From: Fluviicola sp. XM-24bin1
GTDB taxonomy: Bacteria; Bacteroidota; Bacteroidia; Flavobacteriales_D; Crocinitomicaceae
NCBI GenBank assembly: GCA_003149635.1
Contig: QCWI01000003.1
Span: forward strand, 248,001-312,000
Reading direction: 5' to 3'
DNA: 64,000 bases
The notes beneath the pieces were generated by a model. That model worked only from the letters and a program-made list of their open reading frames with translations, searched no databases and was not told the origin of the DNA. Shown piece after piece: positions 1-64,000 of this stretch (position 1 is its first letter; every line of letters starts with the position of its first letter). The translations under genes and the position numbers were made by a program.

Positions 1-523
1 CGGGTTCTGGAATCGGCATGATTTCACCCATTTCTATCATTCCAACGGGTGGTGGTGGAGGCGGCGGAATTGGGACAGGTGCCTTCACGATGGTTTCTGT
101 TGTATCTTCGATAGGATCTGAAATGGGATCGACATTTGTGGTATCTATTTTATCTCCTGTGTTGTCATCCACCTGCTGAATAACTGCTGGAGGTGTTTTA
201 ATCTCACCCGTAGGTTCCGATGAGCAAGATGCAAGACTCATACTCACTAGTGCAATGATCAGAAATGGGTTGGATGGTCGATGCTTGCGAATCGCCTCTA
301 CCAAAACTGGAATGTCCTCGTGTTTGAAATCGAATTGATCACGGCGCATCCGCCCACAGGTACTTTCGCTTGGATTGGACAACAGGTAGGCAATAATTTC
401 TCCGCGATCCATTTGGGTAAAATCCATGACGCTCTTGTCGCATTGCGCACAGTGTCTGGAAATCAAGCCAATTTTCATCTCGTCCCAGTTGGCAGAACAG
501 GGCTCTTTGATCGTTACTTTCAT
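1..523 (-). CDS. Cys-rich anchored protein, possibly TonB-like, C-terminus outside window
   Basis: Partial gene entering from the left edge, read on the minus strand from the ATG at 523. The first 58 residues carry the pattern CxxxW (9-13), CxxC, DFTQM and CGR seen at the N-terminus of many Bacteroidota envelope proteins. A hydrophobic segment follows, ending in LASC (lipobox-like), then an acidic linker and a run of seven prolines after which the window ends. Proline-rich linkers of this kind precede TonB C-terminal domains, so an energy-transducer role is possible but unseen. Two other overlapping reading frames in this stretch (281-613 plus, 339-626 minus) lack any family pattern and are shadows. 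Confidence is high for the frame, low for the function. Confidence 0.75.
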   Translation of the reverse strand, partial: MKVTIKEPCSANWDEMKIGLISRHCAQCDKSVMDFTQMDRGEIIAYLLSNPSESTCGRMRRDQFDFKHEDIPVLVEAIRKHRPSNPFLIIALVSMSLASCSSEPTGEIKTPPAVIQQVDDNTGDKIDTTNVDPISDPIEDTTETIVKAPVPIPPPPPPPVGMIEMGEIMPIPEP

Positions 524-623
524 CGTTCAGATTTTGAAGAAAAGCTGCAAATTTTGAGCCAGAAACCTCGCCGACGACATAGGCGAGATGCTGAAATTGG
601 ATCGATTCCATAATTGTCGTAGA

Positions 624-631
624 CAAACCTA
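624..631 (-). promoter_or_regulatory. Candidate -7 promoter element
   Basis: TAGGTTTG on the minus strand matches the Bacteroidota -7 consensus TAnnTTTG. It lies about 100 bases before the ATG at 523, in the gap behind the upstream FGE gene. No clear -33 TTTG was found. Confidence 0.35.
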
Positions 632-660
632 TCTTTCCGTCATGCTAAAGTATTAATGTC

Positions 661-2052
661 TTATGGTTGGGACTTAATAAAGCTCATCACCACTCGGAAT
701 CCAATATTTGGATGCCCGTGAGTAATCCCGTCGTACGGATCATCCCCTTCAATTTTTAAAGATTCAGCCGTATCTAACCAGCCTCCGCCCGCTGTTCCCG
801 GTTCTTTCTTAAAGGATATAAGATCAGTTCGAGAAGTGAATTCAGACGTTCCGTACACCATTTCGGCTACATTTCCGGAGATATTGTACAAACCAAATTC
901 ATTGGGGAAATACGTTCCTGTTTTTGATGTGTGAAAGGCGCCGTCGGCTTGCAGCCTTGTCGAGTCTGGAGCAAAATTGGCCAAGTAGCTCCCTTGAGCA
1001 TTTTTTGTAAATGGCCCTCCCCACGGATATACATTTTCACTATTTCCCCCTGATGCAGCATACGTCCATTCGAGACGCTGAGGTAGCCGCAAATCGTTCA
1101 GGAACATCACATCGTCTACATATTTCGATTTGCTCGTTTCCAACGTCAACCATGCGCAATACATTTCTGCTGCTTCGCGAGTCACATTTACCACAGGGTA
1201 ATTATCATAGGCCGGGTGTGTGAAGTAAAGATTTTCCATGACCTCGTGATCGCCCTCCAGTTGATCTGTCCATTGGTGTTCCTGAGGATATGCCTTTTGA
1301 TATTCCTCGTATCGTTCTTGAATGAGCAAATCATTGAGAAATGTTCGGTATTGTAGGTTGCTTACTTCATTGACTTGCATGTAAAATGCCTGAACGGAAT
1401 ATTCCTCTCCTTTGTACGCTGTTGATCCCGATGGAATGTAGGCGTAATGATCTTTGTGGCGCTTTGCCAGTGCTTTCATCATTTTGCGTTTGTACTTCTC
1501 ATTTGCGGAAATTTCATCCTCTGTCAAGGTTGGAATTTCCACGGAATCAGCTTGACTCCTTCTGTCAGATGCCAGATCGTAAATGAATGATTCGTGCGAA
1601 AGATAATCACCATTGAATTGCACCACCTGCGTAATGTTCGGTTCAAATAGGAATACCGATCGTTTCAGTGGAGACATCGGAATAAAACTATCCAGCAACG
1701 CCGGATTCATTGCCTCCAATTGCTCAAAAGTCATTACGTTTTCTGAATCGGATTTGCGAGGTTCTATCTTCTTCTTTTGCCTTGCCTGAGGTGAATTCTC
1801 TGTTAAGCTGTTGATGTTTTGATGTGCTTGGGTATCAGTATTCGATCCAAACCATAGGATTCCGGCTACTGCAGCGCTGAAAAGTAAAGTAATCATGATA
1901 ATCCAGTGTTTACCGCGAAGGATTTTCCACTGACTCGCATTTCTCCGAGCCAATGAAGCGGTAAAAGTTTCCTTCGCCTCATCAAAAGAAGTATGTACAG
2001 GAGTACTTGCTGCTTTTTGGAACAACTGCTCGATATTGCGTTTTTCTTTCAT
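661..2052 (-). CDS. Membrane-anchored FGE-sulfatase-domain protein, cognate to sigma factor
   Basis: 463 aa. Residues 1-48 are cytoplasmic and charged, about 50-68 form one membrane segment, and about 200-455 are a formylglycine-generating-enzyme (SUMF1/GldJ-GldK-like) fold, with YPVVNVT, LRLPQRLEW, YPWGG, GLYNISGNVAEMV, a glycine-rich GGGW and NIGFRV. The ATG overlaps the TGA of the sigma gene (ATGA), so the two are translationally coupled. That position and the single membrane span resemble a membrane anti-sigma factor, with the FGE fold as the outer sensor or effector part. Many bacterial FGE-fold proteins are not enzymes and I cannot confirm the catalytic cysteines here. The anti-sigma role is inference. 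Confidence 0.75.
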   Translation of the reverse strand: MKEKRNIEQLFQKAASTPVHTSFDEAKETFTASLARRNASQWKILRGKHWIIMITLLFSAAVAGILWFGSNTDTQAHQNINSLTENSPQARQKKKIEPRKSDSENVMTFEQLEAMNPALLDSFIPMSPLKRSVFLFEPNITQVVQFNGDYLSHESFIYDLASDRRSQADSVEIPTLTEDEISANEKYKRKMMKALAKRHKDHYAYIPSGSTAYKGEEYSVQAFYMQVNEVSNLQYRTFLNDLLIQERYEEYQKAYPQEHQWTDQLEGDHEVMENLYFTHPAYDNYPVVNVTREAAEMYCAWLTLETSKSKYVDDVMFLNDLRLPQRLEWTYAASGGNSENVYPWGGPFTKNAQGSYLANFAPDSTRLQADGAFHTSKTGTYFPNEFGLYNISGNVAEMVYGTSEFTSRTDLISFKKEPGTAGGGWLDTAESLKIEGDDPYDGITHGHPNIGFRVVMSFIKSQP

Positions 2053-2564
2053 ATCGCTTTTCCTGTTTTGTGAGAAGATTCGAAGGTGAGGATTTGTGTT
2101 AACTTGTCGCGACCTCGTTTCAAACGCTGCTTAACGGCGCTCTCAGATGCATTTTGAATGGCCGCGATTTCTTTCACGCTGAAACCGGAGATTTCAAATA
2201 AAATCAAACATTCTCGCTGTGGATCTTTCAGATGTGACAGGCCTTCGTAGAGAAAATGAATATCAGGATCAGACACACCAATGGTGAAGTCCTGCTTGTC
2301 TTTTTCCGTTGCCACCGACCATCGTTCTTCTTTCTTCTTCTGATGATTATTAGACAATATGCGAACACTAATTCCAATCAGAAAAGACAAAAACGCCTCT
2401 TCCTTTCGCAAAGCTTCCATCTTATCATAAGCAACCAAAAGCGATTCGTTGATTAAGTCACGATAGTCCATATCTCCATACACACGCGCCCTGCAGAAGC
2501 GCTCGAACCGTTCATGAACCGGTTCATACAGTGCTAGAAATTGATCTTGTTTGGTATCGCTCAT
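2049..2564 (-). CDS. ECF RNA polymerase sigma factor
   Basis: 171 aa sigma-70 family protein of extracytoplasmic-function size. Region 2 is at about 33-60 (DYRDLINESLLVAYDKM) and region 4 at about 110-155, with the helix-turn-helix FSVKEIAAIQNASESAVKQR. It starts at the ATG at 2564 and shares an ATGA with the FGE-domain gene downstream. No TAnnTTTG was found upstream, which would fit autoregulation through its own promoter type (inference). It is the first gene of a two-gene operon. Confidence 0.85.
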   Translation of the reverse strand: MSDTKQDQFLALYEPVHERFERFCRARVYGDMDYRDLINESLLVAYDKMEALRKEEAFLSFLIGISVRILSNNHQKKKEERWSVATEKDKQDFTIGVSDPDIHFLYEGLSHLKDPQRECLILFEISGFSVKEIAAIQNASESAVKQRLKRGRDKLTQILTFESSHKTGKAI

Positions 2565-2713
2565 AGTTGCGTTACGAAATTAGGGTTCTAATTGGTTAGT
2601 AGGGTGAGGACGGAAAAAGTGACAATCTTTTTAGAAGTATGTACTTTTTTCAGTAGGTTCGAAATTCTTTAAGGACTGTTTTACTTATTGAATCTGATTA
2701 TAAAAACATTTTT

Positions 2714-4093
2714 ATGACCAAAGAAGGTGCAAAGAAAAAAGGGAATAACGCAGGTATAATTTTTATCTCGGTTCTTGCTTCATTATATGCTGCCTTTTAC
2801 AATGGGTTTCCACTAGTTTATACTGATACCGGAACTTATTTAAGGTCAGGTTTTGAAGGTGAAATTCCCATTGACCGTCCCATTTTTTATGGTCTTTTCT
2901 TGAGGCATATTAGTCTTTCAGAGTCGTTATGGCTAGTGATTTTTGTTCAAGCGTTGATAACGTGCTGGTTATTGCATCTGATTTCCGGGGTTTTCTTCTC
3001 AGGCCTTAAGAGGAATATTGTTTTCTTGATTTCAATAGCATTCGTTACATTAACAACAGGTTTCTCTTACAACGTTTCAATACTTATTCCAGACATTTTC
3101 GCCACAATTGCGTTCCTTGCCTTTGTTGTTATGATGTTGAGTCAGGAATTAAATACGCTGAAGTGGATTTTAGTTTCTATCATCTTCGTGTTTAGTCTCA
3201 GTACGCACTATTCCAACATTCCCATTTTTATTTTGTTGTTTTTGCTGGTCTTTTTCTGGATGTGGCGTAAATACAGAAAGGGAGAAGAAAATTTGGGACT
3301 GAAACGAGTGTTGATAGCGGTAGGCTTGTTCATTTTCACCATGGTCATGATTCCAACGGTAAATTATTCCTACAACGGAAAGTTTCGTTATTCAGAAAGC
3401 TCTCATGTTTTCCTTTTCAATCACATGATTGAAATTGGCGCTGCACAGCAATACCTTACGGATAATTGCGATGAAAAAAACTATGCAATATGCCAATACC
3501 GGGAAGAATTGGAGTGGGATTTTTTGTGGAATTATGATAGTCCGCTCTATAAAACAGGAGGGTGGAAGAAGAACGAAAAAGACTTCAATGAGATCAATAA
3601 TGGGATCATTTTTACACCGAAGTATTGGCCCCTTTTGATCCATAAAACGACAGAATATACCGCCAAACAGTTGTTTTTATTCGAAACGGAGGTTCAAGGT
3701 ATCAATTACGAAGGTACACCGTGTGTAGAAATTGAAAAGTATCTGAACAAGTCGTTACGTGAGATTAGAGGTGGCAAGCAAGTCCAAGGCAGGCATAGTG
3801 TCGAAATGCTGAATTCGGTTGAGGGCGTAATCGTTTTTTTAAGTACCATTTTTATTCTTTTATTGACGGTGTTAAGTCGTAAACTTGAGGTGCTTTCGAA
3901 GAATCAAAAACTACTTCTGAAATTTACCCTGGCTTATGCTATTATAAACGCTCTCGTTTGTGCTAATTTATCTACGGCAATTCCAAGATATCACAACCGA
4001 TTTGCTTGGGTATTAGTTATCGTTTCGATTTATTTTCTTGTAAGCCTCTATAAAGAAAGAAGCGTGCTGTTAGGCTCAAAAGAAATAGAATAG
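2714..4093 (+). CDS. Polytopic membrane protein, GT-C-like
   Basis: 459 aa with about ten hydrophobic segments. After the first membrane span it has a short loop PLVYTDTGTYL followed by DRPIFYGLF, a layout reminiscent of GT-C membrane glycosyltransferases and related polymer-biosynthesis proteins, whose acidic residues sit in the first periplasmic loop. A large soluble loop lies at about 230-370. I do not recognise a named family and the glycosyltransferase idea is weak. The gene is visibly AT-rich, like the glycoside hydrolase that follows in the same direction, and unlike dxs further on. It stands alone between the divergent sigma gene and the hydrolase. Confidence 0.6.
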   Translation: MTKEGAKKKGNNAGIIFISVLASLYAAFYNGFPLVYTDTGTYLRSGFEGEIPIDRPIFYGLFLRHISLSESLWLVIFVQALITCWLLHLISGVFFSGLKRNIVFLISIAFVTLTTGFSYNVSILIPDIFATIAFLAFVVMMLSQELNTLKWILVSIIFVFSLSTHYSNIPIFILLFLLVFFWMWRKYRKGEENLGLKRVLIAVGLFIFTMVMIPTVNYSYNGKFRYSESSHVFLFNHMIEIGAAQQYLTDNCDEKNYAICQYREELEWDFLWNYDSPLYKTGGWKKNEKDFNEINNGIIFTPKYWPLLIHKTTEYTAKQLFLFETEVQGINYEGTPCVEIEKYLNKSLREIRGGKQVQGRHSVEMLNSVEGVIVFLSTIFILLLTVLSRKLEVLSKNQKLLLKFTLAYAIINALVCANLSTAIPRYHNRFAWVLVIVSIYFLVSLYKERSVLLGSKEIE

Positions 4094-4277
4094 GTAGGGA
4101 TTCAAATCGACCCATCTTCATTACAAACGCCAGTAATTATGCAGACCTTGGTTCATCAATAACAAGGATGAATTGTGTTTAGACCTATTGAAATAAGATA
4201 GAATATCTATCCTTTATCTGAAGAATTAACTTTTAATTGAGTAATTTTCTTTTGTGTTTTTATTTAACCGAATCAGA

Positions 4278-6563
4278 ATGAAATTTAGAATAACCACTAA
4301 AAGCCTGATTCTGATCAGTATGGTCACGATAATGTCAAATTTTTTCCATCTGGAGAGTTTGGCAAATCCTGTAATTTCCTCAGTTATCCATCCAGTATCT
4401 ATTCAGCGGTACGAGAAGTTTGAAGTTGATTTTGAGATGACGGGTAACTTCACTAACCCATACGATTATAGTGAAATTGACATAAGGGCAGAGTTCATAT
4501 GTACGAGTCACGGTGTTAGTGATACTATTAATGGCTTCTTCTATCAAGACTTTACTATGAGCTTTGGAGGGCCACCGTATTATTCTGAGGAGTACACGCC
4601 CGTAGGAAACGGAATTTGGAAACTAAGATATGCTCCTAGAGAGATTGGTAATTATCAATTTAGGATTTTTGCAGAAGACGCTGATGGCGTGACCTATTCT
4701 AGTTGGTACAATTTTAATGTCACTGCTTCCCAATTGGGTGTGAATGGATTTTTACACTTGAATTCAAATGAGGATTACATGACCTTCGACAACAATCAAC
4801 TCCATGTCCCGATCAATGCCAATATTGTTTGTTCTTTTTATAATCCCGGTGTTCCATATGACAAAACACTAACTGAGTATGAGCTCTGGTTCGACAACTT
4901 TTCGGCGAACGGGGGTAACACCGCAAGGGTTTGGATGGACTTGTATTGGGGTTTTAGTCTTGACGCGGACAATACTGCTGGCAATAACACGCACATTCCT
5001 GGTCATTATGGGATTCAGCAATACAAGGCTTACCAGTTGGATAAAGTTTTTGAGATGGCAAAAGATCGAGATTTGTTTATTAAACTTTGCCTGAATACCG
5101 GATGGTCATGTGATGCCGGCGATTCCGTGAATGGTGTTTTTGTATATCACAACCCTTATGTGTCATCAGGCATGGCAACAGCATCGGTAAATGATTTGTA
5201 TTTAACTTCAGACCCCATATGGTTTTTACGCGGCAACAAGCAGCGCTATATTAATGCGAGGTGGGGATACTCAAGGAACCTTGAATCTTGGGAGATATTT
5301 AATGAGGTAAAAGAAACTAAATGTGGTGGTGGTGAAATGGACGCTGTTCAACAAGCATTAATGACGGATTGGTGCCATGCAATGACAGAATATGTTAAGG
5401 CAATTGATATTTATGACCACATAATTACTACGAGTAATATAGTCCCTGATAAATACCAGAACTACGTCCCTGGTGAGATGATGTATGACATCATGTCTGA
5501 CTCAAATATAGATTATACCGAAACGCATCGATATAATTACAACGTTCCTGAATCGGGGTATGTTTATACCTCTAATCCATTGCCTGGACCAATAAATTCT
5601 GATAGATTGCAACAGCTTCATTTTTTCTCAAACACGGAGTTCAAATCACTGTTTGAAAAGCCGACCATGATAAATGAATTTTTGTGGCACGCCATGAGCA
5701 CAACTACAGGAGATGTTCATTCTGAAGAGTTTGACCCTGAGGGAGTGTTACTTCGACACTGCATATGGACTTCGTATTGTTCGGGCGCAGTTGGGACGTC
5801 CTCTCCTTGGAATTGGGGTCAGTACATGGAAGTAAAGGGCAATTGGTGGCATTTAGACGGACTTTCCAAGTTTGTAGATCTCACAAAAGATAAGCTCACC
5901 AATGGTATGTCTGCGAAACAATTTGATTCATTTAAAAGAGGAACGTTCTACCGATGGACAGTTCTTAGTGGCTCGGATATCACATTTGGATATATGCAAA
6001 GTGAGAAGTTCGATTGGGAAAATTTATGGTTGAATCACAACGACTACCTGTACTCCAAGAATCCAGTGTATTACCCTGGTTTTAATAACACCTCAGCAAC
6101 GATTGATGCCGTTATTCCTAATTCCGGCTTCGAGCTAAAATGGTATAACACCTCAACAATGGCAGTCATATCTACAACCAATGTAGTGAGTGATAGCCAA
6201 GGTGAAGTTACAATTAGCTCTCCGGGAAGTACTTTGCATGGAGACCCAGTATATGGAGATCTTGCGTTTACTCTTGAAAGAACGGGAGCTCTTGGCCGAG
6301 ATTCAAGGAAATCAAATGAAAATCAAACTATAAGCGAGGTGTTTCCTCAGCCTGCAGGGGATCAATTCACGATTGACTTCAAGGAAACAGGTTCTTTTCA
6401 GGTAGTACTAACTGACATTAAGGGAGTTGAGAAATTGGATAAGACGGTTTCTGATACCAGCAAAGCTGATTTTGAAATATCGGGATTACCAAGTGGTGTT
6501 TATTTCATTTATATTCTCAAGAATGACGGAAGTACGGATTTTCACCGCCTGATTAAAAAATAA
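4278..6563 (+). CDS. Secreted glycoside hydrolase with DUF5060 domain and T9SS tail
   Basis: 761 aa from the ATG at 4278, preferred over an upstream GTG at 4254 because it gives a normal signal peptide (MKFRITTKSLILISMV). About 30-155 is a DUF5060-type beta-sandwich ending in a YNFNV strand. About 165-560 looks like a (beta/alpha)8 hydrolase barrel. WEIFNEVKE carries the probable acid/base glutamate (NE pair), and PTMINEFLWH the probable nucleophile. The last 75 residues (FPQPAGD through GVYFIYIL to LIKK) match the type A T9SS sorting domain, so the enzyme is probably exported and surface-attached or released. The polysaccharide target cannot be told. No SusC/SusD or other carbohydrate genes are adjacent. 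Confidence 0.8.
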   Translation: MKFRITTKSLILISMVTIMSNFFHLESLANPVISSVIHPVSIQRYEKFEVDFEMTGNFTNPYDYSEIDIRAEFICTSHGVSDTINGFFYQDFTMSFGGPPYYSEEYTPVGNGIWKLRYAPREIGNYQFRIFAEDADGVTYSSWYNFNVTASQLGVNGFLHLNSNEDYMTFDNNQLHVPINANIVCSFYNPGVPYDKTLTEYELWFDNFSANGGNTARVWMDLYWGFSLDADNTAGNNTHIPGHYGIQQYKAYQLDKVFEMAKDRDLFIKLCLNTGWSCDAGDSVNGVFVYHNPYVSSGMATASVNDLYLTSDPIWFLRGNKQRYINARWGYSRNLESWEIFNEVKETKCGGGEMDAVQQALMTDWCHAMTEYVKAIDIYDHIITTSNIVPDKYQNYVPGEMMYDIMSDSNIDYTETHRYNYNVPESGYVYTSNPLPGPINSDRLQQLHFFSNTEFKSLFEKPTMINEFLWHAMSTTTGDVHSEEFDPEGVLLRHCIWTSYCSGAVGTSSPWNWGQYMEVKGNWWHLDGLSKFVDLTKDKLTNGMSAKQFDSFKRGTFYRWTVLSGSDITFGYMQSEKFDWENLWLNHNDYLYSKNPVYYPGFNNTSATIDAVIPNSGFELKWYNTSTMAVISTTNVVSDSQGEVTISSPGSTLHGDPVYGDLAFTLERTGALGRDSRKSNENQTISEVFPQPAGDQFTIDFKETGSFQVVLTDIKGVEKLDKTVSDTSKADFEISGLPSGVYFIYILKNDGSTDFHRLIKK

Positions 6564-6715
6564 GTTTAGCAAGAATCCTGCTCAAAGGGGAGCCACAGCT
6601 ACCCTTTGTGGTTTGGATGGTAACATAGCTTAGGACAGAAGACCTCCAAATCCATTTTTTGTTTAACCAACAGACGTTAATTTCTTAATTTTGAACAATA
6701 AAATCGGCGACATCC

Positions 6716-6746
6716 TTGTTAAACAGGCATATTTGATGTAAGTTTG
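6716..6746 (+). promoter_or_regulatory. Candidate dxs promoter
   Basis: TAAGTTTG at 6739-6746 matches TAnnTTTG, and a TTG at 6716-6718 sits 20 bases upstream, the normal -33 spacing for Bacteroidota. Predicted transcript start is about 15 bases before the dxs ATG. Confidence 0.5.
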
Positions 6747-6765
6747 ATTTTGTTTAACGTTTGTG

Positions 6766-8715
6766 ATGAAATATTCAACAGGGCCATATTTGGAACAAAT
6801 CAATGTTCCTTCCGACTTAAGAGAAAAGTTCAGCATTGAAGACTTACCGAATGTAGCGGACGACGTCCGACAGTACATCGTTGATGTCATCTCGGAGATC
6901 GGAAACAGTCACTTCGGAGCAAGTCTCGGAGTGGTAGAAATGACGGTAGCATTGCACTATGTGTTCAATACGCCGCACGATCAATTGGTTTGGGACGTTG
7001 GTCACCAGGCGTACGGACACAAAATCCTCACAGGCCGAAAAGAAGCCTTCCCGACAAACCGCATCAAAGGCGGAATGTCAGGATTCCCAAAACGATCGGA
7101 AAGTGAATACGACACCTTTGGGGTAGGCCACTCATCTACTTCCATTTCTGCAGCGTTGGGGATGGCTGTAGCGAATCATTACAAAGGAGAAAAAGACCGT
7201 CAGCACATCGCTGTAATTGGGGATGGCGCAATGACAGCAGGATTGGCATTTGAAGGATTGAACCACGCGGGATTCGAGCCAGATGCGAACCTTTTGGTAG
7301 TATTGAACGATAACTGCATGTCGATCGATCCGAACGTTGGAGCATTACGCGAATACTTAACGGATATCACGACATCACACACTTACAATAAAGTAAAAGA
7401 TGACGTTTGGAACTTACTCGGAAAGATCTCCAAGTTTGGGCCAGACGCACAATCGGTAGCTTCGAAGATCTCAACTGCATTGAAAGGATCTTTGCTGAAG
7501 CAGAGCAATATGTTCGAATCGCTGAACTTCCGCTACTTCGGGCCAATTGATGGTCATGATGCGGTAGGAATGGCGAAGATCATGGAAGATTTGAAGGACA
7601 TCCCAGGGCCGAAGATCTTGCACTGCATCACACGAAAAGGAGCTGGATATAAATTCTCAGAAGAAGGAAATCCAACGAAATGGCACGCACCTGGAGTCTT
7701 CAACAAAGAAACGGGTGAGATTGTCAAAGTAGTTCCAAAATCACCGCAGCCCCCTAAATATCAAGATGTTTTCGGACATACAATTGTGGAGCTTGCAGAG
7801 AAGAATGATAAAATTATGGGGGTTACCCCAGCCATGCCAACAGGATGTTCATTAACATTCATGATGGAGGCCATGCCGGAACGCTCGTTTGATGTAGGGA
7901 TTGCTGAACAGCACGCTGTTACGTTCTCTGCCGGATTGGCAACACAAGGAATGGTACCGTTCTGTAATATCTATTCATCTTTCATGCAACGTGCCTACGA
8001 TCAGGTATTGCACGATGTAGCATTGCAGAATTTGAACGTAGTTTTCTGCTTGGATCGCGCCGGATTGGTAGGTGCTGATGGAGCAACACACCACGGAGCT
8101 TATGATTTGGCGTACATGCGATGTGTACCAAATATGATCGTTAGCGCACCGATGGACGAACCAGAATTGCGAAACCTGATGTTTACCGCACAGCAAGAAA
8201 ACATGGGGCCGTTCTCTATTCGTTACCCAAGAGGAAAAGGTGTAACAACGGAATGGAAAACTTCCATGAAGAAAATCAAGGTGGGTACAGGTCGTAAGTT
8301 GACGAGCGGAAATGATATTGCCATTCTAACCGTAGGGCATCCAGGGAACTTCGCGCAACAAGCGATTGAAGAATTGAAAAGTACGGGTGCTTCTGTAGCT
8401 CACTACGATATGCGTTTTGTGAAACCGATCGACGAAATGATGTTGCATGAAGTCTTCGGAAAGTTCGACAAGGTAATCACGGTGGAAGATGGATGTCTCA
8501 TGGGTGGATTTGGTTCTGCTGTGATTGAATTCATGGCCGATCAGAAATACAGCGCTGAGATTGTTCGTTTGGGAATTCCAGATGAGTATATCCAACATGG
8601 AACGCAGCAAGAGCTTTGGGAAGAGTGTGGATACGATACGAAAGCGATTGTTGCAACCATCAAAGAAATGCTTAACCTTGAAGTAAAGGAAACGGCGCAT
8701 ACTGCTGAAGCATAA
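6766..8715 (+). CDS. dxs: 1-deoxy-D-xylulose-5-phosphate synthase
   Basis: 649 aa. It condenses pyruvate and glyceraldehyde 3-phosphate to DXP, the first step of the MEP isoprenoid pathway, and needs thiamine diphosphate and Mg. Visible motifs are HFGASLGVVEMTVALHYVF and WDVGHQAYGHKILTGR near the N-terminus, the cofactor-binding IGDGAMTAG, then the transketolase-type pyrimidine domain with IAEQHAVTFSAGLA and the SIRYPRG strand. The C-terminal transketolase domain is complete. I take the ATG at 6766 rather than the GTG three bases earlier. The next gene begins 9 bases after the stop, so the two are probably cotranscribed. Confidence 0.95.
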   Translation: MKYSTGPYLEQINVPSDLREKFSIEDLPNVADDVRQYIVDVISEIGNSHFGASLGVVEMTVALHYVFNTPHDQLVWDVGHQAYGHKILTGRKEAFPTNRIKGGMSGFPKRSESEYDTFGVGHSSTSISAALGMAVANHYKGEKDRQHIAVIGDGAMTAGLAFEGLNHAGFEPDANLLVVLNDNCMSIDPNVGALREYLTDITTSHTYNKVKDDVWNLLGKISKFGPDAQSVASKISTALKGSLLKQSNMFESLNFRYFGPIDGHDAVGMAKIMEDLKDIPGPKILHCITRKGAGYKFSEEGNPTKWHAPGVFNKETGEIVKVVPKSPQPPKYQDVFGHTIVELAEKNDKIMGVTPAMPTGCSLTFMMEAMPERSFDVGIAEQHAVTFSAGLATQGMVPFCNIYSSFMQRAYDQVLHDVALQNLNVVFCLDRAGLVGADGATHHGAYDLAYMRCVPNMIVSAPMDEPELRNLMFTAQQENMGPFSIRYPRGKGVTTEWKTSMKKIKVGTGRKLTSGNDIAILTVGHPGNFAQQAIEELKSTGASVAHYDMRFVKPIDEMMLHEVFGKFDKVITVEDGCLMGGFGSAVIEFMADQKYSAEIVRLGIPDEYIQHGTQQELWEECGYDTKAIVATIKEMLNLEVKETAHTAEA

Positions 8716-8724
8716 TCTGAGCAA

Positions 8725-9771
8725 ATGAGTAAGCAATTCGGGGCGAAAGTCACCGAGGTCGAAAGAGAATTGTACCAACGCTCACCGCAATGGGACGGTA
8801 CGAAATTCAACAATCTTGAGGAAACGAACATGAATGTGCCGTTTAAGGCGCTTCCAAGACTCATGTTCAATCAACTTTTCGGGCGCGGAAAACTGCAACC
8901 GAAAGCGCTCATTCAGCATGTACCTTTTGATAAGGATGCCTTCTTGGCGGAAAGTAATTCGTCTAAGTTTATTTGGTTTGGTCACTCGGCGATTCTGTGC
9001 CGAATGAATGGCAAAACGATTTTAATCGACCCCATGCTTGGGCCTGATGCAGCGCCCATTGCTCCATTCAAAATCAAGCGATTCAATTCCATATCGCTAG
9101 ATCTAATCGATGAATTGCCGCATATTGATTTGCTCATCATGTCGCACGATCACTACGATCATTTGGATCTAAAAAGCATGCAGCAATTGACTCCCAAAGT
9201 GGATAAATATTTCACCGCATTAGGCGTTGCACGTCATCTAAAAAGTTGGGGAATCGACGAGGGTAAAATCACCGAATTCGTTTGGTGGGAAGCGCATGAA
9301 TTTAATGGTGTGAACATAACTTTTACGCCTACGCGTCATTTCTCTGCACGTGGCATGCGAGATCGTTTCCATGGCCTTTGGGGAGGTTGGTCATTGCAAA
9401 ATGCAAGTGAACATGTTTGGTTCAGTGGCGATGGTGGATATGGAGAACATTTTAAAGAAATTGGAGCGCGTATGGAGCCGTTCGACCTAGCTTTTATGGA
9501 GTGCGGTCAGTACAATAAACTCTGGCGACCGATTCATCTATTCCCGGACGAATCTGTCATTGCTTCTAAAGAGGCAGGCGCTTCACTTATTATGCCTGTT
9601 CATTGGGCAAGTTTTACGCTCTCGGATCATCCTTGGAGAGAGCCTGTAGAGCAATTTGTTGAAACCGCGAAGAAAGAGGAGGTGCCATATTTCGTTCCAG
9701 AGATTGGTCAAATGTTTACGATAGAATCGGCTCGGGAATTGAAGAGAGCCTGGTGGGAGGCTATTAAATAA
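8725..9771 (+). CDS. Metallo-beta-lactamase-fold hydrolase, NAPE-PLD/UlaG-like
   Basis: 348 aa. The zinc-binding signature HDHYDH is at 141-146, preceded by the FGHSAILCRMNGKTILIDPML strand pair typical of this group. GDGGYGEH supplies the later metal aspartate, and VHWASF near the C-terminus the last histidine. The order resembles N-acyl-phosphatidylethanolamine phospholipase D-like and UlaG-like hydrolases, so a phosphodiester or lactone substrate is likely, but the true substrate is unknown. No signal peptide is evident. It is 9 bases behind dxs, which implies one transcript but no obvious shared pathway. Confidence 0.8.
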   Translation: MSKQFGAKVTEVERELYQRSPQWDGTKFNNLEETNMNVPFKALPRLMFNQLFGRGKLQPKALIQHVPFDKDAFLAESNSSKFIWFGHSAILCRMNGKTILIDPMLGPDAAPIAPFKIKRFNSISLDLIDELPHIDLLIMSHDHYDHLDLKSMQQLTPKVDKYFTALGVARHLKSWGIDEGKITEFVWWEAHEFNGVNITFTPTRHFSARGMRDRFHGLWGGWSLQNASEHVWFSGDGGYGEHFKEIGARMEPFDLAFMECGQYNKLWRPIHLFPDESVIASKEAGASLIMPVHWASFTLSDHPWREPVEQFVETAKKEEVPYFVPEIGQMFTIESARELKRAWWEAIK

Positions 9772-9883
9772 CGGGGCTTTCTAGAAGTTCGGAATAATTT
9801 TCTGTCATTCCAAAATATCGCTTCGATTCTTCGTCGCGTTTTTCCGGCGAAGCATTATTCATGGGGTCTTTCAAAACTATTTC

Positions 9884-10849
9884 TTAGTAGACCACCAACT
9901 TCTTCACCACTGAATTCCCGTTCGAAGTTAGCTCAACCAAATACGTTCCTTGTTTCAAAATAAGTGACTGAAACGCTGCTTCAGACCCCATAAAAAGCGT
10001 TCCTCCATCAACAGAGAACACCTGAATTTCATCAATTATTCCTTCCGAAGCAACGGATAATTTCTGACCGGATCGTGCTGGATTAGGGTACAAAAGAATG
10101 GATTCCGATGTAAGTTCATCAAACGATAAAGGCCCCTGATGCAAGACTGCCACACCGTCCAAATCAAATCCGCTGGATGGAAATGGAGTAGGGAAAGGAT
10201 CGTTGATATAATTCCCGTTCACATCTTGAGAACCGTAGCTAGGATTCACACTTCCAACCACGTCCACAATGCGGACATGCGTAATTTGATTGATATTGAG
10301 TTCCGGAATGGAATCCAGTTCTTCTAAATCGAAAGGAGTTCCGAAATTGGCAACGTATTTACCAGCAAGATTGCGCAATCGTGTCGGATCGCTAATCGGA
10401 TCAAAAGGGCCAATCTGAGCGGTGTCAGGATAATTTGAAATGGCCGGAAAACGGTAAAAATCAGCACCATTACTGCTTACTTCTACAAATGCAAGTTCCA
10501 AGAAGAAATGGGAAAAACTGTTTTCGAACACGGCAAAATCGGGGCCCGGCCCATTTGCAATGGATGGATTGAAGGCTAAAGTGGCAACACCTGAATCTCC
10601 CAAACTTACTACCTCTAAGCCATCAGCGTAATCGGCGCCCATGTCATCCGTTCCATGGGAGGCTAATCCTAATGACTTGTCGCTGATGTATAACCAGCCC
10701 CTGGAAACTTCGCAAGTAACAGCCCAAGCCAAGATAGCGCTACTATCCTTGTGAATTGCAAGTGAACCAGGACTCAATGCTTGTCCATCAAATTGAGCAA
10801 ACGATGAAGTTGCTAGGAGTAAAGAAAGCGATACAAGGAAAGTCTTCAT
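9884..10849 (-). CDS. Secreted surface protein with T9SS sorting domain
   Basis: 321 aa. It has a signal peptide (MKTFLVSLSLLLATSSFAQ) and a globular part containing GGPGPDFAVFEN-like (ANGPGPDFAVFEN), FAFVEVSSNG-like (LAFVEVSSNG) and FDLDGVAVLH stretches, found in Bacteroidota 'cell surface proteins' that often sit near TonB receptors. The last 70 residues (YPNPARSGQKLSV to LVVY) are a type A T9SS sorting domain. It is convergent with the dxs operon and has no receptor neighbour here. The function is unknown. Confidence 0.75.
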   Translation of the reverse strand: MKTFLVSLSLLLATSSFAQFDGQALSPGSLAIHKDSSAILAWAVTCEVSRGWLYISDKSLGLASHGTDDMGADYADGLEVVSLGDSGVATLAFNPSIANGPGPDFAVFENSFSHFFLELAFVEVSSNGADFYRFPAISNYPDTAQIGPFDPISDPTRLRNLAGKYVANFGTPFDLEELDSIPELNINQITHVRIVDVVGSVNPSYGSQDVNGNYINDPFPTPFPSSGFDLDGVAVLHQGPLSFDELTSESILLYPNPARSGQKLSVASEGIIDEIQVFSVDGGTLFMGSEAAFQSLILKQGTYLVELTSNGNSVVKKLVVY

Positions 10850-10938
10850 TGCTGCAAAGGTACTGAATTCTTATTCCTTCTTTAGGAACGTCGGATGCAG
10901 GCTAGAATTATGGGGGTAAAATTTGTGTTTTAATAACG

Positions 10939-11064
10939 ACCGCAAAGGTGCAAGGGGCGCAAACTGTTATGCAGATTTTGTTTTGAGAGTAAGCGAAGGA
11001 TTATGACATGGTCATAATCTAGCGATCTCAAAATCATTTATCGCGCTGCTTGCGCCTTTGCGGT
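10939..11064. repeat. GCAAAGG-type palindromic element, copy 1
   Basis: The termini ACCGCAAAGGTGCAAG (10939-10954) and CTTGCGCCTTTGCGGT (11049-11064) are inverted repeats with one mismatch. In the middle lies a perfect 9-bp-arm palindrome, GATTATGAC-ATG-GTCATAATC (10999-11019). The same plan recurs at 36416-36557 and, in half, at 29666-29747. It fills the gap between the ABC exporter's 3' end and the T9SS gene's 5' end. Confidence 0.75.
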
Positions 11065-11094
11065 TAAGCTTTTGCTACTGGGAGTTAGAGAGAA

Positions 11095-12837
11095 TTATAT
11101 TCGACTCTGATAGGTAAATAACTTGTGATAACGCCCTTCTTGTGCTAAGAGCTCATCATGCTTCCCTTGTTCCGCAATTTTTCCTTCTTCAATTACCAGA
11201 ATTTGATCGGCCTGACGGATGGTACTCAATCGGTGGGCGATTACGAATGTCGTGCGATCTTTCATCAACTCGTTCAAACTTTTCTGAATGAACGCTTCAC
11301 TTTCGGTATCAAGATTGGAAGTCGCCTCGTCTAATATGAGAATCTTAGGGTCTGCCAACAATGCGCGGGCAATTGATAGTCGCTGGCGTTGACCGCCTGA
11401 CAACTTCACGCCACGCTCGCCGATAACGGTATCCAGTCCATCTTCAAAATTATCCGTGAACTCATCAACATAAGCACCTTTGACAGCCGCCATCAACTCT
11501 TCTTCTGTCGCATCAGGACGCGGAAATAAGATGTTCTCACGAACGGTTCCTTCGAATAAGAAATCGTCTTGGAGTACTACCCCTAAATGCTGGCGGTAGC
11601 TGCGCAAATTCACCTTGGCCAAATCGTGGTTGTCCAATCGTACTTCACCGGAATCAGGATTCAAGAAAGTCGCTGCCAATCCGGCAATTGTCGATTTTCC
11701 CGAACCGGATGATCCAACCAATGCGGTAACACTTCCAGCAGGAGCCGTGAACGAAATATTGTGCAACACCTCCTTGCTTTCCTCATAACTGAAGGAAACA
11801 TCGTCGAATTCAATATCGCCGTGAATGTCTTTGAGATGATTGGTTCTAACCTCTGGATCATCTTCCTCTTCCATGTTCAATAATTCCTGCGTTCGATCCA
11901 AGCCGGCCATCGCTTCGGTTAATTGACTTCCGATGTTACTCATTTGAACAATTGGTGCGATCATCAAACCAAGATAGAGCGTGAAGGATACGAAATCTCC
12001 ATTGGTCATGGATCCTCCCATCATGAAGTAACCTCCAATTCCCATTATTGCTGTAGACGCCAGACCAATGAGGAAAGTAGATGAGCTGGTAATCAGTGCG
12101 GTCGCAGTCAAACTCTTCTTAACGTTCTGATACAAGGTGTCGACGCCTTTCTCGAAGTTTTTATTCTCTTGTTCCTCAGCATTAAAGGCTTTAATCACAC
12201 GGACACCTCCAAGCGTTTCCGTCAATCGACCTTTCACATCCGCATTGATTTTACCACGGTCTCTGAATATTGGACGAACGACTCCAAAGGCTTTGAGCAT
12301 CACAAATCCAAAAAGAACAATGGGTACCAATACTGAAATGGTCATGATCCAGTTGATTTGCACGAGAATCACGATGGTCGCTGCAGCCGTAATCGTACCT
12401 CCGACCAACTGCACGAATCCAGTTCCGACCAAGTTTCGAACCCCTTCAACATCACTCATCACGCGGGAAACCAACCCTCCGGATTTCTGATTATCGAAGA
12501 ATCCGATGGGTAAACGCATTAGTTTTTTCTGAACCTGCACGCGCATTTGGGAAATCATGTGTTGCGCCTGAACACTCAGCAATCGGGTTAATGAAAACGA
12601 AACTAGCGCTTGCACCAGAATGGCAGAAGCCACCACAGCGAGCAAAACCCACATACGACCAATGTCGTTTTGTGGTACAATTTCATCTAACAATACTTTG
12701 GTAGCGTAAGGGACTATCAGCCCGGCACCACTGCGAATCAGGATAAGGATCAATCCCAGTCCTAACATCTTTTTACGTGGCCAGATATATTCTTTGAATG
12801 CCCATTTGAAGGACACATTCTTTTTCTTTTGACTCAT
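11095..12837 (-). CDS. ABC exporter, MsbA-like half transporter
   Basis: 580 aa, a single chain with a six-helix membrane domain (about 20-310) followed by an ATPase. Walker A GSSGSGKS is at 375-382, Q-loop VVLQDDFLF at about 420-428, signature LSGGQRQR at 479-486, Walker B ILILDEATSNLD at 499-510, and an H-loop in AHRLST. Such half-transporters work as homodimers exporting lipids or hydrophobic compounds. The lipid A flippase MsbA is the nearest well-known example, but Bacteroidota carry several paralogues, so I give no symbol. It is divergent from the CDF metal transporter with 91 bases between starts. Confidence 0.9.
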   Translation of the reverse strand: MSQKKKNVSFKWAFKEYIWPRKKMLGLGLILILIRSGAGLIVPYATKVLLDEIVPQNDIGRMWVLLAVVASAILVQALVSFSLTRLLSVQAQHMISQMRVQVQKKLMRLPIGFFDNQKSGGLVSRVMSDVEGVRNLVGTGFVQLVGGTITAAATIVILVQINWIMTISVLVPIVLFGFVMLKAFGVVRPIFRDRGKINADVKGRLTETLGGVRVIKAFNAEEQENKNFEKGVDTLYQNVKKSLTATALITSSSTFLIGLASTAIMGIGGYFMMGGSMTNGDFVSFTLYLGLMIAPIVQMSNIGSQLTEAMAGLDRTQELLNMEEEDDPEVRTNHLKDIHGDIEFDDVSFSYEESKEVLHNISFTAPAGSVTALVGSSGSGKSTIAGLAATFLNPDSGEVRLDNHDLAKVNLRSYRQHLGVVLQDDFLFEGTVRENILFPRPDATEEELMAAVKGAYVDEFTDNFEDGLDTVIGERGVKLSGGQRQRLSIARALLADPKILILDEATSNLDTESEAFIQKSLNELMKDRTTFVIAHRLSTIRQADQILVIEEGKIAEQGKHDELLAQEGRYHKLFTYQSRI

Positions 12838-12928
12838 GTGTATTCGGGCGTCGAAAAGTGCGCCAAAGTGAAATTCATGTCATTTCGTCAGGATAATTCA
12901 ATTAAGGGGCTTATTTTCATCTACAAGA

Positions 12929-13798
12929 ATGGGATCCCATCACTCACATAGAGCCTCAAAAAATCTGAAGACCGCCTTCTTTTTGAATCTGGCGTTTACC
13001 ATTTTCGAGTTCATTGGAGGGCTGTACACCAATAGTATTGCCCTGACTTCTGACGCATTGCACGATGTCGGTGATACCTTCTCTTTGGGATCGGCGTGGT
13101 ACCTTGAAAATCTTTCAAAACGAAAGCCTGACAAGAAATTTACGTTTGGCTATGCGCGGTTTTCCTTGCTGGGTGCTTTGATCAACAGCATCATTTTGAT
13201 TGTTGGTTCCATTTTCGTGATTTACCATGGCATTGAACGATTGATTCACCCCGAAGAAGCAGATGCGGTCGGAATGATCTTCTTTGCCATTGTTGGGGTA
13301 GTGGTGAATGCGTATGCCGCCTGGCGATTGATGGGTGGAAAGACACTCAACGAACAGGTGATGTCCTGGCATTTGCTGGAAGACGTTTTGGGTTGGGTGG
13401 CTGTGTTGATTGCCGCCATCGTAATGTACTTCGAGGATGTTCCGTTCTTGGATCCGGCGCTTTCTCTTTTCATTGCAGCATTTATCCTGTACGGCGTTTT
13501 CAAACGATTGCGCAAAACGCTTTTCGTATTCCTGCAAGGGGTTCCATCGGGCATTGACATGGTGGAATTGGAGATCAAACTCAATGAAGTCGAGCATGTC
13601 AAGTCTATCCACGATTGTAGAATTTGGTCACTGGAGGGGGAACAAAACGTGTTTACTGTGCACGTGATGTTAGAGCATATTTCCTCCGTTGCACAAGTGC
13701 ACGAAGTTCGGATGGCGTTATTGGAACTCCTGAAACCTTACAATTTCAAGCATATCACCATTCAGACGGAATTCGATCCCGAAACCTGTTTTGCCTAG
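12929..13798 (+). CDS. Cation diffusion facilitator (zinc-type efflux transporter)
   Basis: 289 aa with a His-bearing N-terminus (GSHHSH). The first metal-site half is SDALHDVGD (42-49) in helix 2 and the second HLLED (148-152) in helix 5, the H/D arrangement of CzcD/ZnT-like Zn antiporters. Six membrane helices are followed by a cytoplasmic domain with VKSIHDCRIWSLEG and HITIQTE strands. Proton-coupled export of Zn or a similar divalent cation from the cytoplasm is expected. It is divergent from the ABC exporter, and the broken DUF2807 gene follows immediately. Confidence 0.9.
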   Translation: MGSHHSHRASKNLKTAFFLNLAFTIFEFIGGLYTNSIALTSDALHDVGDTFSLGSAWYLENLSKRKPDKKFTFGYARFSLLGALINSIILIVGSIFVIYHGIERLIHPEEADAVGMIFFAIVGVVVNAYAAWRLMGGKTLNEQVMSWHLLEDVLGWVAVLIAAIVMYFEDVPFLDPALSLFIAAFILYGVFKRLRKTLFVFLQGVPSGIDMVELEIKLNEVEHVKSIHDCRIWSLEGEQNVFTVHVMLEHISSVAQVHEVRMALLELLKPYNFKHITIQTEFDPETCFA

Positions 13799-13978
13799 TT
13801 GGTAAGATGTTTTGATTACTCGGCAGGAAGCGCAGGCGTGATTGTGTTGAGCACAACGCTGTTGATGCCTTCCAGTTCGCAACAAGAAAAACCTCAAGTA
13901 GATCGACAAGAACCTTCCACTGTGATCATTCAGGAAGACGACAAATTCGTTAAAACAACGACTATTGATACTACATAG
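13799..13978 (+). pseudogene. Disrupted 5' part of the DUF2807 gene, in-frame TAG
   Basis: The frame of the downstream DUF2807 gene is open from 13799 back to the CDF stop and reads like protein: a hydrophobic stretch (VIVLSTTLLMPSSS), then a polar linker (QQEKPQVDRQEP). It ends at a TAG at 13976-13978, after which the same frame continues without a break into the intact part. No ATG begins this section, so the start is also lost or shifted. This is most simply a signal peptide and linker cut off by a nonsense change, or a sequence error. Confidence 0.55.
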
Positions 13979-14026
13979 AAAGTCGAATATGTTGCTGCTA
14001 AAGCTCCAAACCAAACGTATGTTGAG

Positions 14027-14842
14027 GTGGAAGCAAACGAAAATCAATACGTGATGATGCCGATGCGCAGTAACTACGTGCAGCAAGTTCATTTCGATCA
14101 ATACGCTCATGTTCATGGCACGCACCAATATGATTGGAGAACGAAACCTTCTTTCAATTCTGTCGCAAAAAAGAAAGATGACGACAAGGCTAAAAGCGTG
14201 AAAGGAAATGGAGAGGTGACCAATGGAGAGCGATCCATTCAATCCTTCTCAGAGATCAATATCAGTGGTGTTTTTGATGTCATCCTTACCCAAGGAGATA
14301 AGGAAGCAGTTTCGGTAGAAACCGATTCGAATTTGCAAGAGTACATTTTGGTAGAGAACGATGGAAGCAGTTTGATTCTGAAGAACAAAAAAGTCAAAAT
14401 CAAGAAATCTACGAAGATGGTCGTGCATGTCACCGTGAAGGATCTTTCGAAAATTCAAAGCACCGGTGTAGGTGATGTTACCTGCGACAATACGATAAAG
14501 TCGAATACGCTTGACCTCGTGATGAACAACGTAGGTGATACCAAGTTGGATTTGGACTGCCAAACCTTGAACGTGACGTATAAGGGGGTTGGCGATTGTA
14601 TTTTGAGTGGAAAAGCAACTACGTCCAAAATTAAATATGCCGGAGTAGGCGATTTAAAAGCTTTCGACTTGCAGGTGGGCACTATGAATATTACTCACAC
14701 GGGAGTGGGAGATGCCAATATTCATGTCTTTCAAGATTTAACACTTGATTTCCGAGGAGTGGGCGATGTGAATTTTAAAGGAAATCCTGAGAAAAAAGAA
14801 ATTAAAAAAGCTGGGGTAGGAGCAGTCAAGAATAAATCCTGA
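14027..14842 (+). CDS. DUF2807 (GIN-type head) beta-helix protein, 5' end disrupted
   Basis: 271 aa as an open frame starting with GTG at 14027, a poor start with no signal peptide. About 60-265 is a DUF2807 domain: it opens with RSIQSFSEINISGVFDVILTQ and then repeats strand pairs centred on G-V-G-D (STGVGDV, YKGVGDC, YAGVGDL, HTGVGDA, FRGVGDV), a right-handed beta-solenoid of the kind annotated as putative autotransporter adhesin head. In the family the protein is exported and sits in the envelope. Here export would fail unless the upstream stop at 13976 is an error or is bypassed. It lies downstream of the CDF gene, possibly cotranscribed. Confidence 0.7.
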   Translation: MEANENQYVMMPMRSNYVQQVHFDQYAHVHGTHQYDWRTKPSFNSVAKKKDDDKAKSVKGNGEVTNGERSIQSFSEINISGVFDVILTQGDKEAVSVETDSNLQEYILVENDGSSLILKNKKVKIKKSTKMVVHVTVKDLSKIQSTGVGDVTCDNTIKSNTLDLVMNNVGDTKLDLDCQTLNVTYKGVGDCILSGKATTSKIKYAGVGDLKAFDLQVGTMNITHTGVGDANIHVFQDLTLDFRGVGDVNFKGNPEKKEIKKAGVGAVKNKS

Positions 14843-15160
14843 TGAATTTAACAGGAATTGGCGATCTAAATCTCTCGGAATCGCACTGAAATAGCCATCT
14901 TCACTGCAGTTAGATGGTAGGAAGTGTCGAAGTTAATCAGTAAGGTTGATGCCTTATTGACACATGCGACCACTTAGCACATTTTACAGGGATTTAGAGA
15001 TAAATGAAAATAAATTTAAATCGTCTGTAACTTTTTAAGGGGGAAGCCCCTCTTACAATTAGACAACGTTAGGTGACTTTGTTTTGAGCGTCTGAGTTTT
15101 TTCATAAGTACAGTTTTAGTTAGATAGAGTTTTCGTCTCAGACAGAAGAAACAGTCGAAA
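14843..15160. other. Gene-free stretch
   Basis: About 320 bases between the DUF2807 stop and the terminator of the beta-helix gene. I see only a weak hairpin (AGGGGGAAGCCCCT near 15041), which lacks a T-run, and no reading frame of interest. Confidence 0.5.
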
Positions 15161-15190
15161 AAGGCCGCCCCAGAGGGCGGCCTTCTTTCT
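15161..15190 (-). terminator. Intrinsic terminator, probably bidirectional
   Basis: The 10-bp perfect stem AAGGCCGCCC / GGGCGGCCTT (15161-15170, 15175-15184) has a four-base loop. On the minus strand it is followed by T residues and lies just after the stop of the beta-helix gene. On the plus strand TTCTTTCTTT follows, so it may also work there. Confidence 0.8.
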
Positions 15191-15203
15191 TTCCGAATTA
15201 TGA

Positions 15204-17300
15204 TTAATCGACTATTACCTTTTTTGTAGTTCCATCGCTGAATACGTGCACCTGAACTCCTTTGGTTGCAGGATCAATCAGCTGACCTAATAAGTTGTAC
15301 ACTCCAACCAGCTCTGATCCATTCGAGCGAGTTCGATCCAAGCGCACAATCGTTTCGTGTTGATCCATTGACCCATCCACATCAAATTGGAGCAAACGAT
15401 AATAATTCATTCCGTATTCTGGTTTTGGGTCTATCAACTGATAAATATTTTCACTCGTAGAATTACCAATCGCGGTAATCGAACCCACGAGCGTCCAATT
15501 GTGACCATCTGTACTTCGCTCAATGGTGAAGTGGGATGCATCTCTTTCCGTGATGGTGCTCCACCCTAACAGGTGTTGTCCGTTATCCATCTCAAAGCCT
15601 TCAAACGCGCCGAATTCTACCGGTAAAAACACCAAACAATTGGCAAATTCAGAAGTATTATCTCCTAAATCAGTTGCCGTTGCTGTAATATTTCCGGTGA
15701 GTGGCCCCACATAACTCCAGTTTCCTGGGCCGGATGTTGAAACCGAAGCGATATACGTTTTCCCTTGACAAGATCCTCCACAAATTGTGTCGTAGAATAA
15801 TTCAATCGTCGTATTGTTGTTGGCTGTTCCAGAAGCTCCAGTATTACCAATTGTGTTGATAACCGGACTCGGTTCGTTGGTATTTCCTACGCCTGCCAAA
15901 TCAATGCCTTTCCCTGTATTACAGTAAATACTGTTTCGACTGATTAGTACACCACTACTTCCAGCGTTCAGCACTCCGACTCCGTACCCAGTATTGTAGG
16001 CGATCGTATTTCCGTCTCCGGCGCCTGATCCACCAATCGATGAGCCTCCTGCACCGAAATCAAAACGAATTCCACCATCAAAGTTGGCAAGGTCAATGGT
16101 TCCAGTTCGGTCTGTACCAACGAAGTTTCCTTCAATTTCCAACCCAGAGGACGAAATCGCGAAAATTCCATATTCGGAAAGGCTTCCAGAAAGTACATTT
16201 CCTTCATTGGCGCTACTTCCCCCGATGATCGTTCCCGTTGAATTGATCACAATTACACCTGAATCATCATTTCCAATGGCAACCGTTCCAAGTGCATTGG
16301 TTCCGATATTATTCCCTTGAATCGTGACATTGTTCGAGCTATTATTCAATACAATCGCGTGAAAATTGTGATCCGCAATGACATTCATCTCATTAGCTCC
16401 TGATCCACCAATAATCGCTGAGGAGGCGCCATTCAAGGAGATACCATTTTCCGCATTTCCGATACCAATGTTTCCCGTGCCATCCAAGCCAATAAGGTTT
16501 CCCTGAATAATTACTCCCGAAGAACCATCGATGTTAAGTCCATTACCTGTTACACCTGAGCCATTTCCAGATATATTATTCGCCTGAAACGATGTGGATC
16601 CTCCGATGATTGTGCCATTAGACGCAGATGTGACTAAGATTCCTCCAATACTATTCGCAATTGAGGCAGATTCTGTTACGTTCAAGCCTATGATATTACC
16701 TCTGATTTGAGTGCTAGTTGATCCTACAATCGTAATTCCGTATCCTAAATTTCCAGAAATTAAATTTCCCTGACAAAGCAAGCTTCCTCCAATCAGGTTG
16801 TTATTCGCCCCGGATTCAAGAATGATTCCATTTTGTCCATTGCTCGCAGCCGCAGTTCCGACTGAGTTAGTGCCAATGTAGCAGCCTTGAATGATACAAT
16901 TGGTTGCAGAAATCAACTGAATTCCATTTGCCGTAAAATCTCGAATATTCAAAGCTAAAATCGACGAACCTGATGCTCCAGCCAGCAATTGAATTCCATT
17001 CGAAGTACCGGTTGAAGACCCATCTATACCCACCACTGGATTGCCACAAGTAGACCAACCGGGAGCAGTACTTCCATCGATAACAACTACGTCAGTTAAG
17101 GCAGGGAGTGAAGATATTAAGTTGATACCACCGGAGACAGAAAAATGAATATTGTCGGTGCCGGCTGACCCATTTGCATCAATGATCGCTTGGCGGAATG
17201 AACCCGCTCCCGCATCGTTCAAGTTTGTCACGGTAAATGTGGCTGAGTAGGCAGTAGTTTGACTGAATAATGCAGCCAATAGGATGATTATTAATCTCAT
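15204..17300 (-). CDS. Secreted parallel beta-helix protein with T9SS-like tail
   Basis: 698 aa from the ATG at 17300; the frame extends six bases further to a TTG. A signal peptide ([19 protein letters not shown]) is followed by [18 protein letters not shown], the opening typical of polymorphic beta-helix surface proteins. About 90-480 is a series of N-G-I / I-I-G-G repeats forming a right-handed beta-helix. A beta-sandwich follows ([19 protein letters not shown]), and the last 40 residues (VYNLLGQLI to KKVIVD) look like a shortened T9SS sorting domain. It is probably a surface adhesin or carbohydrate-active helix. No catalytic residues are recognisable. Confidence 0.8.
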
Positions 17301-17500
17301 TTTCAATAGTTAAGCATGAATCGAATGATGCAATGTAAATAGATGAAATTGAATTTCAAAGAAGTTATGGTTATTTTTACTATAAGGCAACCTTTTGATA
17401 TCATTTACTCGTTATACACAATTCGGTGGGGACGGTTTGATGGCTTTTTATCACCAAGAATGATCAATTCTACCTAAATTGCGACATCAAAAAATCGACA

Positions 17501-18949
17501 ATGGACGAAGTAATTGATAATTCTACCAAAAGTAATGTTGCCAATCCTGAGGGAGGAAAGAAGACCAACTACGGCGCATTAATTACGCTTACGACAGTAT
17601 TCTTTTTCTGGGGATTTGTGGCCGCTTCCAATGATATTCTCATTCCTGTATTCAAGGAAGAATTGAACTTGCAGCAGTGGCAATCACAAATGATTTCGTT
17701 CGCATTCTACGTAGCATACACGGTAGGATCGATATTATATCTTATCATTTCTTTGCTTCTAAAGCGCGATATCCTCCTGAAAATCGGCTACAAAAAGGGA
17801 ATCTCTTTGGGCTTGGCGATTTCAGCACTCGGAACCTTGTTGTTCATTCCGGCCGCTTCTTTGGAATCGTTTGGATTGATGATCAGCGGACTTTTCGTGG
17901 TTGGATTGGGCTTCTCATTGCAGCAAACCGCAGCCAATCCATTGGTAATTTCCCTCGGTGATCCAGAAAAAGGATCGCAGCGTCTGAGTCTAGCGGGTGG
18001 AGTTAACAATATTGGAACGACGATCGGGCCTGTACTTATCGGACTGGCAATTTTCGGAACCACATCAGGATCTTCAACGAACGTAGGAATCGAAAGTATC
18101 ATGATTCCTTACCTTCTTTTGGGGCTTTCTTTCTTGATCGTAGCGGGATTGATCATGATCTCTAAAGTTCCAAATCATTTAGAAAGCACAGTAGATAGCT
18201 CTGAAAAATCTACAAAATCACTCTTCGATTATCCTCAGCTATACCTGGGAATGATTGCCATTTTTGTGTATGTAGGAGTTGAGGTGGCGACAGCAGGAAA
18301 CTTGGGCGAGTACCTCAAGGTGGAATTTGATATGGAATCCAGTCAGATCACACCCTATATTTCCTTGTATTGGGCGAGTTTGATGATAGGTCGATGGACG
18401 TCTGCTGCAAACGTTTTCAGTTCGAAGAAAATGGCGCAGAACATTTTACGATTCGTACTTCCTTATGCCGCTTTCGGAGTGTTTATGCTCGTAAACGCCA
18501 TCAACAATCAGGACTTGTCTCAGTTGTATTACTATCCACTTGTTATCGTAGTGTTGATTTTAGCGGAAATCCTGAGTAAAGGAAATCCGGCGAAGCAATT
18601 AGCGATTTTCTCAGGGTTGGGAATTCTAGCCTTGTTAGTTGGAATGTTCAGTGACGGACTCACAAGTATTTACGCTTTCATTAGTGTCGGGCTCTTCTGC
18701 TCTACGCTGTGGCCATGTGTGTTTACGCTCGGAATTAACGGACTTGGTGGTTATACCAACAAAGGTTCTGGGTTCTTGGTCATGATGATTATGGGAGGTG
18801 GATTCATTTCCTTGTTGCAAGGGGTTCTCGTTGACCAAGAATCGATCGGAATTCGATTGAGTTTCTTTGTTGGCGTCGGATGCTTCGTGTACTTGCTCTT
18901 TTACGCGTTGAAAATGCTTGGCATGAACAAGGTTCAAGAGGCGGAGTAG
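17501..18949 (+). CDS. MFS sugar transporter, FHS/fucose-permease-like
   Basis: 482 aa with about twelve membrane helices. Features of the fucose-galactose-glucose:H+ symporter group are FFFWGFVAASNDILIPVFK in helix 1, LGFSLQQTAANPLVISLGDP in helix 4 and GGVNNIGTTIGP in helix 5. It should import a hexose or 6-deoxyhexose with protons across the inner membrane. The exact sugar is unknown, and no kinase, isomerase or glycosidase gene is adjacent. It is convergent with the outer-membrane-protein pseudogene, with essentially no spacer. Confidence 0.85.
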   Translation: MDEVIDNSTKSNVANPEGGKKTNYGALITLTTVFFFWGFVAASNDILIPVFKEELNLQQWQSQMISFAFYVAYTVGSILYLIISLLLKRDILLKIGYKKGISLGLAISALGTLLFIPAASLESFGLMISGLFVVGLGFSLQQTAANPLVISLGDPEKGSQRLSLAGGVNNIGTTIGPVLIGLAIFGTTSGSSTNVGIESIMIPYLLLGLSFLIVAGLIMISKVPNHLESTVDSSEKSTKSLFDYPQLYLGMIAIFVYVGVEVATAGNLGEYLKVEFDMESSQITPYISLYWASLMIGRWTSAANVFSSKKMAQNILRFVLPYAAFGVFMLVNAINNQDLSQLYYYPLVIVVLILAEILSKGNPAKQLAIFSGLGILALLVGMFSDGLTSIYAFISVGLFCSTLWPCVFTLGINGLGGYTNKGSGFLVMMIMGGGFISLLQGVLVDQESIGIRLSFFVGVGCFVYLLFYALKMLGMNKVQEAE

Positions 18950-19612
18950 TTGGATCTGCAACTGAAATGCCAATCCACATTCTACGGAAAACCCGGTAGT
19001 AACTTGCGGAGCAACGCCCTGATGCGTTTGATGATGCATCGTCTGCGTGCTTTCGTCGTACCAACCTTCTACGAAGTGATAAGAGTATTTCTTTCGACCG
19101 TAGAACGCTTCAGCGGCCCATCGAAATTTCATTTTACGTCTTTTGCCAATCGCATATTCCGTCCCGAAACCAAGAGAGTACGCCGAGCGCGATGAGTTTC
19201 CTACCGGAGGCATTCGTACTCCAAGTGTTGAGGTCAAAGTCAAGCGATCGTTTGCATGATATCTTCCATAAAACCCAGCGTCTGCAGTCACATCAAATCA
19301 TGGAAGGATGAAGTAGAAGCCTTCGTAAATGAACCCTGCACCTGCGTAGGCACCAGCGCTCCATTTGTTATGAAAACGATATCCAAATTCTAAATCCAAT
19401 CCTACCGCAACCCCGGCGTTCTCAGGATTTTCGTTATGGTAAAAAGGTCTTCCGTCCAATCCCGTCAAATCGACCTTCAACATTTGAGCTGCATAGATGT
19501 ACGATACACTATTATTCATCCGAAACTCAAATCCTGTCTTGTTAACCTGATCCTCTTGGGCGAATGCCTGAAGTCCAGCAATGATAAGTAATGTCGCTAG
19601 AGTCGTTTTCAT
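18950..19612 (-). pseudogene. Outer-membrane beta-barrel protein, interrupted by in-frame TGA
   Basis: It starts at the ATG at 19612 with a signal peptide (MKTTLATLLIIAGLQAFAQ). The frame runs through barrel-like alternating strands to ...EGFYFILP, hits TGA at 19298-19300, and continues in the same frame (FDVTADAGFYGRYHANDRL...) through more strands to about 18955. Both halves share style and frame, so they are one gene with a nonsense codon (TGG or CGA to TGA would explain it). The 3' end is also abnormal: no stop comes before the frame runs antisense into the MFS gene. The function of the intact protein is unknown. Confidence 0.75.
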
Positions 19613-19709
19613 ATCTTTTTTGTTTACAGTCCAAAGATAAGCGCAATGCATTGGTTTGGATTACTGAATAGTAAGGGGGGTCAATTAGGAGTTGCGGGAA
19701 TCGCAAAAG

Positions 19710-19836
19710 AGACACTAGATCCTTTCCCTTTGGTCACTGCTAGATGCTAGACCGTTCGCTTTGCTCTCTTCTAGACTTGTCGTATTTTGTTACTATTTTA
19801 AATGTCTAGTGTCTGACAGTCTAGCGTCTAGTGTCT
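19710..19836 (+). repeat. 127-bp inverted-terminus element, copy A (downstream of feo)
   Basis: It begins with AGACACTAGA (19710-19719) and ends with the exact reverse complement TCTAGTGTCT (19827-19836). The first 67 bases differ from copy B (22196-22322) at one position only, and the total length is identical. The interior holds further CTAGA/TCTAG motifs. The size and structure fit a non-autonomous miniature element. Its right end overlaps the last codons and stop of the small Feo gene. Confidence 0.8.
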
Positions 19837-19964
19837 ATTCTATCCGGATTAAAAGCGCACCCATCACACGAAGTATCCTTCTTGAAGAATTGTTTGTACG
19901 CTTCCCATCCGAGATAGGAAGCGGCCGCTCCGAGGGTCAATATGACGAGTACGGTCTGAATCAT
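19821..19964 (-). CDS. FeoB-associated Cys-rich small membrane protein
   Basis: 47 aa. One N-terminal membrane helix (MIQTVLVILTLGAAASYLGW) is followed by a basic stretch and CDGC. This layout matches the small FeoB-associated Cys-rich proteins that follow feoB in many bacteria and are thought to help Fe(II) uptake or sense iron/redox state. The ATG overlaps the feoB TGA (ATGA). The last residues (IDTRR) and the TAG stop are encoded by the terminus of repeat copy A, so the native C-terminus has probably been replaced. Confidence 0.75.
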   Translation of the reverse strand: MIQTVLVILTLGAAASYLGWEAYKQFFKKDTSCDGCAFNPDRIDTRR

Positions 19965-21895
19965 GCTAGAATCTGATACGTTATCAATGCTCCAAAATAC
20001 GCCAGGAATCCCATATATCCAAGTTGAACTAATGGCCACTTCCAACTTTTGGTTTCTCTCTTAACTACTGCCAAGGTCGCCATACACATCATCGCGAAGG
20101 CATAAAAGACCATCAAACTTACGCCCGTTGCCAGAGAATAGACCTGACTTCCATCCGAGCGTTTTTCCTTGTGAAGTTTCTCAATTAGCGGGGTTTGCTT
20201 CTCACCGTCATCTTCCACGGCATAAATGGTAGCCATCGATCCTACGAATACCTCTCTCGCAGCAAATGAAGTAATGAGTGAAATTCCGATTTTCCAGTCG
20301 TAGCCCAAAGGTTCGATCGCCGGCTCTATGGTTTTACCCATTATGCCGATATAAGAGTTCTCCATCTTTGCCGACTCCACCAATTGATCGGTCTCAGCTT
20401 TGTCCAATCTCAATTTGCCGGCAGTTACGAGTGCCTGATTTTCTGCTTCTTTTACGCGCTCAGATGGGCCATAACTAGCCAGCGCCCATAAAACGATGGA
20501 AATCGCGAGGATGATCCGACCGGCGTCCCAAACAAAGACACGTACTTTCTCCAATACTACGAGTCCAACATTACCCCAGCGTGGCGCTTTATATTCAGGA
20601 AGTTCCAACAATAGAAATCCTTTTTCGTCCGTCTTGATTAGCGCCTTCAGAACTAGCGCAACTATCAACGCCATGGCGGTTCCAAGGAAATAAAGTCCAA
20701 ACAAAACCAATCCTTGCGCATTGATCACGCCCCATACTTTTGTCTCTGGAATGACTAATGAAATAAGCAGCGTGTACACAGGAATTCGTGCGCTACAACT
20801 CATTAGCGGCGCAATCAGAATGGTAATCAAACGCTCCTTTCTATCCGAAATCGTTCGAGCCGCCATAACACCGGGAATGGCACAGGCCACACTGGACATC
20901 ATCGGTACAACACTCTTTCCATTCAAGCCCAGCGGTCGCATTAATCGATCCATGATGAAGACGACGCGAGCGAGGTAACCCGTTTCTTCAAGAATGGCGA
21001 TGAAAAAGAAGAGCAAGGCGATTTGCGGTATAAAAATCACCACGCCACCAATACCGGGGATAATTCCTTGTGTAAGTAGATCCGTAAAAATTCCTTCCGG
21101 AAGCATGCTTGCTGTCGAAGAACTCAAGGACGAAAAGGCTCCATCGATCAAATCCATCGGATAGTTCGCGAAGGCGAAGATGAACTGGAAAATGATCATC
21201 AAGATCGCGGCGAAAATGGCATAACCGAAGATGGGATGTGTCAAAATACGATCCCATTTACTCGTAAAATCGTGCTTACTCACTACCGATTCAACGTCGG
21301 GGAGCATCTTTTTGATCTCCTTGTAGCGACGTACGGTTTCTTCTTCCTGGCCAAGGAAATCATTCATCTCACACGGTTCAACACGCTGTGAGGTTCGTTC
21401 TGGAAGTTGTTGTAATGCCTCTTGAATTGACGATTTTCCAATTCCTGCTCTTGCATTGGCACTTACAATCTCGGCCTCGGGAAAGTGTTTGCCTAGACCT
21501 TCTTCATTGACTGAAATTCCGCGGCGTTTCGCCACATCGTTCATGTTCAACACAAACAGCGTCGGCAATCCCAAATCGTAGACTTGACCCGCCAAAAGCA
21601 AATTGCGTTGCAAGTTGGAGGCGTCCAAAACCACCATTACGGCATCGGGTTGATCTTCTTTCGTGGTAACGGTTAGTGATTCGTACACGACGCGTTCATC
21701 CGCTGATCTGGGATAAATACTGTAGGTTCCTGGCAAATCCACAAGACTGGCAGAAGCTTCTCCCAGTTTCATGCCGCCCGTTTTTACATCAACAGTTACA
21801 CCCGGAAAGTTCCCAACGTGCTGACGCATTCCAGTAAGCATGTTGAAAATGGAGCTTTTCCCAGTATTTGGATTTCCGACTAACGCGATTTTCAT
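19961..21895 (-). CDS. feoB: Ferrous iron transporter FeoB
   Basis: 644 aa. The N-terminal G domain shows G1 GNPNTGKS (7-14), G3 DLPG, and G4 NMND. A helical guanine-dissociation-inhibitor section follows, then the polytopic membrane part with the paired Gate motifs (SSVACAIPGVMAART, LMSCSARIPVYTLLI). It imports Fe(II) through the inner membrane, driven or gated by GTP hydrolysis. It overlaps feoA upstream and the small Cys protein downstream by ATGA each, so the three genes form one tightly coupled operon. At 644 residues it is somewhat shorter than the E. coli protein, as is common in this phylum. Confidence 0.95.
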   Translation of the reverse strand: MKIALVGNPNTGKSSIFNMLTGMRQHVGNFPGVTVDVKTGGMKLGEASASLVDLPGTYSIYPRSADERVVYESLTVTTKEDQPDAVMVVLDASNLQRNLLLAGQVYDLGLPTLFVLNMNDVAKRRGISVNEEGLGKHFPEAEIVSANARAGIGKSSIQEALQQLPERTSQRVEPCEMNDFLGQEEETVRRYKEIKKMLPDVESVVSKHDFTSKWDRILTHPIFGYAIFAAILMIIFQFIFAFANYPMDLIDGAFSSLSSSTASMLPEGIFTDLLTQGIIPGIGGVVIFIPQIALLFFFIAILEETGYLARVVFIMDRLMRPLGLNGKSVVPMMSSVACAIPGVMAARTISDRKERLITILIAPLMSCSARIPVYTLLISLVIPETKVWGVINAQGLVLFGLYFLGTAMALIVALVLKALIKTDEKGFLLLELPEYKAPRWGNVGLVVLEKVRVFVWDAGRIILAISIVLWALASYGPSERVKEAENQALVTAGKLRLDKAETDQLVESAKMENSYIGIMGKTIEPAIEPLGYDWKIGISLITSFAAREVFVGSMATIYAVEDDGEKQTPLIEKLHKEKRSDGSQVYSLATGVSLMVFYAFAMMCMATLAVVKRETKSWKWPLVQLGYMGFLAYFGALITYQILA

Positions 21896-22131
21896 GCTTG
21901 CTCCTCGTTTGGTGAAACCGTAACGAGTTTTGCCTCACTCAATCGAAGAGAAAGAACATACCCGTTTACATCAATTGCCATGGGATCTCCAAGGGGAGCG
22001 CGGAATAACACGCGAATGGGTTGATCGGCCAAAAGACCCATCTCCAAAAGTTTGACACGAAGTACTGAAGATGCAATCGAAATTACCCTTACCTCCTGTC
22101 CGTCTGCTATTTCCGATAGTAATTGCGCCAT
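21892..22131 (-). CDS. feoA: FeoA-family SH3-like protein
   Basis: 79 aa single FeoA domain: start MAQLLSEIADGQEVRV, the central LLEMGLLADQPIRVL and terminal LSLRLSEAKLVTV strands typical of the small SH3-like fold. It is thought to bind and support FeoB at the cytoplasmic face. It is the first gene of the feoA-feoB-small protein operon, and its stop overlaps the feoB start. Confidence 0.92.
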   Translation of the reverse strand: MAQLLSEIADGQEVRVISIASSVLRVKLLEMGLLADQPIRVLFRAPLGDPMAIDVNGYVLSLRLSEAKLVTVSPNEEQA

Positions 22132-22139
22132 GCGACGTA

Positions 22140-22147
22140 CAAAAATA
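22140..22147 (-). promoter_or_regulatory. Candidate feo operon -7 element
   Basis: TATTTTTG on the minus strand fits TAnnTTTG. It ends only 8 bases before the feoA ATG, so the transcript would be nearly leaderless. No -33 TTTG was seen. Confidence 0.3.
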
Positions 22148-22195
22148 CGTTTTGTAGGCAGATTATGCAGTAGCTTGAAAGTGGTATTTATTTGG

Positions 22196-22322
22196 AGACA
22201 CTAGATCCGTTCCCTTTGGTCACTGCTAGATGCTAGACCGTTCGCTTTGCTCTCTTCTAGACAGTTTTAATTCTCATGATGATTAATAAGTCAAGTGTCT
22301 AGCGTTTGAAAGTCTAGTGTCT
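22196..22322 (+). repeat. 127-bp inverted-terminus element, copy B (upstream of feo)
   Basis: Same orientation and length as copy A. The terminus AGACACTAGA is at 22196-22205 and the inverse TCTAGTGTCT at 22313-22322. The shared 67-base left part has one mismatch; the right part is more diverged. It lies between the feoA 5' region and the 3' end of the aspartate kinase gene. Its last two bases form part of that gene's TAG stop. Confidence 0.8.
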
Positions 22323-23598
22323 AAATCATAATCTTCTGCTTCACAATCAAACGGGCGGTTTCACGAGTTTTTTGCTGGAGCAAAACGTCTTTGTCTACAG
22401 TAACGCGGTCTATAGTCGCTTGGTCGTAATGACGAATGGTCACCAATTCCAATCCTTCATTAAATTTTACTTGATACGAGTCTTCGAACTCTTCCAAAAT
22501 TTGAGGGATATTCACCTTTTTAGCGTCCACAAGAATTGAGAAGCTCAAAGCGGAATTCTGCATTAAGTTGATCTTAGCGTTCACCTTTGACAAACGATCG
22601 AAAATATCACTCAGATTTTCCTCTACAATGAAGGAGAAGTCCTTGGGAGTGAATGAGAACAATACTTGATCCATCTTAAAAATAAAGGAAGGAATCAAGT
22701 GATCGCTTGACATCGATTGCTGGATCACCGTTCCGGCTTCTTCAGGATTCACGAAGGATTTCACATGCAACGGAATGTTCTTGTTTTGCAGTGGCTTCAC
22801 TGTTTTCGGGTGGATTACCGAAGCTCCGTAGTACGAAAGTTCGATGGCCTCACGGAACGAAATTTGATCCAACTTCACTGTATTATCGAACCATTTTGGA
22901 TCGGCGTTCAACATGCCGGGTATATCTTTCCAGATCGTCACGCTTTCTGCATCGCAACAGTAGGCGATAATTCCAGCGGTAAAGTCGGAACCTTCGCGTC
23001 CAAGTGTTGTAGTGGACTTGTCGTTCGAACCGATGAATCCTTGCGTGATTTGGATGTCCACTTCTTCGTAATTCGGAAGGAATCGTTTTTCAAAATGTGC
23101 GGTAGACAATTCCCAGTCGACTTCGGCCTCACGGAATTTGCGATCCGTTGCGATCATCTCGCGAGCATCCGCCCAGCGACATGCCAAGCCTCTGGAGGAT
23201 AAATACGCTGAGATGATCTTCGTAGAAACGACCTCACCTAACGAAACAATTTGATCGTATTCGAAATCGAAGTTTTCAGAAACCAAATCGTCGTAATGCA
23301 CTTTGAGTTGATCAAAAACACCGTTGATTTCATTGAAGATAGCATTGTCTTGATTCTCGAAAAGCGTGTTCATGATTTCCAAATGGAAGGCTCGTCGTTC
23401 TTCTACGCGCTCTTCAAAAGAGGATTGATCGCGATCCCAAAAATCCTGTGCAATTTGTTCCATTGCATTGGTGGTTTTCCCCATTGCCGAGATGACAATA
23501 GCCAATTTCTCCCCGTTGAAGAGTTGTAAAATGTCCGCTACGTTCTGCACAGCTGCAGCGTCTTTCACGGAGGCACCACCAAATTTGAACACTTTCAT
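22321..23598 (-). CDS. Aspartate kinase (monofunctional)
   Basis: 425 aa from the ATG at 23598; an earlier TTG at 23616 adds six unlikely residues. The kinase domain begins with KVFKFGGASVKDA, has the ISAMGKTTN loop, and carries TLGREGSDFTAGIIAY with the aspartate-binding residues. ACT-like regulatory strands follow after about 290. It phosphorylates L-aspartate, the first step to lysine, threonine and methionine, and is usually feedback-controlled through the ACT part. No homoserine dehydrogenase domain is attached. The gene's TAG stop uses two bases of repeat copy B. Confidence 0.9.
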   Translation of the reverse strand: MKVFKFGGASVKDAAAVQNVADILQLFNGEKLAIVISAMGKTTNAMEQIAQDFWDRDQSSFEERVEERRAFHLEIMNTLFENQDNAIFNEINGVFDQLKVHYDDLVSENFDFEYDQIVSLGEVVSTKIISAYLSSRGLACRWADAREMIATDRKFREAEVDWELSTAHFEKRFLPNYEEVDIQITQGFIGSNDKSTTTLGREGSDFTAGIIAYCCDAESVTIWKDIPGMLNADPKWFDNTVKLDQISFREAIELSYYGASVIHPKTVKPLQNKNIPLHVKSFVNPEEAGTVIQQSMSSDHLIPSFIFKMDQVLFSFTPKDFSFIVEENLSDIFDRLSKVNAKINLMQNSALSFSILVDAKKVNIPQILEEFEDSYQVKFNEGLELVTIRHYDQATIDRVTVDKDVLLQQKTRETARLIVKQKIMI

Positions 23599-23613
23599 GC
23601 GCGCGATTTTCGG

Positions 23614-23621
23614 CAAATGTA
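23614..23621 (-). promoter_or_regulatory. Candidate aspartate kinase -7 element
   Basis: TACATTTG on the minus strand matches TAnnTTTG, 15 bases before the ATG at 23598. A TTTG lies upstream, but at a short spacing. Confidence 0.35.
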
Positions 23622-23674
23622 GGAATTATAGCTTTCCAAATGGAAAACCAATTTAAAAATTTCACAAAAAGTTA

Positions 23675-24673
23675 CTAGCTTAACTTATCTGTTAGAATTC
23701 TCATTTCAATAACAGGAGAAATACGCTCGTACAAAATGTTGTGTACGGCTTCCACGATTGGCATATCCACTTGGAATTTCTTCTTGATTTCCATCACGCT
23801 TTTCGTTGCGTAATATCCTTCAGCCACCATGTCCATTTCCAATTGAGCCGTTTTTACCGAGTAACCCTTTCCAATCATGAATCCGAAAGAACGGTTTCGC
23901 GAGAATTTAGAATAAGCAGTCACCAATAAGTCACCCAGATACGCCGAAGATTTCACATCGCGGTGAATCGGACTCATTTCATCGATAAGGTTTTCGATCT
24001 CCTGAACAGCATTCGAAACCAAAACAGACTGAAAGTTATCTCCGTAACCTAATCCGGCACAAATTCCAGAAGCAATGGCGTAGACATTCTTCAATACGGC
24101 CGAAATCTCGGTTCCAAATAAATCGTCGGAAACGGTCGCTTTGATGTATCGACATCGTACCAATTCGGCGACTTCCTCACAGATATCTTCATCCTGACAA
24201 GCGATTGTCAAGTAGGAGAGTCGTTCCAATGCCACCTCTTCTGCGTGACAAGGCCCGCAAATAATTCCGATGTTGTCGTAAGGCGTACCGAAGGTTTTGT
24301 GAATAAATCTCGCCGGGATAGCGTTGTATTCAGGAATGATCCCTTTTACAGCCGAAAAGACGATTTTATCACGCAGTAATTCTTTTGGAAAATCATCGAA
24401 AAGATCAACCAAGAATGCAGACGGCGTCGCGATGATGATAATGTCCGCTGGTTCGATGACTTCAATTAAATTGGTGCTGACTTCAATCTTATCTAATTGA
24501 AATTCAACCGACTGTAGATAATTGGGATTGTGTTTGAACTTGAGGATGTGCTCCACAGCACCTTCATTTCGCATGTACCATCGCACGGAAGGAAAATTAT
24601 TTCCCAGAATCTTCACCAAGGCTGTTGCCCAGCTACCACCGCCTATTACAGCTATTTTCTTCTGTGCGTCCAT
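23675..24673 (-). CDS. gpsA: NAD(P)-dependent glycerol-3-phosphate dehydrogenase
   Basis: 332 aa. The dinucleotide-binding GGGSWATAL (11-19), the SAVKGI strand and ICGPCHAEEVA (the family's GP-hAEE motif), plus GTEISAVLKNVYAIASGICAGLGYGDN with the catalytic lysine, identify GpsA. It reduces dihydroxyacetone phosphate to sn-glycerol 3-phosphate for phospholipid synthesis. It is followed 77 bases later by aspartate kinase on the same strand. That gene has its own candidate promoter, so cotranscription is uncertain. Confidence 0.94.
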   Translation of the reverse strand: MDAQKKIAVIGGGSWATALVKILGNNFPSVRWYMRNEGAVEHILKFKHNPNYLQSVEFQLDKIEVSTNLIEVIEPADIIIIATPSAFLVDLFDDFPKELLRDKIVFSAVKGIIPEYNAIPARFIHKTFGTPYDNIGIICGPCHAEEVALERLSYLTIACQDEDICEEVAELVRCRYIKATVSDDLFGTEISAVLKNVYAIASGICAGLGYGDNFQSVLVSNAVQEIENLIDEMSPIHRDVKSSAYLGDLLVTAYSKFSRNRSFGFMIGKGYSVKTAQLEMDMVAEGYYATKSVMEIKKKFQVDMPIVEAVHNILYERISPVIEMRILTDKLS

Positions 24674-24689
24674 TTACTGTGTTGCAAAG

Positions 24690-24697
24690 CAAATTTA
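24690..24697 (-). promoter_or_regulatory. Candidate gpsA -7 element
   Basis: TAAATTTG on the minus strand matches TAnnTTTG, 16 bases before the gpsA ATG. No well-spaced -33 element was found. Confidence 0.35.
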
Positions 24698-24823
24698 GGA
24701 TTTATTCCAACATAGATGGAACGAATTGCCGGATAAGGTTTTATTGACTGGAAATGACGTTTCTAACCTAGCAACCTAATGGGTTATTTCGTAATTTTAC
24801 GGCAAACCGAAAATTTTAATCTT

Positions 24824-26764
24824 ATGGAAAAACTACTACTCACGCTTGCTTTGGCGCCATTCGTTGGGTTTTCCCAAATGGTAGACACAGGAGCGGACGT
24901 GCAATTTGAGCCACGCTCGAATAGCTTAGCTGCTATTGAATCAGGTTCTAAATCGACCACTTGTGGTCCTGATACCGTAGAATACACCTTGGCAAAAGCT
25001 ACTGGATTGTCTGCTTTGAGTATCAACAACGCCACTTCAGGATACGCGGTATCTCAGTATTTCAACTGTCCACAGCAAATTACCTTGACGGGTGTAGAAT
25101 TTTACGCATACAAGTTGGATGCAACGGGAGGAACTTCAATCAACGTGAATGTTCAAGTGTTTGCTGCAGGGGCAGATTCATTGCCAACAGGTTTGCCATT
25201 AGTAACAGGAACAGTTCCAGTAGATACAAACTTCTACGGAGGTGATCTTGAGCTATTGAGCAAGTTTGGAGGTTTCCCACCAATCAACGTTTCAGTTCCT
25301 TACGTAGTAGTTATTGAAAACAACTCGCCTAACGGAATCGGATTGTTGTTCAGCGATTACCAAGCGACGCCAGCACCAGACGGATTGCAAGAATGGTTGT
25401 GTGGAATTAACATCGCTGGATTGTGGTACAATTCGTACAATATTAACGTAGGAGGGGTGCCTCTGGATTGTGACGCCTTGTTCAATCCGCTAGTGTCGTA
25501 TACCATGGACGCTGGATTTACGGCTTCTGAAAACTGTTTCGGAGGACCAACAATCAACTTCACGAATACATCATCGCCTATCCTTCAGGATCGCATGTAC
25601 AACCTGGCAGCTTATTTGAACCTTACTTCATTGAGCTATACCTGGGACTTCGGTGACGGAGGTGGAGGAAATGCCATCGATACTTCGAACACGTATGCGA
25701 ATACTACGATTGATTATACAGTGTACTTAACAGATACGCTTTTCGGATGGACTTCTACGTGTGTGGATGTTGATTCTACTTTCATCGGAAACGATTTGAT
25801 GCCAATGTTCTCTAACGTTCCAGCAGGAGCAGGAGTTGTGAACTTCACAGATAACTCAACTGCTAGTTCTCCAATCACTTCTTGGTTGTGGGATTTCGGT
25901 GATGGTAACACATCAACAATGCAGAACCCTTCGCATACTTATGCAGCATCAGGAAACTACACTGTTTGTTTGACAGCAGTTACTGCTTGTGGCACAGATT
26001 CGACCTGTACCTCAATCAACGTAACGGTTTGTAGTAACCCAACTGCGGCGTTCTCAGAAACGAACAACGATCCATCGTTTGATTTTACAGACGGTTCCAC
26101 AACAACTGGAGTTGTAACATACTCTTGGGATTTCGGTGATGGTAACACATCTACGCAACAGAATCCAACGCACACATACGTTGACAATGGAACGTACACG
26201 GTTACATTGACAATTATAGATGATTGTGGAACTTCGACAGTGACTTCTACAATTACGGTAAACAACGGTTGTACGGATCCAGTTGCTGGATTTACGCAAA
26301 CAGGTACAGAGCCAACGTTTACGTTCACAAATACTTCCACTTCTTCTACGAACACTACGTACAGCTGGGATATGGGAGATGGAACAACATACACGACTCA
26401 GGACGTTACGCATACGTACACAGCGAACAACACGTACACAGTTACTTTGACTGTAACGGATGATTGTGGTACAAATACGTTCACGCAAACAGTTACTGTT
26501 TCTACTATCGGATTGTTGGATTTGGAAGGAGAAACGTTTGTAGCGTATCCAAACCCAGCGAACGATGTACTGAACATTCAGTCTTCTCTAAACGTTGTTT
26601 TGGTGGAGTTGATGGACATGACAGGACGCGTTATTGTAAGTAACGAATACAATGCATCTGAAGTGACTGTAAAAACTTCTCAATTGGCAGAAGGACAGTA
26701 CACACTTCGTGTAAAACAAGAAAATGGTGAGGTGAAGATTACTTCTATTGAGGTGATTCACTAA
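24824..26764 (+). CDS. Secreted PKD-repeat protein with T9SS sorting domain
   Basis: 646 aa from the ATG at 24824, chosen because it opens a signal peptide (MEKLLLTLALAPFVGFSQ). An N-terminal beta domain (about 30-230) is followed by four PKD-type Ig-like repeats, each with a W-D-F/M-G-D-G core (YTWDFGDGGG, LWDFGDGNTST, SWDFGDGNTST, SWDMGDGTTYT) and three with an HTY strand. The C-terminus YPNPANDVLNI to VKITSIEVIH is a type A T9SS sorting domain. It is probably a surface adhesive or scaffold protein. The two middle PKD cores are also near-identical in DNA (25889-25914 and 26126-26151), suggesting recent duplication. A strong terminator follows. Confidence 0.85.
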   Translation: MEKLLLTLALAPFVGFSQMVDTGADVQFEPRSNSLAAIESGSKSTTCGPDTVEYTLAKATGLSALSINNATSGYAVSQYFNCPQQITLTGVEFYAYKLDATGGTSINVNVQVFAAGADSLPTGLPLVTGTVPVDTNFYGGDLELLSKFGGFPPINVSVPYVVVIENNSPNGIGLLFSDYQATPAPDGLQEWLCGINIAGLWYNSYNINVGGVPLDCDALFNPLVSYTMDAGFTASENCFGGPTINFTNTSSPILQDRMYNLAAYLNLTSLSYTWDFGDGGGGNAIDTSNTYANTTIDYTVYLTDTLFGWTSTCVDVDSTFIGNDLMPMFSNVPAGAGVVNFTDNSTASSPITSWLWDFGDGNTSTMQNPSHTYAASGNYTVCLTAVTACGTDSTCTSINVTVCSNPTAAFSETNNDPSFDFTDGSTTTGVVTYSWDFGDGNTSTQQNPTHTYVDNGTYTVTLTIIDDCGTSTVTSTITVNNGCTDPVAGFTQTGTEPTFTFTNTSTSSTNTTYSWDMGDGTTYTTQDVTHTYTANNTYTVTLTVTDDCGTNTFTQTVTVSTIGLLDLEGETFVAYPNPANDVLNIQSSLNVVLVELMDMTGRVIVSNEYNASEVTVKTSQLAEGQYTLRVKQENGEVKITSIEVIH

Positions 26765-26786
26765 GAAAATACACTTTCATAGTTCG

Positions 26787-26820
26787 AAGGGTCGTCGTGA
26801 GGCGACCCTTTTTTGTTTGG
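26787..26820 (+). terminator. Intrinsic terminator of the PKD gene
   Basis: Stem AAGGGTCG / CGACCCTT (26787-26794, 26803-26810), an eight-base loop, then TTTTGTTT. It lies 23 bases after the stop. Confidence 0.8.
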
Positions 26821-26874
26821 GGTGATTTTGGAATGGAAGGAGACTCGTTGTGATCCTCCCCCCAACCCCCTCCA

Positions 26875-26894
26875 CCGTGCCTGCGGTAGGCAGG
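26875..26894. repeat. Short GC-rich palindromic motif, copy 1
   Basis: CCGTGCCTGCGGTAGGCAGG, containing a TGCCTGC/GGTAGGCA hairpin. It recurs inverted with one mismatch at 54272-54291, and a diverged form is at 36771-36790. It is followed by a C-run/G-run pair. Confidence 0.5.
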
Positions 26895-26948
26895 GGGGAG
26901 TAATGAATGTGAATCAATAGTTTGTTTTGATTTTTACACGTTTGGACT

Positions 26949-27054
26949 GTCACCCCTCTTTTATTCTCCCCTCAAGGGGAGAGGGGCACTATCCCTCCTC
27001 CCTTGAGAAGAGGAAACGACTCAGGAGTTTTCGTTAACCTTAGGCGTAGGGTGA
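26949..27054 (+). repeat. TCACCC-ended inverted element, copy 1
   Basis: 106 bases starting GTCACCC and ending GGGTGA, with an inner CTCCCCTCAAGGGGAG palindrome. It matches 39596-39700 over almost its whole length (shared TCCCTCCTCCCTTGAGAA, GGAAACGACTC and GGAGTTTTCG blocks). It lies in the gene-free stretch 26821-27130, where nothing else was seen. Confidence 0.75.
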
Positions 27055-27130
27055 TCGGTTGCGACCCAATAATTGAGGGCTAGGCGGAGGACTTCAATCT
27101 AACTCTTTCGTATATCAAAACTCAAAGCAC

Positions 27131-27180
27131 AAAAAACCCGGACAATTCACTTCGAGAGCCTCAGTGAACATTGTCCGGGT
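27131..27180 (-). terminator. Long intrinsic terminator of the S9 peptidase gene
   Basis: On the minus strand the long arms ACCCGGACAAT and ATTGTCCGGGT (with GTTCACT/AGTGA continuing the stem) are followed by six T. It lies 21 bases after the peptidase stop. Confidence 0.85.
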
Positions 27181-27200
27181 AATCTATTTAATGATTGGGT

Positions 27201-29615
27201 TTATTCTCCCTTATTCTTCACATATTTCTCCAACCATTCGTGTTGTTCCCATAATACGTGGAGTACACTTTCTTTCGCTCTGTAGCCGTGACTTTCTTTC
27301 GGAAGCATGACCAAACGAACGGTCGCTCCGAGTCCTTTCAAGGCGTTGAAATAGCGCTCACTTTGCATAGGATACGTTCCTGAATTGTTATCTGCTTCAC
27401 CATGAATCAAAAGCAATGGATGCTTCATTTTGTCTGCGTGCATGAACGGTGACATTGTGTAATATACATCGGGTGCATCCCAGTACGAACGCTCTTCACT
27501 TTGGAATCCGAAAAGTGTTAACGTTCTGTTGTAAGCACCGCTTCGGGCAATACCAGCTGCGAACAAATCGGAGTGCGATAAAAGATTCGCCACCATAAAT
27601 GCACCATAACTATGCCCTCCACAAGCGACACGATTTCTATCGATGTATCCCAATTCATCCACCGCATCGATTGCCGCTTTGGCGTTTGCCACTAATTGCG
27701 TTCGGAACGAATCGTTCGGTTCTTCGTCTCCTTCACCCACAATTGGGAAAGCAGCGCCATCCAAAACGGCATAACCCTGTGTTACCCAGTAGACCGGAGA
27801 ACCGTACCACAAGTAGGTAAATTTATTCGGATTGGATGTACTTTGTCCAGCACTTGATTTGTCTTTGTATTCACGTGGATATGCCCAAATGATCAACGGT
27901 AATTTTTCCTTGCTCTCCATGTCGTATCCCGGTGGTAGGTACAAAGTTCCAGAAAGATCCAGTCCGTCTTCGCGCTTGTATTTGATCAACTCTTTGTGCA
28001 TTCCATCCAACGCTTTGAATGGATTTTGGAAGTCGGTGATTTGCTTCAACTTCTTGCTCTTCAAAGAACGCGAGTAATAATTCGGGTATTCCGTTGGTGA
28101 CTCAATTCGTACTAACAATTGATTCTTCGCACGATCATATTCATAAAGGTTTTCCACCTTATCGGTGTACGTCGAAGTATAGATGCGTGTTGTTTTTTTC
28201 GTTTTCGTGTTGTACTTGCTCAAGAATGGGAATTGCCCTTTTTCTGTATATCCGTCTCCAATCATGAAAATGGATTCTTTGTCGATGTCAAGCACGTAAC
28301 TTCCCCATTCGTTTTTCACCATTACCGGCGATCCAGGATCACTATATCGGTCTTGATAGTTACGATCTTGAATAATCTCAGGCTTTTTCGAAGGATTTGA
28401 TGGATCGAAAAGATAGGTTTTCGTATTTCTGGTATTCCACCAGTAATCGCTAGCCATGGCCATTCCGTGATTCCCCCACATGATTCCGCTAAAACGGTTG
28501 ATTGTTTTCATCAAAGAAGTTGGCTCACCGTTAAAAGGCGCTTCCAATTGGAAGACTTCATCTCGGTATTCCACTTCGTTTTCAGGATCACCTCCGTCCA
28601 AAGCTTGCGCAAATACTAATGTCGCGGCACGATCGCTTCTCCAACGCATCGATCTTCTTCCAGTTCTTGTTGCCATAAATCCTTTCGGTAGATCTTCAAT
28701 CAACGGCACTTCCAATACAGTCGAAACTTCTTTACCGTCCTTCGTGTAGATGACTGTTTTGGATGGGAATCGTCCGTAAGGTACAAGGTAAGAGAAGGGT
28801 TTTTGAATGGTAGTTACCATCGCATATTCACCATCTGGAGAGAAAGTTATGGAGCGGTACATATCGCTTGGAAGCCAAGATGAACTGTTTCCATTAAGAT
28901 CTACTTTTACCAATTCGGTAAGCACCAATTGTTCGAAGTTGTGCTCGTCGTTCTTGTTCTTTAGAAGATCCTGATACGTTCTATTTTGTGCCTTTTTTCC
29001 ATCGCTGGTAGAAATTGTCGGCCCTGTTGGAATGGCACTTTTCGTATCGATAAGCTCCTTACGATCTTTGGAAGTCACTTTAATAATAATGTTTTCGCTA
29101 TCTTCCAGCCAATTGATTACGTCCCCTGTATTGGCATTCAATGTGGGGCCGTAAATCTTCTTCATGCTGGCGTTGTACACATCTATCAACCATAATTCCA
29201 CCCCTTCCGAAGTAGTGTTGGTGCATGCCATGTATTTCTCATTTGGCGACCACGAGAAATTAGTTAATTGTGCGTTTTCAGGCGTACCTTTTACTTGCAC
29301 CAAACCTGTCTTTTTGGACAAATCCTGAATGCTGATCGTGCGGTAGTATCGAACCCGACTTCCGATGTTTCGTACCGGGTCGATTCGCAATCCTCCCAAG
29401 CGTAATTCTTCTCTAGACATTGCTTCAATCGTGGCAAATTGATCGGATTGAACAGCAACCAACAGGTCTTTTTTGCTATTGAAAAATGAGGATGGAGCTA
29501 ATTCAACATCAACAAGATCTAGGATTTCTTGAGGCGGTTTTTGGTAATCGATGTTTTGCTGAGCGAGAGCTGCCGCCGAAATAAATAATGCGGAGAATAG
29601 TGCGTGTATTTTCAT
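27201..29615 (-). CDS. S9 family serine peptidase, glutamyl-endopeptidase-like
   Basis: 804 aa with signal peptide (MKIHALFSALFISAAALAQ). About 60-530 is a beta-propeller-like region and about 560-800 an alpha/beta hydrolase. The catalytic triad is visible: Ser669 in GGHSYGAF, Asp742 in HGEADNN, His776 in ESHGY. The stretch IWAYPREYKDKSSAGQ and the downstream layout resemble the S9D group that includes plant chloroplast glutamyl endopeptidase. It probably acts on peptides in the periplasm, as no T9SS tail is present. It is a single-gene unit with its own terminator, next to two propeller proteins on the same and opposite strands. Confidence 0.87.
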   Translation of the reverse strand: MKIHALFSALFISAAALAQQNIDYQKPPQEILDLVDVELAPSSFFNSKKDLLVAVQSDQFATIEAMSREELRLGGLRIDPVRNIGSRVRYYRTISIQDLSKKTGLVQVKGTPENAQLTNFSWSPNEKYMACTNTTSEGVELWLIDVYNASMKKIYGPTLNANTGDVINWLEDSENIIIKVTSKDRKELIDTKSAIPTGPTISTSDGKKAQNRTYQDLLKNKNDEHNFEQLVLTELVKVDLNGNSSSWLPSDMYRSITFSPDGEYAMVTTIQKPFSYLVPYGRFPSKTVIYTKDGKEVSTVLEVPLIEDLPKGFMATRTGRRSMRWRSDRAATLVFAQALDGGDPENEVEYRDEVFQLEAPFNGEPTSLMKTINRFSGIMWGNHGMAMASDYWWNTRNTKTYLFDPSNPSKKPEIIQDRNYQDRYSDPGSPVMVKNEWGSYVLDIDKESIFMIGDGYTEKGQFPFLSKYNTKTKKTTRIYTSTYTDKVENLYEYDRAKNQLLVRIESPTEYPNYYSRSLKSKKLKQITDFQNPFKALDGMHKELIKYKREDGLDLSGTLYLPPGYDMESKEKLPLIIWAYPREYKDKSSAGQSTSNPNKFTYLWYGSPVYWVTQGYAVLDGAAFPIVGEGDEEPNDSFRTQLVANAKAAIDAVDELGYIDRNRVACGGHSYGAFMVANLLSHSDLFAAGIARSGAYNRTLTLFGFQSEERSYWDAPDVYYTMSPFMHADKMKHPLLLIHGEADNNSGTYPMQSERYFNALKGLGATVRLVMLPKESHGYRAKESVLHVLWEQHEWLEKYVKNKGE

Positions 29616-29665
29616 AGTTCTTTAGTTTGCAGAACCAGAAAGATAGCAAAAGGTAAGATAGAATT

Positions 29666-29747
29666 AACCGCAAGGTGCGCAAAGGGCGCAAGGACTTATA
29701 GACGGAAAAATGAAGTTGCGAAGCTCAGATTGTGACTAAGTCGCAAT
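29666..29747. repeat. GCAAAGG-type palindromic element, half copy
   Basis: The left part ACCGCAAGGTGCGCAAAGGGCGCAA resembles the termini of the copies at 10939 and 36416 (first 20 bases: ACCGCAAGGTGCGCAAAGGG). The central palindrome GATTGTGAC-TAA-GTCGCAATC (29727-29747) has one mismatch. No right terminus was found. It lies between the S9 peptidase and propeller genes. Confidence 0.6.
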
Positions 29748-29877
29748 CCGCTGTGTACATTGAACACTTCTGGCATCACCTTTACATAGAGCCTTTGTGT
29801 CTATCTTCGTTTTATTCTGCTACCGCAGAAGTCACTTCGGCTTCAAAAGCTATCGCTTTCTCTTGTGGTGAAAAAAG

Positions 29878-32800
29878 TTACTTTCTAATCGCTCCCACAC
29901 CCACTTCCCAAAGCAATTTGTTGAAAGCTGGGATTTCAGTGTTCAACAAAGTCTCCGCCTCCTCTTTCAAAGGCAACCATTGTTTTAAAATTTCCTCAAA
30001 GCGCTCTCTTGATGAAGCATTAATTCTTCGCATTTGATTGCGACTTTGAGACAGCACGAACAACATTTCAGCACTCAATTTGTTTTCGAAATTTTCAACG
30101 TCGTCATAGGCTTTGTTCATTCGTTGCACCATGGTAGTGTCGAACGAGTTCAATCGTTTTACCAACTCTTGACCGGCCTTGCGCACTTCCGCAAATTCAT
30201 CGCCTTTCAAATCGCCCATAATGGCATTAATCTGACCTTTGATTTTGTTCAACGAATTGACTTTCGTGTGCATGTCATTCACCGTTGCTTCCATTTCTTT
30301 CAAGAAGGCATCGTAAGAAACAAAAGCATCATCAGAAATATCCAGTTTCGGGTTCTTGAGCACTGAAAACTTCTTTTCAAGTGTTTCATTCCCAACTTTT
30401 AAGACGGCTGTATATTCACCAGGCATCACAGTTCGGCCGCGATATCCTCCTTCGATGTAAACGCGCGGCGCACCGACCAATCCTTTGTGATTCAAGTCCC
30501 AAACAAAACGATTCAATCCTTCTTCCTTGTCAATAGTTGGAGGTGCTGAAGGCCCGCTTGGATACCCCACGTGGGATGGATCTCCGTTCGTTCCAAAAGT
30601 TCTGATCGTATTGCCCGAAGCGTCCTTGATAACAAGCTCCACTTTTACGCTGTCGGCTAATTCTGGAAGTGAATAGTAGATTACGGCACCATAAGCTGGA
30701 TTCACGCCACCACTGCTCATAGCACCCGAGAAGTCAACATCGGTATCATCGAGAGGAGAACCCCAACTTCCCAAAGTGAATGACTCATCAACGTACATGG
30801 CCGTTTTTTTCGTTGCATTGTATTCACGCAGCAGGTGCAAATCATCAAAAATCCAAAGTCCTCTTCCTGAAGTTCCTACTTGAATATCGTCATGATCCAT
30901 GCGGATGTCGTTGATCGGAACATCCGGTAAGTTCAATTGGAAACGTTCCCAGTTGACCCCGTCATTGAAAGAGATGTAGATACCCTTTTCGGTTCCCGCC
31001 AAAAGCAATCCTTTTCTATTTGGATCTTCGCGAACCACACGCGTGTAAGCACCATCAGGAATCCCGTTCGAAATCAATTTCCACGTTTTCCCGTAGTTCT
31101 CTGTTTTGTACAATCCGGGGGTATGATCATTGAATTTATAGCGCGTCGTAGCGATATACGCCACGCCCTCCTGATGCGCTGAAAGTTCGACAGCATTTAC
31201 CAAACATTCCTTCAATCCTTTCGGTGTAATGTTCTTCCAAGTAGCTCCGCCATCTTTTGACAATTGCACCAATCCATCGTCGGTTGCCACCCACAATTCG
31301 CCTTCGTTTTTAGAAGATTCCACGACGTAAGAAATCGACCCGTATGTTTCAGCCCCGACGGCTTCGTTTGTGAACGGCCCACCTGGTTTTCCTTGTTTGT
31401 CTTTTTGATTACGCGTTAAATCTGGAGAGACTTCCGTCCATGTGATTCCTTTGTCAGTGGTCTTAAGAAGGATTTGGGACGCGTGGTAGAACACATTTGG
31501 ATCATGAACCGAGCAAATAATCGGAGCATTCCAATTGAAACGGTATTTCATATCCTTGGCATCCTTTCCTAAATATTGAATCGGAGCGGCCATGATATCA
31601 ACGCCCGTTTTGGTATCCATGTCCAGATATTCAATTGTTCCCTGATAACTTCCGCCCATTACGTAACGCGGATTGTCTGGATTGAAAGCAAGAAAAGCAC
31701 TTTCTCCACCTGCAGCATTCTGAATATTGTTTTCGGTGATTTGCCATCCCGGAATGTTTGCGCTTTTAATTCTAAATGATGGGTAATCCTGCTGCCCGCT
31801 GTAGATGCGGTAAGGATCTAAGTTATCGGTGTTGATGCGGTAAATTTGCGCGATAGGGACTCCACTGATATCCGACCAAGACCCGCCATCGTTGAGGCTT
31901 ACTTGAGCTCCACCGTCGTTAGCAATAGCGAAGTTTTCGCTGTTGTCTGGATTGATCCACATGTCGTGGTAGTCACCGTGATTGGCATACACACCGCCCC
32001 ATGAACGTCCTCCGTTTTTTGATCGATAGGCCCTTGCGCTTAAAACGTAGACCAAATCTTCGTTATTGGGATCGGCAAAAACTTCAGTGTAGTACCAAGA
32101 GCGCTGCGTCAATTTGTGCTCTGAACTTACCATGTCCCAGCTTTTCCCAGCATCGTTAGAAACGTACAAACCGCTTTCTTTTTTCTCACGATCCGCCTCG
32201 ATCAACGCGTACACTCTATCTGAATTGGCACGACTTACACTAATGGCCGATTTCCCCATTTCTTCTGGAACTCCATCTTCCATCTTATTCCACGTCTCAC
32301 CGCCGTCTTCTGATTTGTACAATCCACTTCCATCGCCACCACTAACAATTTTCCATGGCAAACGCTGATGTTCCCACATCGATGCGTATATCACTTCGGG
32401 ATCTTTCATGTCCATGGAAAGTTCGGAGCAACCCGTAAGATTGTTTACGTACAGCACCTTATTCCACGTCTTTCCCCCGTCGATGGACTTGAAAATCCCG
32501 CGCTCTTCATTCGGGCCGTACAAATTCCCTTGCGCCGCCACAAAAACGATATCGGGATTGGTAGGATGAATCTGGATGCGCGAAATATGTTGCGTTTCCG
32601 TCAAGCCGATGTGTTTCCAAGTCTTTCCGCCATTGGTAGATTTGTACACGCCGTCACCGTAAGACGTCATGACTCCACGCGGAGCATGTTCTCCCATTCC
32701 GCAATACACTATATTGGTGTTGCTTTCCGAAACTGCAATAGCGCCGACGGATCCCATTTCAAAATAGCCATCTGAAATGTTCGTCCAATTCAAACCTCCA

Positions 32801-33006
32801 TCGGTTGTCTTCCAAGCGCCACCTCCAGTAGAACCCATATAGTAGGTCAAAGGATCACCCTTCACACCTGAGACTGCCACGGATCGACCGCCTCGAAAAG
32901 GGCCAATGCTTCTGAATTTTGTTGTTTGAAAAACAGTATCAAGAGATTGGGAGAAACCGGTTAAACTTCCGAGTGAAAAAAGAAGGAGTAAAATGAATTG
33001 GCGCAT
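29878..33006 (-). CDS. Large secreted Asp-box/sortilin-type propeller protein 1
   Basis: 1042 aa with signal peptide ([20 protein letters not shown]). About ten Asp-box-like motifs of the S-x-D-x-G-x-T-W type are spread over residues 40-700 ([54 protein letters not shown] and others), as in VPS10/sortilin and BNR-repeat glycosidase-like propellers. A C-terminal beta domain and a helical section (about 900-1030) follow. No T9SS tail is seen. Its paralogue lies divergently 146 bases away. Annotation of such proteins as glycosyl hydrolases rests on the fold only. The role is unknown; secreted peptide or glycan handling is possible. Confidence 0.82.
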
Positions 33007-33031
33007 AATCCTTTGGATTTTGAAAGGAATT

Positions 33032-33061
33032 CAAAGATAATCTTCTGGAATATCAATCAAA
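33032..33061 (-). promoter_or_regulatory. Candidate promoter of propeller gene 1
   Basis: On the minus strand a TTTG (33058-33061) lies 18 bases before TATCTTTG (33032-33039), close to the full Bacteroidota -33/-7 consensus. It is 25 bases from the ATG at 33006. Confidence 0.55.
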
Positions 33062-33106
33062 AACCGTCTGAATAGAGAAATCCCCGATGACGGAAATTCG
33101 ATATGA

Positions 33107-33114
33107 TACTTTTG
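33107..33114 (+). promoter_or_regulatory. Candidate -7 element of propeller gene 2
   Basis: TACTTTTG matches TAnnTTTG, 38 bases before the ATG at 33153. The -33 element is unclear. Confidence 0.35.
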
Positions 33115-33152
33115 GCAATTAGTTAACTTAGATAACTATCTAAACTTATCTT

Positions 33153-36100
33153 ATGCTAAGAATTACTAGAATTACGGGATTTCTCCTGATCGCCGTAAGT
33201 TTAACTTCTACAAGTTTCGCACAAACGGACAAGAAAGAAGAATCCAAAACCAATTTCGGCGGATTGAAATTCCGAAGTATCGGCCCAGCTCTAATGTCAG
33301 GACGTATTTCAGACATCGCGATTCATCCAAAGAATGACAATGTCTGGTACGTGACTGTGGGTTCAGGAGGTGTATGGAAAACGGAAAATTCCGGAACTAC
33401 GTGGAAATCATTGTTTGATGGACAGAAAAGCTATTCCATCGGATGTATCACTCTTGATCCTCAGAATCCTGAAGTTGTTTGGGTAGGAACTGGAGAAAAC
33501 AATGGCGGTCGACACATAAGTTATGGTGATGGCATTTACAAAAGTGAAGACGGAGGAAAATCCTGGAAGAATATGGGATTGAAGGCTTCGGAGCACTTAT
33601 CCAAGATTATCATTCACCCGACGAATTCTGACATTATGTGGGTGGCTTCTCAAGGGCCGCTTTGGAGTAAAGGAGGAGAGCGTGGAGTCTACAAATCTAC
33701 TGACGGTGGAGAAACTTGGACGCGAACCCTCGGTGACGACGAATGGGTTGGGGCGACAGACATGCTCATCGATCCGCGGAATCCAGATGTTTTGTACGCT
33801 GCAACTTGGCAACGCCAAAGAACCGTAGCTGGATATTTGGGCGGAGGGCCAGGAACAGCCATCTATAAATCAACGGATGGTGGAGACAACTGGGACAAAC
33901 TTACTAATGGACTACCTTCCGGAAATCTTGGTAAAATCGGATTGGCACTTTCCCCTCAGAAGCCGGATGTAGTATATGCGGCGATCGAAATGAATCGTAG
34001 AACGGGAGGAGTGTATAAAAGTGAAAACCAAGGTGGTTCTTGGACGAAAATGAGCGATGCCGTTGCCGGAGGAACAGGGCCACATTACTATCAGGAACTT
34101 TGGGCATCTCCTCACAATTACGGCGAATTATACCTGGCGAATAATTATATGCTTGTTTCTTACGACGATGGTAAAACATTCGAGTACATGAACGAAAACG
34201 AAAAGCACGTCGACAACCACGCCGTGGCATTCAAGCCGAACGATCCGAATTACATTTTGGTAGGTTGTGACGGAGGTTTGTACGAAAGTTTTGACCGAAC
34301 AAAGAACTGGAAGTTCATTGACAATTTACCGATTACGCAGTTCTACAAAATTGCGGTAGATGATGCCGAGCCGTTCTACTTTGTATATGGCGGAACGCAG
34401 GATAACAATACTCAGGGAGCACCCTCAAGAACAGATAATGTACATGGAATTCGTAACTCCGACTGGTTTGTGGTTTTGGGTGGAGATGGCCATCAGCCTG
34501 CCACAGAACCCGGAAATCCAAACATTGTTTATGCTCAGTGGCAGCAGGGTAACCTGAATCGACACGATCGGTTGACTGGAGAAAACGTGTACATCCAACC
34601 GCAATCAGCGCCGGGTGAAAAGAACGAACGTTTTAACTGGGATGCCCCTATTTTAGTAAGTCCTCACAATCCAAAGCGTATTTATCATGCATCGCAACGC
34701 GTTTGGATGTCCAACGACAGAGGAGATTCATGGACAGCCATTTCTGAGGACTTGACCAATAATGTAGAACGCATTCAAACGCCTTTCTTTGGTGAGAAAC
34801 AGAAGTGGGACAATCCTTGGGACATTTATGCAATGTCAAATTACAGCACAATCACTTCATTGTCTGAATCTCCGGTAAAAGAAGGATTGATCTATGCTGG
34901 AACGGACGACGGAATCATTCAGGTGACAGAAGATGGAGGCGCGAACTGGAGAAAGGTAGATTTCTCAAGCATCAAAGGTCTTCCGATAACAGCATTTGTG
35001 AATGACATCAAAGCGGATATGTACGATGAGGATGTCGTGTATGCCGTATTCGACAATCACAAGTATGGAGATTACGAACCGTATCTTTTCAAAAGTTCCG
35101 ACAAAGGAAAAACGTGGGTGAGTATTTCGAACAATCTTCCTGAAAGAACGCTCTTGTGGCGCATCGTTCAGGATCATGAGAAAAGTTCATTGATGTTCCT
35201 AGGAACGGAGTTCGGAGTGTATGCGACAATAAACGGAGGCGATTCATGGTCGAAACTAAAAGGTGGAATGCCGAATATTTCTGTTCGTGATTTGGGGATA
35301 CAGAAACGTGAGAACGATTTGGTCGCTGGAACCTTCGGACGCGGAATTTACATTTTGGATGATTACTCGTCATTACGTTATTTCGATGAAGAAAAAGCTG
35401 AAAGCGAAGCTTTATTATTCGAACCGCGCCCTGGTGATTGGTACATGCAAAAAAGAACCTTAGGCGGCGGTCGAAAGGCATCGCAAGGGGATAACTTCTT
35501 CGTGGCAGACAATCCTCCGTATGGTGTAGAATTCACGTATTATTTGAAAGAAGGATACAAATCCATGGAGGCGAAGCGTAAGAAGAAGGAGAAGGAAATT
35601 GAGAAAGACGGAGGGACTGTTGGTGTTCCGGATTGGTCTGTATTGGAAGAGGAGAAGAAAGAAATCAAGCCGAGCGTTTGGTTGTTTATCTACGACTCTG
35701 AAGGCAAAATTTTACGTAAGTTGAAAGCTTCCAACAGTAGTGGTTTCCACCGTGTGAGCTGGGATTTGGAAACAGATGCGAAGTCGACAATTACCGCTGA
35801 TAACATGAAGCGCGATCGGACAGGGTATCAAGTTGGGCCGGGGAATTACTCTGCGCAATTGCACAAAAGAATCGAAGGGGCATACACGGCCATCGGAGAC
35901 AAAGTTGATTTTAAAGTAGAGCAATTGGGTCAAGGGGCATTGGAAGGAAGTACTCCTGACGAAGTAGTGGCGCATTGGAAAAATATTCAAGCGGTTCGTA
36001 GCGAAATGTATGATATGAACTTGGATATGAGTGAAGCAGAGGACAACATCAGTGCTATGTTGAAGGCATACGAAAGAGCTGATGCCAGCGACCCAGAATT

Positions 36101-36398
36101 GCACCAACAACTGTTAGATCTTCGCGATCAAATTTTGGATTTGAAACAACAAGCCAGAGGCAGCAGAACGCGCTCGGAAGTTGGAGAGAAAAGCGAATAC
36201 AAGACGATGGGCGATTACATTTGGCACGCGAGCAACTATGGTTCAACGTACGGGCCAACAGCGTCGCATTTGCAATCATTGGAGCACGCAAAAACCTTGA
36301 TGGGTCAAGTAGCAGCTAAGTTGCAGGAAATCAAAAATGCCTTGGCACCATTGGATCAAAAACTCGAAGCGATTGGCGCACCGAAGGTGAAGAAATAA
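33153..36398 (+). CDS. Large secreted Asp-box/sortilin-type propeller protein 2
   Basis: 1081 aa, paralogue of the divergent gene at 29878-33006. Both begin the mature region with FRSIGP and carry Asp-box repeats in the same order (KTENSGTTW, KSEDGGKSW, KSTDGGETW, KSTDGGDNW, KSENQGGSW, VTEDGGANW, KSSDKGKTW, ATINGGDSW). A signal peptide is present (LLIAVSLTSTSFAQ). The C-terminal half has a charged lysine/glutamate-rich segment (about 808-835, KRKKKEKEIEKDGG) that the partner lacks, then a helical region. No T9SS tail. The matched pair suggests tandem duplication with inversion and perhaps paired function, but the substrate is unknown. Confidence 0.82.
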   Translation: MLRITRITGFLLIAVSLTSTSFAQTDKKEESKTNFGGLKFRSIGPALMSGRISDIAIHPKNDNVWYVTVGSGGVWKTENSGTTWKSLFDGQKSYSIGCITLDPQNPEVVWVGTGENNGGRHISYGDGIYKSEDGGKSWKNMGLKASEHLSKIIIHPTNSDIMWVASQGPLWSKGGERGVYKSTDGGETWTRTLGDDEWVGATDMLIDPRNPDVLYAATWQRQRTVAGYLGGGPGTAIYKSTDGGDNWDKLTNGLPSGNLGKIGLALSPQKPDVVYAAIEMNRRTGGVYKSENQGGSWTKMSDAVAGGTGPHYYQELWASPHNYGELYLANNYMLVSYDDGKTFEYMNENEKHVDNHAVAFKPNDPNYILVGCDGGLYESFDRTKNWKFIDNLPITQFYKIAVDDAEPFYFVYGGTQDNNTQGAPSRTDNVHGIRNSDWFVVLGGDGHQPATEPGNPNIVYAQWQQGNLNRHDRLTGENVYIQPQSAPGEKNERFNWDAPILVSPHNPKRIYHASQRVWMSNDRGDSWTAISEDLTNNVERIQTPFFGEKQKWDNPWDIYAMSNYSTITSLSESPVKEGLIYAGTDDGIIQVTEDGGANWRKVDFSSIKGLPITAFVNDIKADMYDEDVVYAVFDNHKYGDYEPYLFKSSDKGKTWVSISNNLPERTLLWRIVQDHEKSSLMFLGTEFGVYATINGGDSWSKLKGGMPNISVRDLGIQKRENDLVAGTFGRGIYILDDYSSLRYFDEEKAESEALLFEPRPGDWYMQKRTLGGGRKASQGDNFFVADNPPYGVEFTYYLKEGYKSMEAKRKKKEKEIEKDGGTVGVPDWSVLEEEKKEIKPSVWLFIYDSEGKILRKLKASNSSGFHRVSWDLETDAKSTITADNMKRDRTGYQVGPGNYSAQLHKRIEGAYTAIGDKVDFKVEQLGQGALEGSTPDEVVAHWKNIQAVRSEMYDMNLDMSEAEDNISAMLKAYERADASDPELHQQLLDLRDQILDLKQQARGSRTRSEVGEKSEYKTMGDYIWHASNYGSTYGPTASHLQSLEHAKTLMGQVAAKLQEIKNALAPLDQKLEAIGAPKVKK

Positions 36399-36415
36399 AA
36401 GCGAGATAGATTTTC

Positions 36416-36557
36416 CCGCAAAGGCGCAAAGTTCGCAAGACAGTGCTTGTGAGGATGTGTTTTAGAGCGCAAGATTGTGACATTGTCACAATACCCTAGC
36501 GCACTAACTCTATGTTTCCAAGAAACATTAAGTTTTGCGTTCCTTGCGCCTTTGCGG
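36416..36557. repeat. GCAAAGG-type palindromic element, copy 2
   Basis: The termini CCGCAAAGGCGCAAAG (36416-36431) and CTTGCGCCTTTGCGG (36543-36557) are inverted repeats. The central palindrome ATTGTGAC-ATT-GTCACAAT is at 36474-36492. Same architecture as 10939-11064. It lies just after the stop of propeller gene 2. Confidence 0.75.
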
Positions 36558-36690
36558 TTAATTTTACGACTTGTGTATCTAGCTGTTTATGAGAAAGTCA
36601 ACCCGATGAAGCGATGCTTTGAACCTTCCGAGCAGTGGCTGGTCGGAGGACTCTTCAGAATCGCATGAATCTTCAACGAAAATTCTACCA

Positions 36691-36726
36691 ACAAAAAAAG
36701 CCGCCAATCATAACGATGGCGGCTTT
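36691..36726 (-). terminator. Intrinsic terminator of the metzincin gene
   Basis: On the minus strand the stem AAAGCCGCCA / TGGCGGCTTT (36717-36726, 36697-36706) with a ten-base loop is followed by a run of T (36693-36699). Confidence 0.8.
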
Positions 36727-36740
36727 CATATCTTTCGCTT

Positions 36741-36797
36741 GTGTCTAGCATCTGACGTCTAGAAGCGAAGCCTGCCTTCCGTAGGCAAGCGGTCTAT
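36741..36797. repeat. Diverged TCTAG-rich element, related to the feo-flanking repeats
   Basis: GTGTCTAGCATCTGACGTCTAGAAGCGAAGC resembles part of the reverse complement of the 127-bp elements, first 20 bases GTGTCTAGCATCTGACGTCT. It then contains the short palindrome CCTGCCTTCCGTAGGCA. Probably a decayed or rearranged copy. Confidence 0.45.
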
Positions 36798-36800
36798 ATC

Positions 36801-39008
36801 TTAGTTCTTAATCACTTGATGTGTTGATGTTCCTTCGCTGCTTGTGACACGAATCATGTACACACCTGAACTCAAACTCTCAAGGTTAATCGCTGTTGTT
36901 TTAACATCTGATACTTCGAATGTTTCAATCGTTTTTCCTTGAATATCTACCAACTCAATTGTTTGTACATCTCCAGACCAAAGAACATTTACCATATCGT
37001 TTGTCGGGTTCGGATACAATTCCAAATCACCATTTACTACTTCGTCCATTCCTGCGAATGCTTCCAAAATAGTGAAGTTGAAGTTCGACATATCGAAGAA
37101 GGTACCCTCCTCACTCATCACCATCACGCGAGCGATGTTAGTGAATTCTGAAGGAACAACGATTTGAGCCGATCCTGTATTTGGAACTCCAGTTGCCAAT
37201 GTGATTGGGAAGTTGTTTCCACCATCAATCGACAAGAAGATATCTACATTTTGACAGCTCACAGGTGCGTTGTTCGTGTTAGCAACATCCCATGTAACTG
37301 TGCGCGTCTGCGTTTCGTACCAAACGATCCCCAAAGTATTCGGTGAAGTTACTTCAAATGGCCCGCTATTCGCATCTACAGTTACCGTTACGTCTGCGTG
37401 ATCGTTACACCCTCCAGCACCTGAAGCATTGTCACGAACTGTTACGCGGAAGTTCATCGTACGAGAAACACTTGGTAATCGCTCCCATGTGAATGGGCCG
37501 TTGTTTTTAATTGCCGAAAGTTTCGGGAAGTAACGCGTTGGACTCGCATCTGAAGGCCAGCTGCGGAAGTTTGGCCCGTTGGTCGACGTCGCTACTGGCG
37601 GCTGCATGCTTGACTGGTTATCCATTTGCTCCCAGTTGTAGGTAAGAACGTCAGCAGCATCCGGATCTGTTACCGTCGCTGTCAAAGCGAATGGTGTGCT
37701 CGCAGGAACTGTTGCACCTCCGTTCGTTCCTGTAATTGTAGGAGCTGTATTTGACAATGGAGTAATTGTCTCACACTGGTGTCCTGAACTCATGATTTCG
37801 AAGTGCATTTCTTCCAAGCTTACTCCGTGGAAGTGATCGTCACTGTTGCTTTGTACGTTCGGTGCACAAATTCCAGCGTATCCCATGATCGTACTTGCAC
37901 TTCCTGGTTCCATTGCTGTTCCGTTGTTACGGTTACAATCGTTGTTTTGCGTATGGTTCGCACCAAACTGGTGTCCCATTTCGTGTGCTACATAATCTAC
38001 ATCAAATGGATCTCCTACTGGAGCACCACTTCCTGTTACACCACGTGCCTTGCTGCTTGAACAAACAACTCCCAATCCAGCCAATCCGCCGCTATCTGTT
38101 CCGAAAACGTGACCGATATCGTAGTTAGATGATCCAATGTTTGAGTTGATGTCCGTCTGAACTTCAGCAATCATTGCACCCGTGTTTCCATTAGAGTATG
38201 GATCCGTTGAAGGGTTCGTGTACACCACTTGATCGTTGTTCGCAACGATCTCCATGGTGATTGCCATGTCTTTCTCGTATATTCCGTTTACACGGTTCAT
38301 CGTTGTTACCTGAGAAGCAAGAGCATCGTTAACAGTTCCTCCGTGGAACTGCGTGTACTCACCCGTTGCAGCGATCGCACAGCGGTAGGTACGCAATTCA
38401 CACGTTCCGAATTCTTTCATTTCGCCTGTTGTAAGCTCAATGGTCGTATTCAAAGGTTCCAAATCGCTATTGAATTGGCAATCTCTTTCCTTATCCGTGA
38501 TAAAGTTCTCACGCGTGTACACGATGTAGTAATCGCTATTCCCTTGAATCGCTGGATCGATAAAGATCGTAGAGCCGTCGGGACGGAAGATCATCGCGTG
38601 CAATCCTTTGTGGGTGATGTCCCACTTTACAAAGTGCCCTTCCGTGTTGTACGCATCGTACGAGTGGATTTTTGGGAAATTTGCCGCCAATTCGGGGTTC
38701 ATAGTATGATTCCCTTTTGCATAGTACGTATGAAACGTTCCATCCGGATGCGGGAAATCCAATTCTGCAACAAACCCTTGTCCAACCTCACGGAACATAA
38801 TTCCATTCAATTGCGCCACCAAAGCTTCTTCATCCATTTCAAAATAGATGGCATCTGTAGCGCGAATTTGCAAATCACCGTGTTGTAATACGGTGGCTTC
38901 TGATACGGGTTGAACTGCGTAGTTGACAGATTTTGTGTTCTGAGCGGTAAGGTTTCCGGTAATTAATAGAGAGCCGGACACCGCCAGAGAATACAGTACA
39001 GTTTTCAT
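36801..39008 (-). CDS. Secreted metzincin metalloprotease (reprolysin-like) with T9SS tail
   Basis: 735 aa with signal peptide (SGSLLITGNLTAQ at about 11-23), a propeptide-like region to about 200, and a zinc protease domain with HEMGHQFGANH at 342-352 (three zinc histidines and the catalytic glutamate) and a Met-turn IMGYAG near 374. A fibronectin/cadherin-like segment follows (about 415-640). The C-terminal YPNPTNDMVNVLW to STHQVIKN is a type A T9SS sorting domain. It is an outer-surface or secreted zinc endopeptidase of the reprolysin (M12B-like) group. Single-gene unit with its own terminator. Confidence 0.9.
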   Translation of the reverse strand: MKTVLYSLAVSGSLLITGNLTAQNTKSVNYAVQPVSEATVLQHGDLQIRATDAIYFEMDEEALVAQLNGIMFREVGQGFVAELDFPHPDGTFHTYYAKGNHTMNPELAANFPKIHSYDAYNTEGHFVKWDITHKGLHAMIFRPDGSTIFIDPAIQGNSDYYIVYTRENFITDKERDCQFNSDLEPLNTTIELTTGEMKEFGTCELRTYRCAIAATGEYTQFHGGTVNDALASQVTTMNRVNGIYEKDMAITMEIVANNDQVVYTNPSTDPYSNGNTGAMIAEVQTDINSNIGSSNYDIGHVFGTDSGGLAGLGVVCSSSKARGVTGSGAPVGDPFDVDYVAHEMGHQFGANHTQNNDCNRNNGTAMEPGSASTIMGYAGICAPNVQSNSDDHFHGVSLEEMHFEIMSSGHQCETITPLSNTAPTITGTNGGATVPASTPFALTATVTDPDAADVLTYNWEQMDNQSSMQPPVATSTNGPNFRSWPSDASPTRYFPKLSAIKNNGPFTWERLPSVSRTMNFRVTVRDNASGAGGCNDHADVTVTVDANSGPFEVTSPNTLGIVWYETQTRTVTWDVANTNNAPVSCQNVDIFLSIDGGNNFPITLATGVPNTGSAQIVVPSEFTNIARVMVMSEEGTFFDMSNFNFTILEAFAGMDEVVNGDLELYPNPTNDMVNVLWSGDVQTIELVDIQGKTIETFEVSDVKTTAINLESLSSGVYMIRVTSSEGTSTHQVIKN

Positions 39009-39196
39009 TTTCGCTAGTTTAAATACAATGTTGTTAAAGATAGGGAATTCGAGAGCAAAGCGAAAAATTAAATGTGATAGTCCTTTAATTCCTAAAATAA
39101 CATGACGAAGATCAGTTTTTTAAAAATATTTGGTCATGGTCTGTCCCTTGGCATTCAACCACCTTTGTACAAGAACGTTACATAAAATTCAATGAT

Positions 39197-39493
39197 ATGG
39201 ATAATATAAAAGAACAAGGGCTGGAATCAGCTGAAGTAATATTTGCAAAGAACACAGAGTTTAACCGATTTGGATTGATTTGCGCAGTGATATTGGTTGT
39301 TGGATGTTCCGGAGGACTCGCAGTAGGACTTGGAGGGGTTCAATACGTTGGAACGTTGATCGCAGCGGTGATCCCAACGATGATTACCTTGAGTTTGTTG
39401 CTTGCGGTAGCACCGATGAAATACATCATGGCATCTGGATTGACAGCAACAATCATCAACTTTATAATGATCGCGTATTTTTTGATTGCTTAA
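39197..39493 (+). CDS. Small membrane protein of unknown function
   Basis: 98 aa, unrecognised. A soluble start (MDNIKEQGLESAEVIFAKN) is followed by three hydrophobic helices with glycine-rich turns (GCSGGLAVGLGGVQYVG). It stands alone with a strong terminator 26 bases after the stop, which supports it being a real expressed gene. Nothing in the neighbourhood suggests a role. Confidence 0.65.
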   Translation: MDNIKEQGLESAEVIFAKNTEFNRFGLICAVILVVGCSGGLAVGLGGVQYVGTLIAAVIPTMITLSLLLAVAPMKYIMASGLTATIINFIMIAYFLIA

Positions 39494-39518
39494 CAAATTT
39501 CGACGCGCTATAGGTAAG

Positions 39519-39552
39519 CCCTGACATCCGAAAGGATCGTCAGGGTTTTTTT
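39519..39552 (+). terminator. Intrinsic terminator of the small membrane protein gene
   Basis: Stem CCCTGAC / GTCAGGG, extended by ATCC-GAAA-GGAT, followed by seven T. Confidence 0.88.
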
Positions 39553-39595
39553 GTTTTGAGAAGTGAAACATCTATTGATTTGTAGAGCTCGGACG

Positions 39596-39700
39596 GTCAC
39601 CCCTCTTTGATTCTCCCTTCAAGGGGAGAGGAAATTGTCCCTCCTCCCTTGAGAATAGGAAACGACTCTGGAGTTTTCGATAACCAAAGGCGGAGGGTGA
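39596..39700 (+). repeat. TCACCC-ended inverted element, copy 2
   Basis: 105 bases, same orientation and blocks as 26949-27054: it starts GTCACCCCTCTTT, has the inner TCCCTTCAAGGGGAGA and ends GGAGGGTGA. It occupies the gap between the small membrane protein and the gene at 39904. The rest of 39701-39828 shows nothing further of note. Confidence 0.75.
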
Positions 39701-39828
39701 CAGGTCTCAACGCAAAAAATATTATTGAAAGGTAAGGCCACTCCCATTTGGAGGAGAAGAAGCACTGCTTCTGAAGACCGAAGGGACGATGGGGGGAGGA
39801 CATGAAAGACTTCCGTAAATCTTTAAAC

Positions 39829-39858
39829 AAAAAAAGCACCGTCTTTCAACGATGCTTT
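39829..39858 (-). terminator. Intrinsic terminator of the 39904-41130 gene
   Basis: On the minus strand the stem AAAGCATCGT / ACGGTGCTTT (one mismatch) with a six-base loop is followed by a T-run. Confidence 0.75.
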
Positions 39859-39903
39859 CCTTTGTTTCAACTTTAAATCTAAACCTATTTCGGTAAGTTC
39901 TTT

Positions 39904-41130
39904 CTAATAATGTACATCCCAGCGGTTGCGCTGATCCTTATAGAATCCCATTTCGTCACGGATGTGACGTTTTGCTTTTCCTTCGCCGCTATTTAAAGCA
40001 AGATTCGAAAGACCGTCACACTTATTGAAGTCCGCTTTCCACATGTACAATTCGGCAAGATTACACTGAAGCATCGCCGTTACTTTATCATTGATGCGCG
40101 ACTTCTTATCTCCGATATTGGACTCCGTCAGGATGGTTTCAATAGCGTTAATCGCCGTGTTGATTTGTGTGATGGCTCCTGAACGATCGCGATCAGAACC
40201 TACAGCCTGCAATGCCAATGTTGTTTGCGTAAATGCGTTGGTTACATCCGTGTAGTCGTATACTTTGAATGATTTCACTGAGTAAATCTCTGCAGTACGA
40301 TTGCGCTCAACAAACCCGAAATGGTTGTTCAAATGATCGTTCAATTGGGAAATTGCGCTGTTTCTTCCCGCAGTTTCCATCTGACGGAAGATGGTTTCAC
40401 GGTTGTCCTTCATGTACAATTGATGATCGTATTTGCTCTTCTGAGATGCCATGTTGTAGGTTCTTTCTCCCTCAAACAACATCGTTTCCATCATAATTCC
40501 TTGAGTTGGATTGGATACTCTCAAACCAATTGGCATTACGTATCGCGCAGAGTACTCATATTTCGTAGAAGCTCCAGTTCCTTTTTTCGATTCTACAATG
40601 CGGTAGCTGCGAATGGGGTGAATGGTAACCGTGATTTCTACTTCTCCTTCTCCACGGGTATATCCTGCCAAATCAATACGGTCAATCGCAAGATTTTCTT
40701 GGAATTCAGAGTGCATCATGGGTGACTCTGTTGGATCCATAACCGGTGCTGGCGGATAGATTGGAGCGGCAGGCTGTGCAAGCTGTGTTCCATCTGGATT
40801 GGTTGTTCCGGCATTTACCTTTTGCTCCCAAGAGGACATTTGTGCCAAGTAGATGCGATCCAAAGAATCGCGCTCTCTGTGGTATCGCTCAGATGCCTGC
40901 ATGAACAGTTCCATGGCCACACTTTGACGTGCATCGAACATAACCGTGCTGTCTTCATTGGCCTGACGGTACGCATGCTCCACTTTTACGATGTAGTTAT
41001 CGTATTGGGTATCGATTTTCAGCAACGGAAGCTGGATATAATTGAAGGTAATTTTGTGGTCATTGATGTTCTGACCAAACGACACTGACCCTGTAAATAG
41101 GAGTGCAGAGGCAAGTAGTATTCGTTTCAT
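39904..41130 (-). CDS. Secreted or periplasmic protein of unknown function
   Basis: 408 aa with a clear signal peptide (MKRILLASALLFTGSVSFGQ). It contains a helical stretch (about 60-110), a proline/alanine-rich spacer (about 110-135, QPAAPIYPPAPVMDP), a beta-rich middle and a helical C-terminal part (about 290-400) that may include TPR-like helix pairs. It has no T9SS tail and no recognised family. The single-gene unit has its own terminator. Confidence 0.65.
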   Translation of the reverse strand: MKRILLASALLFTGSVSFGQNINDHKITFNYIQLPLLKIDTQYDNYIVKVEHAYRQANEDSTVMFDARQSVAMELFMQASERYHRERDSLDRIYLAQMSSWEQKVNAGTTNPDGTQLAQPAAPIYPPAPVMDPTESPMMHSEFQENLAIDRIDLAGYTRGEGEVEITVTIHPIRSYRIVESKKGTGASTKYEYSARYVMPIGLRVSNPTQGIMMETMLFEGERTYNMASQKSKYDHQLYMKDNRETIFRQMETAGRNSAISQLNDHLNNHFGFVERNRTAEIYSVKSFKVYDYTDVTNAFTQTTLALQAVGSDRDRSGAITQINTAINAIETILTESNIGDKKSRINDKVTAMLQCNLAELYMWKADFNKCDGLSNLALNSGEGKAKRHIRDEMGFYKDQRNRWDVHY

Positions 41131-41228
41131 AAGTCTTGGTTTTTGTTAAATCTAATGATTTTCGTGTTTTCGCAGCAGCAAAGACAACAGTTGTGCCATA
41201 AACAGTTCGTTAAGAAACTTTTAACAAA

Positions 41229-42578
41229 TCAATGGTAGAGGCGGTTCGCGATGCGATGACTCCAATTTTCCTCTTTTTTGAACTCTGCAAAAAGGAAGGT
41301 GATAACCACACTAAATTCGATGATGATCCACCAAAGTGGTTCTTTGAAAGTTGCTCCGTAAGCAAGATACGTTCCGAAAATGAGCACTGACCAAATTAAT
41401 GGATAGATCTTTTTCGAAAGGATAGCTAATGGAATGAGCACCGTCACATACCATGGATGCAAAATCGGGGTAAAGAGGAAATACGTAGTGAAAAGTAAAA
41501 GCGCCGTGGTTGCGACGTCTGCCTTTTTGAAGAAAGTAATCCAGATCATGATTCCCGCCGAAATAAAAGGGAAGAACAAACTGATCCAAGCAGAAATGTC
41601 AGCTCCTGAAATCAAGAGCACGAGTTCTTTCAAACTGTAATAGATTCCCGTATTAAAGCTGAACCAGGCAAAGAACAACCCAACGCTTGCTTTGAAATTG
41701 GCGAAGGTTCCCAAATCCACGTAAATGGCAAAGAGACCAATGCTTGCGGCTACCGCCACGGTACAATGAATCAACCAACGCTTCCAGTCCAGATGTTTGA
41801 AAAAGGCTCCGAGCATGAGCAATGGCGTGAGTTTGGTCATGACGCCGAGAGATACGACCAATGCTGCGCCAATCCAATGATTGATATGCGCTAGGTACAA
41901 GGCAAGTACTATGAAGGTGATAGCTAAGGCCTCCAAATGCAGGTTTCCGGTGAGTTCGATGATAATCAAGGGATGGAGCCAATACAATGAGAGCCAATTG
42001 GATCTATTTTTCGATGTAAGTAGCGCCTTCAGCAAGAAGAACGTGGCAATTTCGGCTATCAAAATCCAAAGGCGGAGAAGATCCAGGTTTGTTCGTTCTG
42101 GATTGCCTCCCATAGCGCTCGTTTGAAAGACAAATTGATTCACCGTAGGATAAATGGAATAGTAGTTTTTCGAATTCATTCCATCCGGAAACTCCATCGT
42201 TCCTTGGTATTGCAACATCTGCCGGTACTTTTCCTGATGTTCTTCAGAAACATGCTCGTCGTAGTCGTTCGGAACAAAACCAAAAACTTCGTAGCCATCT
42301 TTGCTCAGCTCGCCATCCCATAGGAACCGAAAATAATCGTCGGAAAGATGTGGCGTTGCAAAAAGGAAACACAAACGGAAAGCCAGGCCGGCGGCAAAAA
42401 GCCACATCCATTTTTTTGGTGCAAAGCGATGCATGATCAGCCAGAGTGCCACCAACGTAGCGAATGAAATGAACAATTCCAGATGTTGCGTGCGTTGGAA
42501 TTCCTGGGCAAAAAGGAAGTAAAGTAAGGCGGATGCCATTGCGAAAATCCAAAAACCGTATGTTCGGATTAACGCCAC
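41229..42578 (-). CDS. GT-C-type membrane glycosyltransferase (fourth gene of coupled operon)
   Basis: 449 aa with ten or more membrane helices. The first outer loop carries LFATPHLSDDYFRFLWDGE, an acidic motif after helix 2-3 as expected for GT-C enzymes using a polyprenyl-phosphate sugar (mannosyltransferase-like). IYPTVNQFVFQ is the second conserved loop. The start is a GTG at 42578 that overlaps the GT2 stop by ten bases; an ATG 39 bases downstream is the alternative. It would add a sugar on the outer side of the inner membrane. Donor and acceptor are unknown. Confidence 0.75.
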   Translation of the reverse strand: MALIRTYGFWIFAMASALLYFLFAQEFQRTQHLELFISFATLVALWLIMHRFAPKKWMWLFAAGLAFRLCFLFATPHLSDDYFRFLWDGELSKDGYEVFGFVPNDYDEHVSEEHQEKYRQMLQYQGTMEFPDGMNSKNYYSIYPTVNQFVFQTSAMGGNPERTNLDLLRLWILIAEIATFFLLKALLTSKNRSNWLSLYWLHPLIIIELTGNLHLEALAITFIVLALYLAHINHWIGAALVVSLGVMTKLTPLLMLGAFFKHLDWKRWLIHCTVAVAASIGLFAIYVDLGTFANFKASVGLFFAWFSFNTGIYYSLKELVLLISGADISAWISLFFPFISAGIMIWITFFKKADVATTALLLFTTYFLFTPILHPWYVTVLIPLAILSKKIYPLIWSVLIFGTYLAYGATFKEPLWWIIIEFSVVITFLFAEFKKEENWSHRIANRLYH

Positions 42579-44020
42579 TGGAAGGTTTGATTTTTAAAGA
42601 ACAGTGACAACGAGAATCCTGTTAGAATGATCAATGCGTAGGCGATAATCATGGCGTTCATGGTTTGGAAACCAAGGTAAATCCAATATCCACCATATCC
42701 CCAGCAGATGATCTCTAGGAATTTGATGCTGTATTCTTTCTTGTAGTCGTAACCACTTTTGATTTTCTTGGCAACGTTCTCCTCCCCAAATTTTGGTGTT
42801 CGCACGAATGGAGATTTCTTCCCCCAATACCCTTCCATCACGCCGAAACTCATGTAGAGCGAAATACCAGTTGTCATGGAGAAGAAGGTGAACAAGGAAG
42901 GAATATACCAAAGCAATGCGTTCAACTTATTACGATTGGCAATTAACGATCCCGCTAGGAAAATCAAGAAAAGGGAAGCACTTACAACTGGCCCAATAGG
43001 TAAGAAGTATTCGTAGTTAGGAAGCGTTACCAGATTTTCACTCTGTACGTAGTACACAAAAGGACTCAGCAGCAACAACGCAACTACCAATAGATACACC
43101 GAGCTGTTCAAAAGATGGAACGACCCCATTACCTTCGATCCAAAATTCACAGACGATTTCCAGAGCATTTTCCAGTTTTTACGGACACATTCAGCAGCCC
43201 CTTTCGACCATCGGAATTGTTGAGTTCTGTATGCCTCAAACGTAGATGGAAGTTCTGCTGGTGAACCAACATTGAACAAATATTCAAACTGCCAACCTTT
43301 CGCCTGAGCACGGAAACTTAGATCCAAATCTTCCGTTAAGGTATCGGCCTTCCAACCACCGGCAACTTCAATACACGCCTTGCGCCAAACGCCTGCGGTA
43401 CCGTTAAAATTGATGAATCCTTCCGCGTTGTGTCGACCCAATTGCTCCACACTGAAATGCGTATTCAACATCAATGCTTGCGCACGCGTGAGCAAGGATT
43501 GCTTCTCATTGATATGCAGCCATCGCGTTTGAACCACTCCCACTTTCGGGTTTTGAAAATGCGGAATGGTTTCCATCAAAAACTCAGGTGCTGGAACGAA
43601 ATCCGCATCAAAAATGGCTACAAATTCACCCTTTGCAAATCCCAATCCATAGGCGAGCGCTCCCGCTTTGAATCCAGATCGATCATCACGTCGCACCAAA
43701 TCAAAATTGCACTGATGCTTTTCAATGTATTCGCGGATGGTTTCTGTGGTTTCATCGGTAGAATCATCCAGAATTTGAACTTCGAGTAGATGCTCTGGAT
43801 AATCGATGTTTCGAATGGAATCCAGAAGACGCTCAATCACGTACTTTTCATTGTAAAGCGGAAGTTGAATAGTCACCATGGGAAGGTCTTCTACGGAAAC
43901 CTCAGGCTTCTTTTTCTTTCGCTTTCGTAATGCGTTCATGACTAGAATTCCTTCATGCAGGACGTGCAACATCAATAAAATGTTGATTACTAGCCAAATA
44001 ATAAAAATCGCATTAGACAT
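42569..44020 (-). CDS. Processive-type family 2 glycosyltransferase, membrane-bound (third gene)
   Basis: 483 aa from the ATG at 44020; the frame runs further upstream, but this ATG overlaps the exporter's stop by eight bases and gives the usual N-terminal helix. The cytoplasmic GT-A domain has LPLYNEKYVIERLLDS, the D of LDDSTDETTETI, DADF, TEDLDLSFRAQAKGW and the QQFRW motif of cellulose-synthase-like enzymes. Helices flank it, four of them C-terminal. A PilZ domain is absent. It probably transfers a sugar to a lipid or polymer at the inner membrane. Located between the exporter and GT-C genes. Confidence 0.88.
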   Translation of the reverse strand: MSNAIFIIWLVINILLMLHVLHEGILVMNALRKRKKKKPEVSVEDLPMVTIQLPLYNEKYVIERLLDSIRNIDYPEHLLEVQILDDSTDETTETIREYIEKHQCNFDLVRRDDRSGFKAGALAYGLGFAKGEFVAIFDADFVPAPEFLMETIPHFQNPKVGVVQTRWLHINEKQSLLTRAQALMLNTHFSVEQLGRHNAEGFINFNGTAGVWRKACIEVAGGWKADTLTEDLDLSFRAQAKGWQFEYLFNVGSPAELPSTFEAYRTQQFRWSKGAAECVRKNWKMLWKSSVNFGSKVMGSFHLLNSSVYLLVVALLLLSPFVYYVQSENLVTLPNYEYFLPIGPVVSASLFLIFLAGSLIANRNKLNALLWYIPSLFTFFSMTTGISLYMSFGVMEGYWGKKSPFVRTPKFGEENVAKKIKSGYDYKKEYSIKFLEIICWGYGGYWIYLGFQTMNAMIIAYALIILTGFSLSLFFKNQTFQWR

Positions 44021-46181
44021 TGGCGTCAAAAATACTATTTCGATCTGTGAATAAGGCCAATAAGAAGGCATCAAATACAAAGGCCACGGCGATTCCAATC
44101 AAAAAGGCCCAGCCGAAGGGTTGCACCCAATCGTATCCTGAGAACAAAAACGCTCCGAATCCAACCGCCAAAACAACGGAAGTAACAGCAATGGGATACA
44201 GCGATCCTTTCGATGCTGCATCTCGGTGCAGTAACAAATAAATGGAATCATCGACGCACAATCCCATGATGACGGTGAAGAAGAAAAGCGAAATCGGATT
44301 TAGGTCGCTGCCGAATAAAATCATGATCAACAACGCGACAATCAATGGGAGGGAGTTGGCTAAAAGCGTTGCAAGGAAGATGGTGAAGTTGCGCACAAAA
44401 ACAAAGGTGATGAGCGCTCCGAAAAGAATGCTAATTAAGATGCCGAGCAATATGTTCTCCGAGAAACGTTGGGTAGTGGTATCGTTGTGATAGGCCACTC
44501 CAGATAATGACGCGGTGAGTTCTTTCGGCGGCGGATTCTTCTTGAGGAAAGTTTCCATATTATCCCAACTCACCAGTGCTTCGTCTAGGTCGAAATTCGA
44601 GAAACTGAAGCGAATGCGTGCTACACCTTTATCGTGCCGAACGATATTGTCGCCACCCAATAGCTCCATATTGTTGAGAAACAAACTGTCGTATTCAACG
44701 GGATACGAAAACGCTCCGGGATGTCCGTTGCGTTGGAATCTATGGTAGCGTTTGGCCAAAATCGTAGGACTGGAAATCACCTTAATTGGAAATTGTTTGT
44801 GCATTTCTACTTCCAGTTTTTCGAGATATGCCATCGATTTGGGGTTCCACAAATCCGAGGGTTGATTGTATGTGAAATGGATCGTTCCCGTCTTATCGCC
44901 GAAGAAATGATCGCCCATAATATCCACAGCTTCGAAAGCAGGATGATCACCTTCCGTCACGTACGGGACGTTGTTAATTGTGCTTTTGTTCCAAACTAAA
45001 ATAGCGAGTAGCACTGCGATAACGCCCGATCCAGCCAGCAACCAATATCGTTTGGATCGCCAGCGTTCCACATATTTTGAATGAAAATGATTCCATTTCG
45101 AGCCTGTTCCTTCCTTCAAAAGACGCATGTGCGGAGTAAGCAATCGGATGGCAACGAAACGCGATGTCAAAAAAGCAAAAACAACCCCGACAATGGACAA
45201 CAGTGAAATATCAGTAAGTGTCGGACTGTCGGATAAAATGAGAAAAAGAACGAATCCCACCATGTTCGTGAGCGAGGTCAACATCATAGGTCGATGCAGA
45301 GATTTTCCCAGTTGTTTACGCAATTCCGCTGGCGAACTTGCAGTGCTTCGTAATTTGTGATGCGTGTAGGTGAGGTGCATCAAATCCGTGAAGGAGAGCA
45401 CAATCAACATACACGGAATGGCGACCATATGGAGAGAAAACCACATATCCGTGAAATACACGAACAAGGTCGTTAGCGACAAACTGAAAATGATCATGGA
45501 AGCAATGAAGAGCAAACCTCTCAATGACCCGGTAAAGATCAAGAAGAGCAAAAGGATAATGGCAAAACTAATCGCGCTCAGGATCAAGGTTTCTTGCTGA
45601 TTGTCGGCGCGAAGTTCATTTTCAATGGCGAAATAATCCAAGGGCAAAACGGTTACCTCCTCGTGATGCATTTCCTGATCAAATACCTGAACGTTGGCAT
45701 CTGAATACTTATCAGACGGAACAAAAAGCAAGGCGTATTTTCGGTTCTTCGAAAGAAATTTTCTTGTAATATCTTGGAAGGCATCCGCTCGTTGATACCA
45801 TTTTTGAAAGCGCGCTTCCGACTCCAACGGAACGAAATTCTTTTTTCGGATACCAAGGAACGTTTGAACAGGAAAGGGAACGTTGGTGATGCTCAGTGTT
45901 TGTAGTGAATCGTTGACGTGCCACCATTTTGTCGCACGATCCATCCATTGAAAATCTTCGTAGCGCTCCCATTTTTTATCGTGCTTGAGCACCAAAATGT
46001 TTATGGGATATCCGTTGCTCTCGAAATTGGCCTCAAAAGCTTCTAATTCCAATCGATCTTCTTCGGGAATTAAGGTATAAGCATCCGGATTGCTTTGAAA
46101 GGGAATCTCGGGAGCGAACCACATGGCGAGGGCAACACAGAGCACGATAATCGCATACCAAATCCACCGCAGTTTATCCAT
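44013..46181 (-). CDS. RND/MMPL-superfamily exporter (second gene)
   Basis: 722 aa, twelve membrane helices in two halves, each with one helix, a large outer loop (about 30-195 and 405-560) and five helices. SFTDLMHLTY in the first half and GLCVDDSIYLLLHRD in the second are the paired helix-4 motifs of MmpL/HpnN-type lipid exporters, with acidic residues for proton coupling. Unlike drug-type RND pumps, there is no adjacent membrane-fusion or TolC-like gene. Export or periplasmic extraction of a lipid made by the neighbours is the natural reading (inference). Overlaps both neighbours by eight bases. Confidence 0.85.
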   Translation of the reverse strand: MDKLRWIWYAIIVLCVALAMWFAPEIPFQSNPDAYTLIPEEDRLELEAFEANFESNGYPINILVLKHDKKWERYEDFQWMDRATKWWHVNDSLQTLSITNVPFPVQTFLGIRKKNFVPLESEARFQKWYQRADAFQDITRKFLSKNRKYALLFVPSDKYSDANVQVFDQEMHHEEVTVLPLDYFAIENELRADNQQETLILSAISFAIILLLFLIFTGSLRGLLFIASMIIFSLSLTTLFVYFTDMWFSLHMVAIPCMLIVLSFTDLMHLTYTHHKLRSTASSPAELRKQLGKSLHRPMMLTSLTNMVGFVLFLILSDSPTLTDISLLSIVGVVFAFLTSRFVAIRLLTPHMRLLKEGTGSKWNHFHSKYVERWRSKRYWLLAGSGVIAVLLAILVWNKSTINNVPYVTEGDHPAFEAVDIMGDHFFGDKTGTIHFTYNQPSDLWNPKSMAYLEKLEVEMHKQFPIKVISSPTILAKRYHRFQRNGHPGAFSYPVEYDSLFLNNMELLGGDNIVRHDKGVARIRFSFSNFDLDEALVSWDNMETFLKKNPPPKELTASLSGVAYHNDTTTQRFSENILLGILISILFGALITFVFVRNFTIFLATLLANSLPLIVALLIMILFGSDLNPISLFFFTVIMGLCVDDSIYLLLHRDAASKGSLYPIAVTSVVLAVGFGAFLFSGYDWVQPFGWAFLIGIAVAFVFDAFLLALFTDRNSIFDANV

Positions 46182-47190
46182 CGCTCATCAATTTTTCAAG
46201 GAATGGAATCACGGATTGCGCAATTTTCTTGTGGCCTTTCGCATTCGGATGACTGTCGTACGGCAAATGTGTGTACTTTTTACTCTTGAATGAGAATCCG
46301 ACGTTGAGCCAATGGCTCATTTTCAGTTGCTTTTCCAAGGCTTTCGTTTCGTGATTGGAATCCAGACAAATGACTCCAAATGCAACGCCTTTTTTATCAC
46401 AAAGATCTTGCATTTCCTTGATGAGACTTGCCGTCACCTTGATCGGATCGCAATCCGGTTCCTTGCTTTTGTCGCGGAGGTTTTGTAGCAAATTGATCGA
46501 AGCCGACCAGTATCTACCCGGAATTTCCGAGTACAAATCTTCCCATTTCGCGTGCTTAACCTTGCCAGATGTATTATCGAAATAAGGGAATCGTGCCCCA
46601 TTCATTCTGTCGTCTACATCAGATGACGATCGGCGGTATCCAATGCGCAAATTGGCGCGGTAATTCTGAGATAAAACCGTTCGAATGAAATGTACAGAGG
46701 AGAGGCAAAGCACTACGCATTCGGGCGTCTCATTTATAAGTCGTTCTCGCAATTGAAGCAGATGTTGCGCTGTACCGTATCCAACTACAGCTGCATTTTC
46801 AACCTTCCAATCGTGATGTTTTTTTTGCGTGATGGCGGTGAAAGATTCATTGTCATTTACCCCATATCCGTAGGTGTAGGAACATCCTAGAAATAAAACT
46901 TTATTGATGCATGCTTCAAATTTTTTTGGGATGAATCGTTGTCCGTTTTCTTGATGCGTCGCTTTGAATTTTACTTTTTTGTTGAGTTTCAATCGATATG
47001 TTCCGGGGTTGAGTTGAATCCCTAGGTTCGCGTCGGCGACATACGGATTTTTTGGTTTGGAAACGACTTCATAGTCCGTATTTGCGTAAGGACGGTATCC
47101 CATGATCCAAAGCAATCCTTCGAGCAATGCGAAGGTAATGACGGAGTAGATCAGTGTATATTTCAGTCCGGAGACGAAGCGCTTTTTCAC
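46174..47190 (-). CDS. Membrane-anchored SGNH/GDSL hydrolase or acyltransferase (first gene)
   Basis: 338 aa. One N-terminal helix (YTLIYSVITFALLEGLLWIMG) is followed by a periplasmic SGNH domain: block I FLGCSYTYGYG (serine within G-C-S-Y-T), block V DSHPNAKGHKKIA giving the Asp and His of the dyad. Such anchored SGNH domains often acylate or deacylate glycans and lipids. The start is GTG at 47190, next to a candidate promoter whose predicted start site is at or beside that GTG. It leads the operon and overlaps the exporter by eight bases. Confidence 0.78.
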   Translation of the reverse strand: MKKRFVSGLKYTLIYSVITFALLEGLLWIMGYRPYANTDYEVVSKPKNPYVADANLGIQLNPGTYRLKLNKKVKFKATHQENGQRFIPKKFEACINKVLFLGCSYTYGYGVNDNESFTAITQKKHHDWKVENAAVVGYGTAQHLLQLRERLINETPECVVLCLSSVHFIRTVLSQNYRANLRIGYRRSSSDVDDRMNGARFPYFDNTSGKVKHAKWEDLYSEIPGRYWSASINLLQNLRDKSKEPDCDPIKVTASLIKEMQDLCDKKGVAFGVICLDSNHETKALEKQLKMSHWLNVGFSFKSKKYTHLPYDSHPNAKGHKKIAQSVIPFLEKLMSDG

Positions 47191-47194
47191 AATT

Positions 47195-47225
47195 CAAAGG
47201 TAGAGATTGTTGGCAATTACGGAAA
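47195..47225 (-). promoter_or_regulatory. Candidate promoter of the SGNH-RND-GT2-GT-C operon
   Basis: TACCTTTG (47195-47202, minus strand) matches TAnnTTTG, and TTTC (47222-47225) sits 19 bases upstream in place of TTTG. Only four bases separate it from the GTG start, implying a leaderless message or a later start. Confidence 0.45.
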
Positions 47226-47257
47226 CATAGTGCTATTATCATCGCTACCGACCTAAA

Positions 47258-47293
47258 TCTAATGTCTAGCATCTAGCGTCTCCTAGTCTATTC
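47258..47293. repeat. TCTAG-rich fragment, related to the feo-flanking repeats
   Basis: TCTAATGTCTAGCATCTAGC followed by GTCTCCTAGTCTATTC resembles the ends of the 127-bp elements at 19710 and 22196. It is too short to be a full copy. Confidence 0.4.
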
Positions 47294-47410
47294 TTATTGA
47301 TCCTGAGAAACATATTTGCAAAATCTTCTTCTGTCACGGAACGTCAAATTTGTTCTGTGATTTCTTGTGAAATATTTGTAACATTACTTGAATACTTTTA
47401 ATTTGACGAC

Positions 47411-47803
47411 ATGGGACTGTCCTCACAGAGTACTTCGAAACCTGGAAGTCAGCAAGGAAAAGCACAAAAACCTTCTGAGAACCGTAAGTAAATTGCGCAA
47501 CATCCGGATGATAAAATTGCGCGAATTCGAGAAATTTTTGCACAATCAAATGAACGGCAATCCTTTGTGCCGGAAGTGGAAGACTTCAGCACGAATTTCG
47601 ATGGCAAGAAGCCGGAAAAAGATGGATCAGGAGCCAAACTTGACAGCAAGACGCAGCAAAAGATGGAATCTGGTTTTGGAACCGATTTCAAAGAAGTTTC
47701 TCCCAGATACGGTGCCGTAGCTGATATGCTCCTCAGTCTTCGGAATAATTGCTGGGATTTCGAAAAACTGCAGCGATGCACCGCGCTTCCATGCTTGATT
47801 TGA
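47411..47803 (+). pseudogene. Decayed DUF4157 (eCIS-core-like) protein gene
   Basis: A single frame from the ATG at 47411 reads MGLSSQSTSKPGSQQGKAQK, stops at TAA 47489-47491, then continues in frame through IARIREIFAQSN to GSGAKLDSKTQQKMESGFGTDF (47615-47687 region). That last piece fits the DUF4157 opening pattern: small-rich, L, then M/T-E-x-x-F-G-x-D-F. This domain is known mainly from proteins linked to extracellular contractile injection systems. The expected following HT strand region is missing, and the frame ends at 47803. No injection-system genes are in the window. Identification rests on one motif, so moderate confidence. Confidence 0.5.
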
Positions 47804-47901
47804 CTTCCGATTCAGACGGTTTCCGATGGGATCCGAAGTCTCCAGAATTGATTCAGTTCAATGATTGGTTCGAGAATCGCGTGGGAGAATTACTGGTCTA
47901 G
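47776..47901 (+). pseudogene. Coding-like fragment in a shifted frame
   Basis: From the ATG at 47776 another frame reads MHRASMLDLTSDSDGFRWDP then SPELIQFNDWFENRVGELLV and stops. Its composition is protein-like, but it has no recognisable family. It may be the 3' remnant of the DUF4157-like gene after a frameshift or deletion, or of a different lost gene. Confidence 0.35.
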
Positions 47902-47959
47902 GACGAATCGCATTTCTCAATGTTAGGTGTTTGTTTCTTTGTAATTTAGCAGCGAAACA

Positions 47960-48619
47960 ATGGCGACCAACGTAAAAGAGAACTACCTCAAGGCAATATT
48001 TTACCTCGACAAGGAGGATCCCAACATTTCGTTATCCGATTTGAGTAAGGAAATGGGCGTGAGTATTCCGACTGTGAACAGCATGGTGAAGCGCCTGCAA
48101 GAGGAAAAGTGGGTCGTGTATCAGAAGTACAAACCACTCAAACTCACGGCAAAAGGACGCAAGACGGCCGCATTAATCATTCGAAAGCACCGACTTACTG
48201 AAATGTTCTTGGAGAAATTCATGGGATTTGGATGGGAAGAAGTACACGATATTGCCGAAGAAATTGAGCACGTACGCATCGAAAAATTTTTCGATCGTAT
48301 GGATGAGTTGTTGGGCTTCCCAGCAATGGATCCACATGGATCGCCGATCCCGGATAAAGACGGGAACATCAAACCGCGCGATTTCAAAGTCCTATCGGAT
48401 ATAGAAGCAGGGAAGGTAGTTCGAATAAGTGCTTTGAAAGAGAGCTCGCAGGAGTTTTTGCATTATCTCAACCGCCAGCAAATCAAGTTGGGAACAGTCA
48501 TGGAAGTCATACGCATCGAAGAGTTTGACAAAAGCGTTCAGGTGCAATTGAAAGAGCAACCGAATCCGATGGTGTTAAGCGCGGATGTTTCGAGTCGCTT
48601 GTTGGTAGATATTCTTTAA
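47960..48619 (+). CDS. DtxR/MntR-family metal-dependent regulator
   Basis: 219 aa. A winged helix (1-65; SLSDLSKEMGVSIPTVNSMV) is followed by the dimerisation and metal-binding region with HRLTEMFLEKFMGF, EEVHDIAEEIEHV and DPHGSPIPD. A C-terminal FeoA/SH3-like domain covers about 140-219 (LGTVMEVIRIEEF). These proteins bind Mn or Fe and then repress uptake genes. The feo operon is 26 kb away and no metal transporter is adjacent, so its targets are unknown. It is followed by a tandem heptamer repeat. Confidence 0.9.
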   Translation: MATNVKENYLKAIFYLDKEDPNISLSDLSKEMGVSIPTVNSMVKRLQEEKWVVYQKYKPLKLTAKGRKTAALIIRKHRLTEMFLEKFMGFGWEEVHDIAEEIEHVRIEKFFDRMDELLGFPAMDPHGSPIPDKDGNIKPRDFKVLSDIEAGKVVRISALKESSQEFLHYLNRQQIKLGTVMEVIRIEEFDKSVQVQLKEQPNPMVLSADVSSRLLVDIL

Positions 48620-48676
48620 GAGTAAATAATAAATAAGAAATCATGAATGTTGAATAGGGGGGGATTCGTTTAACTT

Positions 48677-48753
48677 CCTTATTCCTTATTCCTTATTCCT
48701 TATTCCTTATTCCTTATTCCTTATTCCTTATTCCTTATTCCTTATTCCTTATT
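48677..48753 (+). repeat. Tandem repeat, 11 x CCTTATT
   Basis: Eleven exact seven-base units fill the space between the DtxR-family gene and the 3' end of the TonB receptor gene (four bases from its stop). They read AATAAGG on the other strand. A G-run (48655-48661) lies just before. Such exact arrays change length by slippage. Confidence 0.95.
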
Positions 48754-48757
48754 CTCC

Positions 48758-51367
48758 CTACTTTAACTCCAATCGAATCACCGCATTTGGTGTAATTCCG
48801 AGAAAGTATTTATCAATCGCAAAGGCGCGGATTTCAATGTCTCCGTTTTCCTCCACTTCTTCCAATTCGTAGCGTCGACTCAGGATGTTTAGTTTGTTAT
48901 AGACGTTATAACAAGAGGCTCCCATTTTCAGATTCCAACGTTTATCTGGGTTGTTGAGAATGTTATAAAAGATGGTCACATCTAGCTGGTGAAATGGGCT
49001 AAATCGTGAACTATAAGCGGATTGATATTGAATCTCGTACGCGTCAATGCCATCTACTGGATCACCCAATAAGGCTACCTCACCTAATGCAGTGTACGGC
49101 ATGCCCGTGGCAATTTTTAATGCTGCTGAGAATTCGAAATTGCGCCATTTCAACGAATTCCCCCAACGGAACATATGCGGTTGATTGAATGGTGCCACAA
49201 AAGATTCTTCCGAAAAATCCAAGAAGGTATAATCCACCCTGCTATACGAATAGGAAATCCATGAGCGGAAGTTTTTCCAACGCTTCTTCACCAAAACATC
49301 AACTCCGAGCGATAAAGCGTCACCTCTAAGAAGTCCAGAGCTGAACGTAGGATTGTCGGAGAAGGAAACAATATTCAACAACTCTTTGGCATATCCTTCC
49401 ACTTCAACGAGCCACCCTTTCTTGTAAAACACAATTCCGAAATCGCCAATAAATCCGCGAACGACGGGAATTTCAGAAGTATCCGCCATGACCCAGACAC
49501 GGTTCGCTAATCCCAATTCGATATCGTCCAATTGATCGATTTGAGATACGAATTGATGTTGCATTCCAAACGCCGATTTGATCGTCCACGACTTATTGAG
49601 ATTGTACTGCGCATGGACACGTGGCTCCAAGTAGAATTGGTCGTCACCGGTAAAAAAAGATCCGCGAACTCCCGCTTTCAACAACCATTTCGACTTGCTC
49701 CAGATGTAGTTTCCGTTTACGCTGTGAATGACCGCCGCATTGGAACCAACAGAGCTTACGCTATCCACTTCTTCGTTGAATGAGATTCCGTAATCTACTT
49801 GATGTCGTGTCATCTGATACCCAAAATCGAAGGTATTGGAGGAGTCCAATTCGTAGGTTGTGTTAAGTTTTACGTCTATGTGGGAAATGAAGTTGGATTT
49901 GGCTTGCTGCTCATCGAAACTGACAGAATCATCGAACAATTCAAAATAGGACAGATCGAAATTGTAATCGTAATTAGTGGCGCTCATTTCTACTAAAGAA
50001 GCCCATTTTTCATTCCATGTGTGCTCGTATTTCAGGCCGATACCACGACTCGTTGAACTCACTACATTTGATAAAGATTCCCGATCGTTTCCATCTACAA
50101 ATTCGGTGAAATAATTCAACTCGTTATTTGCGAAAATCCCACTGATGGAGAGGTAATTGTTCTCGTTCGGCTGATAAATCACTTTCGCGTTGAGGTCTTG
50201 ATATACAAAATTGTTGACCGTTTGAAATTGTGTGGATGTCTCTCCAGGTTCGCCCTCTACAACTCCTTCATCTGAAAGCCCAATCGCTGTTTCTTGATAT
50301 ACACGATTGGCGTAGCTGTTGTAGGTGGGTGAAGGCCAAATGTTGAGGAAAGATCGTCGGCCCGATACCATCACGCCCAATTTTTCTGTGACTGGAGTTG
50401 CCAGATACAAATCGCTTTGCAAGAAGTTAACTCCTGCAGAACCGATCATTTTCGTTGGAACACGTTCTATGGAGTGCAAATCGATCAGTCCGGAGGCGCG
50501 ACCACCATAATAAGGGTCGTATACACCACGGTACAAATCCGCGCGATCAATGATGTTCGGATTGATGGATGAAATCATCCCATTAAAATGTCCGGGTTGG
50601 TACACGGGAATTCCATCCCACAGCAATTGATTTTGATCGGCCGTACCGCCCCGAATTTGAATTTCGTTTACCGTAGCGCTCGCCGAGTTAATCCCTGGAA
50701 CCGTTTGCACTAATTGGAAAATATCCGATTCTGTAGTTCCCGGAACCGAGCCCAGTTTGTCGGGTTCAATGCTCAGTGCAGAAGCCTCATCTCCTGTAAA
50801 CATTCCTTCAGTAAGGTATTCAACCACGACTTCCGGATAATCGATTAAATCGATGTCCAATTCGACGTTTGACGATTGCTTCAAACTCACTGCGGAAATG
50901 CGCTGCTTTTTATACCCCAAGGCTGAAATCTCTACCGTTGGAGGGTTGTCACTTTTATACTTTAAGGTGTAATTTCCATTGTAATCGCAATAGGCACCTT
51001 TCCGAGAATTCAAGATTCGGAGTTTGGCGTAAGGGATGGGATTTCCATCCGCATCACGAATCGTCCCAGAGATTTTCCATTCCACGCTGGAGGGCTGAAT
51101 GGAGTAGTAATTTCGCTTCACTTTCGCGAAAGTAAGCTCGGTATTCTTGAGGATGATTTTCAGCGCTTCATCGACCGAAACATTCGTGAAATTTGCGGTA
51201 ATGGTAACGGCTTCCACCAACTTGGGATCGTAGGCAAGTTTGATGCTATGTTCCTTCTCTAGATCATCTAAAACGCTTTCCAATGAGGCATTCGTATAGT
51301 TCCCCGAGACCTGTGCAGATCCGAATTTGACAACCAGCATAAGTAGAAGAACAAGAAGATATCGCAT
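48758..51367 (-). CDS. FecA-type TonB-dependent receptor with N-terminal signalling domain
   Basis: 869 aa from the ATG at 51367; a GTG at 51382 would add five residues before the signal peptide (MRYLLVLLLMLVVKFGSAQ). Domains in order: secretin/TonB short N-terminal (STN) domain about 22-90 (ASLESVLDDLEKEHSI), carboxypeptidase-regulatory-like about 95-180, plug about 200-320 (VNEIQIRGGTADQNQLLWDG), then the 22-strand barrel. Together with the upstream FecR and sigma genes, this is an outer-membrane receptor that should signal ligand binding to its anti-sigma factor. No SusD partner follows. The ligand is unknown (siderophore, oligosaccharide or peptide). Confidence 0.88.
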   Translation of the reverse strand: MRYLLVLLLMLVVKFGSAQVSGNYTNASLESVLDDLEKEHSIKLAYDPKLVEAVTITANFTNVSVDEALKIILKNTELTFAKVKRNYYSIQPSSVEWKISGTIRDADGNPIPYAKLRILNSRKGAYCDYNGNYTLKYKSDNPPTVEISALGYKKQRISAVSLKQSSNVELDIDLIDYPEVVVEYLTEGMFTGDEASALSIEPDKLGSVPGTTESDIFQLVQTVPGINSASATVNEIQIRGGTADQNQLLWDGIPVYQPGHFNGMISSINPNIIDRADLYRGVYDPYYGGRASGLIDLHSIERVPTKMIGSAGVNFLQSDLYLATPVTEKLGVMVSGRRSFLNIWPSPTYNSYANRVYQETAIGLSDEGVVEGEPGETSTQFQTVNNFVYQDLNAKVIYQPNENNYLSISGIFANNELNYFTEFVDGNDRESLSNVVSSTSRGIGLKYEHTWNEKWASLVEMSATNYDYNFDLSYFELFDDSVSFDEQQAKSNFISHIDVKLNTTYELDSSNTFDFGYQMTRHQVDYGISFNEEVDSVSSVGSNAAVIHSVNGNYIWSKSKWLLKAGVRGSFFTGDDQFYLEPRVHAQYNLNKSWTIKSAFGMQHQFVSQIDQLDDIELGLANRVWVMADTSEIPVVRGFIGDFGIVFYKKGWLVEVEGYAKELLNIVSFSDNPTFSSGLLRGDALSLGVDVLVKKRWKNFRSWISYSYSRVDYTFLDFSEESFVAPFNQPHMFRWGNSLKWRNFEFSAALKIATGMPYTALGEVALLGDPVDGIDAYEIQYQSAYSSRFSPFHQLDVTIFYNILNNPDKRWNLKMGASCYNVYNKLNILSRRYELEEVEENGDIEIRAFAIDKYFLGITPNAVIRLELK

Positions 51368-51383
51368 ATAGTCAGTCTGCACC

Positions 51384-52319
51384 TTAATCTATAACGACAA
51401 TAGTACCACTTTCTTTTGTGTATTTAAGTTGCATCGGGCCAAAAATGAGTGCTAATGCCTGATCTAGGTTATCGTGTGGGAACGCGCCATGATAGGTACG
51501 TCCGTTAATATCTGCTTTTACTTGAATTTTGATGGCATACTGTGCTTCGAGCTCTTCCAAAACATCTTGTAATGGAACCTCTTCGAAAGTACTGTAGCCC
51601 AATTGCCAATCCGGTTTCTCGTTGATTTCAGGTTCCCAGTTGTTCGCTAGGATTCCTTTGTTCATTCGGGCAGCCATTCCTTTGGTTAAAATGGTGCTTG
51701 CCCCTTTTGAGTCGGTCACGCGAACCTTACCCGTGTAACAAATGACCTCGGTTCTATCGTTTCGATCCAAAACATTGAATTGCGTTCCTAAAACCTCCAC
51801 AGTTCCGTGTTGTGTTGTTACGCGGAAGCGTTTTCCTTTTTTGACGGTAAAGAGAGCCTCCCCCTTCAATTCAACATTTCGTTCTTTTTTCCAACTTCCT
51901 TTGTTGAAGATAATGGAAGAATTGGCGTTCAAAGCCACGGTGGAATTGTCCGGTAATTTCACTTCTTTGCGCTCGCCATCCGCCACAGAAATGGTGGTGT
52001 TTTCAACGGCTGCGTCCCCAATTAAGAACAGGGATCCAATTCCGATCAAAACTAAAATACTGGCGGCAACTGCCAGGAATCGAGAGCGCGGCATTCCGAT
52101 AATTTTGGCCTTCGGAGGTGCGTTGCGTTTCTCTTTCAATCGCTCATAAGCAGCATCAGTGTCAAACGAACCGACTTCCAGTTGTTCTGAATATTCGGCT
52201 ATCACCTGATAGGAGCGGTACGCCTCCGATTGCTCGAATTCGATCCGTTCTTCCTCTGTTAGTTCCCCGGCAAGCCAGCGTCCTAATAGTTCGTCAGATA
52301 TGTCTTTTTCTTCTGCCAT
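51384..52319 (-). CDS. FecR-family anti-sigma factor
   Basis: 311 aa. A cytoplasmic anti-sigma part (ISDELLGRWLAGELTEEERIEF) leads to one membrane span (about 82-101), then the periplasmic FecR domain (ISVADGERKEVKLPDNSTVA) and a C-terminal DUF4974-like STN fold (VPLQDVLEELEAQYAIKI). It should hold the upstream sigma factor inactive until the receptor signals. 38 bases behind the sigma gene and directly before the receptor. Confidence 0.92.
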   Translation of the reverse strand: MAEEKDISDELLGRWLAGELTEEERIEFEQSEAYRSYQVIAEYSEQLEVGSFDTDAAYERLKEKRNAPPKAKIIGMPRSRFLAVAASILVLIGIGSLFLIGDAAVENTTISVADGERKEVKLPDNSTVALNANSSIIFNKGSWKKERNVELKGEALFTVKKGKRFRVTTQHGTVEVLGTQFNVLDRNDRTEVICYTGKVRVTDSKGASTILTKGMAARMNKGILANNWEPEINEKPDWQLGYSTFEEVPLQDVLEELEAQYAIKIQVKADINGRTYHGAFPHDNLDQALALIFGPMQLKYTKESGTIVVID

Positions 52320-52357
52320 TTGCTATTGAAACAGGTTTCTCTCAATAAACCCTACCG

Positions 52358-52879
52358 TTATTTTAATTCTTTTATCTTCGACCTCAATGTTTTGAGGGCT
52401 TTTCCCATTCGTTTTTCTATTGCTTTCACGCTCACACCAAGGGCTTCGGCAATTTCGTTGTATGTCATTTTATCGATGCGATTCATCAAAAACACTTCGC
52501 GTTGTGTTTCAGGTAAATCGGCAATTGCGGCTTCCAAACGCGCTTTAAATTCATCCTCTTCCATCTTAAACTCTGGTGTTTCGATGGTGGTATTCGCTGT
52601 CGGATTGGCATTCACGAATTTCAATCGCACCTTTAAGTGGGCCATTTCATTCTTGAAAGCATTCGTTGCAATGGTATAGAGGTAACTTTTGGCTTTGGAA
52701 GGGATTACTTTTCCGCAATTCTCCCAGAGTTTGATGAAGGCGTCCTGTACCAAATCATCCGCCTGCCCTTCTTCGCTCCCCCGATAAATGAGGTAGTTGC
52801 GAAGTGGTTTGGCCAGTTGCGTAAACAACCCGTGATAGGTCTCCTCAGCACATACGTTATTTTCTTCTCGCTCCGTCAC
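52358..52879 (-). CDS. FecI-like ECF sigma factor, start uncertain
   Basis: 173 aa if started at the GTG at 52879. Region 2 has EGQADDLVQDAFIKLWEN and region 4 LPETQREVFLMNRIDKMTYN plus the helix-turn-helix EIAEALGVSVKAIEKRM. The frame is open further to a TTG at 52981, but that extension (CEGEGEIHLITHTHTLTL) reads like translated repeats. No ATG start exists. The GTG lies inside the arm of a perfect hairpin (52877-52910), which may control translation. It is the first gene of the sigma-FecR-receptor set. Confidence 0.8.
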   Translation of the reverse strand: MTEREENNVCAEETYHGLFTQLAKPLRNYLIYRGSEEGQADDLVQDAFIKLWENCGKVIPSKAKSYLYTIATNAFKNEMAHLKVRLKFVNANPTANTTIETPEFKMEEDEFKARLEAAIADLPETQREVFLMNRIDKMTYNEIAEALGVSVKAIEKRMGKALKTLRSKIKELK

Positions 52880-52910
52880 GTGTTCAAAAGTACGAACTTT
52901 TGAACACGTG
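52877..52910. promoter_or_regulatory. Perfect palindrome over the sigma gene start
   Basis: CACGTGTTCAAAAGT (52877-52891), loop ACGA, and its exact reverse complement ACTTTTGAACACGTG (52896-52910). The proposed GTG start of the sigma gene is in one arm. It could be an mRNA hairpin masking the start or a binding site for a dimeric regulator. It is not followed by a T-run, so a terminator is unlikely. Confidence 0.7.
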
Positions 52911-52981
52911 TCCGGAAGAGTGAGAGTGTGCGTGTGAGTTATGAGGTGGATTTCCCCCTCGCCCTCACACTCTTTTCTCAA

Positions 52982-53302
52982 AAAGGGGTAGGGTGAATAG
53001 ATGTATTCCTGTTACAAAGGAAAGCGACTTACAGAATATACAACAGCAAACAACAATAGCTGGTTACATAGTTCGACAGGACATTCTGGATGTGCTACTG
53101 GGTTTTACAGGCGCGTTCGGGTATAGTTTCTTAGTTCGTTACTACCGGATATAATGTTTGGTGTAGCGCATTTGGATTGTCCTTCTCGACTTGTTTACGT
53201 GAGGGTTAGTTATCGAAGAACTATGCAGCAATTGAAAAATACGTAAGGTGCGTTATAGAGTGGGGGATGTCATTAATGGAGAAAGGGTGGCATCCCTCTT
53301 TT
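52982..53302. other. Gene-free stretch
   Basis: About 320 bases before the sigma gene with no convincing frame. No exact TAnnTTTG was found on either strand. A weak AGGG/CCCT hairpin at about 53284-53297 lies next to the end of the following gene. Confidence 0.5.
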
Positions 53303-53713
53303 TTAAAGCTGGTCGTCAAGAATATTGTTTTCAATAACTACAGTTCTGTCATGTTTCAAGTAGATGAAGAGATGGAAGAAAATGCTATCCACGAGGAAGT
53401 ACATGGCAATCAATGTTTCGAATTCATCTGGCAGTAGATCGCCAAAAACGACCATTAGTGCTGAAAAGGTGAGTACAGCACCCAGTAAATGCAGCATAAA
53501 GGTGATGAGATGTACGGTCATTTTTTCCGGTTTGGATCGAAGGAATCCCCACATGACACCGCTAAATAATAGGATGAAAGGCAATGAGAAGATCGCAGCA
53601 AGAACCGTGTAGGCAAAGGCATCTTCAGTATTTCCTTCTAAAAGAACAATATTGAAAACCATTCCAACAACCAAGGTCAAGAGCCAACTAAGGAGATAGT
53701 GATATGCTTTCAT
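53303..53713 (-). CDS. Four-helix membrane protein of unknown function
   Basis: 136 aa with four hydrophobic helices, short loops and a polar C-terminus ending NILDDQL. It is unrecognised. A damaged paralogue lies directly upstream on the same strand (53728-54143) with the same helix spacing, the shared VDSIFFH segment and the matching terminal ILDDDL, showing a tandem duplication. The conserved acidic tail may be a docking motif (inference). Confidence 0.65.
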   Translation of the reverse strand: MKAYHYLLSWLLTLVVGMVFNIVLLEGNTEDAFAYTVLAAIFSLPFILLFSGVMWGFLRSKPEKMTVHLITFMLHLLGAVLTFSALMVVFGDLLPDEFETLIAMYFLVDSIFFHLFIYLKHDRTVVIENNILDDQL

Positions 53714-53727
53714 TTGCCGTTCTTCTT

Positions 53728-54143
53728 TTACAGGTCATCGTCCAGAATATCGCTTTCCGGAGCGGCAACACTGTGTTTGATTTTATGTCGTGATTGGATG
53801 AAATAGTGGAAAAAGATGCTGTCTACTGCGAAGTAGGCGGCAATTAACCCATAAAATGCCAAGGGAATACTTTCATTAACGAACAAAGTAATGACTACCG
53901 CTGTCAATACGCTTCCCGAGAGATGTAATATGAAGGTTCGAGCATGTAAATCTCTGATGCCTGGTTTTTTCTTGAGATACGCGGACATTAGAATGGCAAA
54001 GAAGATAATAAGCGGAGCCGAGGCCGCTGCCGAGATTATTGCAAGAGAATTCCGAAGAATAATTCCCCCGTTATTGCTGCAGAGAGGAAAAGTCCTATGA
54101 GCAAGGTGAAGAACTAGCTTGCAAAATGTAATGAGGTTTTCAT
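53728..54143 (-). pseudogene. Paralogue of the four-helix membrane protein, stop and frameshift
   Basis: From the ATG at 54143 the frame reads MKTSLHFAS then TAG (54114-54116), exactly where the intact neighbour has a tryptophan (LLSW), so TGG to TAG. It continues FFTLLIGLFLSAAITGE, then the similarity moves to another frame near 54070 (GGIILRNSLAIISAAASAP) and runs without further stops to VDSIFFHYFIQSRHK and DILDDDL. One nonsense change and one frameshift inactivate it. The 86-residue frame starting at 53988 is only its 3' half. Confidence 0.75.
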
Positions 54144-54271
54144 AGGAAGAAAGATAGGCGAAATGGAGGTTGGAGAGTGGTAAGGAATGTTAAAAGGGCA
54201 ACTATAGAAGATACGAGTAATCTTTAAGAATTACTAGACCGCCGAAGGCAGCAGCGCAGCTAATTGTCGAA

Positions 54272-54291
54272 CCTGCCTGCCGCAGGCACGG
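54272..54291. repeat. Short GC-rich palindromic motif, copy 2
   Basis: CCTGCCTGCCGCAGGCACGG is the reverse complement of the motif at 26875-26894 with one mismatch. It lies between the pseudogene and the TonB receptor's 3' end, in a stretch that also holds CTAGACCGCCGAAGGCAGC. Confidence 0.5.
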
Positions 54292-54324
54292 TTTGAGCAG
54301 TAATTGAGCAAGAAAAGCGCAAAA

Positions 54325-56688
54325 CTAATACCTTCCCCCACCTTTATAACTCACAGCCTCTCCTTTCCCAAAACTGTAACTGAACCCAAGCGTGATAAAT
54401 CGACCGCGGAATGACGAGCTGAACAAATCAAAATCAGGTTGATCCACTTCCCGAATTCGGATCCGCGAGGCAAAGATATCGCGGACAGCAAAGTTCACTA
54501 CCGCTTTTCCTTTCCATATCTTCTTGCGGATTCCGGCATCGATGTACGTTTGTCCGCGATTCATCCCCTGAACGGTCAAAATGCGCGATTGATGCTGAGG
54601 TGTCATCTCCAAACTGAAATCTGCCGGAAGGTCGAACTTCATCGTTATCTGAGTTGACCATTGATCACCTTCAAAATCGAACGATTGCCCCTCAAAACTT
54701 CCTCTTCGAACGAAATAGCCGTAATTGACATCTCCCATGGCAGTGAACCATTTCGCAATGCGGTATTTCCAGTTGATTTCCAATCCGGTTTTAGCGCGTG
54801 TTCCTAGGTTAAATCGTGTGGTGAATCGGACATCGTCGATAAAGGTGGAAACGCGTTCGAATACATCTTGTTCGTAGAGGTGATAAATGCTCGAATTCAA
54901 AGAGAACTTATCAAAAATAAAGATCCCCGTAAGTTCGTATGAATCGGTGTAAACAGGTGTTAGGTTCGGATTCCCCGCGCTGATGTTGAGATTGTCGCGA
55001 ACGTTAAAGAACGGATTCAAATCCCACAATCTTGGGCGGTAAATTCGTCTTGAATAGCCGGCCTGAATAGAGTATTTCTTCGAAAACTTATACGAAGTAT
55101 GGAAAGTCGGGAAGAAATTGGTGTAGTTCTGACTGTTGTCCTGATTCGTGGTCTCCAATCGCGTATCAAGATCCGTATTTTCAACACGCGCGCCCAATTT
55201 TACACCCCAAGTATCGTTTTCATAAGCCGCAGTGGTGTAGAGGCCCAAAACTTTCTGAACAAAGATGAAATTGTTGGTCAAATCTTCATTGATGTACCAA
55301 ACGGAATCAAAATTCTCCACCTGAAAATCGTTCCCGACATCATTCATATCGTACTGACTTCCCAACTCCAGCGTAATTTGTTCTGTTAGCGGATTGTTGT
55401 AGTCCAATTTGAAGGTGAAATCGGATTGATAAAAATCGGTGCGCGTTCGCTGATCGACCGCTCCAGAAGATCCTACCAAATACTCGTTATCGAAGTCGGC
55501 CGTGAGATCTTTTCCGAAGAAGCGTCCAAGAGAGCTGAACTGCAAGGTATGTTCCTTATTATCGCGGAATTCCTTATTGTAATTGAGTTCGTAGCGCCAT
55601 TTTGGATTTAAAGCACTGGTGATTTCCGTACGTCTGAATTGCGATTCAACGTTCCCTAGACTATCGAAAAACGTGATGTTTGTTTCCGAAGGTTGCTGCT
55701 CAATTTCATAAGCGAAATTCCCAGAAAGGGTAATCACGTTGTACTTGTTGAGGTAATAATCCGCACCGAGGGTGATATTGTAAAATTGCTCGTCACGGAA
55801 AAAAGTTCCATCGCTTGTAATGCGCGTTCCCGTAACGCGATTGAAGTTGTCACTTTCCTCGAATCGGGGTTGCGAGCGATATCCTCCGCCAAATTGAGTA
55901 AAGAAATTGAACTTCTCCGTACGGTAGTTGATGCTGGCTCCAACACTGTGGTTGTGCGGAATTCCAGTATTGGCCGACATCGATCCATTGAATCCTCGGT
56001 TCTCTTCTTTTTTCAAGATGATATTGATGATTCCAGATGTTCCTCCGGCTTCGTATTTGGCGGAAGGATTGGTAATGATCTCTATCTTTTCGATCATATC
56101 TGCCGTGAGGGAACCCAACGCATTTGCCGGATCGTCTGACATCACCGAAGGTTTTCCATTGATGAGAATTTGCACGCCTGAATTTCCGCGAAGACTTACT
56201 TGACCTTCAATATCCACTGTGACAGAGGGCACATTGTTCAGTACTTCCAAAGCGCCCATTCCAGTGCTGCTGATATCTTTTCCGATGTTGTACACGCGTT
56301 TGTCTAACTTGAATTCCATCGTCGATTTCTCGGCCTGCACCTCCACTGGGCCAATGTCCTGTACCGAACTCACCATTTCGATTTTCCCCAAATCAACCAC
56401 ACCATTCACAAAATTCAAATTGCGAAAAGTAGTATCCTTGTATCCCATGAAGCGGATAGAGATATAGACGGACGTGTCCTCCGTTTCAATGGAAAATGAA
56501 CCATCATCAATTGTTGTTACACCGGTAATGATTTGATCGTCTTCTTTGGACTTTAGAAGCACAGTAGCAAACGGAAGTCCGCCTTCGTATTGGCTGTCGA
56601 CAACCAATCCTTTGATAGTGTAGGAGTTCTGGGATTGAGCTAGTAGTGCGATTGCGGCGAAAAATATCGTCAGGAAAAATCGTTGCAT
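54325..56688 (-). CDS. TonB-dependent receptor-like outer membrane protein (OMP_b-brl_3 type)
   Basis: 787 aa with signal peptide (MQRFFLTIFFAAIALLAQ). A carboxypeptidase-regulatory-like domain (about 22-105, GLPFATVLLKSKEDDQIITG) is followed by the plug (about 115-225, GALEVLNNVPSVTVDIEGQ, SLRGNSGVQILINGKPS) and a barrel whose style (YEAGGTSGIINIILKKEENRG) fits the outer-membrane beta-barrel family 3 group. Substrate unknown. It has no STN domain, sigma or SusD partner, unlike the receptor at 48758. Confidence 0.86.
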   Translation of the reverse strand: MQRFFLTIFFAAIALLAQSQNSYTIKGLVVDSQYEGGLPFATVLLKSKEDDQIITGVTTIDDGSFSIETEDTSVYISIRFMGYKDTTFRNLNFVNGVVDLGKIEMVSSVQDIGPVEVQAEKSTMEFKLDKRVYNIGKDISSTGMGALEVLNNVPSVTVDIEGQVSLRGNSGVQILINGKPSVMSDDPANALGSLTADMIEKIEIITNPSAKYEAGGTSGIINIILKKEENRGFNGSMSANTGIPHNHSVGASINYRTEKFNFFTQFGGGYRSQPRFEESDNFNRVTGTRITSDGTFFRDEQFYNITLGADYYLNKYNVITLSGNFAYEIEQQPSETNITFFDSLGNVESQFRRTEITSALNPKWRYELNYNKEFRDNKEHTLQFSSLGRFFGKDLTADFDNEYLVGSSGAVDQRTRTDFYQSDFTFKLDYNNPLTEQITLELGSQYDMNDVGNDFQVENFDSVWYINEDLTNNFIFVQKVLGLYTTAAYENDTWGVKLGARVENTDLDTRLETTNQDNSQNYTNFFPTFHTSYKFSKKYSIQAGYSRRIYRPRLWDLNPFFNVRDNLNISAGNPNLTPVYTDSYELTGIFIFDKFSLNSSIYHLYEQDVFERVSTFIDDVRFTTRFNLGTRAKTGLEINWKYRIAKWFTAMGDVNYGYFVRRGSFEGQSFDFEGDQWSTQITMKFDLPADFSLEMTPQHQSRILTVQGMNRGQTYIDAGIRKKIWKGKAVVNFAVRDIFASRIRIREVDQPDFDLFSSSFRGRFITLGFSYSFGKGEAVSYKGGGRY

Positions 56689-56774
56689 AACTCAAGTTCT
56701 TGGGTGGCAAAGGTCGGAAGAATGCAGGGATTTCCATGCAGAGTGCTGTTAAAAAAGTGAAAAGGCGGTGACTC

Positions 56775-57179
56775 CTAAGAGATCTCAAACGACTTCCGAA
56801 ACAACTGAAAGTACTTTGGATCGATTTGTTCTTCAAATTCAAAGCGGAAGACACCTTCAAACTTCTTACCCCGTTGGTACTGCTTGTGCAAGCGTTCTTC
56901 GTCAATGGGAGTCTCGCTCATAAACTTGACCTCCAGCCATTTTTTCATGGGCTTGATGACCAAGAAAGTCTTGTTGTGAATGAAAACGATGCAATTTTTG
57001 GTGGCGCTGTAGGCCGATCCTTCCCATTCTGAGACTTCGCGGAAAATCGTGTCGAAGGCGAGTACCACATTGTCCGGTTTGTCTAGAAAGAGGGAATCAA
57101 TATCAATTTCCTGACAATAATGCCAAGCATTGGCACGACTTAACGGACGATTGCATTTGGGGCAGTTAGTCTTTTGCAT
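56775..57179 (-). CDS. DUF5655-like protein with zinc ribbon
   Basis: 134 aa, cytoplasmic. The N-terminal CPKCNRPLSRANAWHYC gives a CxxC...HxxC zinc-binding set. The remainder (FDTIFREVSEWEG, TKNCIVFIHNKTFLVIKP, LEVKFMSE) follows the alternating pattern of DUF5655 domains, thought to bind nucleic acid or small ligands. The role is unproven. It is preceded 18 bases upstream by a tiny secreted-peptide frame. Confidence 0.7.
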   Translation of the reverse strand: MQKTNCPKCNRPLSRANAWHYCQEIDIDSLFLDKPDNVVLAFDTIFREVSEWEGSAYSATKNCIVFIHNKTFLVIKPMKKWLEVKFMSETPIDEERLHKQYQRGKKFEGVFRFEFEEQIDPKYFQLFRKSFEIS

Positions 57180-57197
57180 AGACCACCAACTGATGAA

Positions 57198-57314
57198 TTA
57201 CTGGTTTGGAAGGCACTCAACAAAAATTTCATAGGAAACACCATCGCTTGGCTTTCCGATAGTTTGAGCACTAACACCAAAATTTAATAGTAAAAAGAAA
57301 AACAATAGTCGCAT
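57198..57314 (-). CDS. Possible small secreted peptide
   Basis: 38 aa. A signal-peptide-like start (MRLLFFFLLLNFGVSAQ) is followed by only 21 residues with one cysteine (TIGKPSDGVSYEIFVECLPN). It lies between the broken gene at 57336 and the DUF5655 gene on the same strand, spaced 21 and 18 bases. It could be a real peptide or the leftover 5' end of a larger secreted protein. Confidence 0.35.
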   Translation of the reverse strand: MRLLFFFLLLNFGVSAQTIGKPSDGVSYEIFVECLPNQ

Positions 57315-57335
57315 AGTATTTTGTTTTAAAAGGTA

Positions 57336-57750
57336 TTATCTGTTTGAAACGTATCCTTCTGAATCAAACTCCAGAGTTTCGAATTTACTGTATTTGACAA
57401 ACTTTCCCTCCCTAGTTTTGACGGTTAAATCTGCCCCCAGAATGCAACGAACCACTTTTCCGCTTTCGTTGAAAGTAACGTATGGCGGCTCGCCAGCAGG
57501 GAAGCCTGTGTAAACAGTTAACCATTGTCCACCTGGGGTTTGGAATGTTTCCCAATTGATCGGGGATCCTTTCATCACCCTACCATTATTATTCAGCCAA
57601 ACATGTGAATGCTCTCTGAGGGTGACCCATTGTCCAGAACCAATTTGATATTGTTTTCCTTTGTCTAGATACACTATTTATTTCCCAATCTTGAGCTTGA
57701 ACATGAAGACTCAAGAAGATTAAGGCGATAGATGTGAATAGGGTTCGCAT
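57336..57750 (-). pseudogene. Secreted protein gene with probable frameshift after the signal peptide
   Basis: The ATG at 57750 begins a good signal peptide (MRTLFTSIALIFLSLHVQAQ) and DWEIN, but that frame then degenerates and stops. One base further, in the neighbouring frame, an uninterrupted 112-residue beta-rich body begins at GTG 57674 (YLDKGKQYQIGSGQW ... DSEGYVSNR). Joined, they make one about 138-residue secreted protein, so a one-base insertion near 57675 (within AAATAAATAG) is likely. The body has no known family. Confidence 0.6.
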
Positions 57751-57835
57751 GAGAACAGTTTATACAAACCTAAAAATTATCTACAAGTTTATCAACTGCT
57801 TAAAGGACTGTTTTTGAACGGAATAATACTTATTT

Positions 57836-58063
57836 CTATAAAGCATCAAACTCTCGCTCTTTCTCCTCCATCCACTTTTGAAGCGCTCCGGGTTGTTGCA
57901 TCATGGCTGCCATTTTCTGCATTGCTTCTGCATGCGCCGCATCTCCATTTTGGAACATTTCCATGCCATGTTGACGACTCAGTGACGCCATTTCATCGAA
58001 AGTATCCGCCTGGAATTCCATATCGCAAGCACCGCCTAATTGTTTGCAGGTCATTGTTTTCAT
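57836..58063 (-). CDS. DUF1059 small protein
   Basis: 75 aa. MTCKQLGGACDMEFQADTFD matches the CK-LGG-C...F-A-T/E-D core of DUF1059, followed by HGMEMFQN and a methionine-rich helical tail (AMQKMAAMMQQ). Soluble, function unknown. Single gene; the 276 bases upstream of it (58064-58339) hold no supported feature. Confidence 0.75.
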   Translation of the reverse strand: MKTMTCKQLGGACDMEFQADTFDEMASLSRQHGMEMFQNGDAAHAEAMQKMAAMMQQPGALQKWMEEKEREFDAL

Positions 58064-58339
58064 AGACTCAATAGTACGAAATTTAATGATTGATCCATCG
58101 ATTTCGAGAATTGCTCAAGGAGCAGAAATTGTATTTTAGCCCATTGATGAAATTACCTCATTTTACGTTTCTAGTCTTGTTCTTTTAGTTGACGTAGTCA
58201 CACCACACACATACGGAAATGCGCCAATTTGGTTTTAGTTTAAGGCAATGGAAGTCAATAGGATACTGGATTTTAACGATTATTTGCCATTTGGAATGGG
58301 CGGAATGTGCGGCTTACGCGCCAAGTATTACATGAAATA

Positions 58340-60586
58340 TCAGCGCTTCAAGAATCGTTCTACCTTCGTTGTATTCGTAAGCTGAACCTGAACGAAGTAA
58401 GCGCCGGAAGTCAACGCTGAAACAGGGATAGTAATAGATTCAGATTGCACCTGCATTGTTAAAACATGCTTTTCTGAGACGTCCATAATATTTACAGATG
58501 AAATGATTTCACCTCCTGCCGAAACGGTGATTTCATCCTTAGCGGGGTTCGGGTAAATGGCAATGGAAACATTGGAACTGAGTTCATTAAGGCCGATGTT
58601 ATTGCTCGAAGTTTCATTGAAATGGTACAATCCGCCGAGGCCTTGTCCAACAAAAATGTTCAGTTGTTGATTGTCGTCGATGTCCTCTACCACCACCGTG
58701 CTGTATCCCTCAACGTCAATTTGTCCGTAGAAATCGGTTACAAGATTAAAAGAATCCGTGTTCAACAAATTGTCGTCGATATTATCGAAATAGTGCAAGG
58801 TTCCTTCATACGTTCCACATAGCAAGAATGTGGTGTCATTTCTTCTGAAAAAATGCGGTGACGCATATCCGGTAACTTCAGATCCTGATACGTCTACCTG
58901 ACCGAAGGTAGAATCAACAATTTGGAAGGATGGCGCAGCAGTTGATCCGACATTTTCGTAATAGTATATTTCTCCTGTTCGATTTCCAATCACAAGGTCG
59001 ATCAAACTGTCTTTGTTGATATCAAAGAGCTGCGGAAAAGAATACTCACCAACATCGATAACATTTCCTTGTGCATCTTGAAATGCCTGCTGGGCGACTC
59101 CGAAAACAGCGCCATTTCCAGTTGACGTATTCTCGTAGTAATTCAATTGTCCATTGGTTCTTCCCATAAGCAAATCTTCATCGCCATCGCCATCTAAATC
59201 TCCAAAAGTCGGAGCCAAACGTAAGCCAAAAGTTTCTTGTGAGAGGTTGAGGTAATCGAAATCGATAAAGGTGAATTCAGGGTTCGTGGCAGTTCCCGTA
59301 TTGCGATATACGGCAATCGTGCTTTCGTTTTCTAAATAGGGTTTGTAGCGAAGGAAATTCCCTAAGAGTAAGTCTTTCAATCCATCTTCATTTTCATCGA
59401 ATAAGACCGGAATACTCCCGCTTCCATGTTCAATCATATCCCCTTGGAACAAATTTTCTTGTTGAAACGAAAAGCTCGGAAGGGCATTTGATCCCATGTT
59501 CTTGTACAAATGAATGCTAGATTCGTTTTCTGCCAGATTGTTCACGTTACTTCCTACCACAAGATCTTTGATCCCGTCAAAATCGACATCCACATAAAAC
59601 GACACTGGGAAGAGATCTAACTCCAACGGAATATCATAGGATGGAAAAGTAACGTCTTGCGAGGTCATGGCTGAGTTAGTGTTCGGTGCCGTTCCTCCGT
59701 TAATGAGCGATACCAGACCCGAGTGAAATGCATCACCAAGGATCAAATCCAAAACTCCAGAATTGTCCAAATCAATGGCTAGCAATGAAGATCCAGCGTG
59801 CATTTTTCCTACTAATTGAGCCGTTCTGGTTGTATCTCCATATCGCAGTGGATTGGGAATGCTTCCACCGACACACGGCATCCAAGGATCATTCAGCGTG
59901 ATCGTATTATTGGTGCTTGCTTCGCGAAACAATCCCCAGCATTCGTTCTTTTGTTCGAAAACCAAGGAATCCGGAATTCCGTACAATTCCATACTTTGGT
60001 TTTGATGGTATTCTACCACCTCACCGCCGGTGTGAAAGGTTAAAATGTCGATATCTCCATCAAAATCAACGTCAACGATAGCCGGCATATCCGATTGACT
60101 TACCAACAATGGAGAATTGGCACCAGTGGCGTAAAGCGTAAAGATTAAATCTTCTTGTAATTGCCATTGAAGTCCGTTGACTTGATCTCCCACGTTGCGA
60201 TATACTTTCAATCCTCCTAATCCATACGTCCAGAGATCCTTTCTTCCATCATTGTCGTAATCGACCATAATACCTCTGTAAACGACGTCAGTAGGAAACA
60301 AAGATTTGGCGTTGTACAGTAAATCGTAGTAAGGTGTTCCGTTATCGTCTTCTTGCACTAAAACGCGAATATTGTTGGCGGTGATGTCAAAAATGAAAAG
60401 ATCCAAATCACCATCGAAATCGAAATCAAAATCGCTGATCTGCACGTGATTCAAGCCGCCTGCCCACGCTAGCTCCAAGGCGTTTCCATTTCGATACACG
60501 GGAATGGATGCATCGTACTCAATTTGAGCAGATGCCGTGTTCAAAATCATCACGACGAGCAGGACATGTATTAGCTTTACAAGCAT
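58340..60586 (-). CDS. Secreted FG-GAP/VCBS-repeat protein with T9SS tail
   Basis: 748 aa with signal peptide (MLVKLIHVLLVVMILNTASA). Many calcium-loop repeats of the D-x-D-x-D-G-x-x-D-L type run through residues 50-640 (DFDFDFDGDLDLFIFD, DYDNDGRKDLW, DVDFDGDIDILTF, DVDFDGIKDLVVG, DLDGDGDEDLLMG, DINKDSLIDLVIG), as in integrin-like FG-GAP propellers. The C-terminus YPNPAKDEITVSA to KVERFLKR is a type A T9SS sorting domain. Probably a calcium-stabilised surface adhesin or scaffold. Confidence 0.87.
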   Translation of the reverse strand: MLVKLIHVLLVVMILNTASAQIEYDASIPVYRNGNALELAWAGGLNHVQISDFDFDFDGDLDLFIFDITANNIRVLVQEDDNGTPYYDLLYNAKSLFPTDVVYRGIMVDYDNDGRKDLWTYGLGGLKVYRNVGDQVNGLQWQLQEDLIFTLYATGANSPLLVSQSDMPAIVDVDFDGDIDILTFHTGGEVVEYHQNQSMELYGIPDSLVFEQKNECWGLFREASTNNTITLNDPWMPCVGGSIPNPLRYGDTTRTAQLVGKMHAGSSLLAIDLDNSGVLDLILGDAFHSGLVSLINGGTAPNTNSAMTSQDVTFPSYDIPLELDLFPVSFYVDVDFDGIKDLVVGSNVNNLAENESSIHLYKNMGSNALPSFSFQQENLFQGDMIEHGSGSIPVLFDENEDGLKDLLLGNFLRYKPYLENESTIAVYRNTGTATNPEFTFIDFDYLNLSQETFGLRLAPTFGDLDGDGDEDLLMGRTNGQLNYYENTSTGNGAVFGVAQQAFQDAQGNVIDVGEYSFPQLFDINKDSLIDLVIGNRTGEIYYYENVGSTAAPSFQIVDSTFGQVDVSGSEVTGYASPHFFRRNDTTFLLCGTYEGTLHYFDNIDDNLLNTDSFNLVTDFYGQIDVEGYSTVVVEDIDDNQQLNIFVGQGLGGLYHFNETSSNNIGLNELSSNVSIAIYPNPAKDEITVSAGGEIISSVNIMDVSEKHVLTMQVQSESITIPVSALTSGAYFVQVQLTNTTKVERFLKR

Positions 60587-60600
60587 AGTGCAGTTTTTTG

Positions 60601-60608
60601 CAAAGTTA
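60601..60608 (-). promoter_or_regulatory. Candidate -7 element of the FG-GAP gene
   Basis: TAACTTTG on the minus strand matches TAnnTTTG, 14 bases before the ATG at 60586. The nearest upstream TTG is at a long spacing (22). Confidence 0.35.
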
Positions 60609-60748
60609 GGCGCAATTTTCGAAGATTCGACAACCGTTTTTTTAACAAATTATCGTATCCTTGCACTCCAAATTCACGTGCTACGTGGGTTTTGGACTAC
60701 TGACTTTATCGATTTGTGCGTGACCTTTTCTGGCGAAAAACGTTACAA

Positions 60749-62008
60749 ATGAATACACTACAATCCCTCTGCGTTGCAGTCGCACTGCTGTTTACGCCCT
60801 ATTTTTCTAGCTCATGTCACCTTGTTTCGATGACCGAAACAAACGCCGTTGACAATGGTGATGGCACATACACCTATACCTTTAATATTTGTGTTGGAAT
60901 TGAGAATACTTATGGTTTCTGGTTATCATTTACTGGTGCCAACCTGGTTGGATATCCAGGAAGTGTAACTGGGCCAACAACGGGAAACACCATTAATGCA
61001 TCAGTTCCGCCTATCTCAGGATCTGGAGATATTGAGTACGGAGATTGGGATAACAACGGTACTCCTTTATTCTCAGGAGTTGGTAATGAGTGTGTTTCCA
61101 TGTCTTTTACGTTTGACGGTTCTATTTCTCAAACTGAAATTGGCGGAACGCAGCCGGATTACTCTGGTGGACCTTGTGGAGGTATTTTGACAAACACGAC
61201 TTGTTTCCCTGCCACATCGACGTACACCATTACTATCAACCCAACGAATAATAACAACCAGTCTTACGGATTCTACCTAGATGGAACTTTGATGGCGACG
61301 GGCCCTACCAATGGTCAAACAGATGTTTGGTATTACTGTGGTCCTTGTGCAAGCACATTCTCGCTTAGTGCTTCTGGTCCGGCAAACGGAAGTTGGTCAG
61401 TTGTACAAACGGCGAACGGAACGACGGATTCTGGGGCAAGCACGGTAACGAATGCTTCGCTTACGCCTTGTGTTCCGCTCCCAGTAGAATTGGCTTCTTT
61501 TGAAGGAGAAAGCCAAGGGTGCGTAAACAAATTGACGTGGGTAACGGAATCAGAACGCGATAACGATTACTTCATGGTCGAAAGATCTTATGATGGAAAT
61601 GATTGGGAAACCATTGGAACGGTGAACGGAGCTGGAAACTCGAACGAACGTATGCATTACGCGCACTACGATCATTCATTTGATGAGAGCAAGTTCGCTT
61701 ATTACCGCTTATCTCAGCTAGATAATGACGGTAAAAAGGAAGTCTTCAAAATGATTTCAGTAAAGAATGGTTGTATCGAAGAAACTTTGGCGTACTCGTA
61801 CCCGAACCCTGTGATCAACGAGCTTTCAATTAATGCCTTGGTTGCTGCTGAAGTGAGCATTTCAGATGCTGCGGGCGTTGTACTACACCGAGCTTCATTA
61901 GGCAAAGGAACGCACGTAATCAACGTTTCTGATTACACGGCAGGAGCGTACTTCATAACCATCAATTCCGGAGAGGGTGAAATGGTACAGAAGTTCATAA
62001 AGAAATAG
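60749..62008 (+). CDS. Secreted beta-sandwich protein with T9SS sorting domain
   Basis: 419 aa from the ATG at 60749, where a signal peptide begins (MNTLQSLCVAVALLFTPYF). The N-terminal half is a cysteine-containing beta domain (about 25-245). The section from LPVELASFEGESQGCVNKLTW to SQLDNDGKKEVF is the beta-sandwich common before T9SS tails, and the same sandwich precedes the end of the protein at 15204. The C-terminal YPNPVINELSINA to VQKFIKK is a type A sorting domain. Function unknown. Confidence 0.83.
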   Translation: MNTLQSLCVAVALLFTPYFSSSCHLVSMTETNAVDNGDGTYTYTFNICVGIENTYGFWLSFTGANLVGYPGSVTGPTTGNTINASVPPISGSGDIEYGDWDNNGTPLFSGVGNECVSMSFTFDGSISQTEIGGTQPDYSGGPCGGILTNTTCFPATSTYTITINPTNNNNQSYGFYLDGTLMATGPTNGQTDVWYYCGPCASTFSLSASGPANGSWSVVQTANGTTDSGASTVTNASLTPCVPLPVELASFEGESQGCVNKLTWVTESERDNDYFMVERSYDGNDWETIGTVNGAGNSNERMHYAHYDHSFDESKFAYYRLSQLDNDGKKEVFKMISVKNGCIEETLAYSYPNPVINELSINALVAAEVSISDAAGVVLHRASLGKGTHVINVSDYTAGAYFITINSGEGEMVQKFIKK

Positions 62009-62036
62009 TTATCAGTTAGATATAGTTTAGAAAGAG

Positions 62037-62059
62037 GCCGCCTATGGGCGGCTTTTTTT
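62037..62059 (+). terminator. Intrinsic terminator
   Basis: GCCGCC-TATG-GGCGGC followed by seven T, 28 bases after the stop of the preceding T9SS gene. Confidence 0.9.
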
Positions 62060-62147
62060 GTGCGATTGTTTTTATTTCAATGGTGCATTGGAACCACAAT
62101 AACCGAAATTTGCTCATGCAATTGCGTATAATTGATACTTTTATCTT

Positions 62148-62546
62148 ATGCCATATTCATCTTCTCTTTTCTTCCTATTATTTGGTTTGAGCCTATTAGC
62201 TCAAGAACCGACTGATACAGCAGATGTAACAACGGAAACCGACTATACTTTGCGTGTTTATATAAGTTCACAAGAATATTCCAACGGTCAGGAAGAAATT
62301 CTGGGTGTGTACGCTCGTTCATTTACCAATATTATTTCCAGTCCTTATACGCTTCGATATCTCGTCGGAGACTCTTTAGCGGAAATAGGTTTGAAAAAAT
62401 ACTGGGGATTTAGTATTGGCTCGAATCATTTCAGATTAATTGGCGGACATCCCTATCACATTTACCATGAAGGAAAATTGATTTATTACGAATCTGGGGA
62501 AGGGTTATTAAGGAACTTAAGTCGTTTGGATTTTCTTTGCTATTAG
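62148..62546 (+). CDS. Small secreted protein of unknown function
   Basis: 132 aa with signal peptide (SSLFFLLFGLSLLAQ), then a beta-rich soluble part with many tyrosines. No family recognised, no lipobox, no T9SS tail. The region from here to the right edge is more AT-rich to the eye than the T9SS genes before it and includes a recombinase remnant, consistent with an acquired segment. Confidence 0.55.
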   Translation: MPYSSSLFFLLFGLSLLAQEPTDTADVTTETDYTLRVYISSQEYSNGQEEILGVYARSFTNIISSPYTLRYLVGDSLAEIGLKKYWGFSIGSNHFRLIGGHPYHIYHEGKLIYYESGEGLLRNLSRLDFLCY

Positions 62547-62780
62547 CCTCTTTAGCTGGAAGATCTGATTTCTTTTTCTCACCTGAATAAGATCGATTGA
62601 TTAAGTACCTGACAAGAAGAATTAAAATTCCAAGGATCAGGAATGCTTAAAAATCTCAACGGAAACCGTCTGGATCATCATCGTAATACCTTCCCATTTC
62701 AGCTAAAGTGTTAAATCATAGGATAGTAACCAAGAAAGTGTTAAGCAACCTCATGTTTATAAACTTAAATAAATAATTAC

Positions 62781-63085
62781 ATGAAAGTAACAATCCGACA
62801 AAAGTCTGTTGTGCAATATCTGTATGCCGACATTTCCGTTTCAGGCATCCGTACCAAATGTACATTGGACATTTCCGTTAAGGATGGATAGTTCAACAAA
62901 AAACAAAGGGAGTGCAGGGTGTATTAAGTGAAGAAACCAATATTCTCATTCATCAATTCAAGACCGAAATCATAGACATGGTGCGCACTCTACAAGGCAA
63001 AGGCGAATTGTCAAGGTCGAGCATTGCGGATAGCGTAAAAGAAATCAAACAACGACTTTCTTGGTTACTGTATGAAAACTCCTAA
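62781..63085 (+). pseudogene. Tyrosine recombinase remnant, arm-binding domain only
   Basis: The ATG at 62781 opens MKVTIRQKSVVQYLYADISV, the pattern of the arm-DNA-binding domain that starts Bacteroidota tyrosine recombinases. A TAG at 62889-62891 is followed by FNKKQRE, where relatives have W-N-x-K-K-Q-R, so TGG to TAG is likely. The reading then shifts frame to GVLSEETNILIHQFKTEIID ... ADSVKEIKQRL and ends at 63085. The core-binding and catalytic domains are gone. A decayed, truncated integrase from a former mobile element. Confidence 0.6.
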
Positions 63086-63231
63086 CCTCTCCACCAACCC
63101 AATAGCCAGCCGAATCGGTGTATGCGCATATTTTTACTTTTCGATTACTGGAAAATAGAATATTGATGATAGTCAAGGTTGCAAATCTGCTGATTAATCG
63201 TATTATAGTTTAGTTTTTTTTCTACTTAATT
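63086..63231. other. Gene-free remainder
   Basis: No supported feature is seen here. Together with 62547-62780 it makes up the non-coding surroundings of the recombinase remnant. Confidence 0.4.
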
Positions 63232-63876
63232 TTAGGTTGACTTATTGAGCTTCAGGACGAGGCCCGCGCCAAAGTTTAGCTGTGCAAGGGGCGCTGAAGC
63301 GTCAATTGACATGCCAAGATACGAGCCTCCAGTACCTATTCCTGCGTGTATTCCACTTCCTGCAAAAATTAGGGGAGCAAAGTACCGAACTCTAATTCGA
63401 GCCGAAAGCTTTTCGTTCAATTTAATTAATGTTCCACCTCCAAAATTTAGAGTAAACCTAACAGGGTCATCTGCGTCATCTGCTCGCACATTGAAAATGG
63501 AAGTTCCACTACCAATTGATAGGATGGGAGTGAAGACGCTCATATTTTCGAAGTATTGTAGATAGTTTAGGGAGATGCTATGAATGTCAACTGTAGTGTA
63601 GAAATCTTCGTGATCAGTAAATGAATAACTCGTAAACTCTAAGGGCGTTTGGTAGTTACCGGAATAGTTAAGCTCAAATCCAAACTTATCGTTCTGAATA
63701 TATCCAATGGATCCATCAAAACCAAAATTGTTTCCAACATCTACCAACCCTTCTTTAAATTGTACTTTACCATTCAAGAGGTAGGTTCCTGAAACTTCCG
63801 AATAAAGATCAAACTGAGCTAAACAATACTGACTAGTGAGAAGAGCTGAGATTACTAAATATTTCATACTTATCAT
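63232..63876 (-). CDS. Outer-membrane beta-barrel protein, unknown function
   Basis: 214 aa with signal peptide (MKYLVISALLTSQYCLAQ). Alternating amphipathic strands run to the end (LAQLNFGAGLVLKL), in the style of small OmpW/OprF-like or porin-family barrels. I use the ATG at 63876 because it overlaps the TGA of the upstream partial gene (ATGA); an ATG at 63867 is also possible. Translational coupling suggests joint work with the upstream gene, which lies mostly outside the window. Confidence 0.7.
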   Translation of the reverse strand: MISMKYLVISALLTSQYCLAQFDLYSEVSGTYLLNGKVQFKEGLVDVGNNFGFDGSIGYIQNDKFGFELNYSGNYQTPLEFTSYSFTDHEDFYTTVDIHSISLNYLQYFENMSVFTPILSIGSGTSIFNVRADDADDPVRFTLNFGGGTLIKLNEKLSARIRVRYFAPLIFAGSGIHAGIGTGGSYLGMSIDASAPLAQLNFGAGLVLKLNKST

Positions 63877-64000
63877 AATTTGATTTTGTCCATTGGGATA
63901 TCCGTACCATTGAGCAAGTAGAAGTAGGCCTCAAACATGTGGTGATTCCATATCTCATCTGCCGTTTCTGGAAATTTCTTGTAATACTCATCATTAGGAC
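63873..64000 (-). CDS. Partial gene, C-terminal end only
   Basis: An open frame on the minus strand enters from the right edge and stops at TGA 63873-63875, giving PNDEYYKKFPETADEIWNHH then MFEAYFYLLNGTDIPMDKIK and one leucine. No family can be named from 42 residues. Its stop overlaps the start of the barrel gene by ATGA. Confidence 0.6.
   Translation of the reverse strand, partial: PNDEYYKKFPETADEIWNHHMFEAYFYLLNGTDIPMDKIKL

Follow-up and report, generated by a model that had tools for sequence, protein, structure and literature searches.

A cassette of overlapping minus-strand genes was identified in a 64,000-nucleotide stretch of DNA from a Flavobacteriales bacterium, henceforth referred to as the window. 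We put at slightly below 0.6 the probability that the products of the cassette synthesize a surface glycolipid or short lipo-oligosaccharide and export it. The genes, their protein families, the intact motifs, the conserved gene order, the clustering in trees and the co-occurrence among relatives are direct observations. Searches of open-access papers, with the terms used, returned no description of the cassette or of a named pathway.

Four overlapping genes and their products

The genes run from 47190 to 41229 on the minus strand in the order SGNH, RND, GT2 and GT-C. The SGNH gene (47190-46174) starts with GTG and encodes 338 aa, the RND gene (46181-44013) starts with ATG and encodes 722 aa, the GT2 gene (44020-42569) starts with ATG and encodes 483 aa, and the GT-C gene (42578-41229) starts with GTG and encodes 449 aa. 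In the mechanical ORF list, GT2 begins instead at a TTG at 44098. The coordinates confirm the overlaps of 8, 8 and 10 bases reported for these four genes in the first-pass annotation, which fall at 46174..46181 (SGNH/RND), 44013..44020 (RND/GT2) and 42569..42578 (GT2/GT-C). The overlap between SGNH and RND was measured in 11 cassettes that have both genes on the same contig; it is exactly 8 bases in 8 (the window, L003, L004, L188, L193, L180, L182 and L183), 4 bases in L065 and L195, and 11 or 17 bases in L066, according to the start chosen. Pfam scans of window ORFs revealed no membrane-fusion or outer-membrane-factor gene, either among the families listed (25 of 60) for a set of 29 ORFs or in 8 ORFs scanned one by one.

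The first product is an SGNH/GDSL-type acyl-hydrolase or acyltransferase (46174..47190, minus strand), assigned from its motifs and from PF13472 in its relatives. Taken alone, the window protein matches PF13472 weakly (E 1.4e-4, 22.8 bits, below the cut-off of 32.9); the model is matched by 13 of the 15 aligned family members, with a best E of 4.6e-7. S104 (in G-C-S), G139, H167 and D312-x-H314-P-N are invariant in all 15. The block I Ser (S104) and block V Asp/His (D312-x-H314) of SGNH/GDSL enzymes are kept, the former in a G-C-S rather than a G-D-S setting, and the stretch taken for block III, where the Asn of GxND is expected, ends in the invariant H167. A single N-terminal hydrophobic stretch spans residues 11-31, and the catalytic domain is taken to be periplasmic. 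Judged by eye, the loci of SGNH relatives resemble surface-glycan or polysaccharide clusters.

The second product is an RND-superfamily exporter of the HpnN/MmpL sort (44013..46181, minus strand, 722 aa), as indicated by profile, fold and conserved Asp residues. It matches MMPL PF03176 above the cut-off (24.3 against 20.5 bits). The best PDB profile match is HpnN (6wu0, E 4.9e-18), followed by NPC1-related proteins (4.7e-14) and MmpL5 (3.7e-13), with the first AcrB-type pump at 3.4e-11. The top fold neighbours of a low-confidence model (pLDDT 64.6) are MmpL5, MmpL4, Dispatched, MmpL3, HpnN and NPC1-type proteins. By both measures, the protein is closer to HpnN/MmpL lipid exporters than to the AcrB-type pumps, which bears out the earlier assignment to an MmpL/HpnN type; lipid transport itself is predicted. 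D266 (TM4), D644/D645 (TM10) and D704 (TM12) are invariant in 21/21 members, and D266 and D644/D645 fall on the fourth and tenth membrane helices of the model, as expected of proton-relay Asp residues. The Asp-Tyr pairs of MmpL12 are not literally retained, D266-L267 and D645-S646 being found instead.

The third product is a cellulose-synthase-like GT2 with QxxRW (42569..44020, minus strand, 483 aa), assigned from its motifs and its match to BcsA (E 4e-22). All motifs of the superfamily (D, DxD, TED and QxxRW) are present, the first as DD and the last as QQxRW, and D85-D86, D138-A-D140, T229-E-D231 and Q267..R270-W271 are invariant in the 8 aligned members. The score against the cellulose synthase model (CelA, TIGR03030) is 116.7 bits, far under the equivalog cut-off of 699.1, and the NodC equivalog model (TIGR04242) gives 40.1 of 550 bits.

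An alternative that we regard as unlikely is that the locus makes a secreted or capsular polysaccharide, with a processive GT2 threading a beta-glycan through the inner membrane, the SGNH protein esterifying it, and RND and GT-C in supporting roles. CelA and PgaC (114.7 bits) are indeed the best-scoring models for GT2, which also aligns to BcsA, and F405, T408 and K410, conserved in 8/8 members, resemble the BcsA gating loop, F-x-V-T-x-K. The polysaccharide-like appearance of the SGNH relatives' loci points the same way. However, the CelA and PgaC scores lie far under the curated cut-offs (422.3 for PgaC), and no BcsB-, BcsC- or PgaA-like partner occurs among the window Pfam families listed. 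QxxRW is also present in non-processive lipid glycosyltransferases, and ceramide glucosyltransferase matches GT2 weakly (2.5e-6). Finally, a synthase that threads its own product would leave unexplained the position of GT2 after RND in 22/23 carriers of the cassette.

The fourth product is a GT-C membrane glycosyltransferase of 449 aa (41229..42578, minus strand) that is PimE/GPI-mannosyltransferase-like in fold and profile. Foldseek with its model (pLDDT 81.5) placed PimE first, followed by GPI mannosyltransferase I and ALG3, and ArnT was also found; all four had a probability of 1.00, yet the best E was 3.0e-3, with TM values of 0.53-0.56, and there was no match at E 0.001. GPI mannosyltransferase 1 was also a profile match (E 5.3e-7). 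Pfam gave no meaningful match for the window protein, GT87 (PF09594) included, and PF09594 matches 5 of the 10 members of the GT-C alignment, with a best value of 1.8e-9. S79, D81, K249 and H374-P-W376-Y377 are invariant in 10/10 members, and D81 lies after three hydrophobic stretches. The nearest folds point to a GT-C enzyme of the polyprenyl-phosphate-mannose sort, in agreement with the polyprenyl-phosphate-sugar type proposed in the first-pass annotation.

The same fold list bears on protein glycosylation, in which GT-C would glycosylate proteins with donors supplied by a DPM-like enzyme, GT2 would build a polyprenyl glycan and the SGNH protein would trim it. General protein O-glycosylation exists in Bacteroidota, according to an excerpt of PMC12871550, and oligosaccharyltransferases appear lower down the list. 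Nevertheless, lipid mannosyltransferases (PimE, GPI mannosyltransferase I and ALG3) head the list, the best 50 of 247 matches include no protein O-mannosyltransferase, and it is hard to see what an RND of the lipid type would do in such a pathway. We consider this explanation highly improbable.

Gene order and co-occurrence among relatives

Carriers were defined as genomes with this RND subfamily by profile search of 240 genomes of the family. The search gave 24 matches; G140 (238.6 bits) was left out because its RND stands alone (L196), leaving 23 carriers. GT2 directly follows RND in 22/23 (the GT2 of G609 is on a second contig, and the contig of G564 ends before GT2). SGNH directly precedes RND in 16/23, and in the remaining 7 it lies at another place in the genome. 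The full SGNH-RND-GT2-GT-C order is found on one contig in 6 carriers, with RND identity down to 22%, and on two contigs in 2 more. A dedicated GT-C thus adjoins GT2 in 8/23 carriers; 2 carriers are at contig ends, and the gene is absent from this position in 13. Each of these 13 has one GT-C match in its genome, and the 7 placed in the tree (G628, G563, G532, G573, G086, G029 and G149) group with generic GT-Cs and not with those of the cassette. GT-C is an optional member of the cassette.

Single-protein searches had suggested that the cassette is restricted to close relatives, one returning 2 loci and another 5/150 genomes below E 1e-50, but the family profile search found divergent carriers. 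The first-pass annotation asked whether the order extends beyond close relatives. It is conserved in G611, G617 and G635, where RND is 22-27% identical, and in G609, of another genus, on two contigs, so the cassette is not confined to close relatives. The gene set is old. Generic RND relatives were rejected as the same system, since 52 of 54 loci show neither SGNH nor GT2 in flanks of at most 1.5 kb, some of which end at contig edges. These loci comprise 29 from a search matching 160 genomes and 25 from a second search; the remaining two are from the carrier G029 and from G466, where SGNH is present but no GT2 lies within the flanks. In an RND search of 345 genomes of the phylum, 19 of the 20 loci inspected were without GT2 and SGNH, and the other was the window itself.

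Clustering in trees was consistent with the neighbourhoods. GT2s adjoining RND form one side of a 100/100 branch, with 19/36 rows, or 20/43 after a rebuild with later loci; the rows were chosen by RND (carriers) or GT-C neighbour, and copies of this clade that lack such a neighbour could be missed. GT-Cs beside RND-linked GT2s also cluster: a tree of 48 contains a 100/98 branch of 9 rows, of which 8 are such GT-Cs. In the rebuilt GT-C tree, the cassette group gained L270, L271 and an unlinked copy, L269. The group is not exclusive, because this last sequence is a stand-alone GT-C of G621. Near-duplicates were excluded from all trees, as were proteins shorter than 430 aa (GT2) or 400 aa (GT-C).

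The first-pass annotation named occurrence with unrelated partners as a finding that would count against the set, and this is seen in part: GT2 and GT-C are paired without RND or SGNH in 15/28 GT-C loci of the order sample, and SGNH relatives lie in loci that look glycan-like. SGNH-RND also lacks an adjoining GT2 in G466 (L144). The free pairs and the G466 locus are what would be expected of two modules on one transcript, SGNH-RND handling one lipid and GT2-GT-C making another glycoconjugate. Against this, the RND-side GT2s are a clade of their own, apart from those of the free pairs, and the supposed break between RND and GT2 is the most constant junction among carriers, which makes two modules a poor prospect. 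The earlier claim that the four genes belong together stands for SGNH, RND and GT2, given their order, their overlaps, the retention of SGNH when unlinked and the separate GT2 clade, and is relaxed for the optional GT-C.

A carbamoyltransferase (PF02543) was found in 23/23 carriers compared to 45/217 other family members (Fisher 1.1e-14) and, within the genus, in 14/14 carriers compared to 7/20 others (p 1.6e-4); the Fisher values overstate significance, as relatives are not independent. It adjoins SGNH in 10/23 carriers. Pfam gave no match for 3 small proteins encoded beside it. In the window's own genome the carbamoyltransferase lies in a separate cluster and groups with a different clade of the enzyme, and the co-occurrence count therefore overstates how closely it is tied to the window cassette. 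It is likely a further member of the cassette, without a copy in the window.

Proposed pathway and comparison with known systems

From these data we infer the substrates, sidedness, order of steps and product, including its glycolipid nature, for the reading of the cassette as a glycolipid or lipo-oligosaccharide system. GT2 would use a nucleotide sugar in the cytoplasm to begin or extend a glycan attached to a membrane lipid; in relatives, and perhaps here, the carbamoyltransferase may also decorate this glycan in the cytoplasm. The proton-driven RND protein would bring the product to the inner membrane's outer face, or take it onward towards the outer membrane. On the periplasmic side, GT-C may add a further sugar, probably mannose, from a polyprenyl-phosphate sugar in an optional step, and the membrane-anchored SGNH protein would add or remove an ester group. 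The mannose donor probably comes from a DPM-like enzyme with its gene at another locus of the genome, and a candidate for this gene is present at G000:C4 (L071). The four genes had been described as a complete plan, which does not hold: GT-C is often absent, the donor synthase is needed from elsewhere and the carbamoyltransferase is likely an additional component.

Several known systems share parts of this arrangement. In the portion available of a study of M. marinum LOS, the authors infer that synthesis is started inside, with early sugars added there, that MmpL12 exports the product and that final glycosylation from polyprenol-linked donors occurs outside (PMC12507525). Like that system, the cassette has an RND protein resembling glycolipid exporters; unlike it, the cassette is not actinobacterial, and the window RND is only 11-14% identical to MmpL4/MmpL5 in fold alignments and lacks the long coiled-coil insert of MmpL subclass 1 in the secondary structure of its model. 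We know of no SGNH-RND-GT2 string in mycobacterial LOS systems. Among solved structures, the hopanoid transporter HpnN, a 12-helix RND with two soluble domains, is nearest by profile (E 4.9e-18), but it is longer (877-883 against 722 aa), and the window RND is partnered instead by GT2 and SGNH. For GT-C, the best fold match is the phosphatidylinositol-mannoside mannosyltransferase PimE, although the GT87 model PF09594 fails to reach the window protein; judging from the alignment and from the part of the PimE study available, D81, K249, H374 and W376 are candidate counterparts of PimE D58, K195, H321/H322 and W319 (PMC12041525).

Nearer at hand, Flavobacteriales have a DPM-like/GT2/GT-C string (L071 in the window's own genome; L260-L262 and L264-L266) in which members of these GT2 and GT-C families follow each other as in the cassette. 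Both enzymes belong to other clades, however, the string carries its own DPM-like gene, and the stretches viewed contain neither SGNH nor RND. The rhizobial Nod factor system, with NodC, NodU, acyl-modifying enzymes and RND exporters, likewise combines an RND exporter with a QxxRW GT2, a carbamoyltransferase and an acyl-modifying enzyme, all serving a single lipo-oligosaccharide; it differs in that the NodC model reaches only 40.1 of 550 bits on GT2 and in that the window RND is lipid-type. A more specific reading, which we offer as tentative and rather doubtful, is a family-specific Bacteroidota system of carbamoyltransferase, SGNH, HpnN/MmpL-type RND, CesA-like GT2 and, in some members, PimE-like GT-C, which would make and export a carbamoylated, acyl-modified and mannosylated lipo-oligosaccharide by a mycobacterial LOS/rhizobial Nod logic that evolved independently.

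RND-coupled glycolipid export is best known from mycobacteria, and the proposed role, if correct, would extend it to the Flavobacteriales and provide a defined gene set for a surface glycolipid in this order. It would also give a starting point for studying the GT2-GT-C pair, which to our knowledge has no assigned product. The link between the cassette and a surface glycolipid could be tested by comparing members of one family that naturally have or lack the cassette.

Composition of the cassette and its encoded proteins

Four overlapping genes for an SGNH hydrolase, an RND exporter, a GT2 and a GT-C glycosyltransferase, as described in the first-pass annotation, were confirmed by ORF reading at 47190-41229 on the minus strand. 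The SGNH/RND, RND/GT2 and GT2/GT-C junctions overlap by 8, 8 and 10 bases, and the products are, in order, 338 aa, 722 aa, 483 aa (counted from the ATG at 44020) and 449 aa in length. A divergent MntR/DtxR-type regulator (47960-48619) stands ahead of SGNH across a gap of ~770 bases. On the minus strand, 98 bases 3' of GT-C, lies a gene for a 408-aa protein with no convincing family match (39904-41130); its position is kept in two other loci, L003 and L004, and it was not found behind GT-C in the inspected neighbourhoods L188, L193 and L195.

The window SGNH gave a weak Pfam match when scanned singly, and PF13472 was matched by 13 of 15 members of its family. Residues G-C-S104, G139, H167 and D312-x-H314-P-N are invariant in all 15 aligned members, and the protein has a single, N-terminal hydrophobic stretch. 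Immediately to the left of the window, its genome encodes another SGNH, a distant member of this family (L154; G000:C3:245894-246856; E 2.9e-44), with neither RND nor GT2 in the stretch fetched around it. The MMPL match of the RND protein scores above the Pfam cut-off, and its family profile (21 rows) matched HpnN best (E 4.9e-18), followed by NPC1-related and MmpL proteins. The predicted model, of poor quality (pLDDT 64.6), matched the folds of MmpL5, MmpL4, Dispatched, MmpL3 and HpnN; the aspartates of TM4, TM10 and TM12 are invariant (21/21 aligned members).

BcsA is the best solved relative of the GT2 (E 4e-22), whose catalytic motifs are invariant in 8/8 aligned members. Identity with CelA, PgaC or NodC was ruled out by scores far under the curated equivalog cut-offs. 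The window GT-C had zero Pfam matches of its own at 0.01; GT87 was matched by five of ten relatives. Its predicted model (pLDDT 81.5) is nearest in fold to PimE (E 3e-3, TM 0.53-0.56), GPI mannosyltransferase I and ALG3, and a profile search matched GPI mannosyltransferase 1 (E 5.3e-7). PimE, which uses polyprenyl-phosphate-mannose to modify a glycolipid and loses activity on substitution of D58, K195 or W319 (PMC12041525), offers a model for the GT-C step. The invariant D81, K249, W376 and H374 of the window GT-C are candidate counterparts of its functional residues.

Elsewhere in the window, an apparent sigma factor, a FecR-type anti-sigma factor and a TonB-dependent receptor stand in a row (48758-52981; by eye and pooled Pfam scan), a common set in Bacteroidota. 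The pooled scan also placed a second sigma-factor-like gene beside an FGE-sulfatase-domain protein (661-2564 together; the latter 661-2052), and two large divergent proteins of 1042 and 1081 aa (29878-36398) resemble its two sortilin/BNR-repeat members.

Distribution and ancestry

A single-sequence scan retrieved two loci. An RND profile search of 240 Crocinitomicaceae genomes gave 24 matches at E 1e-70 or better, and 23 carriers were left once G140, with a lone generic RND, was dropped. GT2 lies directly 3' of RND in 22/23 carriers (in G609 on a second contig, L270); in the remaining one, G564, the contig ends ahead of the GT2 position. SGNH directly precedes RND in 16/23 (G000, G124, G621, G635, G611, G617, G029, G086, G563, G564, G559, G618, G532, G573, where it is cut, G609 and G633) and is found elsewhere in the genome in seven (G628, G612, G640, G619, G614, G631, G149). 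The SGNH genome search covered 20 genomes, with all of the 18 carriers included positive and both non-carriers negative. GT-C directly follows GT2 on one contig in six carriers (G000, G124, G621, G635, G611, G617) and on a second contig in two more, G609 (L270) and G633 (L271, its GT2 cut by the contig end); 13 are without it there, and G564 and G618 are undecidable from their contigs. GT-C is an optional member of the cassette. The earlier reading of these genes as one complete plan was right in outline, incomplete, and too wide for GT-C.

Inspection of neighbourhoods extended SGNH-RND-GT2 to two further genera, and RND-GT2 to one more. In the order sample, RND matches below E 1e-50 occurred in 5/150 genomes; the 395 genomes of the class yielded only two members by score, G000 and G029, each of which was already part of the query alignment, and the 20 loci inspected from 345 genomes of the phylum included no carrier except G000. 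A DNA polymerase I gene precedes the cassette in seven of the 11 carriers that share a genus with G000, G124 and G621 (L186-L189, L191, L192, L194; probably also L193), as called by Pfam for L186 and by the same N-terminus for the others. Behind this gene, SGNH and GT-C come and go between genomes.

GT2s adjoining RND form one side of a 100/100 branch (19/36 rows; 20/43 after later loci were added), in a tree whose carriers were chosen by RND and whose other rows were chosen by GT-C neighbour. Cassette GT-Cs form one side of a 100/98 branch (6/39 rows in the first tree); with later loci the branch holds 9/48 rows, namely eight cassette GT-Cs, including L270 and L271, and L269. The latter (G621:C4, 9082-10446 in the locus) is a stand-alone GT-C with 48% identity to the window's and no adjoining GT2, and falls within the cassette group. 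L195 is on a long branch. Because of these separate branches, the window's GT2 and GT-C are not recently moved copies of the generic pair. The GT-C family is present in 23/23 carriers and in 62/150 order genomes, the latter searched with a single, less sensitive query sequence. Each carrier without an adjacent GT-C has one match (13/13), seven of which were placed in the tree, grouping with generic GT-Cs.

A generic DPM-like, GT2, GT-C string is also present in G000 (G000:C4, L071), with the GT2-GT-C pair at 7154-10413 in the locus and the DPM-like gene ahead. Its GT2 (639 aa) carries a long N-terminal extension, as do those of L072, L082 and L260-L262 (622-639 aa). The DPM-like enzyme matches PF00535 and dolichol-phosphate mannose synthase (E 1.4e-6) and could supply both GT-Cs of G000.

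Association with a carbamoyltransferase

A carbamoyltransferase gene divergently adjoins the cassette SGNH in G029, G086, G563, G564, G559, G532 and G609. In G149 and G573 it divergently adjoins a relative of this SGNH that lies apart from RND or where a contig ends, and in G612 one small ORF separates it from such an SGNH, giving 10/23 carriers in total. Both carbamoyltransferase domains were matched in the G029 protein. PF02543 was found anywhere in the genome in 23/23 carriers compared with 45/217 other family members (Fisher 1.1e-14), in 18/18 compared with 30/133 among genomes with ≥90% completeness and ≤5% contamination (p 8e-11), and in 14/14 compared with 7/20 within the genus (p 1.6e-4), values for which the counts are not independent since the genomes are related. 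In G000 and its nearest kin the enzyme is of another clade and lies in a distinct cluster, so it is only a candidate member of the window's own system; a carbamoylation step in the cassette system is plausible.

A 1066-aa protein encoded beside a carbamoyltransferase (L228, 10577-13777) is a fusion of three domains, UbiA prenyltransferase, group-1 glycosyltransferase and GDSL-like, as determined by Pfam on L228; ORFs of L225, L227 and L229 share a similar start.

Proposed function

No name for the cassette was met in a literature search of open-access texts with limited terms. The motifs for each activity are intact. GT2 would act at the cytoplasmic face, RND would export the product, and SGNH, with GT-C where present, would act at the periplasmic face. 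The same layout was inferred by the authors for Mycobacterium marinum LOS (PMC12507525): in an mmpL12 mutant the intermediates stay inside, and attachment of the final sugar is presumed to occur outside. The cassette is most likely an RND-coupled glycolipid assembly operon of one Flavobacteriales family.
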